Source: Candidatus Omnitrophota bacterium
GTDB taxonomy: Bacteria > Omnitrophota > Gorgyraeia > Gygaellales > Profunditerraquicolaceae
Reading direction: 5' to 3'
Length of the DNA stretch: 50,068 nucleotides
NCBI GenBank assembly: GCA_026387315.1
Contig: JAPLLY010000008.1
Location: 1 to 50,068, forward strand
The notes under the pieces were generated by a model. That model searched no databases. It was not told where the DNA came from and saw only the letters and a list, made by a program, of their open reading frames with translations. A program made the position numbers and the translations under genes. This document shows, in pieces, positions 1 to 50,068 of the stretch (positions within the stretch are counted from its first letter, which is position 1; each line of letters opens with the position of its first letter).

Positions 1-2076
1 AAGAAACCCGCTGCCTATTCTTTCATCATAACCATTTGCTAAAGCGGTATATGTATAAACGTCGCGCTTGGCATCCCAAGCTATTAAAACCTTATTATCA
101 GGATTAGTAAGCTTGGTTAATTTAAAACTTCCATCCTTGCCCATTCCATATTGAGCAGTTTCATTCTTATGCAGGCCCGGATTAAAAGAACCAAAGAATT
201 CATAATCATTATTCGCCTTGATAGTAAGCTGTTTATTCTTAGGATTAGTTTGCCAAAGGGCAACAGGTTGATTTTTATTTAGGCTGCCTGTTGAAATACT
301 GCTAGCTGTTGCTTCCAGGGAAAATAAATATTTATTCTCAATCCCTTTGATTTTTCCGCCATAGCCGGCGTAGACTTTATTCCAACCAACCGCCCAGTTC
401 TTGGTAACTTTAAATTCCTGATCAAATACTTGTTTGTAAACCAATGGCAATGCTGTTTCTCTGCCAACCTCCCAACCCATAAACTGAACATTGCCGCGCG
501 CCTTTCCAGCCTGGGAACCCCCCTTATCAAGCACTATCTTGCCGAAAGTATTCATTAAGGGAGCGGCAATCCTTCTTGCGCCATTAACTAATATGACATT
601 GCTGTCGACGGGCTTACCATTCTTAAAATCTACCCCGACATGCACTGCCCGCATATCATCAAAACCTAAGAAACGAAATGCCTCTTTTCCCCTTTTAAGA
701 ATTAAATTCGCGCCTTTCGCGGAAGAATTTACATTTCCGGAAAAAGCTATAGCTAATCTTCCCTTGACATCCACAAAAACAACATCCGGACTAGCCTTAT
801 TTATACCACCTGGCCCGGAGTTAGGATGCATCTCCACGCCAGAGACATAAACAGGTTTGCCCTTCTTATTCTGTGTAACCGTGATGGCATTATGGCCCAG
901 CGGTAAAGACATAGAGCCTACATTATAATCTCCTACGCGTTTTGTTCCATTGTTACTCACCATATTTAAAGTAACTGTATTTTTATTATCAGGAAGAAGC
1001 AGCTTGACTGTAGAAGTGTACGAGGGAGCGTTGCTTGATGCGCCTTTTGTTGAATTAGGGTTTCGCGTAATCTGCACACGTTTTACCCCGCTTAATTCAT
1101 AAAAATCCTGCTGCTGAATTTGCTTTGATTTACTAATGCCATAATTCATCTTAACTTCATGGCCCACCAATGCATTATTTTCGTCTTTGACTGGAGTAAC
1201 GGTAGTTTTCGAATTATTCCACACAGAATCAAGGAAACTATATTTTTGCTTACCGGCGCCTAAAATCCGTTTGCTTTCAGAAGGATCTAAAATTTTCAAA
1301 TCCGAGAGCAGAATATTTGTTAAAGCATAACCGCTAAATTTGGCTAAGAATGTATCTTTGGGCAAAAACTCTTCCCGGTGCTCATCAGTATAATAAACTT
1401 TATCTTCAGTTACGCGCGTAACTAGAATATAATGCTCAAGTTTTAGCTGCGCGATGAAGGGAGCAAGCTTGCTAATTTCGGTATCAGCTCTAACCTTTAC
1501 CGGATACAGATCTGCTCCGAAAAATTTGGCTGCCTGAGCAAGGGCATAAAGAGAATTTTTAATAACCTCAGGCTTACCTTCTGGCTTAACCACATCATTA
1601 AGAATATCCACGGTAAGAGCCATAATAGCAATATCACCTTCGGCTGCCTTAACGCCAGAATAATTTAAATAGTCATACAGAGCTTTTGATCCACAAGGTT
1701 TTCCTTTTAACCATTCAGTAATTTCATCAATCTTCTGATTGGACATTTTCAATGGCTTATCCAAATTTATGGTCAGATTGGACGAAACCTTGATTGCATT
1801 TATTGGTTTATTAGCTATATCTTTTAGAATATCGCGGATGGCTAAAGCAGTATCAATATTTTTAAGATCCTTAAGGTATCCTGGAGCAATAGTGCCTACA
1901 GCAGGCTTATTCCAGATTACGCGCCAATCATATTCAACAGCCTGAGCTACCTGCTCTGGCAAAAAGACCGTAACCAGAATAAAAGCAACCATGCGAATCC
2001 AAGACTTAAAACTTGACTTGAATTCACTTTTCGGCTGCTCAAATCGGCCTTCAGGCTGTTGCTGGTTTATATTCAT
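1..2076 (-). CDS. Giant secreted/membrane protein, C39-like peptidase domain (3' part outside window)
   Basis: The frame is open from the ATG at 2076 to the left window edge, giving 692 residues of a protein that continues. After a polar N-terminus there is a hydrophobic segment at about residues 27-46 ending in EQVAQA, which looks like a signal peptide or signal anchor. A C39-like cysteine peptidase fold follows. The candidate nucleophile is Cys128 in PCGSKALYDYL, and the candidate histidine is His215 in EHYILVTRV, followed by VYYTDEHREEFLP and FSGYAL, as in C39 family members. Beyond about residue 260 the sequence is beta-rich and I do not recognise it. No Shine-Dalgarno sequence precedes the ATG; it overlaps the stop of an upstream 28-codon ORF, so coupled translation is likely. 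A c-di-GMP riboswitch lies in the leader. Self-processing or export of a partner is possible but not shown. Confidence 0.85.
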   Translation of the reverse strand, partial: MNINQQQPEGRFEQPKSEFKSSFKSWIRMVAFILVTVFLPEQVAQAVEYDWRVIWNKPAVGTIAPGYLKDLKNIDTALAIRDILKDIANKPINAIKVSSNLTINLDKPLKMSNQKIDEITEWLKGKPCGSKALYDYLNYSGVKAAEGDIAIMALTVDILNDVVKPEGKPEVIKNSLYALAQAAKFFGADLYPVKVRADTEISKLAPFIAQLKLEHYILVTRVTEDKVYYTDEHREEFLPKDTFLAKFSGYALTNILLSDLKILDPSESKRILGAGKQKYSFLDSVWNNSKTTVTPVKDENNALVGHEVKMNYGISKSKQIQQQDFYELSGVKRVQITRNPNSTKGASSNAPSYTSTVKLLLPDNKNTVTLNMVSNNGTKRVGDYNVGSMSLPLGHNAITVTQNKKGKPVYVSGVEMHPNSGPGGINKASPDVVFVDVKGRLAIAFSGNVNSSAKGANLILKRGKEAFRFLGFDDMRAVHVGVDFKNGKPVDSNVILVNGARRIAAPLMNTFGKIVLDKGGSQAGKARGNVQFMGWEVGRETALPLVYKQVFDQEFKVTKNWAVGWNKVYAGYGGKIKGIENKYLFSLEATASSISTGSLNKNQPVALWQTNPKNKQLTIKANNDYEFFGSFNPGLHKNETAQYGMGKDGSFKLTKLTNPDNKVLIAWDAKRDVYTYTALANGYDERIGSGFL

Positions 2077-2159
2077 TTTTTACTAAATAAAATTAAATAA
2101 AAACAAAACTTCCCCTTACCCCAAAACTTTTCATAATCTTGATGGTGTTGCTTTTCATA
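2073..2159 (-). CDS. Putative 28-aa leader peptide overlapping the giant gene
   Basis: A short ORF (begins MKSNTIKIMK, ends LILFSKK) starts at an ATG with GGTGG about five bases upstream. Its TGA overlaps the ATG of the C39-like giant gene as ATGA. The giant gene has no ribosome binding site of its own, so ribosomes finishing this ORF could reinitiate there. The peptide is basic at both ends with a hydrophobic stretch near the end. No homologue is known to me. It could be chance, but the ATGA overlap and the location after the riboswitch favour a translated leader. Confidence 0.45.
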   Translation of the reverse strand, partial: YEKQHHQDYEKFWGKGKFCFYLILFSKK

Positions 2160-2210
2160 AATCCACCAAATTGATTACTAAAATCTTTTTAAAATCTTTT
2201 AGCAAGTATA

Positions 2211-2240
2211 CCAATAAAAATGAGTTGTCAATTCCAACTC
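2211..2240 (-). terminator. Terminator-like hairpin after the riboswitch
   Basis: On the minus strand GAGTTG and CAACTC (2235-2240 and 2222-2227) can form a six-base-pair stem with a seven-base loop, followed by ATTTTTATT. It starts five bases after the riboswitch 3' strand, where an expression platform would sit. The stem is short, so the call is tentative. It suggests transcriptional control of the giant gene by c-di-GMP; the sequence alone does not decide whether binding turns it on or off. Confidence 0.55.
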
Positions 2241-2245
2241 TCGTC

Positions 2246-2340
2246 GGTACTGGCAACCCGGCTATCCTTAAGATTGTTTCTTGATTTGAGGACCCGCGGC
2301 TTTGTGCCCTTAGATTACTCTAAGTTTACCTTTTGCACCT
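2246..2340 (-). ncRNA. Cyclic di-GMP-I (GEMM-I) riboswitch
   Basis: Read on the minus strand, the leader carries the conserved GEMM-I blocks in order: GCAAAAGGTAAAC, GGGCACAAAGCC, GCGGGTC and AGCCGGGTTGCC. The ends GGTGC and GTACC can pair as P1. The first hairpin is CTTAGA/TCTAAG closed by a GTAA tetraloop, a GNRA loop as the family requires. The second arm carries CCTCAAAT opposite TTAAGG at the position of the tetraloop receptor. The family binds cyclic di-GMP and controls motility, pilus and surface protein genes. It lies between a consensus promoter and the giant C39-like gene, whose expression it should control. Confidence 0.93.
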
Positions 2341-2356
2341 TTTTGACTTACACTCA

Positions 2357-2385
2357 AATATAACATCCCGGATAGACGCTGTCAA
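2357..2385 (-). promoter_or_regulatory. Sigma70 promoter of the riboswitch/giant gene
   Basis: TTGACA (2380-2385) and TATATT (2357-2362) are separated by exactly 17 bases on the minus strand. Transcription would start near 2350, a few bases before the riboswitch aptamer, leaving a leader of about 190 bases to the leader-peptide ATG. Confidence 0.85.
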
Positions 2386-2439
2386 GTAGAAATTACACTT
2401 ATTTTGGTAACGTTTTCTTCTTCAAGAGAACGCCTTCCA

Positions 2440-2790
2440 GTAACCCCTCCCCTAGCCCCTCCCACAAGGGGAGGGGGATTCCAAATGATTCTCTCCCCCT
2501 TGCAAGGAAGGCTACCAAATAACCATTCCCTCCCACAAGGGGAGGGGGATTCCAAATGATTCTCCCTTTGCGAGGAAGGCTACCAAATAACCATCCCTAC
2601 CCCTTGCGAGGAGGGCTACCAAACGACCATTCCCTACCCCTTATGAGGAAGGCTACCAAACGACCATTCCCTACCCCTTATGAGGAAAGCTACCAAACGA
2701 CCATTCCCTCCCCCTTGCGAGGAAGGCTACCAAATGACCTTCCCTCCCCCCGCGTGGGGAGGGCTGGGGAGGGGGGGGAATCCACAAAAA
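2440..2790. repeat. C-rich 37-bp tandem repeat array
   Basis: The word GGCTACC (once AGCTACC) recurs at 2510, 2579, 2614, 2651, 2688 and 2725, giving steps of 69, 35, 37, 37 and 37 bases. The core unit is a run of CCCTCCCC or CCCTACCCC, then TTGCGAGGAAGGCTACCAAA, then TGACCATT or CGACCATT. A longer block with CCCACAAGGGGAGGGGG is present twice, 70 bases apart. The array ends in CGTGGGGAGGGCTGGGGAGG. It reads as a degenerate ORF only because 37 is not a multiple of three. The function is unknown; it lies upstream of the riboswitch promoter. Confidence 0.85.
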
Positions 2791-2925
2791 ATAGAACCCT
2801 ACTCTTTTTCCTGTTTGGACAAATAATCAAACAGAGTGGACAATTATAATAGGAAATCAACTAGACTGGACAAAAACTAACCATTATTAAAAGAGGTTCT
2901 TTGGATTTAACGAAAAAGAGGTTCT
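2789..2925. repeat. GTCCA motif cluster with AAAAAATAGAACC, between array and TadC
   Basis: On the minus strand the cluster reads TTGTCCAGTCTA, TTGTCCACTCTG and TTGTCCAAACAG (TGGAC on the plus strand at 2867-2871, 2837-2841 and 2816-2820), with TATTATAAT between the first two. GGTTCTATTTTTT follows. The same GTCCAATCTG and GGTTCTATTTTTT words flank the promoter of the transposase-like gene at 11.7-13.6 kb, so this looks like a decayed copy of that control region. AAAAGAGGTTCT occurs twice at about 2888 and 2914. No gene is apparent between 2160 and 2964. Confidence 0.5.
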
Positions 2926-2964
2926 AAGCGCAGGGTTTGAATGCCGCCGAATGTATCAAGAAGA

Positions 2965-3822
2965 TTATTTAAAACCGGTAAGGCCGCCTTGCATAAACGA
3001 AAGCAAAATCGGGCCTCCAACGACAATGCCAATTACTGGCATAATGAAGAAAATAAGGGGCAGAAGTATTTTGATGGGCGCCTGCAAAGCGATTCTTTCC
3101 CCGCGGTGAAACCTTTGCGCGCGGGCATCTTCGGAAAGTATGGTAAATGCCTCCGCTACCGGCGTACCCATACGCTCCGCCTGAATAATTGTCTGCACGA
3201 AAGAACTCATCTCGGGTATTTCCAGCCTGCGCGACATATCTTTTAGGGCCTGAATACGCGATTTGCCCCATTTTATCTCATCAATAACAAAAACCAGCTC
3301 TTCGGTCATCGGAGTATGCGGAGTCCTTTCAATCACCCATTTTATAGCATTCACAAAATCCAGGCCGGCTTCAATACAAAGCCCTAAAAGATCCACTGTT
3401 TCCGGAAGCCTGCGGGCAATCAAATATTTACGCTTAGCTATTTTGCGTTTTAAATAAAAATCCGGAAGGTTATAGCCGATAGCAATAACAATTATTAATA
3501 TCCAGGGATCGGATCTTCCGCTAACGGCCACAACCAGCGCCCCCAAAAGAATACATAAAAGTATCTTTAAATTAAAAAATGCCTCCGGGGACATACCGAC
3601 ACGCGCGGTTTCCAGGATCTTTTTTAGGCTCGCGGTCATTCCGATGCTCTGCAAAAATGATCCGGTAGGAAAGACGCGCGCGAAATTGAATTTGGGCTTC
3701 TGGAACTTAACACCCAAATCATCCTGAGGTATGCGCAAAAAAGTGCTCGGTTGGGAAGAAATGAAACTCCAAACCACCAGGCCTATTGAGCCCAGAATAA
3801 AAAGAAATATAACTATTTCCAT
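2965..3822 (-). CDS. tadC: Tad pilus inner-membrane platform protein TadC
   Basis: A 285-residue type II secretion F-domain protein. An N-terminal membrane segment is followed by two hydrophobic segments around residues 85-120. The cytoplasmic T2SSF region includes LPETVDLLGLCIEAGLDF, ELVFVIDEIKWG and VQTIIQAERMGTPVAEAF, and a C-terminal pair of membrane helices closes the protein. This matches TadC in length and layout. It starts one base after the stop of TadB, with which it would form the inner-membrane platform driven by the CpaF ATPase. It is the last gene of the locus; I see no strong terminator behind it. Confidence 0.92.
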   Translation of the reverse strand: MEIVIFLFILGSIGLVVWSFISSQPSTFLRIPQDDLGVKFQKPKFNFARVFPTGSFLQSIGMTASLKKILETARVGMSPEAFFNLKILLCILLGALVVAVSGRSDPWILIIVIAIGYNLPDFYLKRKIAKRKYLIARRLPETVDLLGLCIEAGLDFVNAIKWVIERTPHTPMTEELVFVIDEIKWGKSRIQALKDMSRRLEIPEMSSFVQTIIQAERMGTPVAEAFTILSEDARAQRFHRGERIALQAPIKILLPLIFFIMPVIGIVVGGPILLSFMQGGLTGFK

Positions 3823-3823
3823 A

Positions 3824-4669
3824 TTATATTTGGATTGTACTAAATTTCTTAATCAGAATCATACCGACGCTCTGCAAGATTACCGCGATGATCAGAAGCA
3901 TCCTGCCTAAATCACTGTTGAGCATAATATCAAAATGGTGCTTATTCACTGAAAGGACCCAGGCCGCAAACGCGATAGGCAGAAAAGACATGATCATCCC
4001 TTGCATCCTTCCTTGCAAAGTAAGGGTCTTAATACTCTCCTTTAATTTACGGTTATCTCTAATCGTTACGGACAAACGGCTAAAAACCTTAGGTAATTCA
4101 CCGCCTGTTTCGCGGGCAACCAGAAGCGCGTTAACCACTAAACCAAACTCATCAATATTCATTTTTTTATTCAGGCGATCAAGGCACTCCTCTAAAGGTA
4201 TGCCCATCCTATTCTCACTCACCACCAGGCCTAACTCCTGGCTCATCGGCGCGGGCATCTCCTCAACCAACACTTCCAGCCCCTGTAAAAGGCTTAATCC
4301 GCCTCTTATACAGCTAGAGAGCATGTTAATCGCGTCCAAAAGCTGCTCATTGAACTTGCGGATCCTAAGCTTATAGCGCGTCTTCAAAATAAGGCTTGGG
4401 ATGGCCACGCCGGCAAGTACGCCTAAAACCATAAAAATTTGCGATCTTAAAAGAATATACCCCCCCGCGCCAAAAATCAAGGGGAGGATAAAATAAAGCC
4501 TGACGATATTCTTAGGGCTCTTGTCATAAAACATCTTATCCATTTCTTTAGCAAACACAGCCTCCTTCCGACGCTGCCAGGATTGTATCTTTTGCACTAA
4601 AATAGGCAAAAGGCTAAAAGAAATTAAAATAACTGAACATAAGATCAGAATATTAAGTAAGAAAATCAT
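3824..4669 (-). CDS. tadB: Tad pilus inner-membrane platform protein TadB
   Basis: A 281-residue T2SSF-domain protein with an N-terminal membrane helix, a further hydrophobic pair around residues 60-90, and a conserved cytoplasmic block containing LLDAINMLSSCIRGGLSLLQ, SENRMGIPLEECLDRL and LLVARETGGELPKVF. The C-terminal helices are typical of TadB. It pairs with TadC immediately downstream. About twenty bases separate it from the small Flp pilin upstream. Confidence 0.92.
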   Translation of the reverse strand: MIFLLNILILCSVILISFSLLPILVQKIQSWQRRKEAVFAKEMDKMFYDKSPKNIVRLYFILPLIFGAGGYILLRSQIFMVLGVLAGVAIPSLILKTRYKLRIRKFNEQLLDAINMLSSCIRGGLSLLQGLEVLVEEMPAPMSQELGLVVSENRMGIPLEECLDRLNKKMNIDEFGLVVNALLVARETGGELPKVFSRLSVTIRDNRKLKESIKTLTLQGRMQGMIMSFLPIAFAAWVLSVNKHHFDIMLNSDLGRMLLIIAVILQSVGMILIKKFSTIQI

Positions 4670-4688
4670 AATTCTCCATTATTTTTAA

Positions 4689-4862
4689 TCAAGGGGTGTA
4701 TTGCTCGCCGCCGCCCAGGAAATCTCCAGCCTGCCGATATTTACCCTGCAGGCTGCGCTGGTAATAAACCCCCGCGGTGATACATACTCCGATGATCACC
4801 AGGATTATTGCCGCATATTCGACGATCGACTGAGCCTTAGGGCTTAATTTTTTTATTCTCAT
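4689..4862 (-). CDS. Small Flp-type prepilin
   Basis: A 57-residue protein with the class III prepilin pattern: a basic leader (MRIKKLSPKA), then QSIVEYAA with Glu at +5, then a hydrophobic helix and a short polar tail rich in glycine. Cleavage is expected after Ala10. GGAG lies six bases before the ATG. It sits apart from the other pilins, just before TadB. It could be the major Flp pilin or a minor one. Confidence 0.8.
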   Translation of the reverse strand: MRIKKLSPKAQSIVEYAAIILVIIGVCITAGVYYQRSLQGKYRQAGDFLGGGEQYTP

Positions 4863-4939
4863 TACTCGCTCCGCTCATTCCATAATTTAACATACCAGAT
4901 TTATAGAAAAAAACCACTTCTTTTATTCTGCTTTCTGCC

Positions 4940-5317
4940 TCAGGGGAGCAGGAACTCTTCTTTCGCGGGAATGTTGCTGATAGTGTTACTAAAATTAATT
5001 TTCCCCGCTTCATTTTTTAAGGGGTCAACAGTAACTACTACGATATATTTATTTTTTATAAAAACCCCGTCTTGGCCATTCGTCCAGCCGGCGCGCGGCA
5101 TTTCTTTCTTATAAAACGAGCCCAGCTTAGCTGGAGCCAGGGAAGATTCATAAATCCTGGTGACTGATTTTATTGGCCCAAAATTAGTAGTTTTTTCCGA
5201 AACCTTCAGGGCATCCGCCGGCAAAGGAATGATTAATTCCGCGGCCCGTAAAATAGGAATAAAGAAACAAACCGTAAAAATTAAACTCAAAGATGCCGCC
5301 CTTAACTTAAAAACCAT
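4940..5317 (-). CDS. Small secreted protein of the Tad locus, unknown function
   Basis: A 125-residue protein with a clear signal peptide (basic start, hydrophobic core, cleavage near ILRAAE). The mature part carries RIYESSLAPAKLGSFYKKEM followed by PRAGW and then VFIKNKYIVVVTVDP. This resembles small exported proteins in which a pair of short beta-alpha units ends in a GW motif; I cannot name the family with certainty. AAGGAAG lies upstream of the ATG, and the gene follows the TadG-like gene closely. A role in pilus assembly is inferred from context only. Confidence 0.7.
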   Translation of the reverse strand: MVFKLRAASLSLIFTVCFFIPILRAAELIIPLPADALKVSEKTTNFGPIKSVTRIYESSLAPAKLGSFYKKEMPRAGWTNGQDGVFIKNKYIVVVTVDPLKNEAGKINFSNTISNIPAKEEFLLP

Positions 5318-5333
5318 TACCGCGCTTCCTTAT

Positions 5334-6917
5334 TTAGCTAATACCGCTTATTCTTGAATAATACGTATCCTCAAATGCCCCCCCTATATCTCCGCCATCG
5401 AATCCAGACGTGCTGAAACTTGTGGGGCCTTGTAAAATACCATTTTCGTCCTCCCAAAATATTTTAACGGTGCATTTCGTAGTCCAGGCTGGTGGGTCTA
5501 GTGTAACAGATTTAATATTAATAACCATCATGCCCGGATAATCGCTATCATCAAGATAAGTTGTCACATTCTCTAAGGTTCTAACCGATTGGACACCTGG
5601 CCGCTCAGCCCAAACATTTTCCCAAATCAATATATTAAGCTGTCCCAACATCGGTATCGTCAATTTTTCCCCTGAGAGAGAGTTAATCTGCTCTAACCAC
5701 GTGGTGGCACACCTTTGGAACTGGGACAATGTCTGTTGTTTTTGGCGGGCTTTGTGATAATATGGATCAGGATTACAATATTCCGAATCACAGCATTCTT
5801 TCCCTTTAACTGTTAGATTATAAATTTCCATCCCCAAATCTTTATTTGCAGTTAATCTATCGGAAATTCCTAACATATTATTTGTTAAGGTTCCAGAAGC
5901 TCTAATATTGAAAGGGTCATCTGTAATCGTGGAAGCCGCGATAGAAAGACAGGGGATAGCAATGACAGCCAGAGACTTTTTCTGTGGATAATTCCATTTG
6001 GTACACTTGAGCTCATAGGATGATATTATCGGCAAATCCAAAGTTACGGTAGTTCCGCCATATCTGGGATCCCCATTAAGGTGCTTACCTGCCTCCCATT
6101 TATAGGTTGCCGTGTTAGAGGGGGGGTCGTAAAACTTGCCTGTTGCCAGCCAATAATTAAATTCATCCCCCAGCGCGTTCGTAAGATGAGCTGACGTGGA
6201 ACTGTTAGAAAAAGCATAGTATAACCCGGTTCGCCTGGATTTATGATAAGCCCTATCCATAAAATCTTTCGCCTCACTAAAATTCTGCGTCTGATTTTCC
6301 TTAAAAAAATCAGTAATTTTTTGCATATATTGGGTGAGAATATAAAAAGCCCCAAGGCATTCGGCTGACGCCAGAGCCAGCTCCGCGGCTTTGTTATTAT
6401 GATTAGCTCCGTTTCTCTGATTATCCCATATCTTGCAGTCCTTTTTCGAAATTATGATATCATCTAACGCCAACTGAGCAGATTTTAATGCCTCTTGGCT
6501 ATAGTAGAGCGCGTTATCGCTTGCGTTTACCGTCAAATAACCTTTCGCCAGCTGATAAAGAGTCCTGTAATGGCCACACATCTCCAGATAATAATATTTC
6601 ATTCTCTTGTAATATTGATAGGTATCATCCGGGCTCATGTATTGCCCAAAATTATCATTCGCGGCATTTGGGGCAGCCTTGTTCCGATCCACTAACTTAT
6701 TAAAAGCGGCTGCCCAGCAAGAAGCAGCGGCTAGAGACCCGGCATCCGCGGCATTAGAAGCGCGAGTCTTAGCTTTAGCGCCTTCTCCGACCCCAATGGT
6801 GAGAATAACCGCGACCAGCAATCCGGCCAGGCAAATAAGTAAAAAAGGAAAAATTTGCCCCGATAAATCGCTCCTTGGTTTAAAATGCCTATTTCTAGCG
6901 TACCAGGAAAAAAACAA
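5334..6917 (-). CDS. tadG: TadG-like pseudopilin/pilus protein
   Basis: A 527-residue protein. The N-terminus has a short basic region, then LSGQIFPFLLICLAGLLVAV, a hydrophobic helix ending in IGVGEGAKAKTRASNAADAG. That run (N-terminal helix followed by the NAADAGSLAAA motif) is typical of TadG. The rest is a large, mostly polar extracytoplasmic region with several cysteines (KECCDSEYC around residue 370). The start codon is TTG, supported by AGAGGAG six bases upstream; no ATG lies near it. It follows two TadE-like genes, the usual arrangement. Confidence 0.78.
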   Translation of the reverse strand: MFFSWYARNRHFKPRSDLSGQIFPFLLICLAGLLVAVILTIGVGEGAKAKTRASNAADAGSLAAASCWAAAFNKLVDRNKAAPNAANDNFGQYMSPDDTYQYYKRMKYYYLEMCGHYRTLYQLAKGYLTVNASDNALYYSQEALKSAQLALDDIIISKKDCKIWDNQRNGANHNNKAAELALASAECLGAFYILTQYMQKITDFFKENQTQNFSEAKDFMDRAYHKSRRTGLYYAFSNSSTSAHLTNALGDEFNYWLATGKFYDPPSNTATYKWEAGKHLNGDPRYGGTTVTLDLPIISSYELKCTKWNYPQKKSLAVIAIPCLSIAASTITDDPFNIRASGTLTNNMLGISDRLTANKDLGMEIYNLTVKGKECCDSEYCNPDPYYHKARQKQQTLSQFQRCATTWLEQINSLSGEKLTIPMLGQLNILIWENVWAERPGVQSVRTLENVTTYLDDSDYPGMMVINIKSVTLDPPAWTTKCTVKIFWEDENGILQGPTSFSTSGFDGGDIGGAFEDTYYSRISGIS

Positions 6918-6932
6918 AATTATCTCCTCTGA

Positions 6933-7166
6933 TCACTTAAATAAATAAGTCCGCCCATCCGCGATTGGCACGGCCACAAAAGGCGCGGCTGGCTCACCCG
7001 GGTGATCTTTTGATCCCGCCTGCATCCGGGTACTTTCAAATTCTCCCTGGCGCGCGAGTATATTATTTTTCGACCATGACCATAAAGCTAACAACCCCAT
7101 AATTAAGGCTGTTACAATAATAAAAATCAGCGCGAATTCCAGTATTGATTGCCCTTTCTTTATCAT
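6933..7166 (-). CDS. tadE: TadE-like minor pilin
   Basis: A 77-residue protein starting MIKKGQSILEFALIF, with the prepilin cleavage pattern (Gly before Gln, Glu at +5) and one hydrophobic helix. The rest is a short polar tail. Its ATG overlaps the stop of the upstream gene by four bases (ATGA), so the two are probably translationally coupled. TadE-type minor pilins usually accompany TadG, which follows here. Confidence 0.75.
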   Translation of the reverse strand: MIKKGQSILEFALIFIIVTALIMGLLALWSWSKNNILARQGEFESTRMQAGSKDHPGEPAAPFVAVPIADGRTYLFK

Positions 7167-7789
7167 TCCATGCCCCTTTTCCGCTCCAAACTGCCGCCAA
7201 TATATTTGCCACCAGCCCCCAAATCACTTTTGAGAGAAACAGTCGTGCCGCCAACCCCAACACTGCCATCTATATTATCTTTGGCTGTAAGCGACTTTTG
7301 CGTACTAATATCATCAAGGCTCTCTGTTTTAGAAAAATCAGTGCCAGAACTTAGCTTACTAGTATAACTGAATTTACTCGTAGTTTCTTCACCTGCCTGC
7401 GGCCCGGGCCCAACACTAGGAGGAATCACCGATACTGAACTTCTATTAAGCTCAAAATATGCTTTGGGCGTGGTTTCTTTGCCTCCAACTTTCTTACCAT
7501 CTGACCAAAGGACAGAATTACCACTACCAAATTGTTGTAACTCCCCTATCTCCATAGGGTTGGTTACATTAGGCATCCTGCGGAAATCAATTGTCTCCCA
7601 AGAGGCAGAGTTATTAATCTCTTTTGCCTTCTTCAGGGCCGCGCGAAATGTTTGCTGCATATAAGACTGTTCGCGATTATATTTTTCACTATACTTAATT
7701 AGGATAGAAAAGGCTATAATAATCAACGAGCCCAAAACAGCTAATTCCAGAACTGCCTGGGCTTTCCGGTTCCTTAACATTTTATTCAT
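7163..7789 (-). CDS. Pilin-like protein with Ser/Thr-rich tail
   Basis: A 208-residue protein beginning MNKMLRNRKAQAVLELAVLG. The prepilin pattern is A|QAVLEL with Glu at +5, followed by a hydrophobic helix. The C-terminal 150 residues are rich in serine, threonine, glycine and lysine without recognisable fold. It is translationally coupled to the TadE-like gene downstream. The 100-base gap before it contains two palindromic repeats. Confidence 0.7.
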   Translation of the reverse strand: MNKMLRNRKAQAVLELAVLGSLIIIAFSILIKYSEKYNREQSYMQQTFRAALKKAKEINNSASWETIDFRRMPNVTNPMEIGELQQFGSGNSVLWSDGKKVGGKETTPKAYFELNRSSVSVIPPSVGPGPQAGEETTSKFSYTSKLSSGTDFSKTESLDDISTQKSLTAKDNIDGSVGVGGTTVSLKSDLGAGGKYIGGSLERKRGME

Positions 7790-7816
7790 TTCTTTTTACA
7801 CTGATAAGGCCACATA

Positions 7817-7884
7817 AGGTCACAAAAAACGTGACAGTCACCTTTCCAAATATAATGTAGAGGCGCAAAATTTTGCGTCTCTAC
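7817..7884. repeat. Two palindromic intergenic repeats
   Basis: A 28-base near-perfect palindrome at 7857-7884 has arms GTAGAGGCGCAAAA and TTTTGCGTCTCTAC, with one G/A difference that would be a G-U pair. Next to it, 7817-7843 holds AAGGTCAC followed by GTGACAGTCACCTT, which can also fold back. Both resemble common REP-type intergenic repeats. They separate two pilin genes and could stabilise or partially terminate the transcript. Confidence 0.65.
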
Positions 7885-7889
7885 TTATG

Positions 7890-8198
7890 CTAATGGGCAG
7901 GGGGAGCCTTTTGACTATAAGTAGAAGTTGAATCTTCGTTTCCGGTTAACCTTCTCCCGCCGCCCTTAAACTCTTTTGATTCCATTGTTGAGTCTAAAGA
8001 AAACGAGGTATTACTGTCTACCGCGTCTTCTCCCGCTGACTGCTTATCAGATATGATATAATCTGTCAGGTCTTTTACTTTGCCCTGCACGCCCCGCCGG
8101 ATATAAGCTTCCATACCAATAAACGCCAGCCCCACCACGCCAATAATTAGCGCTAAATCAGCTAAATTCTGCCCTCTGCGAAAAAATGCCCCTCTCAC
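7890..8198 (-). CDS. Pilin-like protein with Asp at +5
   Basis: A 102-residue protein with leader MRGAFFRRG, then QNLADLALIIG and a hydrophobic helix, then YIRRGVQGKVKDLTDYI, which matches the RG.QGK block of the neighbouring pilins. Position +5 is Asp where the others have Glu. Its ATG overlaps the end of the preceding gene by four bases. It ends in a polar, Ser-rich tail. Confidence 0.75.
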   Translation of the reverse strand: MRGAFFRRGQNLADLALIIGVVGLAFIGMEAYIRRGVQGKVKDLTDYIISDKQSAGEDAVDSNTSFSLDSTMESKEFKGGGRRLTGNEDSTSTYSQKAPPAH

Positions 8199-8791
8199 AA
8201 ATCGCCCAAAGTTTCATCTGTATACTTATGAGTTACGACTGTGCCATTTTCGTTACTATCACTCCCGCTGCTAGTCTGATCAGAAGTCCGTATAGGCCAA
8301 TCTGCCGCTAATTGATTAGCCTGTGTATATAAATCGTTCAGCGCGTTATACGCATTATTTATCTCAGTAGTTTTCTCATTCAAACCAGGAATTGGGGGTA
8401 CCCACTCGAAGTGGCCATTCCTAACAGCCCCGGCCCCTGTCGTGCCTTCGATAACCGCTTTCACTTCCCAAGTTTTTTTAAGCCCGTATATTAGTTTCAC
8501 CATCCCCTGGATTTCATCCATCTTTGCTTCCAGCGCCAAGTTTGGCTCATTCATATTACCATGCTTAACTTTAGTCCAACTTTCGGCTCCAGCTGTAGAA
8601 ACTAACGTTTTGCTCTCGCTGTTGTTTATATTTGTAATGCCTGGCGCGTATTGCCCTTCGCTTAACTGATCAGCCTGAGAGCGCAAATTCCCCTGAAGGC
8701 CGCGGCTGACATAGACGATCATCGCGATAATTCCGGCAGCCGTTACCCCAATTAACAAAATATACTCCAGGGTCGATTGCCCTCGCCTCAT
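8195..8791 (-). CDS. Long pilin (198 aa)
   Basis: It begins MRRGQSTLEYILLIG, with a prepilin site after Gly4 and Glu at +5, then a helix and YVSRGLQGNLRSQADQL, the same juxtamembrane block as the tandem pilins. The C-terminal 130 residues form an extra domain absent from its neighbours, including LALEAKMDEIQGMVKLIYG and a predicted helix around residues 140-165. It could be an adhesive or tip pilin; that is inference. Confidence 0.78.
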   Translation of the reverse strand: MRRGQSTLEYILLIGVTAAGIIAMIVYVSRGLQGNLRSQADQLSEGQYAPGITNINNSESKTLVSTAGAESWTKVKHGNMNEPNLALEAKMDEIQGMVKLIYGLKKTWEVKAVIEGTTGAGAVRNGHFEWVPPIPGLNEKTTEINNAYNALNDLYTQANQLAADWPIRTSDQTSSGSDSNENGTVVTHKYTDETLGDL

Positions 8792-8801
8792 TCTTTAAAC
8801 C

Positions 8802-9107
8802 TTACCATGTGTGTACTGTCTCACTTCCAGTCTTTGTCCGCGTATTGTCAGCAGCTGAATCGATTGAGATTACTGACCCGCCGCCGGCTGTCGTATTTTC
8901 GGTTTGATTCAAATGAGTAACTGTGGAGTAATTTGATGAGGTATTTCTCGCGTCATACTGCTCTCCAATCTGATCAGCCGACTCGCGCAATTTACCCTCG
9001 GTTCCTCTTTTCATATACACACCCATAGCAATTAACGCGGCTATAACAAAACCAATTAAAATAACATATTCAAGAGTACTCTGCGCTTTTGTCCTTAGAT
9101 ACAACAT
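8802..9107 (-). CDS. Tandem pilin, type A copy 1
   Basis: A 101-residue pilin starting MLYLRTKAQSTLEYVILIG. The prepilin site is after Ala8, and Glu is at +5. The hydrophobic helix is followed by VYMKRGTEGKLRESADQIGE, then a variable middle (about residues 52-85), then TKTGSETVHTW. The first 51 codons plus the leader are almost identical in DNA to the two other type A copies. TAGGAGGTAA precedes the ATG. Confidence 0.85.
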   Translation of the reverse strand: MLYLRTKAQSTLEYVILIGFVIAALIAMGVYMKRGTEGKLRESADQIGEQYDARNTSSNYSTVTHLNQTENTTAGGGSVISIDSAADNTRTKTGSETVHTW

Positions 9108-9116
9108 ATTTACCTC

Positions 9117-9440
9117 CTACTCTGGCACTGCTGTTGTCTTCTGGTTGCCTGTTCTACGCGTAGTCTCTACTACAGTTCCCCTAACCACTCCTCCGCCTGC
9201 GGTGGTATTAGTAGTCCCCGCAGACGTTCTCACTGTATCCATTTCGCTTAAAGAATAATACGGTTCATATTGCTTAAGTATAGTTGTATTAGCATCCGGC
9301 TGGTAATCTACAACACCCCTAATCTTAGCCTGAATTCCGCGTTTAACATAAACCTGCATTGCTACTGCCGCGGCGATAACTAACCCGATAACAATCGCGT
9401 ATTCAGCCGTGCTCTGGCCTGTTTTTTTTAGCCTTAACAT
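9117..9440 (-). CDS. Tandem pilin, type B copy 1
   Basis: A 107-residue pilin starting MLRLKKTGQSTAEYAIVIG. The cleavage site is after Gly8, and Glu is at +5. The helix is followed by VYVKRGIQAKIRG, a variable middle and a tail with TRRTGNQKTT. GGAGG precedes the ATG. The segment 9391-9504, covering the start of the gene and the upstream spacer, is identical over 114 bases to the corresponding segment of type B copy 2. Confidence 0.85.
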   Translation of the reverse strand: MLRLKKTGQSTAEYAIVIGLVIAAAVAMQVYVKRGIQAKIRGVVDYQPDANTTILKQYEPYYSLSEMDTVRTSAGTTNTTAGGGVVRGTVVETTRRTGNQKTTAVPE

Positions 9441-9508
9441 TTTCCTACCTCCTTAAGCTTTGCTTACTCCGCGTCTTAACAACTAAATGCTATCGGCGCC
9501 TCCTGTTA

Positions 9509-9814
9509 CTATGGAGTGGGCAACATTTCTACCGTCTCGTTTCCCGTCTTAGTCTGATTATTATAAGTAATATCTGTAACAATATGGCCATCGCCTGTTA
9601 AACTCTCATGCTGAACCGTGCCAGTTGTTGTGACATAAAAATTCGTAGTATTTCTCGCTTCATACTGCTCTCCAATTTGATCAGCCGACTCGCGCAATTT
9701 ACCCTCGGTTCCTCTTTTCATATACACACCCATAGCAATTAACGCGGCTACAACAAAACCAATTAAAATAACATATTCCAGAGTACTCTGCGCTTTTGTC
9801 CTTAGATACAACAT
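9509..9814 (-). CDS. Tandem pilin, type A copy 2
   Basis: A 101-residue pilin with the same constant N-terminal block as the other type A copies; only single-base differences are visible over about 167 bases. It has a different middle (TNFYVTTTGTVQHESLTGDG) and a conserved QTKTGNETV tail. It lies between type B copies, in strict B-A alternation. Confidence 0.85.
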   Translation of the reverse strand: MLYLRTKAQSTLEYVILIGFVVAALIAMGVYMKRGTEGKLRESADQIGEQYEARNTTNFYVTTTGTVQHESLTGDGHIVTDITYNNQTKTGNETVEMLPTP

Positions 9815-9864
9815 ATTTACCTCCTACTCTGCTTAATGGTTAGCACCATGCGCCGCTGGCAGTA

Positions 9865-10209
9865 CTACGGTATCGCTTCAGTTGTCTGCGTGCCCCACCT
9901 CTTGGTAACCTCTCCGTCAGCTGAAATGGTACTAATCACTTCTCCGTCTTCATTAGTCTGAATAGTTTCATTAGCCGTTCTATTTGTATCCATATTGCTT
10001 GAAGCATAATTCGGCTCATATTGATCAGTTACAAACATCGCGCTCTCTTTTCCATCTACACCCATCGGCTTTTTATCCACATAACCTTTAATCTTAGCCT
10101 GAATCCCGCGTTTAACATAAACCTGCATTCCTATCACCGCGGCGAGAACCAAACCAATCACAATCGCGTATTCAGCCGTGCTCTGGCCTGTTTTTTTTAG
10201 CCTTAACAT
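9865..10209 (-). CDS. Tandem pilin, type B copy 2
   Basis: A 114-residue pilin with the type B N-terminus (KTGQSTAEYAIVIG), juxtamembrane VYVKRGIQAKIKG and its own middle region (MGVDGKESAMFVTDQYEPNY). The tail ends TKRWGTQTTEAIP. The motif QYEPNYASS corresponds to QYEPYYSLS in copy 1 and QFEPRYSTS in copy 3, so a short patch inside the variable part is conserved. Confidence 0.85.
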   Translation of the reverse strand: MLRLKKTGQSTAEYAIVIGLVLAAVIGMQVYVKRGIQAKIKGYVDKKPMGVDGKESAMFVTDQYEPNYASSNMDTNRTANETIQTNEDGEVISTISADGEVTKRWGTQTTEAIP

Positions 10210-10277
10210 TTTCCTACCTCCTTAAGCTTTGCTTACTCCGCGTCTTAACAACTAAATGCTATCGGCGCCTCCTATTT

Positions 10278-10583
10278 CTATAGAGTAGGCAACGCTGCTA
10301 CCGTCTCGTTTCCCGTCTTAGTCTGACTATTCCGAGAAATATCTGTAAAAAGCTGGCCGTCGGTCCCTAAAATCTCCTTTTGTTGAAGCTTAGTGTCTAT
10401 GGTATATGCGCCCGTAGTTTTTCCCGCTTCATACTGCTCTCCAATCTGATCAGCCGACTCGCGCAATTTACCCTCGGTTCCTCTTTTCATATACACACCC
10501 ATAGCAATTAACGCGGCTATAACAAAACCAATTAAAATAACATATTCCAGAGTACTCTGCGCTTTTGTCCTTAGATACAACAT
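10278..10583 (-). CDS. Tandem pilin, type A copy 3
   Basis: A 101-residue pilin with the type A constant block (10430-10596 including the upstream ribosome binding site) and the NSQTKTGNETV tail. The middle (TTGAYTIDTKLQQKEILGTD) is unrelated at first sight to copies 1 and 2 apart from scattered positions. Confidence 0.85.
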   Translation of the reverse strand: MLYLRTKAQSTLEYVILIGFVIAALIAMGVYMKRGTEGKLRESADQIGEQYEAGKTTGAYTIDTKLQQKEILGTDGQLFTDISRNSQTKTGNETVAALPTL

Positions 10584-10618
10584 ATTTACCTCCTACCTTA
10601 AAGTAAAATCCCCCGCTT

Positions 10619-10981
10619 CTACGGAGCCAGAATCTCCTGCTGACCTGTCCTTGAACTATTATCTGATCCTACAATATCCCTAACTATGCCTCCGCCCCTG
10701 CTAACTGTTACGTTCTCTGTAGCGTCCCTAGTTGAGACCATCTTAGTTGAGGTCGAATACCGCGGCTCAAATTGCTTTTGATCATTCACTCCATAATTAG
10801 TGTCACTATGTACAATATCCGGAATATCGGCATCAGTAACACCAGTATCACTGGCATCTGCAATCTTACCTTGAATTCCACGTTTAACATAAACCTGCAT
10901 TCCTATTACCGCGGCGATAACCAGGCCAATCACAATCGCGTATTCTGCCGTGCTCTGTCCTTTTCTCGATCGCCTTAACAT
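10619..10981 (-). CDS. Tandem pilin, type B copy 3
   Basis: A 120-residue pilin starting MLRRSRKGQSTAEYAIVIG, the first of the alternating B-A series in transcription order. The leader differs slightly from copies 1 and 2. The variable part includes QFEPRYSTSTKMVS and the tail SSRTGQQEIL. GGAGG lies eight bases before the ATG. A 35-base hairpin repeat precedes it. Confidence 0.85.
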   Translation of the reverse strand: MLRRSRKGQSTAEYAIVIGLVIAAVIGMQVYVKRGIQGKIADASDTGVTDADIPDIVHSDTNYGVNDQKQFEPRYSTSTKMVSTRDATENVTVSRGGGIVRDIVGSDNSSRTGQQEILAP

Positions 10982-11008
10982 TCTTCCTGCCTCCTTATCT
11001 ACCTAGAT

Positions 11009-11043
11009 AACACCGGCGCAATTCCGCTTAGCGCCGGGTGTCT
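11009..11043. repeat. 35-base hairpin repeat, copy 1
   Basis: This sequence is identical to 19718-19752. CACCGGCGC and GCGCCGGGTG pair around an 11-base loop with one bulged base. It overlaps the stop codon of the upstream short pilin and lies before type B copy 3. It is likely a dispersed intergenic RNA hairpin. Confidence 0.8.
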
Positions 11044-11209
11044 AAAAAGTGACATTGGCTGTTTTGTTGGCCATCTTCTCAGTTAAATTAGTATACACAG
11101 TTAATAATTTTGGCTTAAACATTGCCGCCACCGCGATAATCGCCCCGATGATGCACGCCAAAATAATCACATATTCCAACGTACCCTGGCCCTTTCTAAA
11201 CTTTTTCAT
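11042..11209 (-). CDS. Short Flp pilin
   Basis: A 55-residue pilin starting MKKFRKGQGTLEYVIILACI, with cleavage after Gly7 and Glu at +5. The tail is short (LTEKMANKTANVTF). AAAGGAGG lies five bases before the ATG, the best ribosome binding site in the pilin series, suggesting high expression. It is a candidate major pilin. Confidence 0.85.
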   Translation of the reverse strand: MKKFRKGQGTLEYVIILACIIGAIIAVAAMFKPKLLTVYTNLTEKMANKTANVTF

Positions 11210-11227
11210 CTCTTCCTCCTTTTGATA

Positions 11228-11392
11228 CTATTTTTCCGCGCTATAATAATTTAATTCCCCCTGCTCCTGTTTAAGGCGCGCGTTCATTGAACGCAAGATA
11301 TAGGTAGTCATCGCTATTAACGCCGCGCTAACGATAATAATTAACATCGTATACTCTATAAAGCTCTGTCCGTTTTTAATTCCTGGAGCCAT
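11228..11392 (-). CDS. Short Flp-type pilin
   Basis: A 54-residue pilin starting MAPGIKNGQSFIEYTMLII with the prepilin site after Gly8 and Glu at +5. The tail is charged (ARLKQEQGELNYYSAEK). An in-frame upstream ATG at 11407 is possible, but it only adds MERGK. It lies between two other short pilins in the same orientation. Confidence 0.78.
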   Translation of the reverse strand: MAPGIKNGQSFIEYTMLIIIVSAALIAMTTYILRSMNARLKQEQGELNYYSAEK

Positions 11393-11437
11393 TTTTCCCC
11401 GCTCCATTTTAATTCTGGCCGCGATTCACCTATCTTT

Positions 11438-11593
11438 CTACTTAAATATGTACATACTATAAGTGCTTGCCAGATTCGGCTTAAATATCACCCCCGCCGC
11501 GATAATCGCTCCGACGACAACGGCCAAAATAATCACATATTCCAACGCGCTCTGGCCATTTCTAATTCTGGGAGTCATTTTCTTCATTCCCAT
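11438..11593 (-). CDS. Short Flp pilin, first of the pilin block
   Basis: The core TPRIRNGQSALEYVIILAVV shows the prepilin site after Gly and Glu at +5. The mature pilin would be about 39 residues, ending STYSMYIFK. Several in-frame ATGs exist (11608, 11593, 11587, 11578). GAGG sits close before 11593 and nine bases before 11587, so one of those is likely. A consensus promoter lies about 60 bases upstream. Confidence 0.78.
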   Translation of the reverse strand: MGMKKMTPRIRNGQSALEYVIILAVVVGAIIAAGVIFKPNLASTYSMYIFK

Positions 11594-11657
11594 ATTCCTC
11601 TTTGTCATCCCCGCTCTTTAATTTTCACGCTTAATCTTATCTATTCTCACTATACTA

Positions 11658-11686
11658 AATATACCACCGGAAAATAAAACAATCAA
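11658..11686 (-). promoter_or_regulatory. Promoter of the pilin block
   Basis: TTGATT (11681-11686) and TATATT (11658-11663) are spaced by 17 bases on the minus strand, in the gap between the transposase-like gene and the first short pilin. This would give the pilin block its own transcript, separate from the assembly genes upstream. Confidence 0.72.
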
Positions 11687-11699
11687 GGCTAATTATTCG

Positions 11700-13559
11700 C
11701 TATTTGAAAGCGTTTTCAAACCAAAGCCTCTTGCCATTAGCCGCGTTTATCTGCCGCTCATTCAACCGGCAGTTAAGGTATTCTAAATCTTTTAGGAATT
11801 GATAATCCCGGCTAACCATCATTACGGCTTTGACTCTGCTTTGGCTGGCCATAAGCTTTACCGGAAGCTTATAAAAACATTCGCTGGTAGAAGAAAAATC
11901 CTTTTCTGTGTATTCCGTTGGTAAGAAATGCCAACGCAGATAAAGATCCAGCATATTAATATAATTCACGAAAATATCCCCCAATTCCAGGTTCAATCCT
12001 TCCGTGTCTATCTTGAATCTATCCTGGGAAAGGAACTTTTGTTCGCTGCCCGCGTAAGTAAAAAGCTCGATTTTACGGCTAAAATCCTGGAAGGCCTCCT
12101 CAAAATTAGGCCAGCGGCTTAAATAAATACCGGCCAACTCCTCCAGGCCCATTGCCCGTTCACCGCTATTAAGGATAACCAGGCGGATTTTTTCTTCAAG
12201 GTTAGTTTTTACGGCGCAGCCCTTTAAGGTTACGCTCTGATTCAAAGATGCTCGAAATAAATCAATCTCAATTTCTGCCAAATACAAATCCCGGCCTATT
12301 TCCTTAATCTGTTTTAAATAAAAATCCCCGATTTTCTTTACTTTCCGGCTCAAGGTAAATTGCCAGGGCCAAAGCCCAAAAACTAAAACGCGCCTATGCT
12401 CGTGATTTAAAGGTATATTCTCCAACTCTTCTGATTTGTTTCCAAATAAAGTCAAGCTGTCCAGATAGTTATCTTTTGAACCGATATTTAAAAGGAGGTT
12501 AAAAAAATCTTTGGGGAGAATATCATAACCCGCGGGAGAAAATAAAACTAAGGGCTGGCCCTGAAGAAAATATTTATTTAAGTTATTTTTCAGGCCATAA
12601 ACGGTGTTAGAAAAATCGCAGGGAAAACGCTCAGCCGGCCAACTCGAATACAGTTGGCCATCCAAGTGGATAACGCTTCCGTCGATAAAATGGGCCTTTA
12701 CTCCTTTGGCCTCGGTAAAAACATTAGAAATAATTTTAGCGGTATCTAATTCTATGCCGGTAACCTGCTTGATTCGCGCGTAATAGTTACTTAATTTCTC
12801 TTGAGAATACCGCGCGCCGATCAGATCCTCAAGCGTGGAAGAATTATCTTTGCCGAATAAAGACTTAAATATTAACGCTTCCGTAAGATTTAAAGAGTCT
12901 TCGGGCCTGCCCCCGATTGCCCGGCTGGCGGCCGCGTTAATTTCTTTACTGCCTCCAATTAAGCAATCCAATGCTTTAAGGATTATCGCTCCTGAGCAAA
13001 CCCTGTCTTCCGGCAGAATTTCCGGAGCGGCAAACTCAACTTTTGGCAGGAGCGCTTCTTCTTTGTTTGCTTGCTGTTTAGAGTTCTGCTCTGCTTCTGC
13101 CAGCCTGGCCCATTTTTCTCTCTCCACCCTTAACTCCGCTTCTTGCGCCGCTTTTTCTTCTTCAAGCTTACGCGCCTCTTCTAGAACGCGTTTTCCAGCT
13201 TCATCCTCGGCCTTGAGCTTTTGTTTTTCAAGGCTCAGTTTTTCCTCTACCCTAATACGTTCCTCTTCCTGCAATTTTATAGCCCACTCTTCCGCTTCTT
13301 TAACGCGCTTTTCTTCCAAGCTGGGTTCTTCCAAAACAGGCAGATTAAACTTTTTTTTCTTAAGCTTGCGCCGCCTGCCAATAGGCATACTTAAATTGTT
13401 TTCCTTAAAAATAGCATTGATACTGGATTTCGAAACCTTGATCTGAAGCTGCTCAAGAATTAGTGAGGTTAAATAGCGGCAACTTACCACCGGGTTATTC
13501 TGTTTATTCTCAATAATAAAACTTAAGACTTCAGGTTTAAGCTTGTGAATTACTCCCAC
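11700..13559 (-). CDS. HTH / coiled-coil / DDE-transposase-like protein
   Basis: A 619-residue protein starting at GTG 13559, chosen because GGAGG lies four bases upstream; the longer TTG start at 13586 has no such site. Residues 1-65 look like a helix-turn-helix domain resembling transposase N-termini (KPEVLSFIIENKQ, VSKSSINAIFKENNLS). A basic patch follows, then a highly charged coiled coil of roughly 100 residues. The C-terminal 400 residues resemble an IS4-type DDE nuclease: HFIDGSVIHLDGQ could supply the first Asp, and YLSRWPNFEEAFQDFSRKIE resembles the motif around the last Glu. I see no terminal inverted repeats around the gene and no second transposon end on the 3' side, so it may be a domesticated DNA-binding protein. 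It interrupts the Tad locus. Confidence 0.65.
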   Translation of the reverse strand: MGVIHKLKPEVLSFIIENKQNNPVVSCRYLTSLILEQLQIKVSKSSINAIFKENNLSMPIGRRRKLKKKKFNLPVLEEPSLEEKRVKEAEEWAIKLQEEERIRVEEKLSLEKQKLKAEDEAGKRVLEEARKLEEEKAAQEAELRVEREKWARLAEAEQNSKQQANKEEALLPKVEFAAPEILPEDRVCSGAIILKALDCLIGGSKEINAAASRAIGGRPEDSLNLTEALIFKSLFGKDNSSTLEDLIGARYSQEKLSNYYARIKQVTGIELDTAKIISNVFTEAKGVKAHFIDGSVIHLDGQLYSSWPAERFPCDFSNTVYGLKNNLNKYFLQGQPLVLFSPAGYDILPKDFFNLLLNIGSKDNYLDSLTLFGNKSEELENIPLNHEHRRVLVFGLWPWQFTLSRKVKKIGDFYLKQIKEIGRDLYLAEIEIDLFRASLNQSVTLKGCAVKTNLEEKIRLVILNSGERAMGLEELAGIYLSRWPNFEEAFQDFSRKIELFTYAGSEQKFLSQDRFKIDTEGLNLELGDIFVNYINMLDLYLRWHFLPTEYTEKDFSSTSECFYKLPVKLMASQSRVKAVMMVSRDYQFLKDLEYLNCRLNERQINAANGKRLWFENAFK

Positions 13560-13567
13560 AAATCCTC

Positions 13568-13577
13568 CAGATTGGAC
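13568..13577 (-). promoter_or_regulatory. GTCCAATCTG operator-like repeat, downstream copy
   Basis: GTCCAATCTG lies just after the expected transcription start and immediately before the ribosome binding site of the transposase-like gene. A second identical copy lies on the other side of the promoter. The pair could be an operator bound by the gene's own HTH domain. Confidence 0.5.
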
Positions 13578-13589
13578 ATTATACAATTA

Positions 13590-13618
13590 ACTATAACGCT
13601 TATTTATGAATTTGTCAA
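13590..13618 (-). promoter_or_regulatory. Consensus promoter of the transposase-like gene
   Basis: TTGACA (13613-13618) and TATAGT (13590-13595) are spaced by 17 bases on the minus strand, a near-perfect sigma70 promoter directly upstream of the GTG at 13559. Confidence 0.85.
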
Positions 13619-13620
13619 GT

Positions 13621-13630
13621 CAGATTGGAC
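13621..13630 (-). promoter_or_regulatory. GTCCAATCTG operator-like repeat, upstream copy
   Basis: This repeat is identical to 13568-13577, lies 53 bases from it in the same orientation and adjoins the -35 box. GGTTCTATTTTTTAC lies next to it, a word also seen near 2.8 kb and, in part, at 22.8 kb. Confidence 0.5.
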
Positions 13631-13661
13631 GTAAAAAATAGAACCATCCCTTTTTTTAGAG

Positions 13662-14006
13662 TTAATCTGAGAGTTGGAGTTGGTCTTTAGCTTGAGTATT
13701 GGTGAGGTTTAACCTTCCGGCAGGCAACTCAATAACTCTGCTAGAATGCCAATATATACGGCTAATTCTGTTGGGAGAAAACTTAGGGAGGGCTTTAACA
13801 ACCTTATAATCTTTATCCACAAAAAGTATATCTATGGCAAAACGCATAAAAAAAGTATGCACAGAATTGCAGGGGTCCAGGATTATTGCCTGATTAGGTA
13901 AAAAAACTTTTTCCCCTAATAAACCCTTAATTCTTTTAAAAGGAGTGTTGGCGATAAAAACATCTTCAGCCAAAACAGTATTTTTGGTTTGATTAATTAG
14001 GCGCAT
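13662..14006 (-). CDS. DUF192 family protein
   Basis: A 114-residue DUF192 (COG1430) protein: RIKGLLG near the start, then SVHTFFMRFAIDILFVDKDY, which is the family signature, and VIELPAGR near the end. No signal peptide is visible, whereas many family members are exported. DUF192 genes are often found beside pilus or secretion loci, and here it follows the CpaE-CpaF gene by nine bases. The biochemical role of the family is not established. Confidence 0.88.
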   Translation of the reverse strand: MRLINQTKNTVLAEDVFIANTPFKRIKGLLGEKVFLPNQAIILDPCNSVHTFFMRFAIDILFVDKDYKVVKALPKFSPNRISRIYWHSSRVIELPAGRLNLTNTQAKDQLQLSD

Positions 14007-14015
14007 TAATGTTTC

Positions 14016-16175
14016 TTATGGTTTGGCGGGCTCAAATATCTCATCCGAAATATCTACTCCGCGCACGCGGATTTCATTCATAAATAAAGGCTTATAACCA
14101 GTAGCGGTAAAATACCCCAGGACTTTTCCCTGAGCATCTACTCCGGTTTGCTTAAAAACAAATATATCATTTATATTTATGTGCATTTCATCTTTCATCC
14201 CCGCGACTTCAGCAATACCCAGGACTTTTCGTGAACCATCCGAGAGCCTGGCGGTATGCACGATCAAATCTACTGCCGAAGAAACCATTTCACGAATAGC
14301 CCTTGCCGGAAGCTCGATTCCGGACATAAGAATCATCGAATCCAGGCGGGATAAAACATCCGCGGTAGAGTTGGCATGAATAGTCGTCATCGAGCCGTCA
14401 TGCCCGGTATTCATGGCCTGAAGCATATCTAATGCTTCGGTTCCGCGGCACTCACCCACAATAATTCTATCCGGGCGCATACGCAAGGTATTGCGAAAGA
14501 GGTCCCTGATGGTCAAGCCGCCTTTGCCTTCTATATTGGGCGGACGAGATTCCAATCTTATCCAATGCCGCTGGTTTAATTTTAACTCCGCGGCGTCTTC
14601 TAAGGTTATAATCCTCTCTCCCTCAGGGATATACTCGGAAAGGGCGTTTAACACCGTGGTCTTTCCCGTGCCTGTTCCTCCGGAAACAATCAAATTCTTG
14701 CGGCATAATACACAGGCCTTGATAAAATTCAGCATCGCCGGAGTAAGCGTTCCAAAATTAAGCAAATCGCTGGTCTTATATCTTTCTTTGCGGAATTTTC
14801 TAATCGTTAACGTGGGGCCGGTAAGGGACACTGGAGAGATAATCGCGTTAACGCGTGAACCATCAACAAGGCGGGCGTCAACCATGGGCACAGATTCATC
14901 GATGCGCCTGCCGATCGGAGCGATAATGCGCTCGATTATTGTTCTGACCTGGCTATTAGAAATAAACTTTTTACCGGTCAGCTCAATCTTGCCAAAACGC
15001 TCAATGTAAACCTCATCCTTATTATTAACCATAATATCAGTAATATCCGGATCGGCTAATAAATCTTCCAGGACGCCTAGGCCCAGAGCTTCATCTAAGA
15101 TCTCTTTGATTAGGTTCTTTCTTATATCTTGCGAAGGAATAAAACTGCCTGCCTCCTCTACCAAAAGATTACTTACGACCGCTCTTACTTGATCTTTTAA
15201 TTCTTCGGCTTTTTTGCGGTCGCTAAAAACTCTAAAATCTAACTTCTTGAGATTCATACTTTCCAGAAGGCGGCTTTGTATCCTGCGCTTAAGGATCATT
15301 ATCTCATCCTTATCTTCATCAACATCCGGCTCAAACACCGATTCTTTTAAATCCTGGCCTTCCCAGAATAGCCCGGACTTCTCCGCCACTGCTTCTTTCA
15401 TCTTAATCTGGTCAATGTTCCTGCGCTCCACAAATATCGTTTTGCTTGAGATCAGGGTATTGGTAAGTTCAAAAAAAGCTAAGGCAATCTTAGAACGGGG
15501 GGAATCGATAACTACGGGCATCCTTTGGTTAACCGCCTGATTAACCAGCTTTCCTTCCGACGGAAATTTTTCAATTATATCCACGGGCAGGTTGGCCCGG
15601 ATCTCCTGCCAGCTTATACTGGATAAAGATTCAGCTCTATTCAGCAAGAGCTTGATCATGCTCAGGGGAAAATGCAGAAACGCTAAAGTATCCAATACCC
15701 ATTTGGTCTGGTAGATAGAGAGTATGTCCGGAGTAGCTACCAGAAAAATAAGGTTAGCCTGGTTCAGAGCGGAAAGGAATAGGTCACTAAAGCTCTTGCC
15801 CGCGTCCACAATAATATAATCATAATCCTTATCGAGAAAAGTAAATATCTCAGGAATCTTTTCGGCATGGAGATATCCGGATTGCTGCGGTTTTAACACG
15901 CCGGCGAGAAAATCAACATTATTGAATTTGGTTTTAACTACAAAATCCTGCTTCTTAGTTAGCTGCGGCTGTTTGGCAAGAAAGCTCATCAGGTCCGCCA
16001 TACACTTCTGGGGGCTAAGGCCGAGCATATGCGCCATATCACCCACTACCTGTGTATCCAAATCAATCGCGCAAACGCGGCTTCCCTCTTTAGCCAGGGA
16101 TACGGCTAGGTTAACGGCAATCAGCGTTTTACCCACGCCGCCCTTACTACTAAATATTATTATTATTTTTGCCAT
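14016..16175 (-). CDS. CpaE-CpaF fusion: MinD/ParA-like protein joined to Tad secretion ATPase
   Basis: A 719-residue protein in one uninterrupted frame. Residues 1-245 form a CpaE/TadZ-type MinD/ParA ATPase with the deviant Walker A KGGVGKT at 10-16, DLDTQ and DYIIVDAGK. A linker of about 60 residues follows. Residues from about 310 to the end are a CpaF/TadA secretion ATPase: Walker A SGGTGTGKTT near 494-503, LEDAAEL, RMRPDRIIVGECRG near 565 and GHDGSMTTIHANS. The two proteins are normally separate genes that localise and power the pilus. The ATG lies one base after the secretin stop. Confidence 0.93.
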   Translation of the reverse strand: MAKIIIIFSSKGGVGKTLIAVNLAVSLAKEGSRVCAIDLDTQVVGDMAHMLGLSPQKCMADLMSFLAKQPQLTKKQDFVVKTKFNNVDFLAGVLKPQQSGYLHAEKIPEIFTFLDKDYDYIIVDAGKSFSDLFLSALNQANLIFLVATPDILSIYQTKWVLDTLAFLHFPLSMIKLLLNRAESLSSISWQEIRANLPVDIIEKFPSEGKLVNQAVNQRMPVVIDSPRSKIALAFFELTNTLISSKTIFVERRNIDQIKMKEAVAEKSGLFWEGQDLKESVFEPDVDEDKDEIMILKRRIQSRLLESMNLKKLDFRVFSDRKKAEELKDQVRAVVSNLLVEEAGSFIPSQDIRKNLIKEILDEALGLGVLEDLLADPDITDIMVNNKDEVYIERFGKIELTGKKFISNSQVRTIIERIIAPIGRRIDESVPMVDARLVDGSRVNAIISPVSLTGPTLTIRKFRKERYKTSDLLNFGTLTPAMLNFIKACVLCRKNLIVSGGTGTGKTTVLNALSEYIPEGERIITLEDAAELKLNQRHWIRLESRPPNIEGKGGLTIRDLFRNTLRMRPDRIIVGECRGTEALDMLQAMNTGHDGSMTTIHANSTADVLSRLDSMILMSGIELPARAIREMVSSAVDLIVHTARLSDGSRKVLGIAEVAGMKDEMHININDIFVFKQTGVDAQGKVLGYFTATGYKPLFMNEIRVRGVDISDEIFEPAKP

Positions 16176-16176
16176 C

Positions 16177-17775
16177 TTATTCCAGTTGATAAATTATCGG
16201 AATATCCACCCAAAGCTCTTTCTCCTTGATGCCGGGAGAAAACGGCGGATAAGGGGAAATATCTTGGGCGGCCTTAAGCGCTCCATCATCAAGCACCCGA
16301 TAGCTGGAGGTTTCTTTTAATTTTACATCCAACAAATCGCCTTGGGGCGAAAGCTTAAGGCTTAATTTCACGGTTCCCTGAAACCCGGCTTCTTTGGCGG
16401 GAGCAGGATAAATAAGATTGTCTAAAATTCTTTTCTGCACCAGTTTTGAGTATTTTAAAATGGGATCCTTTATATTATCGTCGCTAATTGAAGGAATGCC
16501 GCGATTAACCCGCGAGGGCTTTAATTCATTTTGTGGTTTCACCTGGCTAACTATACTTGGAGTAAGGGTAATAAAAAGTTCAGTGTCATCGGTAATTGAC
16601 GCGTCTGAATTTGAGCCATCAGTGGTGGCTCTTTGCCTGAAAAATAATCCTAAAACCGGAATCTCAGAAAGCCAGGGGACTCTTTTTAATTCCTCCGTTG
16701 ACTTTTTCTTAATTAAACCTCCAATGGCCATGGTTTGATTGTCATCCAGAAAAAGCTCGGTGGTAGCTGAACGTTTGGTCATTTTATACGCGGAAGCATA
16801 AGATGTTGTCACCGCGTCGCCTACCTCACTAACCGTCACATCAAGATTGAGGTGGATACGCCCGGTATCCGTAAGCTGGGGCCTAACATTTAAAATAATT
16901 CCATATTCTTTATATTCTACTGAACCGCCGGTAGTGGCGCCAACCGTACCCACAGTTGTCCCCGCGGTAGACATACCGCTTAATATCGGCACCTCTCCTC
17001 CCACAACCAACTTTGCCTCTTTGCCGCTTTGACAAGAAAGCCGCGGCCGCGAAAGAACTCGCGCTTTACCTTCCTTGATCAAAAGATCCAGTTTTAAAGT
17101 AAAAGCGGCCCGAGTCATATCCGCGATCTTAAATAATTTCGCGAAAGAAGACACCCCGGGGGCTATCGCCAGAGAACCCACTTCAGTTAAAGAAATTGAC
17201 TCCGGCCAGGTAAATCCAAGCGTATCTCTAGACCCCCGGTTTAATTCAATTACCTGAACATCAATTTCAATAACTGATTCTTCTTCTTTTACCGCTATTA
17301 AATCAACTGTCTTGTTTTTCAACAGCGCTAAAGCCAGGACAATTCTTTCTTTATCTTTAGCAGATTTTACACTGCCCAAAAGCACCACCCTATCTTCTTC
17401 ATCTTCGGCCCTGGTATAAACGTCGGGCAAATTCAATGATAAAAGTATATTATCTATGCGCCGCTTAATATCATTCGTATCTTCAGTAAATACTTTTAAA
17501 CGATAAGACTGCTCGCCAAAATTATCCCAAACAACCAGCGTGGTATTTCCTGCCGCCTTAGGATTAATGGTCAGCTCGCTTTTGCTAATGTTGGCAACAT
17601 CAGCAATCAGGGGATTGCCAATCGCCACCCTCTTTGGTGAACTGATAGGAAGAACTTGCAATTGCCCTATATAAAGTTTTATTTCTTCATCAACCAAGCT
17701 AGTGGAATAACCATTAAAAGGCAGGGCGGTTATAAAGGTGGCTGCGCATAATAGGCCAAAAAATAACTTTCTCAT
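16177..17775 (-). CDS. cpaC: CpaC/RcpA-type secretin fused to a TonB C-terminal domain
   Basis: A 532-residue protein from the ATG at 17775, chosen over 17787 because AGGAG lies five bases before it. A signal peptide (residues 1-22) precedes a pilus secretin N-terminal domain (about 28-100, with GNPLIADVANISKSELTINP) and a BON-like segment (about 105-170). The secretin domain follows (about 190-395, with VLSRPRLSCQSGKEAKLVVG and GEVPILSG). The last 100 residues (LDNLIYPAPAKEAGFQGTVK, ALKAAQDISPYPPFSP) match the TonB C-terminal domain. The secretin would form the outer-membrane pore of the pilus; the TonB-like tail is unusual. Confidence 0.9.
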   Translation of the reverse strand: MRKLFFGLLCAATFITALPFNGYSTSLVDEEIKLYIGQLQVLPISSPKRVAIGNPLIADVANISKSELTINPKAAGNTTLVVWDNFGEQSYRLKVFTEDTNDIKRRIDNILLSLNLPDVYTRAEDEEDRVVLLGSVKSAKDKERIVLALALLKNKTVDLIAVKEEESVIEIDVQVIELNRGSRDTLGFTWPESISLTEVGSLAIAPGVSSFAKLFKIADMTRAAFTLKLDLLIKEGKARVLSRPRLSCQSGKEAKLVVGGEVPILSGMSTAGTTVGTVGATTGGSVEYKEYGIILNVRPQLTDTGRIHLNLDVTVSEVGDAVTTSYASAYKMTKRSATTELFLDDNQTMAIGGLIKKKSTEELKRVPWLSEIPVLGLFFRQRATTDGSNSDASITDDTELFITLTPSIVSQVKPQNELKPSRVNRGIPSISDDNIKDPILKYSKLVQKRILDNLIYPAPAKEAGFQGTVKLSLKLSPQGDLLDVKLKETSSYRVLDDGALKAAQDISPYPPFSPGIKEKELWVDIPIIYQLE

Positions 17776-17785
17776 TTTTCTCCTC

Positions 17786-17819
17786 ATTTTTCCCCAGCCT
17801 CCGGCGCCTGGGGAAAAAT
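17786..17819 (-). promoter_or_regulatory. Strong hairpin directly before the secretin gene
   Basis: Twelve-base arms ATTTTTCCCCAG (17786-17797) and CTGGGGAAAAAT (17808-17819) surround a ten-base loop. It lies between cpaB and the secretin gene, ends just before the secretin ribosome binding site and has a run of A rather than U on the minus strand. It may be an RNA-processing or attenuation point that sets the secretin level. Confidence 0.6.
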
Positions 17820-17886
17820 GACCCCGAGCCCCTGCGAGGGGGACAATCGTAATACCCGCGCAAATCCAATCAGCGCGAGGTGTTGG

Positions 17887-18783
17887 TTATTTTGATAAAG
17901 GGACTCTTTCTTTGGATAACCCGCGTAAAACTTCAATATATTCATTAGTATCCACTACTGACTCAACGTTTTCCTTGGGTGGCATAATATATTGAAATAA
18001 ACTATCCCAACTAGCCGGAGTCACGGGCTCAATCTTAGCATCAGCCGGAGAGCGCATCACCAGCCGCATCTTACCCTGCTCCTGGACAAAAGCAACAAGA
18101 TTTGACTCCTGAGGCCCTAAGGCCAAGGTAATCAAAATATTCCCACCACTACTACTAGGAGAGGGATCAGCTTTTGTATACCTGCCAGATGAACTGACTA
18201 AGCCGCCGGTATTCTGCCCTACCGCCAAAACTAAAATATTCTGGAATAAAGGTATTACCGCCGTTTGATTGGTTACCTGCCCGTCCTGGCCCTGGATGGG
18301 CATCGGAATTATAGCCAGCACATCAACATAGTCTCCGGGATTAACCATCCCGGATAAAGAAGCAATATTATCTACTACAATGGAAATCGCTCTCTTACCC
18401 GAAGGAGTCACCCCCGCCAGATTTCTGCTGGCTTTTTTTTCATTAATAAGCTTAGAAAGGCTTATCTGTTCGCCTTTAGAGATCGGAGCGACTGAAACCA
18501 TACCGGAAATCCTGTCTAAAGAAGTTACCGCCTGCGGTTGAACAAATTTATTCGGGACAATTGATGATTCAAACATCTCCGGCTCGATCACTGAACCCTG
18601 CGGGATATCCCGCTTAGCCACCAAAACAGCCGTCTGGTTAGACTGCATATTAGCAATTGCCGCCTTAGCTTTCTCTTGCAGAACCTGCCGCTGCTGATCC
18701 AGGTACATTTTAGTCATCACAATTGCCATAATGCCTAAAACTACTCCGCTTATTAAAATAAGCTTCTGCTTTTCGATAGCCAT
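17887..18783 (-). CDS. cpaB: Flp pilus assembly protein CpaB/RcpC
   Basis: A 298-residue protein with an N-terminal membrane helix (about 8-27) and a SAF domain (about 50-115) in VLVAKRDIPQGSVIEPEMF and VSVAPISKGEQISLSKL. The RcpC/CpaB domain follows (RAISIVVDNIASLSGMVNPG, DYVDVLAII, NILVLAVG, LALGPQESNLVAFVQEQGK). CpaB is a periplasmic partner of the secretin. Its ATG overlaps the end of the parvulin gene. Confidence 0.93.
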   Translation of the reverse strand: MAIEKQKLILISGVVLGIMAIVMTKMYLDQQRQVLQEKAKAAIANMQSNQTAVLVAKRDIPQGSVIEPEMFESSIVPNKFVQPQAVTSLDRISGMVSVAPISKGEQISLSKLINEKKASRNLAGVTPSGKRAISIVVDNIASLSGMVNPGDYVDVLAIIPMPIQGQDGQVTNQTAVIPLFQNILVLAVGQNTGGLVSSSGRYTKADPSPSSSGGNILITLALGPQESNLVAFVQEQGKMRLVMRSPADAKIEPVTPASWDSLFQYIMPPKENVESVVDTNEYIEVLRGLSKERVPLSK

Positions 18784-19697
18784 TATTTTATCTCCCCTTC
18801 AAATACTTCGATCTTAGCATCGCGAGAAAGCTTCCCGGTCAACTCTTCAATTGCCTGCTGCTGTTTCATGAAAACAAGAAGGCGGTTAATATCATCCCAC
18901 ATTTCGGACAGAGGTTTTTGTTTGCCTCCGCGTTTGGCTTCCAATTTAACTATGCTGTAACCATCGGGAGTTTTGAATATACTGCTGACCTTGTCTACCT
19001 CTAAAGAATCCGAAAAAGCCGCCGCGCCAAATTGCGCGGATTTTTTATCTTTCTGAATAAACCCTAAACTTCCGCCGTCTTTGGCGCTGGATGCTTTCGA
19101 ATTGCTCTTGGCTAAAGTGGCAAAATCCGCGCCCTGTAAAAGTTGAATCAATATATCCCTCGCCTCCTGTTCGGTATTCGCCACTATTTCTGAAATCTGC
19201 CGCTCCTCAGGTTCTTTATACTGTTCCTTGTAAGCATTATAGTACTCCTCAACTTCTTTAGAGGTGGCGCTAATGCTCTTGGTAATATCCTTAACATCCT
19301 GCAGGACCAGAAGGTCCCGTTTATTTTTCTCAACCGCCTGTTTCACTTCATCGTTCCTATCCAGGCCTATATCCAAAGCATGCTGATAAATTAGAGCCCT
19401 GCGGATAACTTCATTCCTTAAATAATTTACTTTTTTTTCTTTCGTAGTAATCTTTAGCTCCGGACGTTCAGGCGGGACATTAGCGTTATAAAGCTCAATT
19501 TCATCATTAAGATCATCCAAGCCAATCGCGATATTATTTACTTTAGCAACAATAGGCCCCCTTGGCTGGATAGCCGGCTGAGCGGCGATTTTCGGCTCTG
19601 GTTTGCGGCTGACAGCAAAATTATGTTTATCGCATCCTAAGATGGCGCTAAAAAATAGGCCCGTAATCGCGAATAAAATTATCTTACGCTTCACCAT
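18783..19697 (-). CDS. Lipoprotein peptidyl-prolyl isomerase (parvulin type)
   Basis: A 304-residue protein. I choose the ATG at 19697 (MVKRKIILFA) because GGAGG lies just upstream; an in-frame ATG at 19730 lacks one. A lipobox (FFSAILGC, Cys22) indicates a lipoprotein. The middle is a SurA/PrsA-like helical region, followed by a rotamase domain with QISEIVANTEQEARDIL, DFATLAKSNSKASSAKDGG and SLGFI. The chaperone probably acts on periplasmic or outer-membrane components such as the secretin or pilins; its place between the oligosaccharyltransferase and CpaB supports a role in this locus. Confidence 0.88.
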   Translation of the reverse strand: MVKRKIILFAITGLFFSAILGCDKHNFAVSRKPEPKIAAQPAIQPRGPIVAKVNNIAIGLDDLNDEIELYNANVPPERPELKITTKEKKVNYLRNEVIRRALIYQHALDIGLDRNDEVKQAVEKNKRDLLVLQDVKDITKSISATSKEVEEYYNAYKEQYKEPEERQISEIVANTEQEARDILIQLLQGADFATLAKSNSKASSAKDGGSLGFIQKDKKSAQFGAAAFSDSLEVDKVSSIFKTPDGYSIVKLEAKRGGKQKPLSEMWDDINRLLVFMKQQQAIEELTGKLSRDAKIEVFEGEIK

Positions 19698-19717
19698 TGC
19701 CTCCTTGTGTAAAACAC

Positions 19718-19752
19718 AACACCGGCGCAATTCCGCTTAGCGCCGGGTGTCT
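19718..19752. repeat. 35-base hairpin repeat, copy 2
   Basis: This sequence is identical to 11009-11043. It lies in the spacer between the oligosaccharyltransferase stop and the parvulin lipoprotein start. On the transcribed strand it forms a GC-rich stem with an 11-base loop. Confidence 0.8.
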
Positions 19753-19764
19753 TGTCTACCTAGA

Positions 19765-19784
19765 CCTGCCTGCCGGCAGGCAGG
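19765..19784. repeat. 20-base perfect palindrome
   Basis: CCTGCCTGCCGGCAGGCAGG is its own reverse complement. GTCTACCTAGAC lies just before it. It adjoins the 35-base hairpin repeat, so this spacer could form two stacked hairpins. Such GCCGGC palindromes are common dispersed repeats. Confidence 0.75.
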
Positions 19785-19966
19785 CAACACCCGCCCAAAA
19801 GCAGGGAAATTGCTCCGACAACACCAAAAAACAAAAAAAATCCAAATATTTACGCGTTCACTCCTCATTTTTTTTATAATACTATAAGGGCCTTCAAAAT
19901 GCAAGGAAAATTTTAACCGTGCCGGAAGAATAAGCGCGCGCCAATCCCTGATTTTTATTTTCACGG

Positions 19967-22474
19967 CTATTTCCAGTCTATTTCAAATACACGAATATAT
20001 TTTAACCCTGCCTGTTCTTGTATGAATGGTTTAAAATATTTAAGGCCCGCTCCATTCAAGAAATACAAGCGCACAAAAATACTGCGGGCCAATTCGCAAT
20101 CAAGCATAAGCGCGTAATAATCCTGTTTAATTTTAAAAATTAACGCGGAAAAATCCAGGGCGCTATCAGGATAAACGGCCTGGCCTAAAATACCCTGATT
20201 AAAGATAAATAAACTTTTTGGCCTTTGGTAGGAATTGTTAATATATAAATACGCGCTTTTCTCTTTCGGCAAATACACCAGGCCATTATCAAATAAAACA
20301 ATGCCGTCTTTTTCTTGAGACTTTAATAACTCGCTCCGGAATGACGGTTTTTTGGAAACCCAGCCGCTTAAATCTTCTCCACGCATTAAGGTAAGCTCTT
20401 TAGAAAGTTTCTTTACCTGTTCTTTATTTACGCCTGATTTCTCAATGTACTCTAGGGATCTGCCATTATCTTTCTTCTCCAGCGCACTTGCCAAATAAAT
20501 CTTACCAAAATCCCAATTCCCTAAAAATGATATGCTTGGCATAATCTGCGGCATTGAATACTCAACCAAAAAATAAGCCTTACTGGGAGGCTTACTAAAA
20601 ATTAGCTCCCAGGCCGCCTCTTGATCGGCTTGCGATAAATACTCTGAGAGAATACTTCTGGCTTTTTCTTTATCCATAAGCAGCACCTTCTTTAATAAAA
20701 TTAAGGACGCGAAAGGATCATGGAGATTCCTGGCAATAATCTCAAAAGCCTTATTTCCTCCATTATTAAGCATGCGCAAAATCGCTATTGCCTCCTCCTC
20801 ATTTTCAGTTATCAAAACATTGGCCATCCAGTATGCCTGGGGAATATTCTGGATCTGGCCATCGAAAATAACTTTACGCTGCGCGGCTGTTTTAATCCAA
20901 TCGCCATAATCCCACCATGAATTTAATATCGCGTTTTTAGGAGTATTGTTTTTTATCTTAATCAGCGCGTTGTGCCAAGTATTATTCATGCTCGGAAAAA
21001 TCTCTTTTGCAACCTGGCTGGCTTGATAGGCAGAAGACAAAACAAACGCGATTAGCAATAATCTTATTATTTGACTGGCCAACAAATTTTTCTTGTAAAA
21101 GCGGAGGGCTTCCGTTAAAAACCAACCTAAAGAAATTCCCAAAGGTATCAAAAGGAACATGGTAAACCGCGCGCCTTTAAAACAAGCGTATAACATGCAT
21201 ACGGACCATACGAACAAAAGGCCGCTGGCCTCCTCTTGGAGCCCTAAATATTTTTTACTTGTCAAGGTGCGCAAGAATAAAGCGAACATAGAACTTAAAG
21301 CGGCAACAATTAAGGGCAGGCTCCCTATTAAATCAGATATTTCGTTTAAATTTGTTTTTCTCAATTCGCCCACGGTAGCCAGCACATTTGGCCACACTGA
21401 AACTACCAATGTGCTATTCAAAGATAGGACACCTTTTATTTGCGAAAAGAGAGCCCTAAATGGCGCCTCCCCAGAAAACAAAAAAACAAATTCCATAGTT
21501 AAAATAACAAAGGCGGCTGCTAAAAACCAACGCTGTTTCAGTAACGCAGGCCCTCTTCCCTCATAACGCGCGGGCAATAAGATAATCTTGGCTAATGAAT
21601 AGGCTTCAAAGATGATGATGATGAAAAAGATAAACCACCAATATCCCCAACTAAAGGAAAATAAGCCCAGGAACATCGACGACAAAAATAACCATCCCAG
21701 CCTGGGCCTGGGCCTTTTCGCGGCCAGGGCGTTAAGATAAAACCAAGTAACTAATAACGGGAATAAAAGATTTAACACATCCGTGTCAAACCAGCCGGCA
21801 CAGCTGCGCATTAAAAAGATAGGCGCCAATCCAACAAAGAGGCAAGATATAAACGCCCCGAGGTTTCCAACGCGTGATAGGCAGAATAAGTACAACGCAA
21901 GTAAAAAGACAGTGACGAAAAATAAAGGCAGGTAAAATAAAAAAATAGAAATGGGCAAGGAATTATTTACACAAGAGAAAACCTTATAAAGCCAGGCGGA
22001 AAGATAAAAGAGAAGCTGGTACGAAACTACCTCGCCGCCATCCGGAGCAAGCGTCAACCTGTCTATTTGTTTTCCGTTAACAACGCTGTCCCCGGGGTGG
22101 CCGAAACGATACACGTTTTCCGTATATCTAAACCAACGCCAACCATCACTCTCCAGAAGGTATGTTTGCCCATTTTGATCTTGATATCTGCTTTTTAATT
22201 CAAGATACCGCCGATGAATATCCTTTTTAATCTTTGGCCAATTGCCTTTCTCGTATTCTAAGATTGACCTCTTTAATAATTGCTTTTTAGCCAGGCGGTT
22301 AAAATCGGATGAGGTTAGGTTTATTTCCTTTTTTACTTTTTTCTGAATTTCATTATGAACTATATCGCGCGCTTCTTGCTTAAGCTGTGGAAAATAAGCG
22401 GGGAAAAGCCGAAAATAAAGGTTGATAATTAAAACTGCGCTTAGGAGGCAAATTGCGGCGAAATTTCTTCTCAT
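19967..22474 (-). CDS. STT3/AglB/PglB-type oligosaccharyltransferase
   Basis: An 835-residue protein with one N-terminal helix, a soluble stretch (about 30-150), then about ten or more hydrophobic helices (150-500) and a large C-terminal domain. The first extracytoplasmic loop after residue 220 has CAGWFDTDVLNLLFP, matching the DxD catalytic motif of archaeal and bacterial STT3 enzymes. NSWWDYGDWI at about 517-526 is the WWDYG acceptor-binding motif. The family moves a lipid-linked oligosaccharide to Asn of secreted proteins. It is the first gene of the Tad locus, so pilins or other Tad proteins are likely acceptors. No strong ribosome binding site or promoter is seen; cotranscription with tRNA-Glu is possible. 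Confidence 0.9.
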   Translation of the reverse strand: MRRNFAAICLLSAVLIINLYFRLFPAYFPQLKQEARDIVHNEIQKKVKKEINLTSSDFNRLAKKQLLKRSILEYEKGNWPKIKKDIHRRYLELKSRYQDQNGQTYLLESDGWRWFRYTENVYRFGHPGDSVVNGKQIDRLTLAPDGGEVVSYQLLFYLSAWLYKVFSCVNNSLPISIFLFYLPLFFVTVFLLALYLFCLSRVGNLGAFISCLFVGLAPIFLMRSCAGWFDTDVLNLLFPLLVTWFYLNALAAKRPRPRLGWLFLSSMFLGLFSFSWGYWWFIFFIIIIFEAYSLAKIILLPARYEGRGPALLKQRWFLAAAFVILTMEFVFLFSGEAPFRALFSQIKGVLSLNSTLVVSVWPNVLATVGELRKTNLNEISDLIGSLPLIVAALSSMFALFLRTLTSKKYLGLQEEASGLLFVWSVCMLYACFKGARFTMFLLIPLGISLGWFLTEALRFYKKNLLASQIIRLLLIAFVLSSAYQASQVAKEIFPSMNNTWHNALIKIKNNTPKNAILNSWWDYGDWIKTAAQRKVIFDGQIQNIPQAYWMANVLITENEEEAIAILRMLNNGGNKAFEIIARNLHDPFASLILLKKVLLMDKEKARSILSEYLSQADQEAAWELIFSKPPSKAYFLVEYSMPQIMPSISFLGNWDFGKIYLASALEKKDNGRSLEYIEKSGVNKEQVKKLSKELTLMRGEDLSGWVSKKPSFRSELLKSQEKDGIVLFDNGLVYLPKEKSAYLYINNSYQRPKSLFIFNQGILGQAVYPDSALDFSALIFKIKQDYYALMLDCELARSIFVRLYFLNGAGLKYFKPFIQEQAGLKYIRVFEIDWK

Positions 22475-22503
22475 TTATAGGATGCCTTATTTTAACATCA
22501 TTA

Positions 22504-22561
22504 GCAGCCCTACTTCGCGCTTCTATTAATAAGCTATAGCTGCGACGCGCTTCGTAGGGCT
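22504..22561 (-). other. Long-range hairpin between tRNA-Glu and the oligosaccharyltransferase
   Basis: AGCCCTAC near 22506 and GTAGGGCT near 22554 are inverted, with CGCGC matches inside the arms and AGCTATAGCT in the loop region. There is no T-run behind it on the minus strand, so it is not a standard terminator. It could be an RNase processing structure or a repeat. Confidence 0.5.
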
Positions 22562-22573
22562 CGATAGAGTTAA

Positions 22574-22648
22574 TAGCCCCAACCGGATTTGAACCGGTGT
22601 TTACAGCCTGAGAAGCTGACGTCCTAGGCCAGGCTAGACGATGGGGCC
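22574..22648 (-). tRNA. tRNA-Glu (CTC)
   Basis: The cloverleaf is complete. Acceptor arms GGCCCCA and TGGGGCT pair, with discriminator A. The T arm is ACCGG/CCGGT around TTCAAAT. The anticodon loop TTCTCAG reads CTC, decoding GAG. CCA is not encoded. Confidence 0.93.
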
Positions 22649-22660
22649 AAATGTTATGTT

Positions 22661-22688
22661 ATTTTACTATAATCGTATTTTTAGTCAA
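22661..22688 (-). promoter_or_regulatory. tRNA-Glu promoter
   Basis: TTGACT (22683-22688) and TAAAAT (22661-22666) are spaced by 16 bases on the minus strand, about a dozen bases before the tRNA 5' end. Confidence 0.72.
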
Positions 22689-22706
22689 TGATTTTAGTTT
22701 AAAAAC

Positions 22707-22823
22707 CAGGGGACGCTTTACAAAATTTAAATCACGCGAACCACGTAGACCTACGCGGTCTACATATATGTAGACCGCGTAGGTCTACACAGGTAAATCA
22801 AGGAAAAATAGAACCGTCCCCTG
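22707..22823. repeat. REP/MITE-like element with nested 44-base palindrome
   Basis: The outer ends CAGGGGACG (22707-22715) and CGTCCCCTG (22815-22823) are inverted. Inside, 22745-22788 is a perfect 44-base palindrome, and each arm itself folds as GTAGACC...GGTCTAC. Next to the right end is AAAAATAGAACC. No ORF is inside. The ends resemble the palindrome at 26473-26533. Confidence 0.8.
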
Positions 22824-22840
22824 ATTTAATAAGAATTTTA

Positions 22841-22869
22841 TTGACCCTCATATGTTTGCACTATATACT
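22841..22869 (+). promoter_or_regulatory. Promoter of the FIST-kinase-regulator operon
   Basis: TTGACC (22841-22846) and TATACT (22864-22869) are spaced by 17 bases. Transcription should start near 22876, only about two bases before the ATG at 22878, so the mRNA may be nearly leaderless. Confidence 0.78.
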
Positions 22870-22877
22870 AAACTATC

Positions 22878-24065
22878 ATGAATGTGAGCCTTGGTTTTAG
22901 TCAACTTAAAGATCCTATGCTAGCCGCTAATGAAGCAATAGGACAAGCTATAATTGGATTAAGAAACGCGCCGGCAACTCTGGCTTTTATTTTTACCTCT
23001 ATAGAATTCGCGCATCCTTTAGTACTAAAAACGGTTAATAATTTATTAGGAGAAATCCCCCTCCTAGGCTGTAGCAGCCTGGGAATTATGACTAATCAAG
23101 GCGTATTTAAATACGGCTTTGCTATTTTGCTCCTTAGTTTAAGCCAACAGACGTTTTTTAATGTTGCCACGGTTAAGAATATAAATAATAAAACTCCATT
23201 TTTATCCGGAAAAAAACTTGGTGATAATTTGCTATTCGGTTTCAAAAATGTACCCCGGAGCTTAAGTTTAATTTTATCGGACAAGCTTATCACCGAGGGC
23301 GCGGCCTTAATCAATGGAATCCAGGAAAGCCTGGGCAATAGCTTCCCTTTAATCGGTGCCTCGCCCTTCGATAATTTCCAAAATCATAAAACTTATCAAT
23401 ACCTCAACCAAGAGGTGCTTTCTGAATCCTGCAGCGGGATTCTTTTCGGGGGTAAATTCAATTTTGGATTTGGCATCAAGCACGGATGGCTGGCCTTAGG
23501 AAAAATGCGTCGCGTTAGCTCCTGTAGCGGTAATGTAATTAAAGAAATCGACGGGCAGGCGGCGGTAAAACTCTATGAAGATTATTTCGCTAAAAATACG
23601 CTGGAGTTAGCTAAGGAATTACGGCGTATATCTACCTACTATCCACTGGGAATTTATCTTCCCGGAGAAAAAGAATACTTGCTGCGCAATATTATATCCA
23701 TAAAAGATGACGGTTCTTTAATTACCCAGGGAGACATTCCCCAGAACAGTAAAATCAGATTGATGATCAGCACCCAAGGCTCTCGCCTGGCCGCGGCGCT
23801 TGGCGCTTGTGAAGAAGCAAAAAAGAATCTCGGAACCCAGAAAGTAAAGTTTTTAATTATCTTTGATTCCGCCGCGAGATTTTCGATTCTCGGAAGGCAA
23901 AATGATCTAGAGCTTCATGTAATCAAAGGGGCCTTCGGTGAAAATACCCCCTTGATCGGTATCTACACTAATGGCGAACAAGCCCCGCTTAAATCTATTA
24001 ATTATCTGGGCCGGACTTATTTTCATAATCAAAGTATCAATGTTTTAGCTATAGGAGAACAATAA
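22878..24065 (+). CDS. FIST-domain sensory protein
   Basis: A 395-residue soluble protein with FIST_N (about 15-215; PLLGCSSLGIMTNQG, PLIGASPFDNF) and FIST_C (about 225-375) ending in GAFGENTPLIGIYTNGEQAP. FIST domains are thought to bind small ligands, perhaps amino acids, and to feed signalling proteins. It is the first gene of an operon with a histidine kinase one base downstream and a GGDEF regulator, so it probably supplies the input signal. No ribosome binding site is visible at the ATG, in line with the promoter being immediately upstream. Confidence 0.9.
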   Translation: MNVSLGFSQLKDPMLAANEAIGQAIIGLRNAPATLAFIFTSIEFAHPLVLKTVNNLLGEIPLLGCSSLGIMTNQGVFKYGFAILLLSLSQQTFFNVATVKNINNKTPFLSGKKLGDNLLFGFKNVPRSLSLILSDKLITEGAALINGIQESLGNSFPLIGASPFDNFQNHKTYQYLNQEVLSESCSGILFGGKFNFGFGIKHGWLALGKMRRVSSCSGNVIKEIDGQAAVKLYEDYFAKNTLELAKELRRISTYYPLGIYLPGEKEYLLRNIISIKDDGSLITQGDIPQNSKIRLMISTQGSRLAAALGACEEAKKNLGTQKVKFLIIFDSAARFSILGRQNDLELHVIKGAFGENTPLIGIYTNGEQAPLKSINYLGRTYFHNQSINVLAIGEQ

Positions 24066-24066
24066 A

Positions 24067-25542
24067 ATGCCACCCTTCATGCTTCTGGGTATCTATTCCC
24101 TTTTTGCTATTCTAGGAATATCTTTACTTAATAAAACACAGCGTTTAAAAGAATTAGGCGATAAGGTCACTGCTTTGAACTTTTCTCTCGAAGAAATGGA
24201 CGAACAGGCCAAACTCATCATGCGCACGGATATGGAACTAAATAAAGCCCAGGAAGAACTGGACAAAAAAATTTCCGGGCTGGATACTTTACAAAAGTTG
24301 TCTCGGGAAATAAGCATATCCTTGGAAGAAAAACAAATCTTTAAAAAAATAAACAATCAGTACATAGAAGAGCTGGGATTTGAAAAATCCCTGGCCGTTT
24401 TATGGAAAACCCTAGAGAGAGAATTCCAACTATGCTTAGCCTTAGGATACAATCAGGATGAATCCCTAAAAATAAAAGCCGCCATTAACACTAATAAGGA
24501 TTATTTTCTAGATTTAATTAAAAGCGGCTCAGCCGCCTCTTCTGAATTTATCCCTGAGGGCGCCTTATCAAAAAATAAGATTAACCAGCTGTTTCTGGTA
24601 CGCTCATTCATCATTTGTCCGGTACTGGCTCAGGAAGGAGACCAGGGTTTTATCTTTGTCGGCACGCAAAACGTGGAAACTTCTATAACTAAAGGAGATC
24701 AGGAATTTATCAGCATCCTGGCTAATCAAATCGGCCAAGCCTTAGATAACGCCCGGCTGTTTGAAAAAACATGGCGATCACAGCAAGAACTAGAAATCAA
24801 GGTTGAAGAAAGAACCCGCCAGCTAACTTTAGCTTTGGAAGAAGTAAAAAAAATAAGCAAGCGCAAAAGCGATTTTATCTCCAGCGTGTCTCATGAAATA
24901 AGGACCCCGCTTACATCCATTAAAGGATACGCGGCTATTCTTTTGGCCAGCAAATTAGGAGCCCTGCCGGAGGAAATCCGAAGCAGGTTGGAAAAAATCA
25001 ACCGCCACAGCGATGAACTGGTCCAAATGGTAAATGATTTGCTGGACATCTCGCGCATTGAAAGCGGCAAGGTGGAAATCAGAAAAGAAGCTTTAAGCTT
25101 AAGGGCCATCGCCGACAAAGTCGCGGACCTGTTTTCGGAACAATTAAAAACAAAAAATATCAGCCTGAGCAGCAATATCCCTCTTGATTGCCAGGAAATA
25201 TTAGCTGACCGCGGCCAAATTGAAAGAGTCTTTATTAATTTAGTGGGAAATGCTTTAAAATTTACTCCGCAAAATGGAAAAATTGGCATCAACGCGAACC
25301 GCGCGAATAAAATAATTCAAATCGATGTTAAAGACTCCGGGTTTGGAATTCCTCAGGACGCGCAGGAAAGCATCTTCGAAGAATTTTTTCGCGTAGATAA
25401 TACTATCAACCAGGAGGTAAAAGGCACTGGCCTGGGCCTGACTTTAGTTAAACACATTATCGAGGCGCACCAGGGAAAAATTTGGGTAAAGAGTAAGGTG
25501 GGCGAAGGCTCGACTTTCAGCTTTACACTTAACGCTGCTTAA
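24067..25542 (+). CDS. Sensor histidine kinase (GAF-type input, HisKA-HATPase)
   Basis: A 491-residue protein with a short N-terminal hydrophobic segment (about 4-20), a coiled coil (about 30-85), a GAF-like domain (about 90-225), a second coiled coil, HisKA with SVSHEIRTPLTSIKGY (His near 276) and an HATPase domain. The HATPase shows NLVGNALKFTP (N box), DSGFGIP (G1), FFRVD (F box) and GTGLGL (G2). All catalytic motifs are intact. GGAG nine bases before the ATG supports the start. It probably phosphorylates the regulator encoded next and takes input from the FIST protein. Confidence 0.93.
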   Translation: MPPFMLLGIYSLFAILGISLLNKTQRLKELGDKVTALNFSLEEMDEQAKLIMRTDMELNKAQEELDKKISGLDTLQKLSREISISLEEKQIFKKINNQYIEELGFEKSLAVLWKTLEREFQLCLALGYNQDESLKIKAAINTNKDYFLDLIKSGSAASSEFIPEGALSKNKINQLFLVRSFIICPVLAQEGDQGFIFVGTQNVETSITKGDQEFISILANQIGQALDNARLFEKTWRSQQELEIKVEERTRQLTLALEEVKKISKRKSDFISSVSHEIRTPLTSIKGYAAILLASKLGALPEEIRSRLEKINRHSDELVQMVNDLLDISRIESGKVEIRKEALSLRAIADKVADLFSEQLKTKNISLSSNIPLDCQEILADRGQIERVFINLVGNALKFTPQNGKIGINANRANKIIQIDVKDSGFGIPQDAQESIFEEFFRVDNTINQEVKGTGLGLTLVKHIIEAHQGKIWVKSKVGEGSTFSFTLNAA

Positions 25543-25550
25543 ATAAAACT

Positions 25551-26501
25551 ATGGGTATAAAAATACTGATTGCGGACGACGATCCGGATATAAGAGATAT
25601 CCTTAAGCTTACTCTGGGCGAGGAAAATTATGAAATTATAGAAGCCCCGGATGGCGAAGAGGCCTTAAAAATAATCCGTTCCAAACCGTTAGATTTGGTG
25701 CTTCTGGATTACAAAATGCCCAAGATGGATGGGCGAACATTATGCAATTTAATTAAAAAAGATCTGCTCCTTGCCCACTTGCCAATTATCATGGTCACCG
25801 GTAAAGGCGAGATCAGCGATAAAATTGACGGGATTGACGCCGGGGCGGATGATTATGTGGTTAAACCTTTTGAACCCAAAGAGCTTTTAGCAAGAATCCG
25901 CATGGTGTTAAGGCGCACCAAAAGAGACCTGGAGGCCAATCCCCTCACCCGGCTTCCTGGCAATGTGTCAATTCTCAATGAGCTTTCCAATTGTATTGAG
26001 AAAAAAACCCCCTATGCGGTTTGTTATGTCGATCTGGATAAATTCAAGGCTTACAATGACAAATACGGATTTGAACACGGGGATGATGTAATCCGCGAGA
26101 CTGCGCGGATATTGCTGAGCGCCGCCAAAGAATTCGGCAATACCGATGATTTCGTCGGGCATATCGGCGGGGATGATTTTATAATTATCACAACCGCGGA
26201 TCTATCGGATAAGATTTGCGAAAAAGTAATCCATGATTTCGATAAAATTTCACCGTCATTCTACAATCAGGAAGACAGAGAAAACGGCTTTATCATCGGA
26301 TATGACCGTCAAAATAAAATTCATAAAATCCTATTACTTTCCGTCTCGATTGGCGTAGTGACTAACCAGATGCGCCAGATCACGCATGTGGCTCAAATCG
26401 GCGAGATTGGCGCGGAATTAAAAAAATTAGCTAAAGGCATGGAAAAAAGCAATTACGTTAAAGATAAACGGCAAAAACAAGGGGACGGTTCTCTTTTTTA
26501 A
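25551..26501 (+). CDS. Response regulator with GGDEF domain (REC-GGDEF)
   Basis: A 316-residue protein. Residues 1-120 are a receiver domain with an acidic pocket ADDDPD, phospho-acceptor Asp53 in LLDYKMPKMDG, and VVKPFEPKELLARI. Residues about 130-300 are a GGDEF domain with AVCYVDLDKFKAYND and HIGGDDF at about 204-210, a conservative variant of the GGDEF signature. No RxxD inhibitory site is seen before it. It would make cyclic di-GMP when phosphorylated by the kinase upstream. The last residues (QKQGDGSLF) are encoded by the left arm of a palindromic repeat. Confidence 0.9.
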   Translation: MGIKILIADDDPDIRDILKLTLGEENYEIIEAPDGEEALKIIRSKPLDLVLLDYKMPKMDGRTLCNLIKKDLLLAHLPIIMVTGKGEISDKIDGIDAGADDYVVKPFEPKELLARIRMVLRRTKRDLEANPLTRLPGNVSILNELSNCIEKKTPYAVCYVDLDKFKAYNDKYGFEHGDDVIRETARILLSAAKEFGNTDDFVGHIGGDDFIIITTADLSDKICEKVIHDFDKISPSFYNQEDRENGFIIGYDRQNKIHKILLLSVSIGVVTNQMRQITHVAQIGEIGAELKKLAKGMEKSNYVKDKRQKQGDGSLF

Positions 26502-26533
26502 ATCATAAAAAAGAGAACCGTCCCCTTGTTTTT
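26473..26533. terminator. Bidirectional terminator formed by a 27-base perfect inverted repeat
   Basis: Arms 26473-26499 and 26507-26533 are exact inverted repeats around a seven-base loop. Each arm carries GGGGACGGTTCTC or its complement and is flanked by A and T runs, so it can terminate transcription in both directions: the signalling operon on the plus strand, and the tRNA-Leu and any glycan-operon readthrough on the minus strand. The left arm lies inside the regulator CDS. Confidence 0.88.
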
Positions 26534-26535
26534 AA

Positions 26536-26616
26536 TGCGCGGGGAGGGAGTTGAACCCTCACGCCTTACAGCACTACCCCCTCAAAGTAGCGTGTCTGCC
26601 ATTCCACCACCCGCGC
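26536..26616 (-). tRNA. tRNA-Leu (GAG)
   Basis: Acceptor arms GCGCGGG and CCCGCGC pair, with discriminator A. The anticodon stem CTACT/GGTAG encloses the loop TTGAGGG, so the anticodon is GAG (decodes CTC). A long variable arm (TGCTGTAAGGCGT) fits the class II structure of tRNA-Leu. CCA is not encoded. Confidence 0.92.
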
Positions 26617-26632
26617 GTAAATTGTACTCGTT

Positions 26633-26660
26633 ATTCTAAAGCATAACTTGGAATTGTCAA
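26633..26660 (-). promoter_or_regulatory. tRNA-Leu promoter
   Basis: TTGACA (26655-26660) and TAGAAT (26633-26638) are spaced by 16 bases on the minus strand. The -35 box overlaps the stop codon of the last glycosyltransferase gene. Confidence 0.75.
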
Positions 26661-27544
26661 AATCTTTTCTTAGATAGAAAAACTTTTATCACCTTTGGCT
26701 GAAAAATTAAAACATAACTCCAAACACACAACTCATACAATAATATTGGTATTAGGTGTAAAATTAAACTTAAAAAATTTTCATTTTTTAATATAGTCAG
26801 ATAACGATTTTTAATTAAATCACATTGCAACTGAGTACTTAAATACCTGCGCGCAATAGGCTTATCTATCCCGGAATCAGGACGAAATGACCCTCCGCGC
26901 ACATGATAAATTAAGGCAGTTGGAACATAATAAGCAAGCCAACCGTATTTTTGAGCCCGCCAAGAGATATCCAAGTCTTCGTAGAACATATTAAATCTGG
27001 AATCAAAATAACCGTTTTTATCTTTGATTTCCTCCAGCATTTCCTTCCGATAAAAAGCTGCCGCTCCACTTACGCCAAAAATAAAACCACCTTGCTCAAA
27101 CTGCCCTAGATCCGGTTGGCCATACCCTCTCTCTTTGGCTGTACGCCAGGCATTTAAAAATAAACCCGTGCTGTCCAGAATTTTACCGCTGCTGCGCAAA
27201 ATTTTGCCGCTTACCAAACCTATATTTTCCCTGATCAAAAAACCCTCCAGAGCCTGACGAATAAACTCTTGATCTAAGATTACATCATCATTAAGGCAAA
27301 GAATAAATTCACCCTGGCTTAAGCCTATGCCTTTGTTCAGGCCGGCGGCATAGAATAAATTCTCATCACTGGTATAAAGCTTTACCGACGGAAACAATCT
27401 ACAAATTTCCCGGGCAAAATTTGGCTTAGAAGAATTATCAATAACAATAATTTCAAAGGGAAGATGCGATTGCTCAAGAAGCGAGTTCAAACATAACTGA
27501 AGATAGCCTTTCGCGCCAATCGTTACAATAATTACGCTAACCAT
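26657..27544 (-). CDS. GT2 glycosyltransferase (rhamnosyltransferase-like)
   Basis: A 295-residue family 2 glycosyltransferase. The N-terminus VSVIIVTIGAKGYLQLCLNS is the nucleotide-binding start, LCLNDDV carries the DxD-type metal site, and FYEDLDISWRAQKYGW is the acceptor-side motif typical of WbbL-like enzymes. The C-terminal 40 residues are hydrophobic. It is the last gene of the glycan operon and overlaps the upstream ligase gene by eight bases. The sugar cannot be told from sequence alone. Confidence 0.88.
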   Translation of the reverse strand: MVSVIIVTIGAKGYLQLCLNSLLEQSHLPFEIIVIDNSSKPNFAREICRLFPSVKLYTSDENLFYAAGLNKGIGLSQGEFILCLNDDVILDQEFIRQALEGFLIRENIGLVSGKILRSSGKILDSTGLFLNAWRTAKERGYGQPDLGQFEQGGFIFGVSGAAAFYRKEMLEEIKDKNGYFDSRFNMFYEDLDISWRAQKYGWLAYYVPTALIYHVRGGSFRPDSGIDKPIARRYLSTQLQCDLIKNRYLTILKNENFLSLILHLIPILLYELCVWSYVLIFQPKVIKVFLSKKRF

Positions 27545-28820
27545 TATCTCTTATATTATCTTTAGCCGCGATAAATCCGCAGATTAAACAAAAAAACATA
27601 AACGGGTTACTCCAATAAAATAGCTCATAACCACCCATGCTAACCATCAGGCCGATTAAAGCCAAAACCGGAATAAGTACTGTTTGCTTGCTGTTGATAT
27701 CTTTTGAGTTGTAAAAAAATGTTATCCCCCTCTTAAATAAAGAAACAATAAAAATCAGAAAACCGGCTAAACCTATAATTCCAGTTTCGGCCAACAAGGT
27801 AAGATACATATTATCGGCTATCTTTATTTCATACGGTAGATAACTAAGCCCGGCCTTAATCGGATAATATTGATCAAATAATATGCGAAAATGGTTCAAG
27901 CCTACGCCAAGAGAATGACTATGTTTTAACATCTCCCAGGACATTTGCATCCGAATAAGCCGATAATCAGAAAAAATTCCGGTTCCAAAAATTCCAATGC
28001 CTTTTAGACTAAATCGATTAAAAGGATACGGTAAAAAAGACGCTGCGATTAAAAGAATCAAAAAGAACAAAACATAAATACGCAGTTTCTCATATTTTTT
28101 CAGAATAAACTGGAGGGAAAATAACATAAATATTAATCCTAAAAATGAACTCCGGCTAAAAGTTAAGATAAGACAAGTAATATCAAGAACAATAAATACA
28201 TAACCTAAAAATTTTATTACCAACCTTTTCTGTTTAACCATATGAATTACAAATGGTAAAGTGAGTAAAAGATACGTGGCTAACACCGCGGGATTTAGCT
28301 GCGTGGACATCGGCCGAACAGGATGCTGAATATAACGTTCATAAAACGTATTTGGGATAAAATATAGATAGATAGGATTACAAGCGTAAATAACCTCTAA
28401 AATTCCAAAAAGCGCTACCAAACCGCTGCAAATACAAATAATCAAACTAACCTTATCACTATCCTGTTGATGAATAAATAACCCCTTTCCAATATAGAAA
28501 AACGTAACCAAGGTTATCGCCAGGTAAGTATAAGTTTTAAAAGCCACATTTTTGTCTGTAGCACAGATTATCCCTGCTGACATCGATAGAACAAACAGCC
28601 ATAAAGGCCAATCACGAAAACTAAACAAGTATTTTCCGATTCTTTTATCTAAGATCAGAATAAATAAAAATATACCTAGAAATATTTTTGTGTATACCCC
28701 ATATTTAACCTGAACCGGCTCGGGAAAAAAGGAAATCCAGGCAAATAACATAATAAAAAAGATAATAGTATGGGAAAGCGTTTTATATTTTCCTGTACCA
28801 TTAAATATTTTAGTTTTCAT
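27537..28820 (-). CDS. O-antigen ligase/polymerase family membrane protein
   Basis: A 427-residue protein with ten to twelve hydrophobic helices. A longer extracytoplasmic loop near residues 260-335 contains FGTGIFSDYRLIRMQMSWEM and SHSLGVGLNHFRILFDQYY, as in the Wzy_C/WaaL family. It joins glycan chains or attaches them to a lipid acceptor in the outer leaflet of the inner membrane. It is one of two such proteins in this operon; the other is at 42.8-44.0 kb. Confidence 0.83.
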   Translation of the reverse strand: MKTKIFNGTGKYKTLSHTIIFFIMLFAWISFFPEPVQVKYGVYTKIFLGIFLFILILDKRIGKYLFSFRDWPLWLFVLSMSAGIICATDKNVAFKTYTYLAITLVTFFYIGKGLFIHQQDSDKVSLIICICSGLVALFGILEVIYACNPIYLYFIPNTFYERYIQHPVRPMSTQLNPAVLATYLLLTLPFVIHMVKQKRLVIKFLGYVFIVLDITCLILTFSRSSFLGLIFMLFSLQFILKKYEKLRIYVLFFLILLIAASFLPYPFNRFSLKGIGIFGTGIFSDYRLIRMQMSWEMLKHSHSLGVGLNHFRILFDQYYPIKAGLSYLPYEIKIADNMYLTLLAETGIIGLAGFLIFIVSLFKRGITFFYNSKDINSKQTVLIPVLALIGLMVSMGGYELFYWSNPFMFFCLICGFIAAKDNIRDNG

Positions 28821-29722
28821 CGCACACTTAAGTTACACGTTTTGCGTTTATTAAGTATTTTTGGTAATAGTATCCTAATCTCGTAATAAGCTTTTAAAAG
28901 ATACTTATGGTTTATTATTAACATAAACAGATTACGCCATAAATCGTAAATTAAAAAAATAAAAGGAAACCTTAAAAATCCCCACAAAGATTCATTTTTA
29001 ATTATCATCAAATACCTATTGCGCATATTAAGATATTGCGTAAAATTATCTTTCCTGCGGGACAAACCTCGATTATGGATACATACGGCATTTGGTTGAT
29101 ATAACGTAAGCCAAGATTTTTTTTGCAGGCGCCAGCTGATATCCACATCCTCAACTAAACAAAAGAAATCCTCATCAAAATATTCGTTACCCTGCTTTAT
29201 TTCTTCCAGCGCTTTTCTACGGTAAAAAGCTGCGGCGTTACAAGCGCCAAAAACATATTTTTGCCTATTTAACTCCGGCGCATCTATTTTACCGCTATTA
29301 AAGTCATAAAATCGCCTAAGAAAAGAAAGACCGATGCCTGTAGTATCTATGGCGCCGCTGGGCTTAAGTACTTTGGGCTGAATTGCGCCAATACGTTCAT
29401 CTTTATTCATAGTATTATAGGCTGCGGTTAAAAAATCGTTATCCCTTAGCTTTACGTCATCATTTAAACATAAAATAAACTCACCCCTTGTTTTGGCGAT
29501 GCCCTGGTTTAAAGCTTTTGAGTAACCGTAATTTTCAGGGTTCTCTACCATTGCGATACGCGGGTATTTGCTTTTTAAAATCTCTCTTGTTCCGTCGCAA
29601 GAAGCATTATCAATTACTATAACTTCCCAATCTTTATCTTTCTGCGCAAAAACTGAATCGATACATGATTCAATATATTCTTTTGAATTATAAGTAACTA
29701 TGATTACGGAAATTAAGCCCAT
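28817..29722 (-). CDS. GT2 glycosyltransferase (rhamnosyltransferase-like)
   Basis: A 301-residue family 2 enzyme: LISVIIVTYNSKEYIESCID at the N-terminus, LCLNDDVKL for the metal site, KYVFGACNAAAFYRRKALEE and FFCLVEDVDISWRLQKKSWL. It is clearly related to the enzyme at 26.7-27.5 kb. Its end overlaps the start of the ligase gene by four bases. It probably adds successive sugars with its paralogue. Confidence 0.9.
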   Translation of the reverse strand: MGLISVIIVTYNSKEYIESCIDSVFAQKDKDWEVIVIDNASCDGTREILKSKYPRIAMVENPENYGYSKALNQGIAKTRGEFILCLNDDVKLRDNDFLTAAYNTMNKDERIGAIQPKVLKPSGAIDTTGIGLSFLRRFYDFNSGKIDAPELNRQKYVFGACNAAAFYRRKALEEIKQGNEYFDEDFFCLVEDVDISWRLQKKSWLTLYQPNAVCIHNRGLSRRKDNFTQYLNMRNRYLMIIKNESLWGFLRFPFIFLIYDLWRNLFMLIINHKYLLKAYYEIRILLPKILNKRKTCNLSVR

Positions 29723-29731
29723 AGCTTGGAT

Positions 29732-30880
29732 TTAATTATTAAGTAAATTATAATAAATATCCTCGTATTTATCCAAAAGCTTGCTCCAATCGTAATATCT
29801 TTCCACAGCTTCCCTGCCCCTGATTGCCAACTCCTGCCGCTTATCCGAATCACCAAGCAATTCAATAACCGCATCGGCAAATTCATGTTTGCCGTCCGTA
29901 GTTTTAATAATATCTTTAAAATCTATTCCTCTTGCTCCGATAAAAGTAGTTACTACCGCCACTCCTGAAGCTAAGGCTTCCAGAATCTTAAAACGCATCC
30001 CTGTCCCATAACGTATAGGAGCAACAAATACTTTGCTCTTGGCATAGATGTCTTTTAAATTCTCAATATATCCTGTAACAATAATATTCTTATTGAATTT
30101 AGGCAGATTCTTTATAAATAAAGGCGGATTTGCGCCGGCAATTAGAAAAGATACATCCGGGATGTTTTTTTTGATTAAAGGCAGAATCTCTTTACAAAAA
30201 TATAATACCGCGTCTACATTCGGAGAGTGGGAAAAATTGCCCACAAAAATAAGATCATATAATTTTTCGCTTTCTCGAGGCAATGAGTACTCTTTTGAAT
30301 TTATACCCAAAGCAACGACATCTATATTTTTCATTTTATGCCTTAAAGATATAATATTCTTATCAACTTCCGAAAACACGATAATCCGGTTAAATTTGCT
30401 ATACCATTTTTTTTCTTCAAATGTTTTTTTGACCGACCTGGCATATAAAATTAACTTCTTAATAGGATTAACTTCAAATCCGGCCTTTTCCCAAAATGAA
30501 ACAGATAAAACTTCATGCTCTACTAAAACTGAAGGTATATCTATCGCCAGGGGGAAATAACGCCTTAGATATGAATTTTCGCACTGTAAAATATCAACAG
30601 TTTTATTCTTAGAAAATTCATCTATAGTTTTTTTAAAATAAAATGAACTAACCGGATAACGCCGGTAATCTTTTAAATATTCTAAATAAATCTTACTGCA
30701 GTAGGGGCTAATTAAGACGGCTCTTTTTTTATCTTCCTGGCTGCAAAAGGATAAAAGATAAATAGCATATCCTCTTTGGCTTAACAGCCGGATGAAGTCA
30801 TAAATTTTGCGGGCGCAGCCAACAGTACCGCAAGCAGGCAAATACGGAGAAAATAAGAGGATTTTTAGTTTATTGCCCAT
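29732..30880 (-). CDS. GT4-type glycosyltransferase
   Basis: A 382-residue GT-B enzyme. The N-terminal domain begins LKILLFSPYLPACGTVGCAR. The C-terminal domain has LIFVGNFSHSPNVDAVLYFC, and VAPIRYGTGMRFKILEALAS followed by GVAVVTTFIGARGIDF, the donor-binding region. The ATG overlaps the stop of the truncated glycosyltransferase upstream, which shares the same motif (SGSGINIKMLDYMA, GARGIE). Confidence 0.9.
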   Translation of the reverse strand: MGNKLKILLFSPYLPACGTVGCARKIYDFIRLLSQRGYAIYLLSFCSQEDKKRAVLISPYCSKIYLEYLKDYRRYPVSSFYFKKTIDEFSKNKTVDILQCENSYLRRYFPLAIDIPSVLVEHEVLSVSFWEKAGFEVNPIKKLILYARSVKKTFEEKKWYSKFNRIIVFSEVDKNIISLRHKMKNIDVVALGINSKEYSLPRESEKLYDLIFVGNFSHSPNVDAVLYFCKEILPLIKKNIPDVSFLIAGANPPLFIKNLPKFNKNIIVTGYIENLKDIYAKSKVFVAPIRYGTGMRFKILEALASGVAVVTTFIGARGIDFKDIIKTTDGKHEFADAVIELLGDSDKRQELAIRGREAVERYYDWSKLLDKYEDIYYNLLNN

Positions 30881-31248
30881 TATTTATATTTCATTCTCTC
30901 CAATATGATCCCCTGTAATTTATGGCTAATTATTTTCCAATCATAATGCTTGGCAACTAAACTTTTGCCATCCTCTGATAGCTGCTCACATAGCTGGGTA
31001 TTATTGCTTAATATTTTTAAATTCTCTGCAAAATTATCAGCCGATGATATTATCATCGGCTGATTACCATCAGTTTCTATGCCGCGCGCACCGCATTCAG
31101 TAGTCACAATCGACAGGCCATACGCCATATAATCAAGCATCTTTATATTTATTCCTGAACCGCTAAACATAGAGTTAATCGCTATATCGGAAGCTTTTAA
31201 TACAGTATCTAACTCTTCCCCAGAAACCTCATTTACATAACTTTCTAG
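30880..31248 (-). pseudogene. 5'-truncated GT4 glycosyltransferase remnant
   Basis: The frame is open from 31248 to 30880 and encodes only the last 122 residues of a GT-B enzyme: VSGEELDTVLKASDIAI, then MFSGSGINIKMLDYMAYG, GARGIE and a helical tail (LVAKHYDWKIISHKLQGII). The first ATG (31170) is inside the donor-binding motif, and there is no upstream start before the in-frame stop at 31249-31251. The missing N-terminal domain is replaced directly by the end of another glycosyltransferase gene, which overlaps by about 20 bases. A deletion is the simplest explanation. Confidence 0.82.
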
Positions 31249-32128
31249 TTAAAAGTAAATATAAGGATGTTGAGATACCGCTACAATAACAATAATACAT
31301 CTTTAATGCGTATTTCAATCTAGAGATATCCTTTTTCTTTATAGCAAGGTTTAAATGCGTGCCTATCTCACGGAATCTATTAAAAAACCACATTGAAGCG
31401 ATATTGTTCCTTTTAAGGACCAAATGTTTTGTAAATACTATTGCAGCGCCCAATAAGTATTTATAATCAAGGTTTCTGCTCTCTTCCAGGGTATGCCATT
31501 TGTCATGATAAACTAACAGATTAGAGGAATAGCATAATTTTAATCCATGCTCCATGAGCCGTAATGTAAAATCTGTATCTTCTCCTGCATAAAACTTTGT
31601 TCCTGCGCCTATCGTTTCCTCAAAAGAACCTATTTTTAAAAAAACACTTTTTCTAAAAGACATATTATTACCATGGCCTATATTATAAGGCAGTATCGTT
31701 TTATCCACTATTATTTCTCCCTCAAAACTGGTGATAGCATGGCAAAACATGCCCTCACTGGCTTTGCCGTAAGGTAAAACCCTACCATATAAAGCAGAAA
31801 TATCAGGTCTCCTGGAAAATTCCTGGATGATTTTTTCAATCCAATCTTTTTCAACAATACAATCATCATCTGTAAACGCGATTATAGTACCCCTACTCAA
31901 ATCAATGGCTAGATTTCTAGCGCGGCCAAGGCCTACACCTTTCATCTTATAGAATAAGACCTTACTATCATTTAGAGACTTGGCTAGAATTGCGGTTTTT
32001 TCATCATCACTTTGATCAACTACTAATAGCTCCATAGTCTTATATTTATTAATCAGTATCGAGTTTAGGCAATTTTTTAACTTATCAGGCCTGTTTCTTG
32101 TGCAGACGACTACTGATATATCAATCAT
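31229..32128 (-). CDS. GT2 glycosyltransferase
   Basis: A 299-residue family 2 enzyme: MIDISVVVCTRNRPDKLKNC, LLVVDQSDDEKT, AFTDDDCIVEKDW for the metal site, and GAGTKFYAGEDTDFTLRLME. The C-terminus is partly hydrophobic. Its start overlaps the end of the upstream GT4 gene by eight bases. Its end runs into the truncated glycosyltransferase remnant. Confidence 0.9.
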   Translation of the reverse strand: MIDISVVVCTRNRPDKLKNCLNSILINKYKTMELLVVDQSDDEKTAILAKSLNDSKVLFYKMKGVGLGRARNLAIDLSRGTIIAFTDDDCIVEKDWIEKIIQEFSRRPDISALYGRVLPYGKASEGMFCHAITSFEGEIIVDKTILPYNIGHGNNMSFRKSVFLKIGSFEETIGAGTKFYAGEDTDFTLRLMEHGLKLCYSSNLLVYHDKWHTLEESRNLDYKYLLGAAIVFTKHLVLKRNNIASMWFFNRFREIGTHLNLAIKKKDISRLKYALKMYYCYCSGISTSLYLLLTRKLCK

Positions 32129-33359
32129 CTTTTATTATATTTTTATATAATTCCATAGCCTGTTCTGAACACAAGCGCAAACCGTATCTATTCTGCGCCC
32201 TTAACCTGGCATTATGGCTCATTTTATTTAAAAGATTTTTATTTTCTATCATTTTTAACATTGCGAAATACATGCTATTACTATCCCCAGCAACTACCCC
32301 AAATCCTGTCTCGCCTTCCTCCATTATCTCAGAAGCGCCTCCTGAACGCGTATAAACCATAGGAAGGCCGCAGGACATAGGCTCAAGGCAGGCATAAGGA
32401 AAATTATCAAACCTCTCGGAAGAAAAAATCCCATACAAAGCATGTTGATAGTATTCTACCAACTTATCTCTATCCATTTTACCCAAAAGCACTATATTTT
32501 TTTTAGCCGTATCTTTTATGTCTTTATCAACTATATATTCACAAAAAAATATTTTTCTTTTGTCTTTTTGAAAGGTAGACGTATCCAAACCTATCATGAC
32601 AAGCTTAATATCGGGATATATTTTATTTAACCTTAAAAATGCCTCTAAAAGAATATGTACCCCTTTCCTTTTCTCAAGCCTTCCAATATACAGGATATAA
32701 TCTGAATCTGGAGAATAGCTATTCGGCTTAAACATACTATCATCTATAGGATTTGGAATAATTTTGATTTTTTCTGTATTTATACACCAGATAGTTTTTA
32801 TCTTTTCAAGCATTGCGTTGGACGGGCTTGTCACCAAGTTCGCCCGACTTACTATAAGCCTGCAAAGAAAATTCTGGATATAAACATCTATATTCAGTCT
32901 CAATCCATTCAAAATATAGCTTAATTTTAAGGGTGTATGTAATTTTATCACTGTCGGTATTCTTGATAATAGTATAGGAAAAAATCCCCCTAAATCATAT
33001 TCCGAAGCCTCTATGATATTTATTGTCTTTACTTTTTTTATCTCTTTTATTCTACAATATACTGCATAACTAAATTCCAAATTATTAAGAGTAATCGGGA
33101 GACATTTGTTAATATACTTCCTGAGAATTTTAAAATATATATATTTAAGGAATTTATTATATATTTTAAATTTAACCCGAGATACTTTAATAAGATCTAC
33201 TGCGTAATTTTCTTCTGCTTTCCCATAAGCAACCCCGGATATCACTTCAACATCTTGTCCGCTATTAGTTAAACCCTTAGCAAGCGTATGAGTATAAGCG
33301 GCTATGCCGCCCCATCCCGTGGCAGGCGGAAATTCTTCAGATATAAGACATATATTCAT
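32121..33359 (-). CDS. GT4 glycosyltransferase
   Basis: A 412-residue GT-B enzyme with a glycine-rich N-terminus (LISEEFPPATGWGGIAAYTH). The donor domain has ILYIGRLEKRKGVHILLEAF, SSERFDNFPYACLEPMSCGL and SGGASEIMEEGETGF, where the Glu-containing motif binds the nucleotide sugar. It follows the radical SAM gene by nine bases. Confidence 0.92.
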   Translation of the reverse strand: MNICLISEEFPPATGWGGIAAYTHTLAKGLTNSGQDVEVISGVAYGKAEENYAVDLIKVSRVKFKIYNKFLKYIYFKILRKYINKCLPITLNNLEFSYAVYCRIKEIKKVKTINIIEASEYDLGGFFPILLSRIPTVIKLHTPLKLSYILNGLRLNIDVYIQNFLCRLIVSRANLVTSPSNAMLEKIKTIWCINTEKIKIIPNPIDDSMFKPNSYSPDSDYILYIGRLEKRKGVHILLEAFLRLNKIYPDIKLVMIGLDTSTFQKDKRKIFFCEYIVDKDIKDTAKKNIVLLGKMDRDKLVEYYQHALYGIFSSERFDNFPYACLEPMSCGLPMVYTRSGGASEIMEEGETGFGVVAGDSNSMYFAMLKMIENKNLLNKMSHNARLRAQNRYGLRLCSEQAMELYKNIIKDD

Positions 33360-33368
33360 AATCTAAAA

Positions 33369-34325
33369 TTACCTTTTTGGAGGATAACAATTGGTTGTAC
33401 ACCTGCTGCATTCTAGTTTAAATGTATCTTTTATTTTTTTATTCATCCTCTTACGCCAGATTTCGGAAATTTCGTTTTCATATATGCTCCCATATTTTAA
33501 ATCACTGCTCTGCCCGCAGGGATACACAAAACCATCTACATCTATAAGTATACCTTTTTCTTTTGCATAACATGACATTTCTCTTTTTGCCCCGTTAAGC
33601 ATATCTATAACCATTTTAAAATACTCACAAGGCCATTCTTGGTTTAATTTTATAAAAAAATTTTTGATATATTTTTTCTGCTCCTGGGTTAAAGTAAAAT
33701 CTGCGTTGCAGTTAGTGCTTTCTATATAAACACTCACCGTATTTGCAAGAGTAAATCCAATATCAAAACCCTCTTTCCTACAAAATTTCAGTATCTCTTC
33801 CCCTTGATTATAATTAAATGAGCTTAAAACACAATTAAACCCCATTTTAAAATTAGGACTTTTAGAAAACTTTTCCCTTAATAGTCTGGCAGTAATCATG
33901 ACTTTATCAAAAGCACCCTTCGAGCCTCTTATATAATCATGCGTATCGCCTATACCGTCCAGAGAAAGGCTGGCATAAAAATTTACTCCGGGAGAAATTA
34001 AGTCCATTACAGCTCCTACGTTTTGAACTACTAAATCTGTCAATATGCCATTGGAAGCAATGGATAGCTGCTTTAATCTTTTAGATCTGCTAATCAAAAA
34101 AGATATGATTTTCAATAAATTAGTTCTTAGCCCGGGCTCTCCACCTGTAATCTGTATATTCTCTAAAGAAGAAAAAACTGGGCTCTTAAATATATCTTCT
34201 ATGGTTTCATAAGGAATATCCTTTACTTTCTCCTGTTTCTCCCATATGGAACACATAGCGCATTTACAATTACATTTGTAAGTTACAGGAAAAACTAAAA
34301 TCAAAGGCTTTGATTCAAAAACCAT
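33369..34325 (-). CDS. Radical SAM protein with SPASM-like C-terminus
   Basis: 318 residues from the ATG at 34325, chosen because the longer ORF (to 34466) would overlap the upstream glycosyltransferase by about 150 bases; this choice overlaps it by 11. The cluster motif is YKCNCKCAMC (CX3CX2C), followed by QITGGEPGLR. The C-terminal half has VDGFVYPCGQSSDLKYGSI and CSRCTTNC, extra cysteines like a SPASM or twitch domain. It probably modifies a sugar, lipid or peptide linked to this glycan; the reaction is unknown. No ribosome binding site is obvious, and the longer start cannot be excluded. Confidence 0.78.
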   Translation of the reverse strand: MVFESKPLILVFPVTYKCNCKCAMCSIWEKQEKVKDIPYETIEDIFKSPVFSSLENIQITGGEPGLRTNLLKIISFLISRSKRLKQLSIASNGILTDLVVQNVGAVMDLISPGVNFYASLSLDGIGDTHDYIRGSKGAFDKVMITARLLREKFSKSPNFKMGFNCVLSSFNYNQGEEILKFCRKEGFDIGFTLANTVSVYIESTNCNADFTLTQEQKKYIKNFFIKLNQEWPCEYFKMVIDMLNGAKREMSCYAKEKGILIDVDGFVYPCGQSSDLKYGSIYENEISEIWRKRMNKKIKDTFKLECSRCTTNCYPPKR

Positions 34326-35364
34326 AGATTTTTTTATATACTTCAGAATATAAAGGGGCGACCTTTTTAAAATCAAGCCCTTCTGCTTTTTTACGTGAAT
34401 TCCAAGACATATGATTTCTTTTAGCTTCATCTGAAAATAACCCATAAATTTCTTCAACCATACCATTCACATCTCCTCTTCTTGACAAAATCGCACAACT
34501 ATTGTCAACATAATCGGTTAAGCTTCCTACATCTGTAGATATAATAGGTAGGCCGCATGCCATAGCCTCTAAGACAGCATTATTAGTAGTGCAGTCTTTT
34601 AAAGGCAAAAGCAAAATATCTGCATTTTGATAGCTTATTAATAACTCTCCATCCGAAAGATTAGTAAATAATCTAATATTCTTCAGGTGGTAAAAATGCT
34701 TAAAAAAACAGTCAAATGTTATAATGTTAAATATTACCTTAAACTTTTTTTCTTTATTAATAACATCTATGACGCTGACGAGCATATCTATATCCCTTTG
34801 CCACCATCCTACGCTTATGCATTCAAAATATTCTTTGTTAATTTTTTTTTTATTGGCTGGCGTAAAAAACTCAGAATCTACCCCATGGGGAGCGTAAAAT
34901 ACCCTATCTTTACCTATAAAGTTTCTAAAGAATTCTATTTGCTTGGTTCCCACCGTCAATATCCCATCGATTCTTTTAAAGTATTTTTTATTTATAAAGA
35001 CGGTTTTAAATATATCGGGAGGTTGGTGAAAAGAAATAAGTATTTTGTTATTTCTTTTTATAGGATTGTAACCGGAAAATCGAAAAGAATTTTCGCCATA
35101 AAGAAAATGGAATACCATATTTGTATATAATGATATCCTTGAAAATAAACTAATCTCTGAAATAAAAGAATCCTCCTTGTACCAATCTAAGCCAATCTCT
35201 GGAATTCTTTCTAATAGCTTTTTATTGATAGTTTTTTTTAATAAATTAAATATCCTACCCTTGTTATAATGTAAAGAATCTACCGGTATAAATTTAGTAA
35301 CTATATCATAACCAGAATAAGAAGAATGATGTTTAAATCTGTCAAAAATATAAAATAAACGCAT
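34315..35364 (-). CDS. GT4-type glycosyltransferase
   Basis: A 349-residue GT-B enzyme. The N-terminal domain is divergent. The C-terminal domain shows VFYAPHGVDSEFFTP, ILLLPLKDCTTNNAVLEAMA and ISTDVGSLTDYV. The end (FKKVAPLYSEVYKKIYGF) is typical for the family, which supports this frame in the region shared with the radical SAM ORF. Confidence 0.88.
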   Translation of the reverse strand: MRLFYIFDRFKHHSSYSGYDIVTKFIPVDSLHYNKGRIFNLLKKTINKKLLERIPEIGLDWYKEDSFISEISLFSRISLYTNMVFHFLYGENSFRFSGYNPIKRNNKILISFHQPPDIFKTVFINKKYFKRIDGILTVGTKQIEFFRNFIGKDRVFYAPHGVDSEFFTPANKKKINKEYFECISVGWWQRDIDMLVSVIDVINKEKKFKVIFNIITFDCFFKHFYHLKNIRLFTNLSDGELLISYQNADILLLPLKDCTTNNAVLEAMACGLPIISTDVGSLTDYVDNSCAILSRRGDVNGMVEEIYGLFSDEAKRNHMSWNSRKKAEGLDFKKVAPLYSEVYKKIYGF

Positions 35365-35392
35365 GTTGTAGGCGGCTTTAATAAATATATTA

Positions 35393-36901
35393 CTATGTTT
35401 TTTTCTTCTTAGATATGCTACTTACTTTTTCGTAAAGTTTATACCATTTTGTACTTTTAATTCTACCTATCTCCTGTTCAAATCTTACAAGATCTTTTTC
35501 TTGTTTTTTAATTGTCTTTTGGGAACTTTCCAGCCAAAGTGTTCTTTCCTCAAAACCTTTTGATTTTACCAAGAACTCATCATACAGGGTCTTCTTTTCT
35601 TTCTCAAGCTTGGCAGCATAAGTCTGGGTACTGTTTAAAAGTTTCTGGTATTCGGATATTTTGAATTCCAATTTTTCAACTTCCTGCCTTGTTTCCACAA
35701 GATCTTTTTCTTGTTTTTTAATTGTCTTTTGGGATAGGTTAAAGAAATCCTGCAGGATATTATTTTTATTTGGCTTTTTGCAAAAATCTTCCAAAGGCTT
35801 AATAGTCTTATCCCATGTATACTTATCTTCTATTAATTTTATAGCATTATCTGAATATATTTCCAGAATTCCAGGATTAGATAAAATTTTCTCTAAAATA
35901 TTTTTTACTTTTTCTGGCTTAGCGTCGTCAACTACCCATCCCGCCTTATAGATATCTATATCTTTAGATAATTCGCTATAATTAGCAGTTAATACTGGTA
36001 AGCCGCATTGAAGATAATCAATCACCCTGAAAGAAAAACTAACCTCCCGTTCAATATTTCTTTCCATAATATCAAAAGCAATATGGGATTGCCTGTAGAA
36101 ATGCAGTAATTTATCATAAGGTATCATCTTTTTAAAAATGAGCTTACTGCTATTACTGAATTCTTTAACTGAATTTTTATACTTAAAATTGTCCAATTTA
36201 TATTTATACTCTCCTCCAAATATCACTAACCTCACTTTTTCATATTTTTCTAAAGTCTTTAAAAGGTGCGCTAAACATTTAACTGGATTTTGCCATGGCC
36301 AAAACACGCCTCCATATACAAAAGTCAAGTCTTTAAATTTCCTTACAAAACTTCTGTATGGTAAAATAGGAGAAGTAGAAATAGGTACGACGCCAATAGG
36401 AAGCTTTTTATTATAAAACCCCAATAAGAAAAGTATCGAAGCAAGCACATATTTTTGTCTTTCGGTAGAGCACAGAAAGAAATCAACTTTTCTAAACTGC
36501 AACATCTGGTTTAATATTTTATCGCGATATATCTTGCTGTCTAAAAATAAACTTTCCAGTATCCTGGGAGCAAATAAATCAGCAACAATAGGTATGTCAA
36601 TGGATGAATCTATATATTCAAGACCATCTCCTTGTTCAAAAATCACAATCACCGGCTTAACCAATTCGATGGTTTTCATGAATTCTTTTTTATCTCTAAA
36701 CACATGAAAATTCTTAATATTGCTTGATTTAAAATTTCTGGTTACAAAATCTTCTCTTGTGCAATAATGCACATTATGCCCTTTTGTCTTAAGACCCTCT
36801 GCAAGACCTTGAGCCCTTATCCCATTGCCTGTAGCAATTTCGCCAGGTAAAGGAAGCATACCATGTATATAAATCAATATATTCTTTTGCCTTGCAACCA
36901 T
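35393..36901 (-). CDS. GT4-type glycosyltransferase with C-terminal coiled coil
   Basis: 502 residues. Residues 1-375 are a GT-B enzyme (FVYGGVFWPWQNPVKCLAHL, FRVIDYLQCGLPVLTANYSE). The C-terminal 125 residues form a coiled coil (KLEFKISEYQKLLNSTQTYA and neighbours). SQKTIKKQEKDLV occurs twice, reflecting an exact direct DNA repeat of about 37 bases near 35489 and 35698. The coiled coil may tether the enzyme or measure chain length, as in some O-antigen systems. Confidence 0.85.
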   Translation of the reverse strand: MVARQKNILIYIHGMLPLPGEIATGNGIRAQGLAEGLKTKGHNVHYCTREDFVTRNFKSSNIKNFHVFRDKKEFMKTIELVKPVIVIFEQGDGLEYIDSSIDIPIVADLFAPRILESLFLDSKIYRDKILNQMLQFRKVDFFLCSTERQKYVLASILFLLGFYNKKLPIGVVPISTSPILPYRSFVRKFKDLTFVYGGVFWPWQNPVKCLAHLLKTLEKYEKVRLVIFGGEYKYKLDNFKYKNSVKEFSNSSKLIFKKMIPYDKLLHFYRQSHIAFDIMERNIEREVSFSFRVIDYLQCGLPVLTANYSELSKDIDIYKAGWVVDDAKPEKVKNILEKILSNPGILEIYSDNAIKLIEDKYTWDKTIKPLEDFCKKPNKNNILQDFFNLSQKTIKKQEKDLVETRQEVEKLEFKISEYQKLLNSTQTYAAKLEKEKKTLYDEFLVKSKGFEERTLWLESSQKTIKKQEKDLVRFEQEIGRIKSTKWYKLYEKVSSISKKKKT

Positions 36902-36910
36902 TGTTCTCCT

Positions 36911-38536
36911 TTATCTACCCGAATAAATCCATTTATGTTCCATATATACCGTTCCATGATCATTTTTATTAAAAACCATGTTAAATAAACAGGTGCTGTT
37001 ATGCATACCGGCAGAAACAGTATAACAACCTGGCAGTAAAGCCAGTTTAGGGAAAAATATGCTAAAAGCTTTATTATTCTTCTGAGCCATGCGTATGATT
37101 TGACAACAAATTCTATCGTCTCGATAAATCTGTAGCAAGCTGTATTTTTGACCATTATCACTAAAATTAACCATTATATTTAAAGGTTGATTTGTCATAA
37201 AGACATTCTTCTCTTTGCCTGACGCATCAAATAATTTAATCATTCTACAATCGAATGTTTTAGAATAATTATTAGCGGAAGTTATTCTGTATGGCATATT
37301 CAGAAGCTGCATTCCCTCGTTATAAATTCCCTCTACCGTTAATGTATAAAAACCATTGTGATAATCAAAAGCAATCTTCTCATTTTTATCCCATATGGCT
37401 ACAGATATTCTGTAAATACCTGGCGCAAGCAATAACTTATCATAAGCCAGAATAAAATAACCCTTCCCAGGTTTTAATTCTTTAATCTCATAGTTATCAA
37501 ACTTAGTATTGGGACCATAACAATAAACTCCATCATTTCTAAAAACAGCTATTCCAAAATGCGGGCTATAAATTTTATCTTTCGCATTGAAATTAACTTT
37601 TATCTTTAATGCCCCTCTGCTTTTTATCTTACTTACCTTAAATCCAAATTTGTTAATAAAATCAACTGATTCTATTACAACTTCTTTGGTACCAAATTTC
37701 TTACCCCAGCCTGACATATCATCTGCCCATTTCTTTGTATTCTTTACCAAGATATCGTTATTAATAGTCCCCACAAAAAATCCCTCTGTGTTTAATAAAG
37801 CTTTATATCTATTGATGGTTTCTGATGGATTGCCTTTAAACAACAGGCGTCCATGATCTAACAGCGCAGCTTCATCACATAGTCTTTCAATAATTCCCAT
37901 ATCCTGATTTGTAATAATCAATGTTTTGCCTTGCTTTTTAAAGCCTACAATCCGCTCATAACATTTGTCTTGAAAAAGCGTATCTCCTACTGTCAAGACC
38001 TCATCAATAACCAAAATATCAAAATTTAAATTCGCAATAATGCTAAAACCAAGGCGCAGCCGCATTCCTTGAGAATAGGTGCCTAAAGGCATATCAATGA
38101 ATGTATCCAATTCCGAAAACTCTATTATTTTATTTAATTTAACATTAAGTTCTTTTCGAGAAGCGCCAAGAATAGCTCCGTTTAGAAAAATGTTTTCTCT
38201 GCCCGTAAACTCATCCTGAAAACCCACCCCTAGATTAAATAATCCCAAAACCCTGCCCTGGGAAATAATTTTTCCTTCTGTAGGAGGAAAAACTCCAGAA
38301 ATAATATTTAAAAGAGTGGTTTTGCCTGCTCCATTTCTGCCTAGTACACCTAAAATCTTACCCGAGAATACATCTAAAGATACATCTTTTAAGGCCCAAA
38401 AATCCCCGCCAACTATTTTTTTACTTATTTGTCCTGCCTGCAGGGCATATTTTTTGCCCACAGAAACCAACTCCAGGGCCTTGGCCAATTCAACAGGATT
38501 ATTTTTTGCAGGTATTTTAGCAGGAAAGGTAGTCAT
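36911..38536 (-). CDS. wzt: Polysaccharide ABC exporter ATPase (Wzt type) with double C-terminal domain
   Basis: 541 residues. Residues 1-250 are an ABC ATPase: Walker A GRNGAGKTT near 66-74, signature YSQGMRLRLGF, Walker B ILVIDEVLTVGD. The H-loop, normally SHD, reads ITNQD, so the switch histidine appears replaced by Gln. Residues about 270-390 are a Wzt C-terminal beta-sandwich (SPHFGIAVFRNDGVYCYGPN) that recognises the chain end. A second sandwich-like segment follows (LQIYRDDRICCQIIRMAQK, LPGCYTVSAGMH). Its start overlaps the Wzm gene by 20 bases. Confidence 0.92.
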   Translation of the reverse strand: MTTFPAKIPAKNNPVELAKALELVSVGKKYALQAGQISKKIVGGDFWALKDVSLDVFSGKILGVLGRNGAGKTTLLNIISGVFPPTEGKIISQGRVLGLFNLGVGFQDEFTGRENIFLNGAILGASRKELNVKLNKIIEFSELDTFIDMPLGTYSQGMRLRLGFSIIANLNFDILVIDEVLTVGDTLFQDKCYERIVGFKKQGKTLIITNQDMGIIERLCDEAALLDHGRLLFKGNPSETINRYKALLNTEGFFVGTINNDILVKNTKKWADDMSGWGKKFGTKEVVIESVDFINKFGFKVSKIKSRGALKIKVNFNAKDKIYSPHFGIAVFRNDGVYCYGPNTKFDNYEIKELKPGKGYFILAYDKLLLAPGIYRISVAIWDKNEKIAFDYHNGFYTLTVEGIYNEGMQLLNMPYRITSANNYSKTFDCRMIKLFDASGKEKNVFMTNQPLNIMVNFSDNGQKYSLLQIYRDDRICCQIIRMAQKNNKAFSIFFPKLALLPGCYTVSAGMHNSTCLFNMVFNKNDHGTVYMEHKWIYSGR

Positions 38537-39338
38537 GTACTTTATTTTTAAGCCTTAAATAACAATAAAATCCTAAAAACAACACTGTCAATGAAAAACA
38601 AACCACTAAGACCATACTAGGCAGCCACTCCAGGTCTTTATCTATGAAAGAATAAAAACCCTTAAGAATTACAGATCGATAAAAAATCAATATTCCGGTT
38701 AATGGATTATAAAGATATATTTTAAATAAAACCGGCCCCCAAGAATTTTTTACTAAATATATGGAATAAAATATCGGCGTTAAATAGAAGGAAATCGTCA
38801 GCGCTATTTCTAAAATATATTTTAGATCCCTATATTTCACATAGAGCATGGAAAAAATAATCGACAAACCAATAGTTAATAGTAACTGAATTACCAATAC
38901 CAAAGGTAATAAAATTATTAATAACGGTAAGCCTTTTAACACAAAAAATGCGGTAAATATTAATATTGCCAAAGAAGGCAAAAAATTAATCATATTCGCT
39001 AAAACAATCGAGATCGGTAAAAAATAATATGGAAAATTAGACTCTCTAATCAAATTTTTATTATCGATCAAACAAGTGGTGGAACAAATAATCGAATCAT
39101 TAAAAAAACGCCAAGGGAATATAGCGGTCATTAAATATAAAACATAAGGCGCCTCTTCGGTTTTAGCTTTTAAGAAAACCGAAAATACTAAATAAAAAAT
39201 AAAAACAGTGGCTAAGGGTAATAGAAACGCCCAAAATGACCCCAAAATCGGCCGGCCATAACGAAGCTTAAGATCTTTTAAAACCAGCTCACCTATTAAA
39301 TTTTTCCTAGTTAATATTTCTTTAATTACGGCGATCAT
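38517..39338 (-). CDS. wzm: Polysaccharide ABC exporter permease (Wzm type)
   Basis: A 273-residue ABC-2 permease with six hydrophobic helices and the family start LVLKDLKLRYGRPILGSFWA. It includes FPWRFFNDSIICSTTCLIDN and a C-terminal ISFYLTPIFYS block. With Wzt it exports the undecaprenyl-linked glycan across the inner membrane. Confidence 0.92.
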   Translation of the reverse strand: MIAVIKEILTRKNLIGELVLKDLKLRYGRPILGSFWAFLLPLATVFIFYLVFSVFLKAKTEEAPYVLYLMTAIFPWRFFNDSIICSTTCLIDNKNLIRESNFPYYFLPISIVLANMINFLPSLAILIFTAFFVLKGLPLLIILLPLVLVIQLLLTIGLSIIFSMLYVKYRDLKYILEIALTISFYLTPIFYSIYLVKNSWGPVLFKIYLYNPLTGILIFYRSVILKGFYSFIDKDLEWLPSMVLVVCFSLTVLFLGFYCYLRLKNKVHDYLSC

Positions 39339-39372
39339 GTTTAAAAAAATAATAAATATTCAATTATCTTTT

Positions 39373-40671
39373 TCAGGGCTCAATTTGTTCCGCTACCCGC
39401 CTGCCATCAAGCAGCGCATCCTCCATGGAAAAATACTGCCAGCTGCCGTAACGGCCGCAGGCAATTATATTATTAAATAACAAAAACTCCCTGATCGCCG
39501 TGGTTGCCCGGGAATAATGCTGATCGTAAATAGGGTAACCGTATTTTATATCATTGGTATCCATTGCTAATATCCTGTTTTTTTTACTTATAATTCCAAC
39601 ACCCTTAAGGTCATTTATAATCTGGCGAGTGATCTTTTTTCTATCAATTGGCTTATCCTGGGAATATGAAACCTCGGCGTATAAAGAGCTCTTGCCGCTA
39701 GGCACAAGATTGTCAGAAAAATTATGAAAGAAACCCACCCTAAAAAAAGAAGTTTCTTGATGCGGGAAATACACCCAGTGCCTCCCATCTTGGCAAGGCC
39801 CCTGTACACCGAGGTTCAAGTTAAAAATCGAATTCCACCGCAGTTTTTTAAAACTTTTTAAAATTTTATCGGGCAAAGGTTTGATTATCCCGGCTAGCTC
39901 AGGCAAGGGTATAGTCATAACTAAAATATCAAATTTTTGTTTGTCCCCGCCCTTAATCGTGATCTCCTTTTTTTTAAGATCAATCCTGTTTACCCAACAA
40001 TTCTTGAAAACTCCTCCGATCTGTTTTTCAAATGCCTGAGGGAGCTGAACTATCCCTCCTTTTTCGGGATACCAAAAGATAGCGTTATAGCCAAAACTAT
40101 TTGCCCTATTTTCAAAAAACCCATTAACGATATCCGCCAGGCTGAGTTGGGGAATAAATTTATCGCTCCAGGGACAGGCCATCTGACTTAAGGGGACTGT
40201 CCAAAATTTCTGGTTATAAGGAACCATAAAATGCTTGGCCATGCCTTTACCAAAAGTAGTATTTATCCATTTCAAAAAATTCAGTTGACTGCGGTTTACC
40301 CGCGAACTGCTAGCCTGAATAAACCCCCATAAACATTCACTGGCTATCGGCTTAGGCAGGGCATGTAGATTTGCTTGAAAAGGATACTGGCTAAAAATAC
40401 CAAAATTACTGATCCAGGCGCTTCTTGAGTGCCGCGCCAAATTACCTTTTAATAATTTTTTAACCAACCGGAGCGTGTAATTATTCCGAAAATGCAAGAG
40501 GTGGCCGTCATAATCAAAAACAAAACCTTTGACCTGTTTAGAGCGGCACAGGCCCCCAACTGTATTTTCTTTTTCCAATACAATAGGCTCTATCCCTCTT
40601 TGCTTAAGATGCCAGGCAGTACTTAGGCCGGCCAACCCTGCTCCTAAAATGATAACCTTTTTTTTAGTCAT
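39373..40671 (-). CDS. FAD-dependent oxidoreductase, UDP-galactopyranose mutase-like
   Basis: 432 residues. The N-terminal dinucleotide-binding motif is VIILGAGLAGLSTAWHL, followed by VLEKENTVGGLCRS and a DYDGHLLHF segment. The C-terminal flavin-binding motif is CGRYGSWQYFSMEDALLDG. This matches amine oxidase/UDP-galactopyranose mutase-like flavoproteins common in O-antigen clusters. A true mutase would make UDP-Galf, but the assignment to that reaction is not secure. Its start overlaps the end of the phosphoglycosyltransferase gene by eight bases. Confidence 0.82.
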   Translation of the reverse strand: MTKKKVIILGAGLAGLSTAWHLKQRGIEPIVLEKENTVGGLCRSKQVKGFVFDYDGHLLHFRNNYTLRLVKKLLKGNLARHSRSAWISNFGIFSQYPFQANLHALPKPIASECLWGFIQASSSRVNRSQLNFLKWINTTFGKGMAKHFMVPYNQKFWTVPLSQMACPWSDKFIPQLSLADIVNGFFENRANSFGYNAIFWYPEKGGIVQLPQAFEKQIGGVFKNCWVNRIDLKKKEITIKGGDKQKFDILVMTIPLPELAGIIKPLPDKILKSFKKLRWNSIFNLNLGVQGPCQDGRHWVYFPHQETSFFRVGFFHNFSDNLVPSGKSSLYAEVSYSQDKPIDRKKITRQIINDLKGVGIISKKNRILAMDTNDIKYGYPIYDQHYSRATTAIREFLLFNNIIACGRYGSWQYFSMEDALLDGRRVAEQIEP

Positions 40672-41647
40672 AAGCCTCTATCTTAACCAGCTTTATAAAT
40701 ATACCAATACTGAATAAAAAGACAGAAATAATGATGGCTCCCGCCAAGAGATTATTTGCTCTAGTCAAAATAACTCCACAACCGGCAAAAATAAAACATA
40801 ATAAATACATAACCAGAATTGTTACTGACGGAGAAAGTCCCAAAGCGCCGATTTTTAAAGCGAGATGATCGCTGCTTTTTTTAAAAGGCGCTTTTTTCTT
40901 AATTACCCTAAAAATAATAAGCAATATCGTGTCCATAATCGGTAAGCCCAGGATCATTACCGGGCTAAGTAAAGCAAAAACATTTTCGCCAGACGCATAA
41001 TGCGTAATTAAAGCAACCGAGGCAATCAACAGCCCGAAGAAATGGCTTCCGGAATTACCCAGATAGACTTTAGCCGGAGGAAGGTTAAAAATAAGAAATC
41101 CGGCGCTAACCGCGCATAAAATAAGGCTAAGGATCTGCACATTTAAATCCGGGCTTAAGAAGCCTATCAATAAGAACGCGCTGCTTACAATCAAGGCTGT
41201 TCCCGCGGCTAAACCATCCATAATATCCAACAAATTAAAAGCATTAGTCATACCTACAATCCAAAAGAAAGTAATCAGGGCATTGCCCCAAAAGCCAAAA
41301 TACATAATATTAGTCTTGATCCCAAACGAAATTAATAAAATCGCGCAAAATGACTGCGTCAAAAATTTTTGCGCTACTGAAAGTTCTCTTAGGTCGTCAA
41401 TTACGCCAAAAAATAACATAACCAAAGAAGCGCTTACCACTGCTAACACTTTTACAGCAGAAAGATCAAATGTAAAAATACCCAAACCGCAAGTAAGAAC
41501 AAAAGCCAGCCCCATTCCTGGCCCCCCGACCAAAGGAATATCCTTGGTTTTAAGTATCTTATATTGCCAAGAAATTCTGGCTAACAAAGATGTAAAAAGT
41601 ATTCCGGAAATTAACGCGGCAGTAAAAATAATAAGGTATTTAAACAT
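40664..41647 (-). CDS. Undecaprenyl-phosphate phosphoglycosyltransferase (WecA/MraY-like)
   Basis: A 327-residue polytopic enzyme with about ten hydrophobic helices. Motifs are GVIDDLRELS (DD site), NAFNLLDIMDGLAAG (catalytic Asp region), KVYLGNSGSHFFGL and LPIMDTILLI. The usual HxxHRL loop is SSDHLALKIGALG, so only one of the histidines remains. It should start the glycan by transferring a sugar phosphate to undecaprenyl phosphate. Confidence 0.88.
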   Translation of the reverse strand: MFKYLIIFTAALISGILFTSLLARISWQYKILKTKDIPLVGGPGMGLAFVLTCGLGIFTFDLSAVKVLAVVSASLVMLFFGVIDDLRELSVAQKFLTQSFCAILLISFGIKTNIMYFGFWGNALITFFWIVGMTNAFNLLDIMDGLAAGTALIVSSAFLLIGFLSPDLNVQILSLILCAVSAGFLIFNLPPAKVYLGNSGSHFFGLLIASVALITHYASGENVFALLSPVMILGLPIMDTILLIIFRVIKKKAPFKKSSDHLALKIGALGLSPSVTILVMYLLCFIFAGCGVILTRANNLLAGAIIISVFLFSIGIFIKLVKIEAYD

Positions 41648-42800
41648 TTTTACTTTCCTCCAATAAATTAGAATATAGCTCTGCGGTATTTTTAAACATG
41701 CTACTTAATAAAAACTCCTCTCTGCCGATCGCCTCCCTGGATCGCCTTACAAATTCATCTCTCTTTTGAACGCTGTTTAATAATTCCCCCAGCCGGTTCC
41801 GCATAGACCGGATATCATGTGGCTTAACCAAATAGCCTCCTTTACCATTTATAACCACTTCCGCGATACCACCGGTATCCGTAGCCACTAAGGCCGCTCC
41901 CGCAGCCATTGCTTCCAAGACGACAATGGGTAATCCTTCCCACAATGAAGTCAACACAAAGACATCCAGCCCGGTTAAAATCAGGCCAATATCATTACGC
42001 CAACCCGTTAAAATAACCTGGCCATCTAAATTAAGCTGCTTTATCCGGGCATCTATCCTTTTACGCAGCTGCCCATCACCCACCAAGACAAACTTAGTAT
42101 CAGGAAAATCTCTTTTAATCAGGCTGGCTAATTCTATAAAATCTAAAGGGGCTTTTTGAGGTTTAAAACAAGCGGCCATACCCACCACTAAATCGGCATC
42201 GCCTAACCCCAGAGACTTCCTGGCTTCATTACGCTTTCTTGTATCCTTAAAGCCTCGAGCATCCAGGCCATACCTAATCAAGACATATTGGTTTTTTCGG
42301 CCGATTAAGTTTTTTAACCCCTTATCCTTATCAAACCTGGAAACTACGATTATTTTACTGGTAAAAGCCGCGCAAATCTTCTCCAAAAATACATAAAGAT
42401 AATTGATGCTTACAGGTTGATAATCATTAAAACTCCAACCATGAACCGTATGAATAATAATTGGCGTTTTAGCAAGTTTTGCGGCTAAGCGGCCTAAAAT
42501 ACCTGCCTTAGAACTATGCGTATGAACAATTTGGATTCTATTTTTTTTGATGAAACAATAAATTTCAACTAACGCCAAAACATCTTTTAGAGGATTTATT
42601 AAGCGCTCTAAAAACTTTGATTTCTCCAGGGTTAACCCAGCTATTGATAAGGCTTCTTTGATTAATAAACCGTTTTTAGCGGTAAATAAAAAAATATTGT
42701 ATTTTTTCTTATCTAAATTATTAATCAAACTGAGCAACTGCTTCTGAGCGCCGCCTAATTCTAATTTGGTAATAACATACAGCAGATTAATCTTAAACAT
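41640..42800 (-). CDS. GT4 glycosyltransferase
   Basis: 386 residues, a GT-B enzyme: LYVITKLELGGAQKQLLSLI, HTHSSKAGILGRLAAKLA, VGMAACFKPQKAPLDFIELA, VFVLTSLWEGLPIVVLEAMA and ATDTGGIAEVV. It is probably an early step after the phosphoglycosyltransferase encoded next, which it overlaps by eight bases. Confidence 0.93.
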   Translation of the reverse strand: MFKINLLYVITKLELGGAQKQLLSLINNLDKKKYNIFLFTAKNGLLIKEALSIAGLTLEKSKFLERLINPLKDVLALVEIYCFIKKNRIQIVHTHSSKAGILGRLAAKLAKTPIIIHTVHGWSFNDYQPVSINYLYVFLEKICAAFTSKIIVVSRFDKDKGLKNLIGRKNQYVLIRYGLDARGFKDTRKRNEARKSLGLGDADLVVGMAACFKPQKAPLDFIELASLIKRDFPDTKFVLVGDGQLRKRIDARIKQLNLDGQVILTGWRNDIGLILTGLDVFVLTSLWEGLPIVVLEAMAAGAALVATDTGGIAEVVINGKGGYLVKPHDIRSMRNRLGELLNSVQKRDEFVRRSREAIGREEFLLSSMFKNTAELYSNLLEESKNV

Positions 42801-43989
42801 TTAATTCTATAGTTTTATTTTTAGCTATGGCCAACCCCAAAATTACCCACCAAATGAGGGAAATTTCCGGTAAAAAAAACGTAAAGTCTAAAAAGTTATG
42901 CGTTAAAAATACCGCGCTGGCTGCCAACAGGCCCGCAGTTTGTCTTGGATAAAGCGATTGGGTTAGATTTTTAAAACAAACCTTAAAAACAACCGCCACA
43001 ATCCAGATGAAAGAGCATAAACCCAATATCCCCATTTCAGCCCAGATTTGCAGGTAAGAATTATGGGCATAACGGCTATTTTGTAGATTAAAATTACCCA
43101 AACCTATTCCTACAAAAGGATGCGCCTTAATTACGCTCAAGGATTCCTGCCAATAATTTAATCTCATGATTGCGGAAAACGCGGGATGCAGATACCCTTT
43201 CTGTGTCGCTGACCGTCCGATAACCATAACTACTATCAATAAAAATAACCCCGCCAGCAGCAAAATATTCCTCTTTTTTAATTTTCCTTGAACGCCAAAA
43301 TAAATAATCAATACACAAAATAGGCTTAAAAAAACACTGAGAGATTTTGTAAGTAAAAGGGCAGGGAAAACTAACATCACAAGCCAAGTTCGATTTTTGT
43401 TAGTTAAAGACAAGAGCGCGATCATCGCTAAATACCCGCCTAAAGCACCAGGAGCCAGGAAAGGGAAAAAAACCCTTTTGCGGCCAAGATAATCTAAAAT
43501 AAAGGGAAACGAAAGTTTATTAGTTGATAAATAATCCAGGACATGTTTAAAACCAAAAAGATACTGATAGATTGCCAAAAAACTGATAACTAAACCTGCC
43601 AAAATAACTGTTTGCATAGTTAGTAATTTATCTTTTTCGGATAAAGAAGCGGCGAATAAGAATAAACTCAGTCCGCTTAGGTATTGATAAAGCTGAGCTA
43701 AGCTATTAAGTTTATTTTGGGAGAAAATTACGGATACGAATAAAGCTAGACAGAACAGAATAAAGGGATGGATTAAGGTTTGAATTTTCGTAAATGATGG
43801 TTTTTTATAAATTAAATACGCCCCCAAGAAGATTAAAAGCGCCAGAGAATAAATAAAGTTTAGATAAGGAAAGGCTAACGCGCAAATAAAAGGACGGATG
43901 AAAATTACGGCTAGAATAATCAACAGCATTATATTCTTATATTTTGTATTAATTATACCAAAGAGTGTCGAAAATTTTAAATTCGGCAT
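42793..43989 (-). CDS. O-antigen ligase/polymerase family membrane protein
   Basis: 398 residues from ATG 43989. The longer frame to a TTG at 44028 would run through the predicted promoter, so I prefer the later start. It has about ten hydrophobic helices, and the loop motif AHPFVGIGLGNFNL with YAHNSYLQIWAEMGILG is the hallmark of the WaaL/Wzy_C family. It is the first gene of the glycan operon. Confidence 0.88.
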   Translation of the reverse strand: MPNLKFSTLFGIINTKYKNIMLLIILAVIFIRPFICALAFPYLNFIYSLALLIFLGAYLIYKKPSFTKIQTLIHPFILFCLALFVSVIFSQNKLNSLAQLYQYLSGLSLFLFAASLSEKDKLLTMQTVILAGLVISFLAIYQYLFGFKHVLDYLSTNKLSFPFILDYLGRKRVFFPFLAPGALGGYLAMIALLSLTNKNRTWLVMLVFPALLLTKSLSVFLSLFCVLIIYFGVQGKLKKRNILLLAGLFLLIVVMVIGRSATQKGYLHPAFSAIMRLNYWQESLSVIKAHPFVGIGLGNFNLQNSRYAHNSYLQIWAEMGILGLCSFIWIVAVVFKVCFKNLTQSLYPRQTAGLLAASAVFLTHNFLDFTFFLPEISLIWWVILGLAIAKNKTIELNV

Positions 43990-44016
43990 ACATAGAGGTT
44001 GTCTTTTATGAATATT

Positions 44017-44025
44017 AGTATAGCA
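44017..44025 (-). promoter_or_regulatory. Extended -10 promoter of the glycan operon
   Basis: TGCTATACT on the minus strand is a perfect extended -10 element. No good -35 box is seen 16-18 bases upstream, which is common for extended -10 promoters. All genes from 43.99 to 26.66 kb are on this strand with small gaps or overlaps, so this could drive the whole operon. Confidence 0.65.
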
Positions 44026-44076
44026 CAAAATTTCTAATCGTGAAATAACACAATTTTCTAGGTAGGCTAAACCGGG

Positions 44077-47000
44077 CTATTCTATGGCCAATTTTGGCTC
44101 CGCGGGAGAGAAAGTTATCTGGCTCAAACCAAATTGCAATTCACTATCGGGCTTGCCTGCTTCAATTAAAACTAACATATCCTTTAACTGTGCGTCCGCA
44201 TCTGAAACACGATCCTCTTCCATCCGCATAATATCTGCAATACAACCCAAAACCTTGTCCATCTGGTTGCCTAAACTTTGCCTTAAACAACTGGCTAGCA
44301 CATATTCTTTAATGCGTTCGTTTGAAGGAATAATGCCTGCGTTGACCATATTTTGTATCTGCCCCCACTCCGAATCAAGATTGATATTATTCAATCTGGT
44401 TAAATCAGCGGCGCTTAATTTAAGCATCCCCATATTTATCTGCTGGTTAACAATAGGCAAGGCGCGAAAATCAACACCGCCTTTTTTATCTACCTGACTT
44501 CCTCCCTGATGCTCTGCTCTGCGCTCTGCTTCGTTTCTTTTTAATCCTTCTAAATCAATCGCGGTATCTTCCGCGGGCATCCCCGGGCGCTCTCTCTCCA
44601 GCCAATCAGCCATTCCTTCATGCATTAATACATCGAGTCTCTCATCTTCTGAAAGCGAATTCCAATAGCTGCTAACTACCAATACCTGGTTACCCAAACG
44701 AACCACATTCGCTCCTTGCGCTATGCCATCCATTGCTTGTCTCGAAATTGACCTAATTTGAGGAGTTCTAAACGCCGGGCCCATAGAGGAATCTTGAAGC
44801 ACGCTGAGGTGCTCTTGAGAAATTTCTACTCTCCTTCCATTTTGCCGCGCGCCACCAAATGCTTTCGCGTCTACTTCACCTACATCGCCTTGGAAACCTC
44901 GATCTATCGGAGAACTGCCGTTGGTTCCGGTTTCTTTCCCCGAAGATGGTTTTTCTTCTGATAACAAAGCGGCTCTAAACAAAGCCTCTCCCTGCCCGAA
45001 GCATCTAAAAATAGAAATTAATTCTTTATCCACTGTGGCATGAGCATCCTCCAGGGCTTTAAAAACCATAATTATCTTTTTTACAACATTTTCTTTTGAC
45101 GCGGCGATATCATTGGCGCCCTGAGCTAAATCCGGCAAATTTTGTCCTGCCATTTTATTAATGGCCCTTAAAACCTTTCTTCCATCTTGGCTCTCTAACG
45201 CTTTCATGAGTTGATATAGAAGATACCTGTTCTTAAGGGATATTTGCGAAGCTGACCCGACATCAATAAAATATAAGACATCCCCTTCAGTGCCTACAAA
45301 TATATTCCCGGTATGCGGGTCCGCGTGATAAAAACCATCGAGGAATATCTGCCTTATTAATTCTCTTGCTACTGCTGCCATGGCGTCCTCGTCGCCTTCG
45401 CTAATCCGCCTGCCTTTCACAAAATCCTCTATTATTAAGGTATTATTTTGAACATCAATAGTTACCGGGACTTTAAATAAGTACTTCTTTTGAGGGGCCT
45501 TGAATACCTTGGATATAAAATAATTGAATATTCGATTTATAACTCTTCTTCTAAAAGACGAAGCCGGGCTAACGCCTTCTCGTAATTTAGCCTGATTTTC
45601 AACTTCTCCTTTTAAATTCATTTCTTCCAGGATCATCTCTGCTATGCGATTTCCCAGCTGTTGCGGTATTTCGACATCGCTATCTCGCAGTGTGTCCTGA
45701 ACAGTTTGATCGGATAAAATATCACGCAAAAAGGCCAAATCTTCTTCGACTTTCTTTTCTACCTCCGGCCTCTTAATTTTTATAACAATTTCTCGGCCAT
45801 CTTTTAAACGGGCCCGATAAACTACTTTTATAGACGCGCTGCCTATACATTCTAACACTTCACTTACCGGGCTATCTTCAAAACTACCGTATATTTTTGC
45901 TATCATATCAAATACTATATCTTTGTTAAGTTGAGGCGCCCTATCTTTCAACAACTTTAATTCGTTTCTGACATTCTCGGGCACGGCTTCAGAGGTTGAT
46001 AGAAATTGGGCTATCTTGACGCCAATTAAACCCAAAGATTCCAGAAATATTCTTATGGCGCGCGCTTCGTTGATTCCCTCCAGAGAGCTTTTTTCTCTGG
46101 AAAAATTCTTTAGAAGAGCCGCGACAACAGCATATTTCCTGTTCACATCGGATCGCCTAAAAATAGCATCATAGACTACCCGCATAATATTATTTTTCTG
46201 GCTAGGCATTAAGGTGTTGAAAAGAACATCCAGGAATTCCGCGGAAGCCTTTTCATCATAAAATATGCCGTTCTCACCCAACAAAATCTTCTCTAGAAAT
46301 TCCTCCATAGCGCTATCGCCTACATTTTTATAATATCCGGCCTTTCTCTTCATAAAATTGTCCCTCATCCCATTCAAACTTACGTTATATTCATGCTCGA
46401 ATCTCTTCAGGAAGAATGGCTTTTTATCAGAAATTCCTAGAGCCCAAAGCAAAAATTCCATCTTGTCGGCGGCATTTTGATTTTTCATATATTCCTCAAA
46501 GATGGATACCCCAAATACTACGCGCGCTTGCTTTTTCTCCCTTATGTTTTCTGGCGCCCTAAGAAGATGCGGCCTTATTTTCTTCATGTCACTAGGAGTA
46601 TTCACTTTTTCGTCTATCAGCTGTAGTAATATATCGTCTCTAGCGGGAGAAAGCTCTGGAAAATAATGCAACACCCATTTCAATTCATTATCCACGCTCT
46701 GAAATTCTTCCGGGCTCTCGCCCCGTTTTTTCTCAAGCGCCAAAACAGCGTACTTTTCTCTAAAGCTTTCATTATTAAAGAGCGATAAAACTTTTTCTAT
46801 ATCTACCGAAGTGTTGATGCTGTTATCTATCAACAGAGTAAGGAACCGATCCCTGGTATTAGAATCGCGGCTAAAATGTTTCAATATAAGATCCAATTTC
46901 TCATTAAAGGATACCTCTGTAGATTTTAACGCATCCAGAATTTGGCTTTCTGCCAAAAGGCCAACAAATATATCTAATTGCGACAACGCTCCACCTAATT

Positions 47001-48150
47001 CAGTAAATTCAAAAGGATAGTAACTACTTTCTTCGGATGCATGCTCAGCTGATATTCTTTGTTTTTCCGCGTCTTCTAATTTGCTTAAGACATTCTCATT
47101 GGGCTCGTTAAGCTGTTGGATCTCCGTATCTCTGACCATTAATGATGATATGCGGCTTAAAATCTGCAATGCTTTCATTCTTTCTCGCGGATTAAGATTG
47201 CTAATAACATTCTGAATATATCCCAAATCAAACATTTTACTTATGTCAATACTAACACCGCGTTCTTGTTTAAGGAATTTTTCAACAAATAATACGTAGA
47301 GAGCGAAATTGCGATATGAAGTAGCGGGTAAAGATATAGTTATCTCACTAAACAACGCATCAAATTCTTTATTAGAATTTGTAATATAGTCAAACACGCT
47401 TAGTAAATCTACTAAATTTTCTTCTTCATCAAGAAAAACTCGGTTTTTACCTCTACCTCGGTCAACTTTTGTTTTTTTAAAGATCCATGGATGTGATAAA
47501 TGCTCTAAACTATCAAACTCTCCTATAAACCTTACAAACCGAATTTTTCTTAGCCAATAAAGTCCAGAAAAATCCCATTCGTCTCTGGTTAATGCTTTTC
47601 TGTCTAAAGATGCGAATAAAGCAAACGGAAGTATATATTTACTCCACCTTAGTTCTTTTTGAGAGAGTTCTTTTTCTGGGTATCTATTTTTTATCTTACT
47701 GGCAAGGTTGGTAAGCACATTGTAAAATGCCACTATATCTTGATCTTGAAGATCAGGGATTCCCGTTTTTCTATCATTGCTGGACGCGGGGAGGACAGGA
47801 GAAAAGAGTTCTCGGATTTTCCAGGACGGTAAAACGCCTCCCAGTTTATAAAAATAAATTAGCCTCTTTACATCCTCATGTAAATCTTTAGGAAACAACT
47901 CATCTTGCGCTATTTTCTGACTTATTGAATTTACTATTCGTTTATAAAACTCGCCAATTTCTTGAGCCATGTGAGACTTGCCGCCTTCTAAACATACACG
48001 ATACATCACTACATATAAGCCTTCTAATTTATCATTTACGATAGACCCTGATTCATCCGCAGTATATGTGCTTAATTTATGTATAGCATATTCCCAGAGT
48101 TTCAGGGATTCATCCGGGGTTAGGTCATATCTCCTGCTTAAGGTATACAA
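44077..48150 (-). CDS. C-terminal part of giant protein: helical region, UbiB/AarF-like kinase, conserved tail
   Basis: 1357 residues from a TTG at 48150; the frame is open to 48189 and probably continues the upstream gene after a frameshift. Residues 1-680 are helical and unrecognised. About 700-1060 resemble UbiB/AarF kinases: VKIAQFLSTSEAVPENVRNE (family KxGQ motif with Ala for Gly), ECIGSASIKVVYRARLKDGR, EIVIKIKRPEVEKK, FYHADPHTGNIFVG near 937 and FIDVGSAS near 963 (Val where DFG has Phe). Near 1176 is MHEGMADWLERE. From about 1224, GGVDFRALPIVNQQINMGML begins a helical tail. I found no signal peptide in this part. The function is unknown. Confidence 0.82.
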   Translation of the reverse strand: MYTLSRRYDLTPDESLKLWEYAIHKLSTYTADESGSIVNDKLEGLYVVMYRVCLEGGKSHMAQEIGEFYKRIVNSISQKIAQDELFPKDLHEDVKRLIYFYKLGGVLPSWKIRELFSPVLPASSNDRKTGIPDLQDQDIVAFYNVLTNLASKIKNRYPEKELSQKELRWSKYILPFALFASLDRKALTRDEWDFSGLYWLRKIRFVRFIGEFDSLEHLSHPWIFKKTKVDRGRGKNRVFLDEEENLVDLLSVFDYITNSNKEFDALFSEITISLPATSYRNFALYVLFVEKFLKQERGVSIDISKMFDLGYIQNVISNLNPRERMKALQILSRISSLMVRDTEIQQLNEPNENVLSKLEDAEKQRISAEHASEESSYYPFEFTELGGALSQLDIFVGLLAESQILDALKSTEVSFNEKLDLILKHFSRDSNTRDRFLTLLIDNSINTSVDIEKVLSLFNNESFREKYAVLALEKKRGESPEEFQSVDNELKWVLHYFPELSPARDDILLQLIDEKVNTPSDMKKIRPHLLRAPENIREKKQARVVFGVSIFEEYMKNQNAADKMEFLLWALGISDKKPFFLKRFEHEYNVSLNGMRDNFMKRKAGYYKNVGDSAMEEFLEKILLGENGIFYDEKASAEFLDVLFNTLMPSQKNNIMRVVYDAIFRRSDVNRKYAVVAALLKNFSREKSSLEGINEARAIRIFLESLGLIGVKIAQFLSTSEAVPENVRNELKLLKDRAPQLNKDIVFDMIAKIYGSFEDSPVSEVLECIGSASIKVVYRARLKDGREIVIKIKRPEVEKKVEEDLAFLRDILSDQTVQDTLRDSDVEIPQQLGNRIAEMILEEMNLKGEVENQAKLREGVSPASSFRRRVINRIFNYFISKVFKAPQKKYLFKVPVTIDVQNNTLIIEDFVKGRRISEGDEDAMAAVARELIRQIFLDGFYHADPHTGNIFVGTEGDVLYFIDVGSASQISLKNRYLLYQLMKALESQDGRKVLRAINKMAGQNLPDLAQGANDIAASKENVVKKIIMVFKALEDAHATVDKELISIFRCFGQGEALFRAALLSEEKPSSGKETGTNGSSPIDRGFQGDVGEVDAKAFGGARQNGRRVEISQEHLSVLQDSSMGPAFRTPQIRSISRQAMDGIAQGANVVRLGNQVLVVSSYWNSLSEDERLDVLMHEGMADWLERERPGMPAEDTAIDLEGLKRNEAERRAEHQGGSQVDKKGGVDFRALPIVNQQINMGMLKLSAADLTRLNNINLDSEWGQIQNMVNAGIIPSNERIKEYVLASCLRQSLGNQMDKVLGCIADIMRMEEDRVSDADAQLKDMLVLIEAGKPDSELQFGLSQITFSPAEPKLAIE

Positions 48151-48170
48151 AATATTGACTATAGAAAAAT

Positions 48171-50068
48171 CTAAAAAAACATTGATTTCTTAACAAAATA
48201 TGGAATTGAAAATAAAACATCGAGATCAAATTCCGCTCCATTACCCATACCAGGCAATATATCAACGAGATTTACATCTTCCGCCATATGTCCGAAGAAA
48301 CGATCTCTAAAGTCAACTCGCCATCCTTCCGCATCGCCTCTTATTAGCCAACCAAGTATCATATTCTTATTGGCCAAAGACGTATGCTTTGTAAATTCAC
48401 ACAGAGACTTTATGACTTGCTCATCACTTGAATTGATGCCATCGTAATCTTCAAGAAAATCAATAAAATGTAGCATGTTTTGAACTTGATATTCAGGGAC
48501 TTCTCTACCGGCCTGTACTTGTTCATTTAATATCCTTATCAGGATTAAAACCATTTTATCAAATATATTTCTTAGATGTTCCACAGCCCACGCATCTCTA
48601 CTGAATAAACCTGTATATGTACTTGTCTCCGCGTATCTTCGCTCAAAAAGATTCATCAATTCAAGAAATTGTTGAACATCAGTAATAAGACCGGAACGAT
48701 ATAAATCTTCAATTCTCTCGCCTGACGCAATGCATAAGGCGCGTGTAAAGAAGTAATAAGGAAAATTATAAAACGCATTTACATGTATTCCATCAAGATC
48801 GAGCGGCTTGAGCACTTCTACGCTCAATAACTCAATTAGTTCAGTAATTGATTTTTTTGCCAATCTTTTTGGTAATTCTTTCTTATCATATTCCTTTAAT
48901 TCCGGGAGAGGGTATCCCATCTCCCGTCTAACTTGTATCAAGGGGGACTCTTTCTTGTCTAGAATAATAATCTTCAAATCAAAATCAACAATATCAAAAA
49001 TTATCCTATACATTTCTTTTGCCCCATTGTTGGTGATCTTAAATTTGGCAAGGAAATTATTGTAGGCGTTATTAATATCTATCGATATGCCTTTTTGGAT
49101 TGCTATCATAAGAACAAAAATAAACTCCTCAGGGCTTTGAGCTTTATCAAAACAACGCGTAAATTCTTCTTTTGTATTGCCCTGCGCTACTTCTTCTTGG
49201 AACTTGCGGCGAGTTGTTCTATTATTTAACTCCTGATTGCTCGCATCCGAAAAATGCTCTGACTTATTGAAGAAGTTCATCCAGAAGAATTTCAACACAT
49301 TCCTTTCTATTTTTCTCAACCTTTCTACAGTAGGGGGATGTGTTAAGAATCCCAAAGATATACCGCTGCTTTTTCCTTTCTTTTCTATGATTTTCGCGAA
49401 GAAAAACCCGGCGTCTCTGACGCTATAACCTGCCTTATCAATAAGAGCCAAGGCATAATCTGAATCATATTCATCAGCATGAGCACCTACCAACCCAGCT
49501 ATTCCTCGTTCTAATGGCTTACCCTCTATAGTATCCTCAACCCATTGTAGGATATGCCTTATCTCATGGGCGAGCACAAACGCTAACGCGTCTTTTGACC
49601 CTCCATTTTTTACAATGAATTTTATAAGGCCAATGTTAACAAAGATTTTGTTGCTGTATCTAAGGACACGGGCATTTTCTGCAGTTGAATCTAATAAATA
49701 AAAGCTGAAATTATCAGGATTAAAACCAGCTGCTTCCAGCAATCTTCTAACTATCCCCTCGGCTTCCGAATAAAGGTTGGCGAATTCGGGGTTATTTCTA
49801 TCGACGATTACCTCCCTGGAGTCGATACTCTTAAGATACACTTCTATCCTATCATCCCTCTCTGCCATCTCCTCTAATCTCTTGGCTTTTTCAGGATTTG
49901 CTCTTTCCCATGAACTCATTTGATCAAAAGATATCCCTAACCTATCGGCAATAAGGCGCTTTCTGCTTTCTTTAGGGCCAAATGAGCTGCCCTGCATAGC
50001 GCCAATTTCATCTTGCCTTCCAGCCCGGCGCTTATTGGCTTCTTCTTGATTAATCTTTTGGCCTTTAT
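48171..50068 (-). CDS. N-terminal part of giant protein with M48-like metallopeptidase domain (5' end outside window)
   Basis: The frame is open from the right edge; the first ATG in view (49997) is internal, as upstream codons (INQEEANKRRAGRQDEIGAM) continue without stop. The metallopeptidase region has FVLAHEIRHILQW (HExxH, Glu as base), then about 30 residues later HADEYDSDYALALIDKAGY with the likely third ligand, and FLTHPPTVERLRKIE, a typical M48 end. No membrane helices are visible in this part. It ends at a TAG created by a T7 run, 20 bases before the TTG of the next ORF. Confidence 0.85.
   Translation of the reverse strand, partial: KGQKINQEEANKRRAGRQDEIGAMQGSSFGPKESRKRLIADRLGISFDQMSSWERANPEKAKRLEEMAERDDRIEVYLKSIDSREVIVDRNNPEFANLYSEAEGIVRRLLEAAGFNPDNFSFYLLDSTAENARVLRYSNKIFVNIGLIKFIVKNGGSKDALAFVLAHEIRHILQWVEDTIEGKPLERGIAGLVGAHADEYDSDYALALIDKAGYSVRDAGFFFAKIIEKKGKSSGISLGFLTHPPTVERLRKIERNVLKFFWMNFFNKSEHFSDASNQELNNRTTRRKFQEEVAQGNTKEEFTRCFDKAQSPEEFIFVLMIAIQKGISIDINNAYNNFLAKFKITNNGAKEMYRIIFDIVDFDLKIIILDKKESPLIQVRREMGYPLPELKEYDKKELPKRLAKKSITELIELLSVEVLKPLDLDGIHVNAFYNFPYYFFTRALCIASGERIEDLYRSGLITDVQQFLELMNLFERRYAETSTYTGLFSRDAWAVEHLRNIFDKMVLILIRILNEQVQAGREVPEYQVQNMLHFIDFLEDYDGINSSDEQVIKSLCEFTKHTSLANKNMILGWLIRGDAEGWRVDFRDRFFGHMAEDVNLVDILPGMGNGAEFDLDVLFSIPYFVKKSMFF

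Follow-up and report, generated by a model that had tools for sequence, protein, structure and literature searches.

The window, by which we mean the whole stretch of 50,068 nucleotides analysed here, belongs to a 1.8-Mb genome (G000; a MAG of 62 contigs with 5% contamination), and from position 22474 down to 2965 every pilus gene in it lies on the minus strand. Candidatus Omnitrophota MAGs supply the nearest named matches to the window's TadZ-CpaF fusion. The run starts with an STT3/PglB/AglB-type oligosaccharyltransferase (19967-22474), the sole one found in the genome, followed by a PPIC-type peptidyl-prolyl isomerase that is kept in the Tad loci of relatives (18783-19730), RcpC/CpaB (17887-18783), an RcpA/CpaC-type secretin (16177-17787), a TadZ-CpaF(TadA) fusion of a ParA-like domain with a T2SSE ATPase (14016-16175), a DUF192 gene and a conserved Tad-locus protein of 628 aa with a transposase-like HTH (11700-13586). 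The secretin bears a TonB_C domain at its C-terminus, an unusual fusion for a Tad secretin. Three short Flp-like pilins of 46-55 aa come next (11042-11578; class III signal/Flp1_like just under the Pfam cut-off), then six pilin genes of two types, A and B, at 8802-10981, and then more pilin-like proteins: one of 198 aa with a class III signal below cut-off (8195-8791), one of 102 aa with a degenerate class III signal recognised by motif (7890-8198) and one of 208 aa without a Pfam family, in the position of a minor pilin (7163-7789). A TadE-like pseudopilin of 77 aa (6933-7166; TadE E=9e-4, below cut-off), a TadG-like protein (5334-6917; Pfam Tad PF13400 over cut-off), a further pilin-like ORF at 4862-4689 and two T2SSF genes, assigned by Pfam to the TadB and TadC platform proteins (2965-4669), complete the run. 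The six genes of the original prediction are thus present, but the pilin set is wider and extends beyond their interval on both sides.

Judged by its genes, this is a Tad/Flp pilus locus with a complete-looking gene set, in which the CpaF/TadA-type ATPase, the TadB/TadC platform pair, the secretin and RcpC/CpaB are all present, together with Flp-type prepilins carrying a class III signal (by motif) and TadE/TadG-like proteins. Among the Pfam families, Tad scored over its cut-off, and Class_IIIsignal, Flp1_like and TadE matched under theirs. No TadV lies inside the locus, and the prepilin peptidase is accounted for by one Peptidase_A24 gene located on another part of the genome (G000:C7). Throughout the order, relatives display the same core order, in which one or more B and one or more A pilins come after the short Flp-like genes.

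Several other features of the window deserve mention. In the majority of the Omnitrophota Tad loci we looked at, the 628-aa protein is conserved at this place, with TadZ-CpaF on one side and the pilins on the other; 31 of its sequences were aligned. The N-terminal part is similar to the HTH of transposases (HTH_Tnp_Tc3_2 was detected in 3 of 23 members). The protein also carries the motifs LDGQ and "YLxxWPNxEEAF", the latter with acidic residues that are not conserved. It is possibly a domesticated transposase or a DNA-binding regulator. A short, REP-like palindromic repeat, CGGCGCAATTCCGCTTAGCGCCG, occurs at 11014-11036 and 19723-19745 and has 11 copies in the genome at no more than 2 mismatches (reversed control, 0), and the intergenic stretch 2457-2778 holds a tandem array of units of about 37 bp (TCCCTACCCCTTGCGAGGAAGGCTACCAAACGACCAT). 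Divergent from the Tad/STT3 genes, a FIST sensor protein, a histidine kinase and a response regulator-GGDEF protein follow one another on the plus strand (22878-26501), and control by c-di-GMP is possible.

The six pilin genes are complete ORFs on the minus strand, transcribed in the order B-A-B-A-B-A, and here the original prediction was borne out down to its coordinates. Each of them has a class-III-type prepilin leader and an RBS-like sequence; behind the leader motif, KAQSTLEY in A and GQSTAEY in B, comes a stretch of about 35 residues, most of them hydrophobic. In order of transcription they are B3 (10619-10981, 120 aa), of a distal type, with a tail 54% identical in amino acids to that of G007_B2; A3 (10278-10583, 101 aa), distal by tail comparison; B2 (9865-10209, 114 aa), of a proximal type, with a tail 52% identical to that of G007_B1; A2 (9509-9814, 101 aa), an extra copy of the distal type; B1 (9117-9440, 107 aa), an extra copy of the proximal type, whose tail groups with those of B2, G007_B1, G012_B1 and G003_B1 (tree support 95/92); and A1 (8802-9107, 101 aa), of the proximal type. 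For all comparisons we divided each pilin into head and tail at 42 codons past the processing-site Gln.

The tracts comprising RBS, leader and head of A1 (8954-9120), A2 (9661-9827) and A3 (10430-10596) are homogenised, with 3 differences between A1 and A2, 1 between A1 and A3 and 2 between A2 and A3, so that the predicted near-identity stands at 1-3 of 167 nt in place of one or two bases. Also as predicted, a 114-bp segment covering the A2-B1 spacer and the start of the B1 leader/head (9391-9504) is exactly repeated over the A3-B2 spacer and the start of the B2 leader/head (10160-10273); this repeat is maximal, being not one base longer on either side. As families, the A repeats (184 nt) reach 96-98% identity and the B/A-end repeats (300 nt) 88%, far beyond chance. 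For type A, then, we found complete pilins with a near-identical hydrophobic head (98-100% amino-acid identity within the genome) and divergent tails. The B heads, by comparison, are only 69-76% identical (pS 0.28-0.43), and the notion of constant N-termini consequently holds for A but much less for B. The predicted lack of relationship between the middles needs similar qualification: the A1 tail does differ throughout, but A2 and A3 differ chiefly at codons 54-84 and are near-identical at their 3' ends (codons 86-101), and all of the tails can still be aligned to orthologs from other species.

The synonymous sites speak most clearly about how this pattern arose. In G000 the A heads differ by a pS of 0.04-0.07, against 0.60-0.65 between the A1 tail and the A2/A3 tails (Fisher ~1e-6 for the A1 head-versus-tail contrast), and in G007 the corresponding A values are 0.00 for the head and 0.58 for the tail; the head-versus-tail contrasts were all significant (Fisher 1e-5 to 1e-11, on rounded counts). 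Between species the A heads are synonymously saturated, at a pS of 0.55-0.80. Moreover, between-species orthologs have equal head and tail pS (0.18/0.17, 0.56/0.59 and 0.68/0.62) and differ in pN, which indicates that there is no general slow-down of the heads at synonymous sites and that the pS gap is specific to copies within one genome. The A1 tail, in turn, is 54-59% identical to the A-proximal tails of three other species and 35-43% identical to those of its own A2 and A3, and a three-residue tail insertion is common to exactly A1, G007_A1 and G012_A1, all of them A-proximal. The head and tail trees of the same genes conflict accordingly. For the heads, an AU test rejected the clade of the position orthologs A1, G007_A1 and G012_A1 (p-AU 2e-51); for the tails, with short and weakly resolved trees, it was the within-genome clades that were rejected (G000 A, p=0.026; G007 A, p=0.0045; G000 B, p=2e-4). 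Old position-specific tail lineages whose heads have been overwritten genome by genome point to gene conversion of the heads or an equivalent recombination. The gene conversion of constant ends put forward originally is thereby upheld, by the within-genome pS gap, by the conflicting trees and by its recurrence in G007, G031 and G040. That intragenomic gene conversion keeps the type A heads near-identical within a genome is, as far as comparison of the genes can tell, well supported, and the same comparison supports, at the species level, vertical inheritance of each tail as that of a distinct subunit. We considered the transposase-like 628-aa neighbour as an agent of the conversion and found no evidence for it.

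The process is recurrent. Among the sampled loci, the head pS does not exceed 0.07 in 6 of 278 within-genome pilin pairs; these six are A-A pairs without exception, they come from four lineages (G000, G007, G031 and G040), and the next pair stands at a pS of 0.28. G040 belongs to another family and is assembled in two contigs; its head bases are identical at 126/126 positions and the tails share 29% of their amino acids. G012 and G003, with two pairs each, are not homogenised (head pS 0.71 and 0.60), from which it follows that the process is neither constant nor obligatory. The number of B-A cassettes, compared across species, varies between 1, 2 and 3 pairs: in the nearest relatives there are two in G007, G012 and G003, and one in G004, G009, G021, G022, G024 and G026. 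As to how the window came by its third pair, the order of three tandem B-A pairs is correct, but the unit of recent duplication is A-B and not B-A. A 769-bp alignment period superimposes A3-B2 on A2-B1, the unit consisting of the A tail end, the spacer and the B head; the A2 tail is closest to that of A3, the two being the closest tail pair of all (pS 0.23), and A2 itself is a mosaic, sharing its head-tail junction AGA-AAT with A1 and its 3' end with A3. The simplest history suggested by these sequences is an ancestral B-A-B-A arrangement that gained one extra [A-B] unit via unequal recombination. The 114-bp identity and the common 3' ends of A2 and A3 would then be due to this extra unit and not to selection on B.

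Could duplication have done everything without any gene conversion, if all the copies were young and their tails had moved apart very quickly, through positive selection or because constraint was relaxed? The [A-B] unit with its 114 bp of exact identity does look recent, as does the A2/A3 tail pair, and duplication of this kind may indeed explain much of A2/A3 and B1/B2. For A1 it is contradicted by the same sequences, since the A1 tail is nearer to the A-proximal tails of other species than to A2 or A3, and since a single duplication date cannot yield both saturated tails and nearly unchanged heads in the same genes; as a full account we hold it to be improbable. Still less probable is an artefact of short-read assembly, in which near-identical repeats were merged or chimerised. 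A contaminated MAG in many contigs, with near-identical repeats of 114-300 bp, is certainly prone to such errors, but the reading frames are intact, the position-orthologous tails stand in the expected order, and the same pattern recurs in three other genomes, the two-contig G040 among them.

The remaining alternative is the one from which the analysis set out, namely that the tandem copies serve as a reservoir of cassettes, with diversification or shuffling of the variable middles altering the exposed pilus surface, for antigenic or receptor-specific variation. In its favour, recombination of the heads is real, A2 is a mosaic at its head-tail junction, copy number differs among species, and the middle 34 codons of A2 and A3 differ by 21 amino-acid replacements as against 2 purely synonymous codon changes. 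With a pN of 0.42 and a pS of 0.31, which do not differ significantly, that middle is compatible with fast or neutral divergence, its pN/pS not being significantly above 1; it gave the only hint (pN at least equal to pS) in a comparison of nonsynonymous and synonymous change that otherwise detected no positive selection. Ortholog tails have a pN/pS of 0.2-0.5 over nine species pairs, which speaks against positive selection between species, and heads one of 0.06-0.19 in most comparisons (G006/G020, with a head pN/pS of 0.44, is an exception and probably mispaired); by these ratios the tails are under relaxed purifying selection. The tails are, furthermore, position-orthologous across species, and conversion affects the constant part, although a variable cassette would need the opposite. 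Searching the genome for silent or partial A copies elsewhere yielded none, and there are thus no silent, promoterless partial donors of the pilE/pilS kind: all six genes are complete, each with its RBS-like sequence. Taken together, these results speak against antigenic or receptor-specific diversification, which we now regard as unlikely.

What we favour over antigenic variation, and consider probable, is a stable multi-subunit Tad pilus with two subunit classes, in which the A heads are converted and the tails are fixed lineages. The six genes would supply a single Tad/Flp-type pilus with structural subunits of two classes. Their N-terminal 45-50 residues (leader and hydrophobic helix) would form the assembly module packed in the filament core, consistent with a predicted helix at residues 6-50 and with type IV pilin biology, and their C-terminal, Ser/Thr/Asn-rich tails of 50-65 residues would be the exposed, flexible part. 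AF2, run on a shallow alignment of 7 sequences only, gave a confident helix at 6-50 and a pLDDT below 50 for the tail; the A and B profiles found no relatives among solved structures, and NCBIfam gave no useful match. The group would descend from an ancestor with a pair of B-A units, B-distal with A-distal and B-proximal with A-proximal, to which the lineage of the window would have added the 769-bp tandem [A-B] unit. Recurrent intragenomic gene conversion, as supported above, keeps the A heads homogenised, probably because all A subunits occupy the same packing position within a mixed filament. A and B presumably co-assemble, and the upstream short Flp-like pilins could be the major subunits, with A and B as minor ones. 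Most likely, the different tails would equip the pilus with several surface chemistries, by which it could attach to surfaces or to cells of a host or prey. This scenario predicts mixed-subunit pili and marks which part of the pilin can and cannot vary. In place of a vague antigenic guess it also offers a specific course of evolution for the Tad pili of a phylum that is uncultured and possibly dependent on hosts: one pilin class has its heads homogenised repeatedly, and the tails survive as separate lineages from species to species. A search of the open-licence PMC literature found nothing on the concerted evolution of Tad pilins.

A further and more tentative lead comes from the oligosaccharyltransferase, whose gene adjoins the pilus genes: its end and the Tad PPIase gene, which lies downstream, are 236 bp apart. 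The six pilin tails contain 14 N-X-S/T sequons, at least one in each, where composition-preserving shuffles lead one to expect 6.2 +/- 2.1; there are 0 in the heads, and the other proteins of the window have 34 against 34.9 expected. STT3 was found in 94 of 384 members of the class, mostly not near Tad genes, and after fetching about 40 STT3 regions we saw the order STT3-PPIase-RcpC-secretin-ZCpaF elsewhere only on contig C27 of G014. The pilin tails of C27 hold 15 sequons against 7.6 expected (z=3.2), and the second Tad locus assigned to G014 shows no excess (1 against 1.6); as G014 is 6% contaminated, C27 may belong to another organism. In G039 STT3 is near the Tad genes but divergent, with no sequon excess. 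An excess also occurs in G054, where STT3 sits on a separate 3-kb contig, and in G048, G031 and G019, where no STT3 was detected; the correlation between STT3 and sequons is incomplete. A general rule that STT3 glycosylates the Tad pilins of Omnitrophota was rejected, given that linkage in those roughly 40 regions is confined to G000 and G014 (plus the divergent G039) and that most genomes with STT3 elsewhere, like most STT3-unlinked Tad loci, have no sequon excess. Bordering STT3, a glycan cluster on the minus strand (26657-44028) encodes GT2 and GT4 glycosyltransferases, two Wzy_C/O-antigen ligase proteins, a Wzt-type ABC transporter with a C-terminal domain, a PF00953 initiating transferase and a radical SAM-SPASM protein; it could be the supplier of the glycan, or else the true context of STT3. 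Pilins N-glycosylated by the neighbouring STT3, and with them a glycan-coated mosaic adhesion pilus as a bacterial counterpart of haloarchaeal PilA, are suggested by the gene order and sequons as a possibility of rather modest probability. Even so, the linked STT3 and the sequon excess turn bacterial N-glycosylation of Tad pilins, of which the open-licence PMC literature yielded no report, into a testable idea.

Among known systems, antigenic variation at Neisseria pilE/pilS works by passing variable segments from partial, silent copies into a single expressed locus. The window resembles it in having pilin copies, gene conversion and a constant N-terminus, and departs from it in that all copies are complete and the converted part is the constant head. 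Within the same phylum, the Tad passages of a report on Velamenicoccus archaeovorus describe a Tad system that is expressed in co-culture with Methanosaeta and proposed to act in host/prey attachment (PMC10066038). This Tad/Flp (type IVc) system, like that of the window, has a secretin, RcpC, CpaF, TadB/C and TadE/G; those passages discuss TadB/C and RcpA and describe no multiple pilin paralogs, head homogenisation or glycosylation (PMC10066038). Unlike V. archaeovorus in its co-culture with a methanogen, the species of the window is uncultured and has no known host. Closer to the preferred mixed-subunit reading are PilE1 and PilE2 of Streptococcus sanguinis, which are encoded in tandem, almost identical over their first 110 residues and divergent in the C-terminal part, and which, being present in comparable amounts, were inferred to form a heteropolymer (PMC4832360); that pilus is of type IVa with two subunits, and the one in the window is a Tad pilus whose subunits fall into the classes A and B. 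Finally, the archaeon Haloferax volcanii has six paralogous type IV adhesion pilins, PilA1-PilA6; their hydrophobic N-terminal (H-)domain is conserved almost throughout, each of them can form a pilus, and some are predicted to be N-glycosylated by AglB (PMC4371748). The window likewise has six pilins, of which those of type A show a comparably conserved head; it differs from Haloferax in alternating two head classes, A and B, in one operon, and in the homogenisation of one of them, A, by gene conversion.
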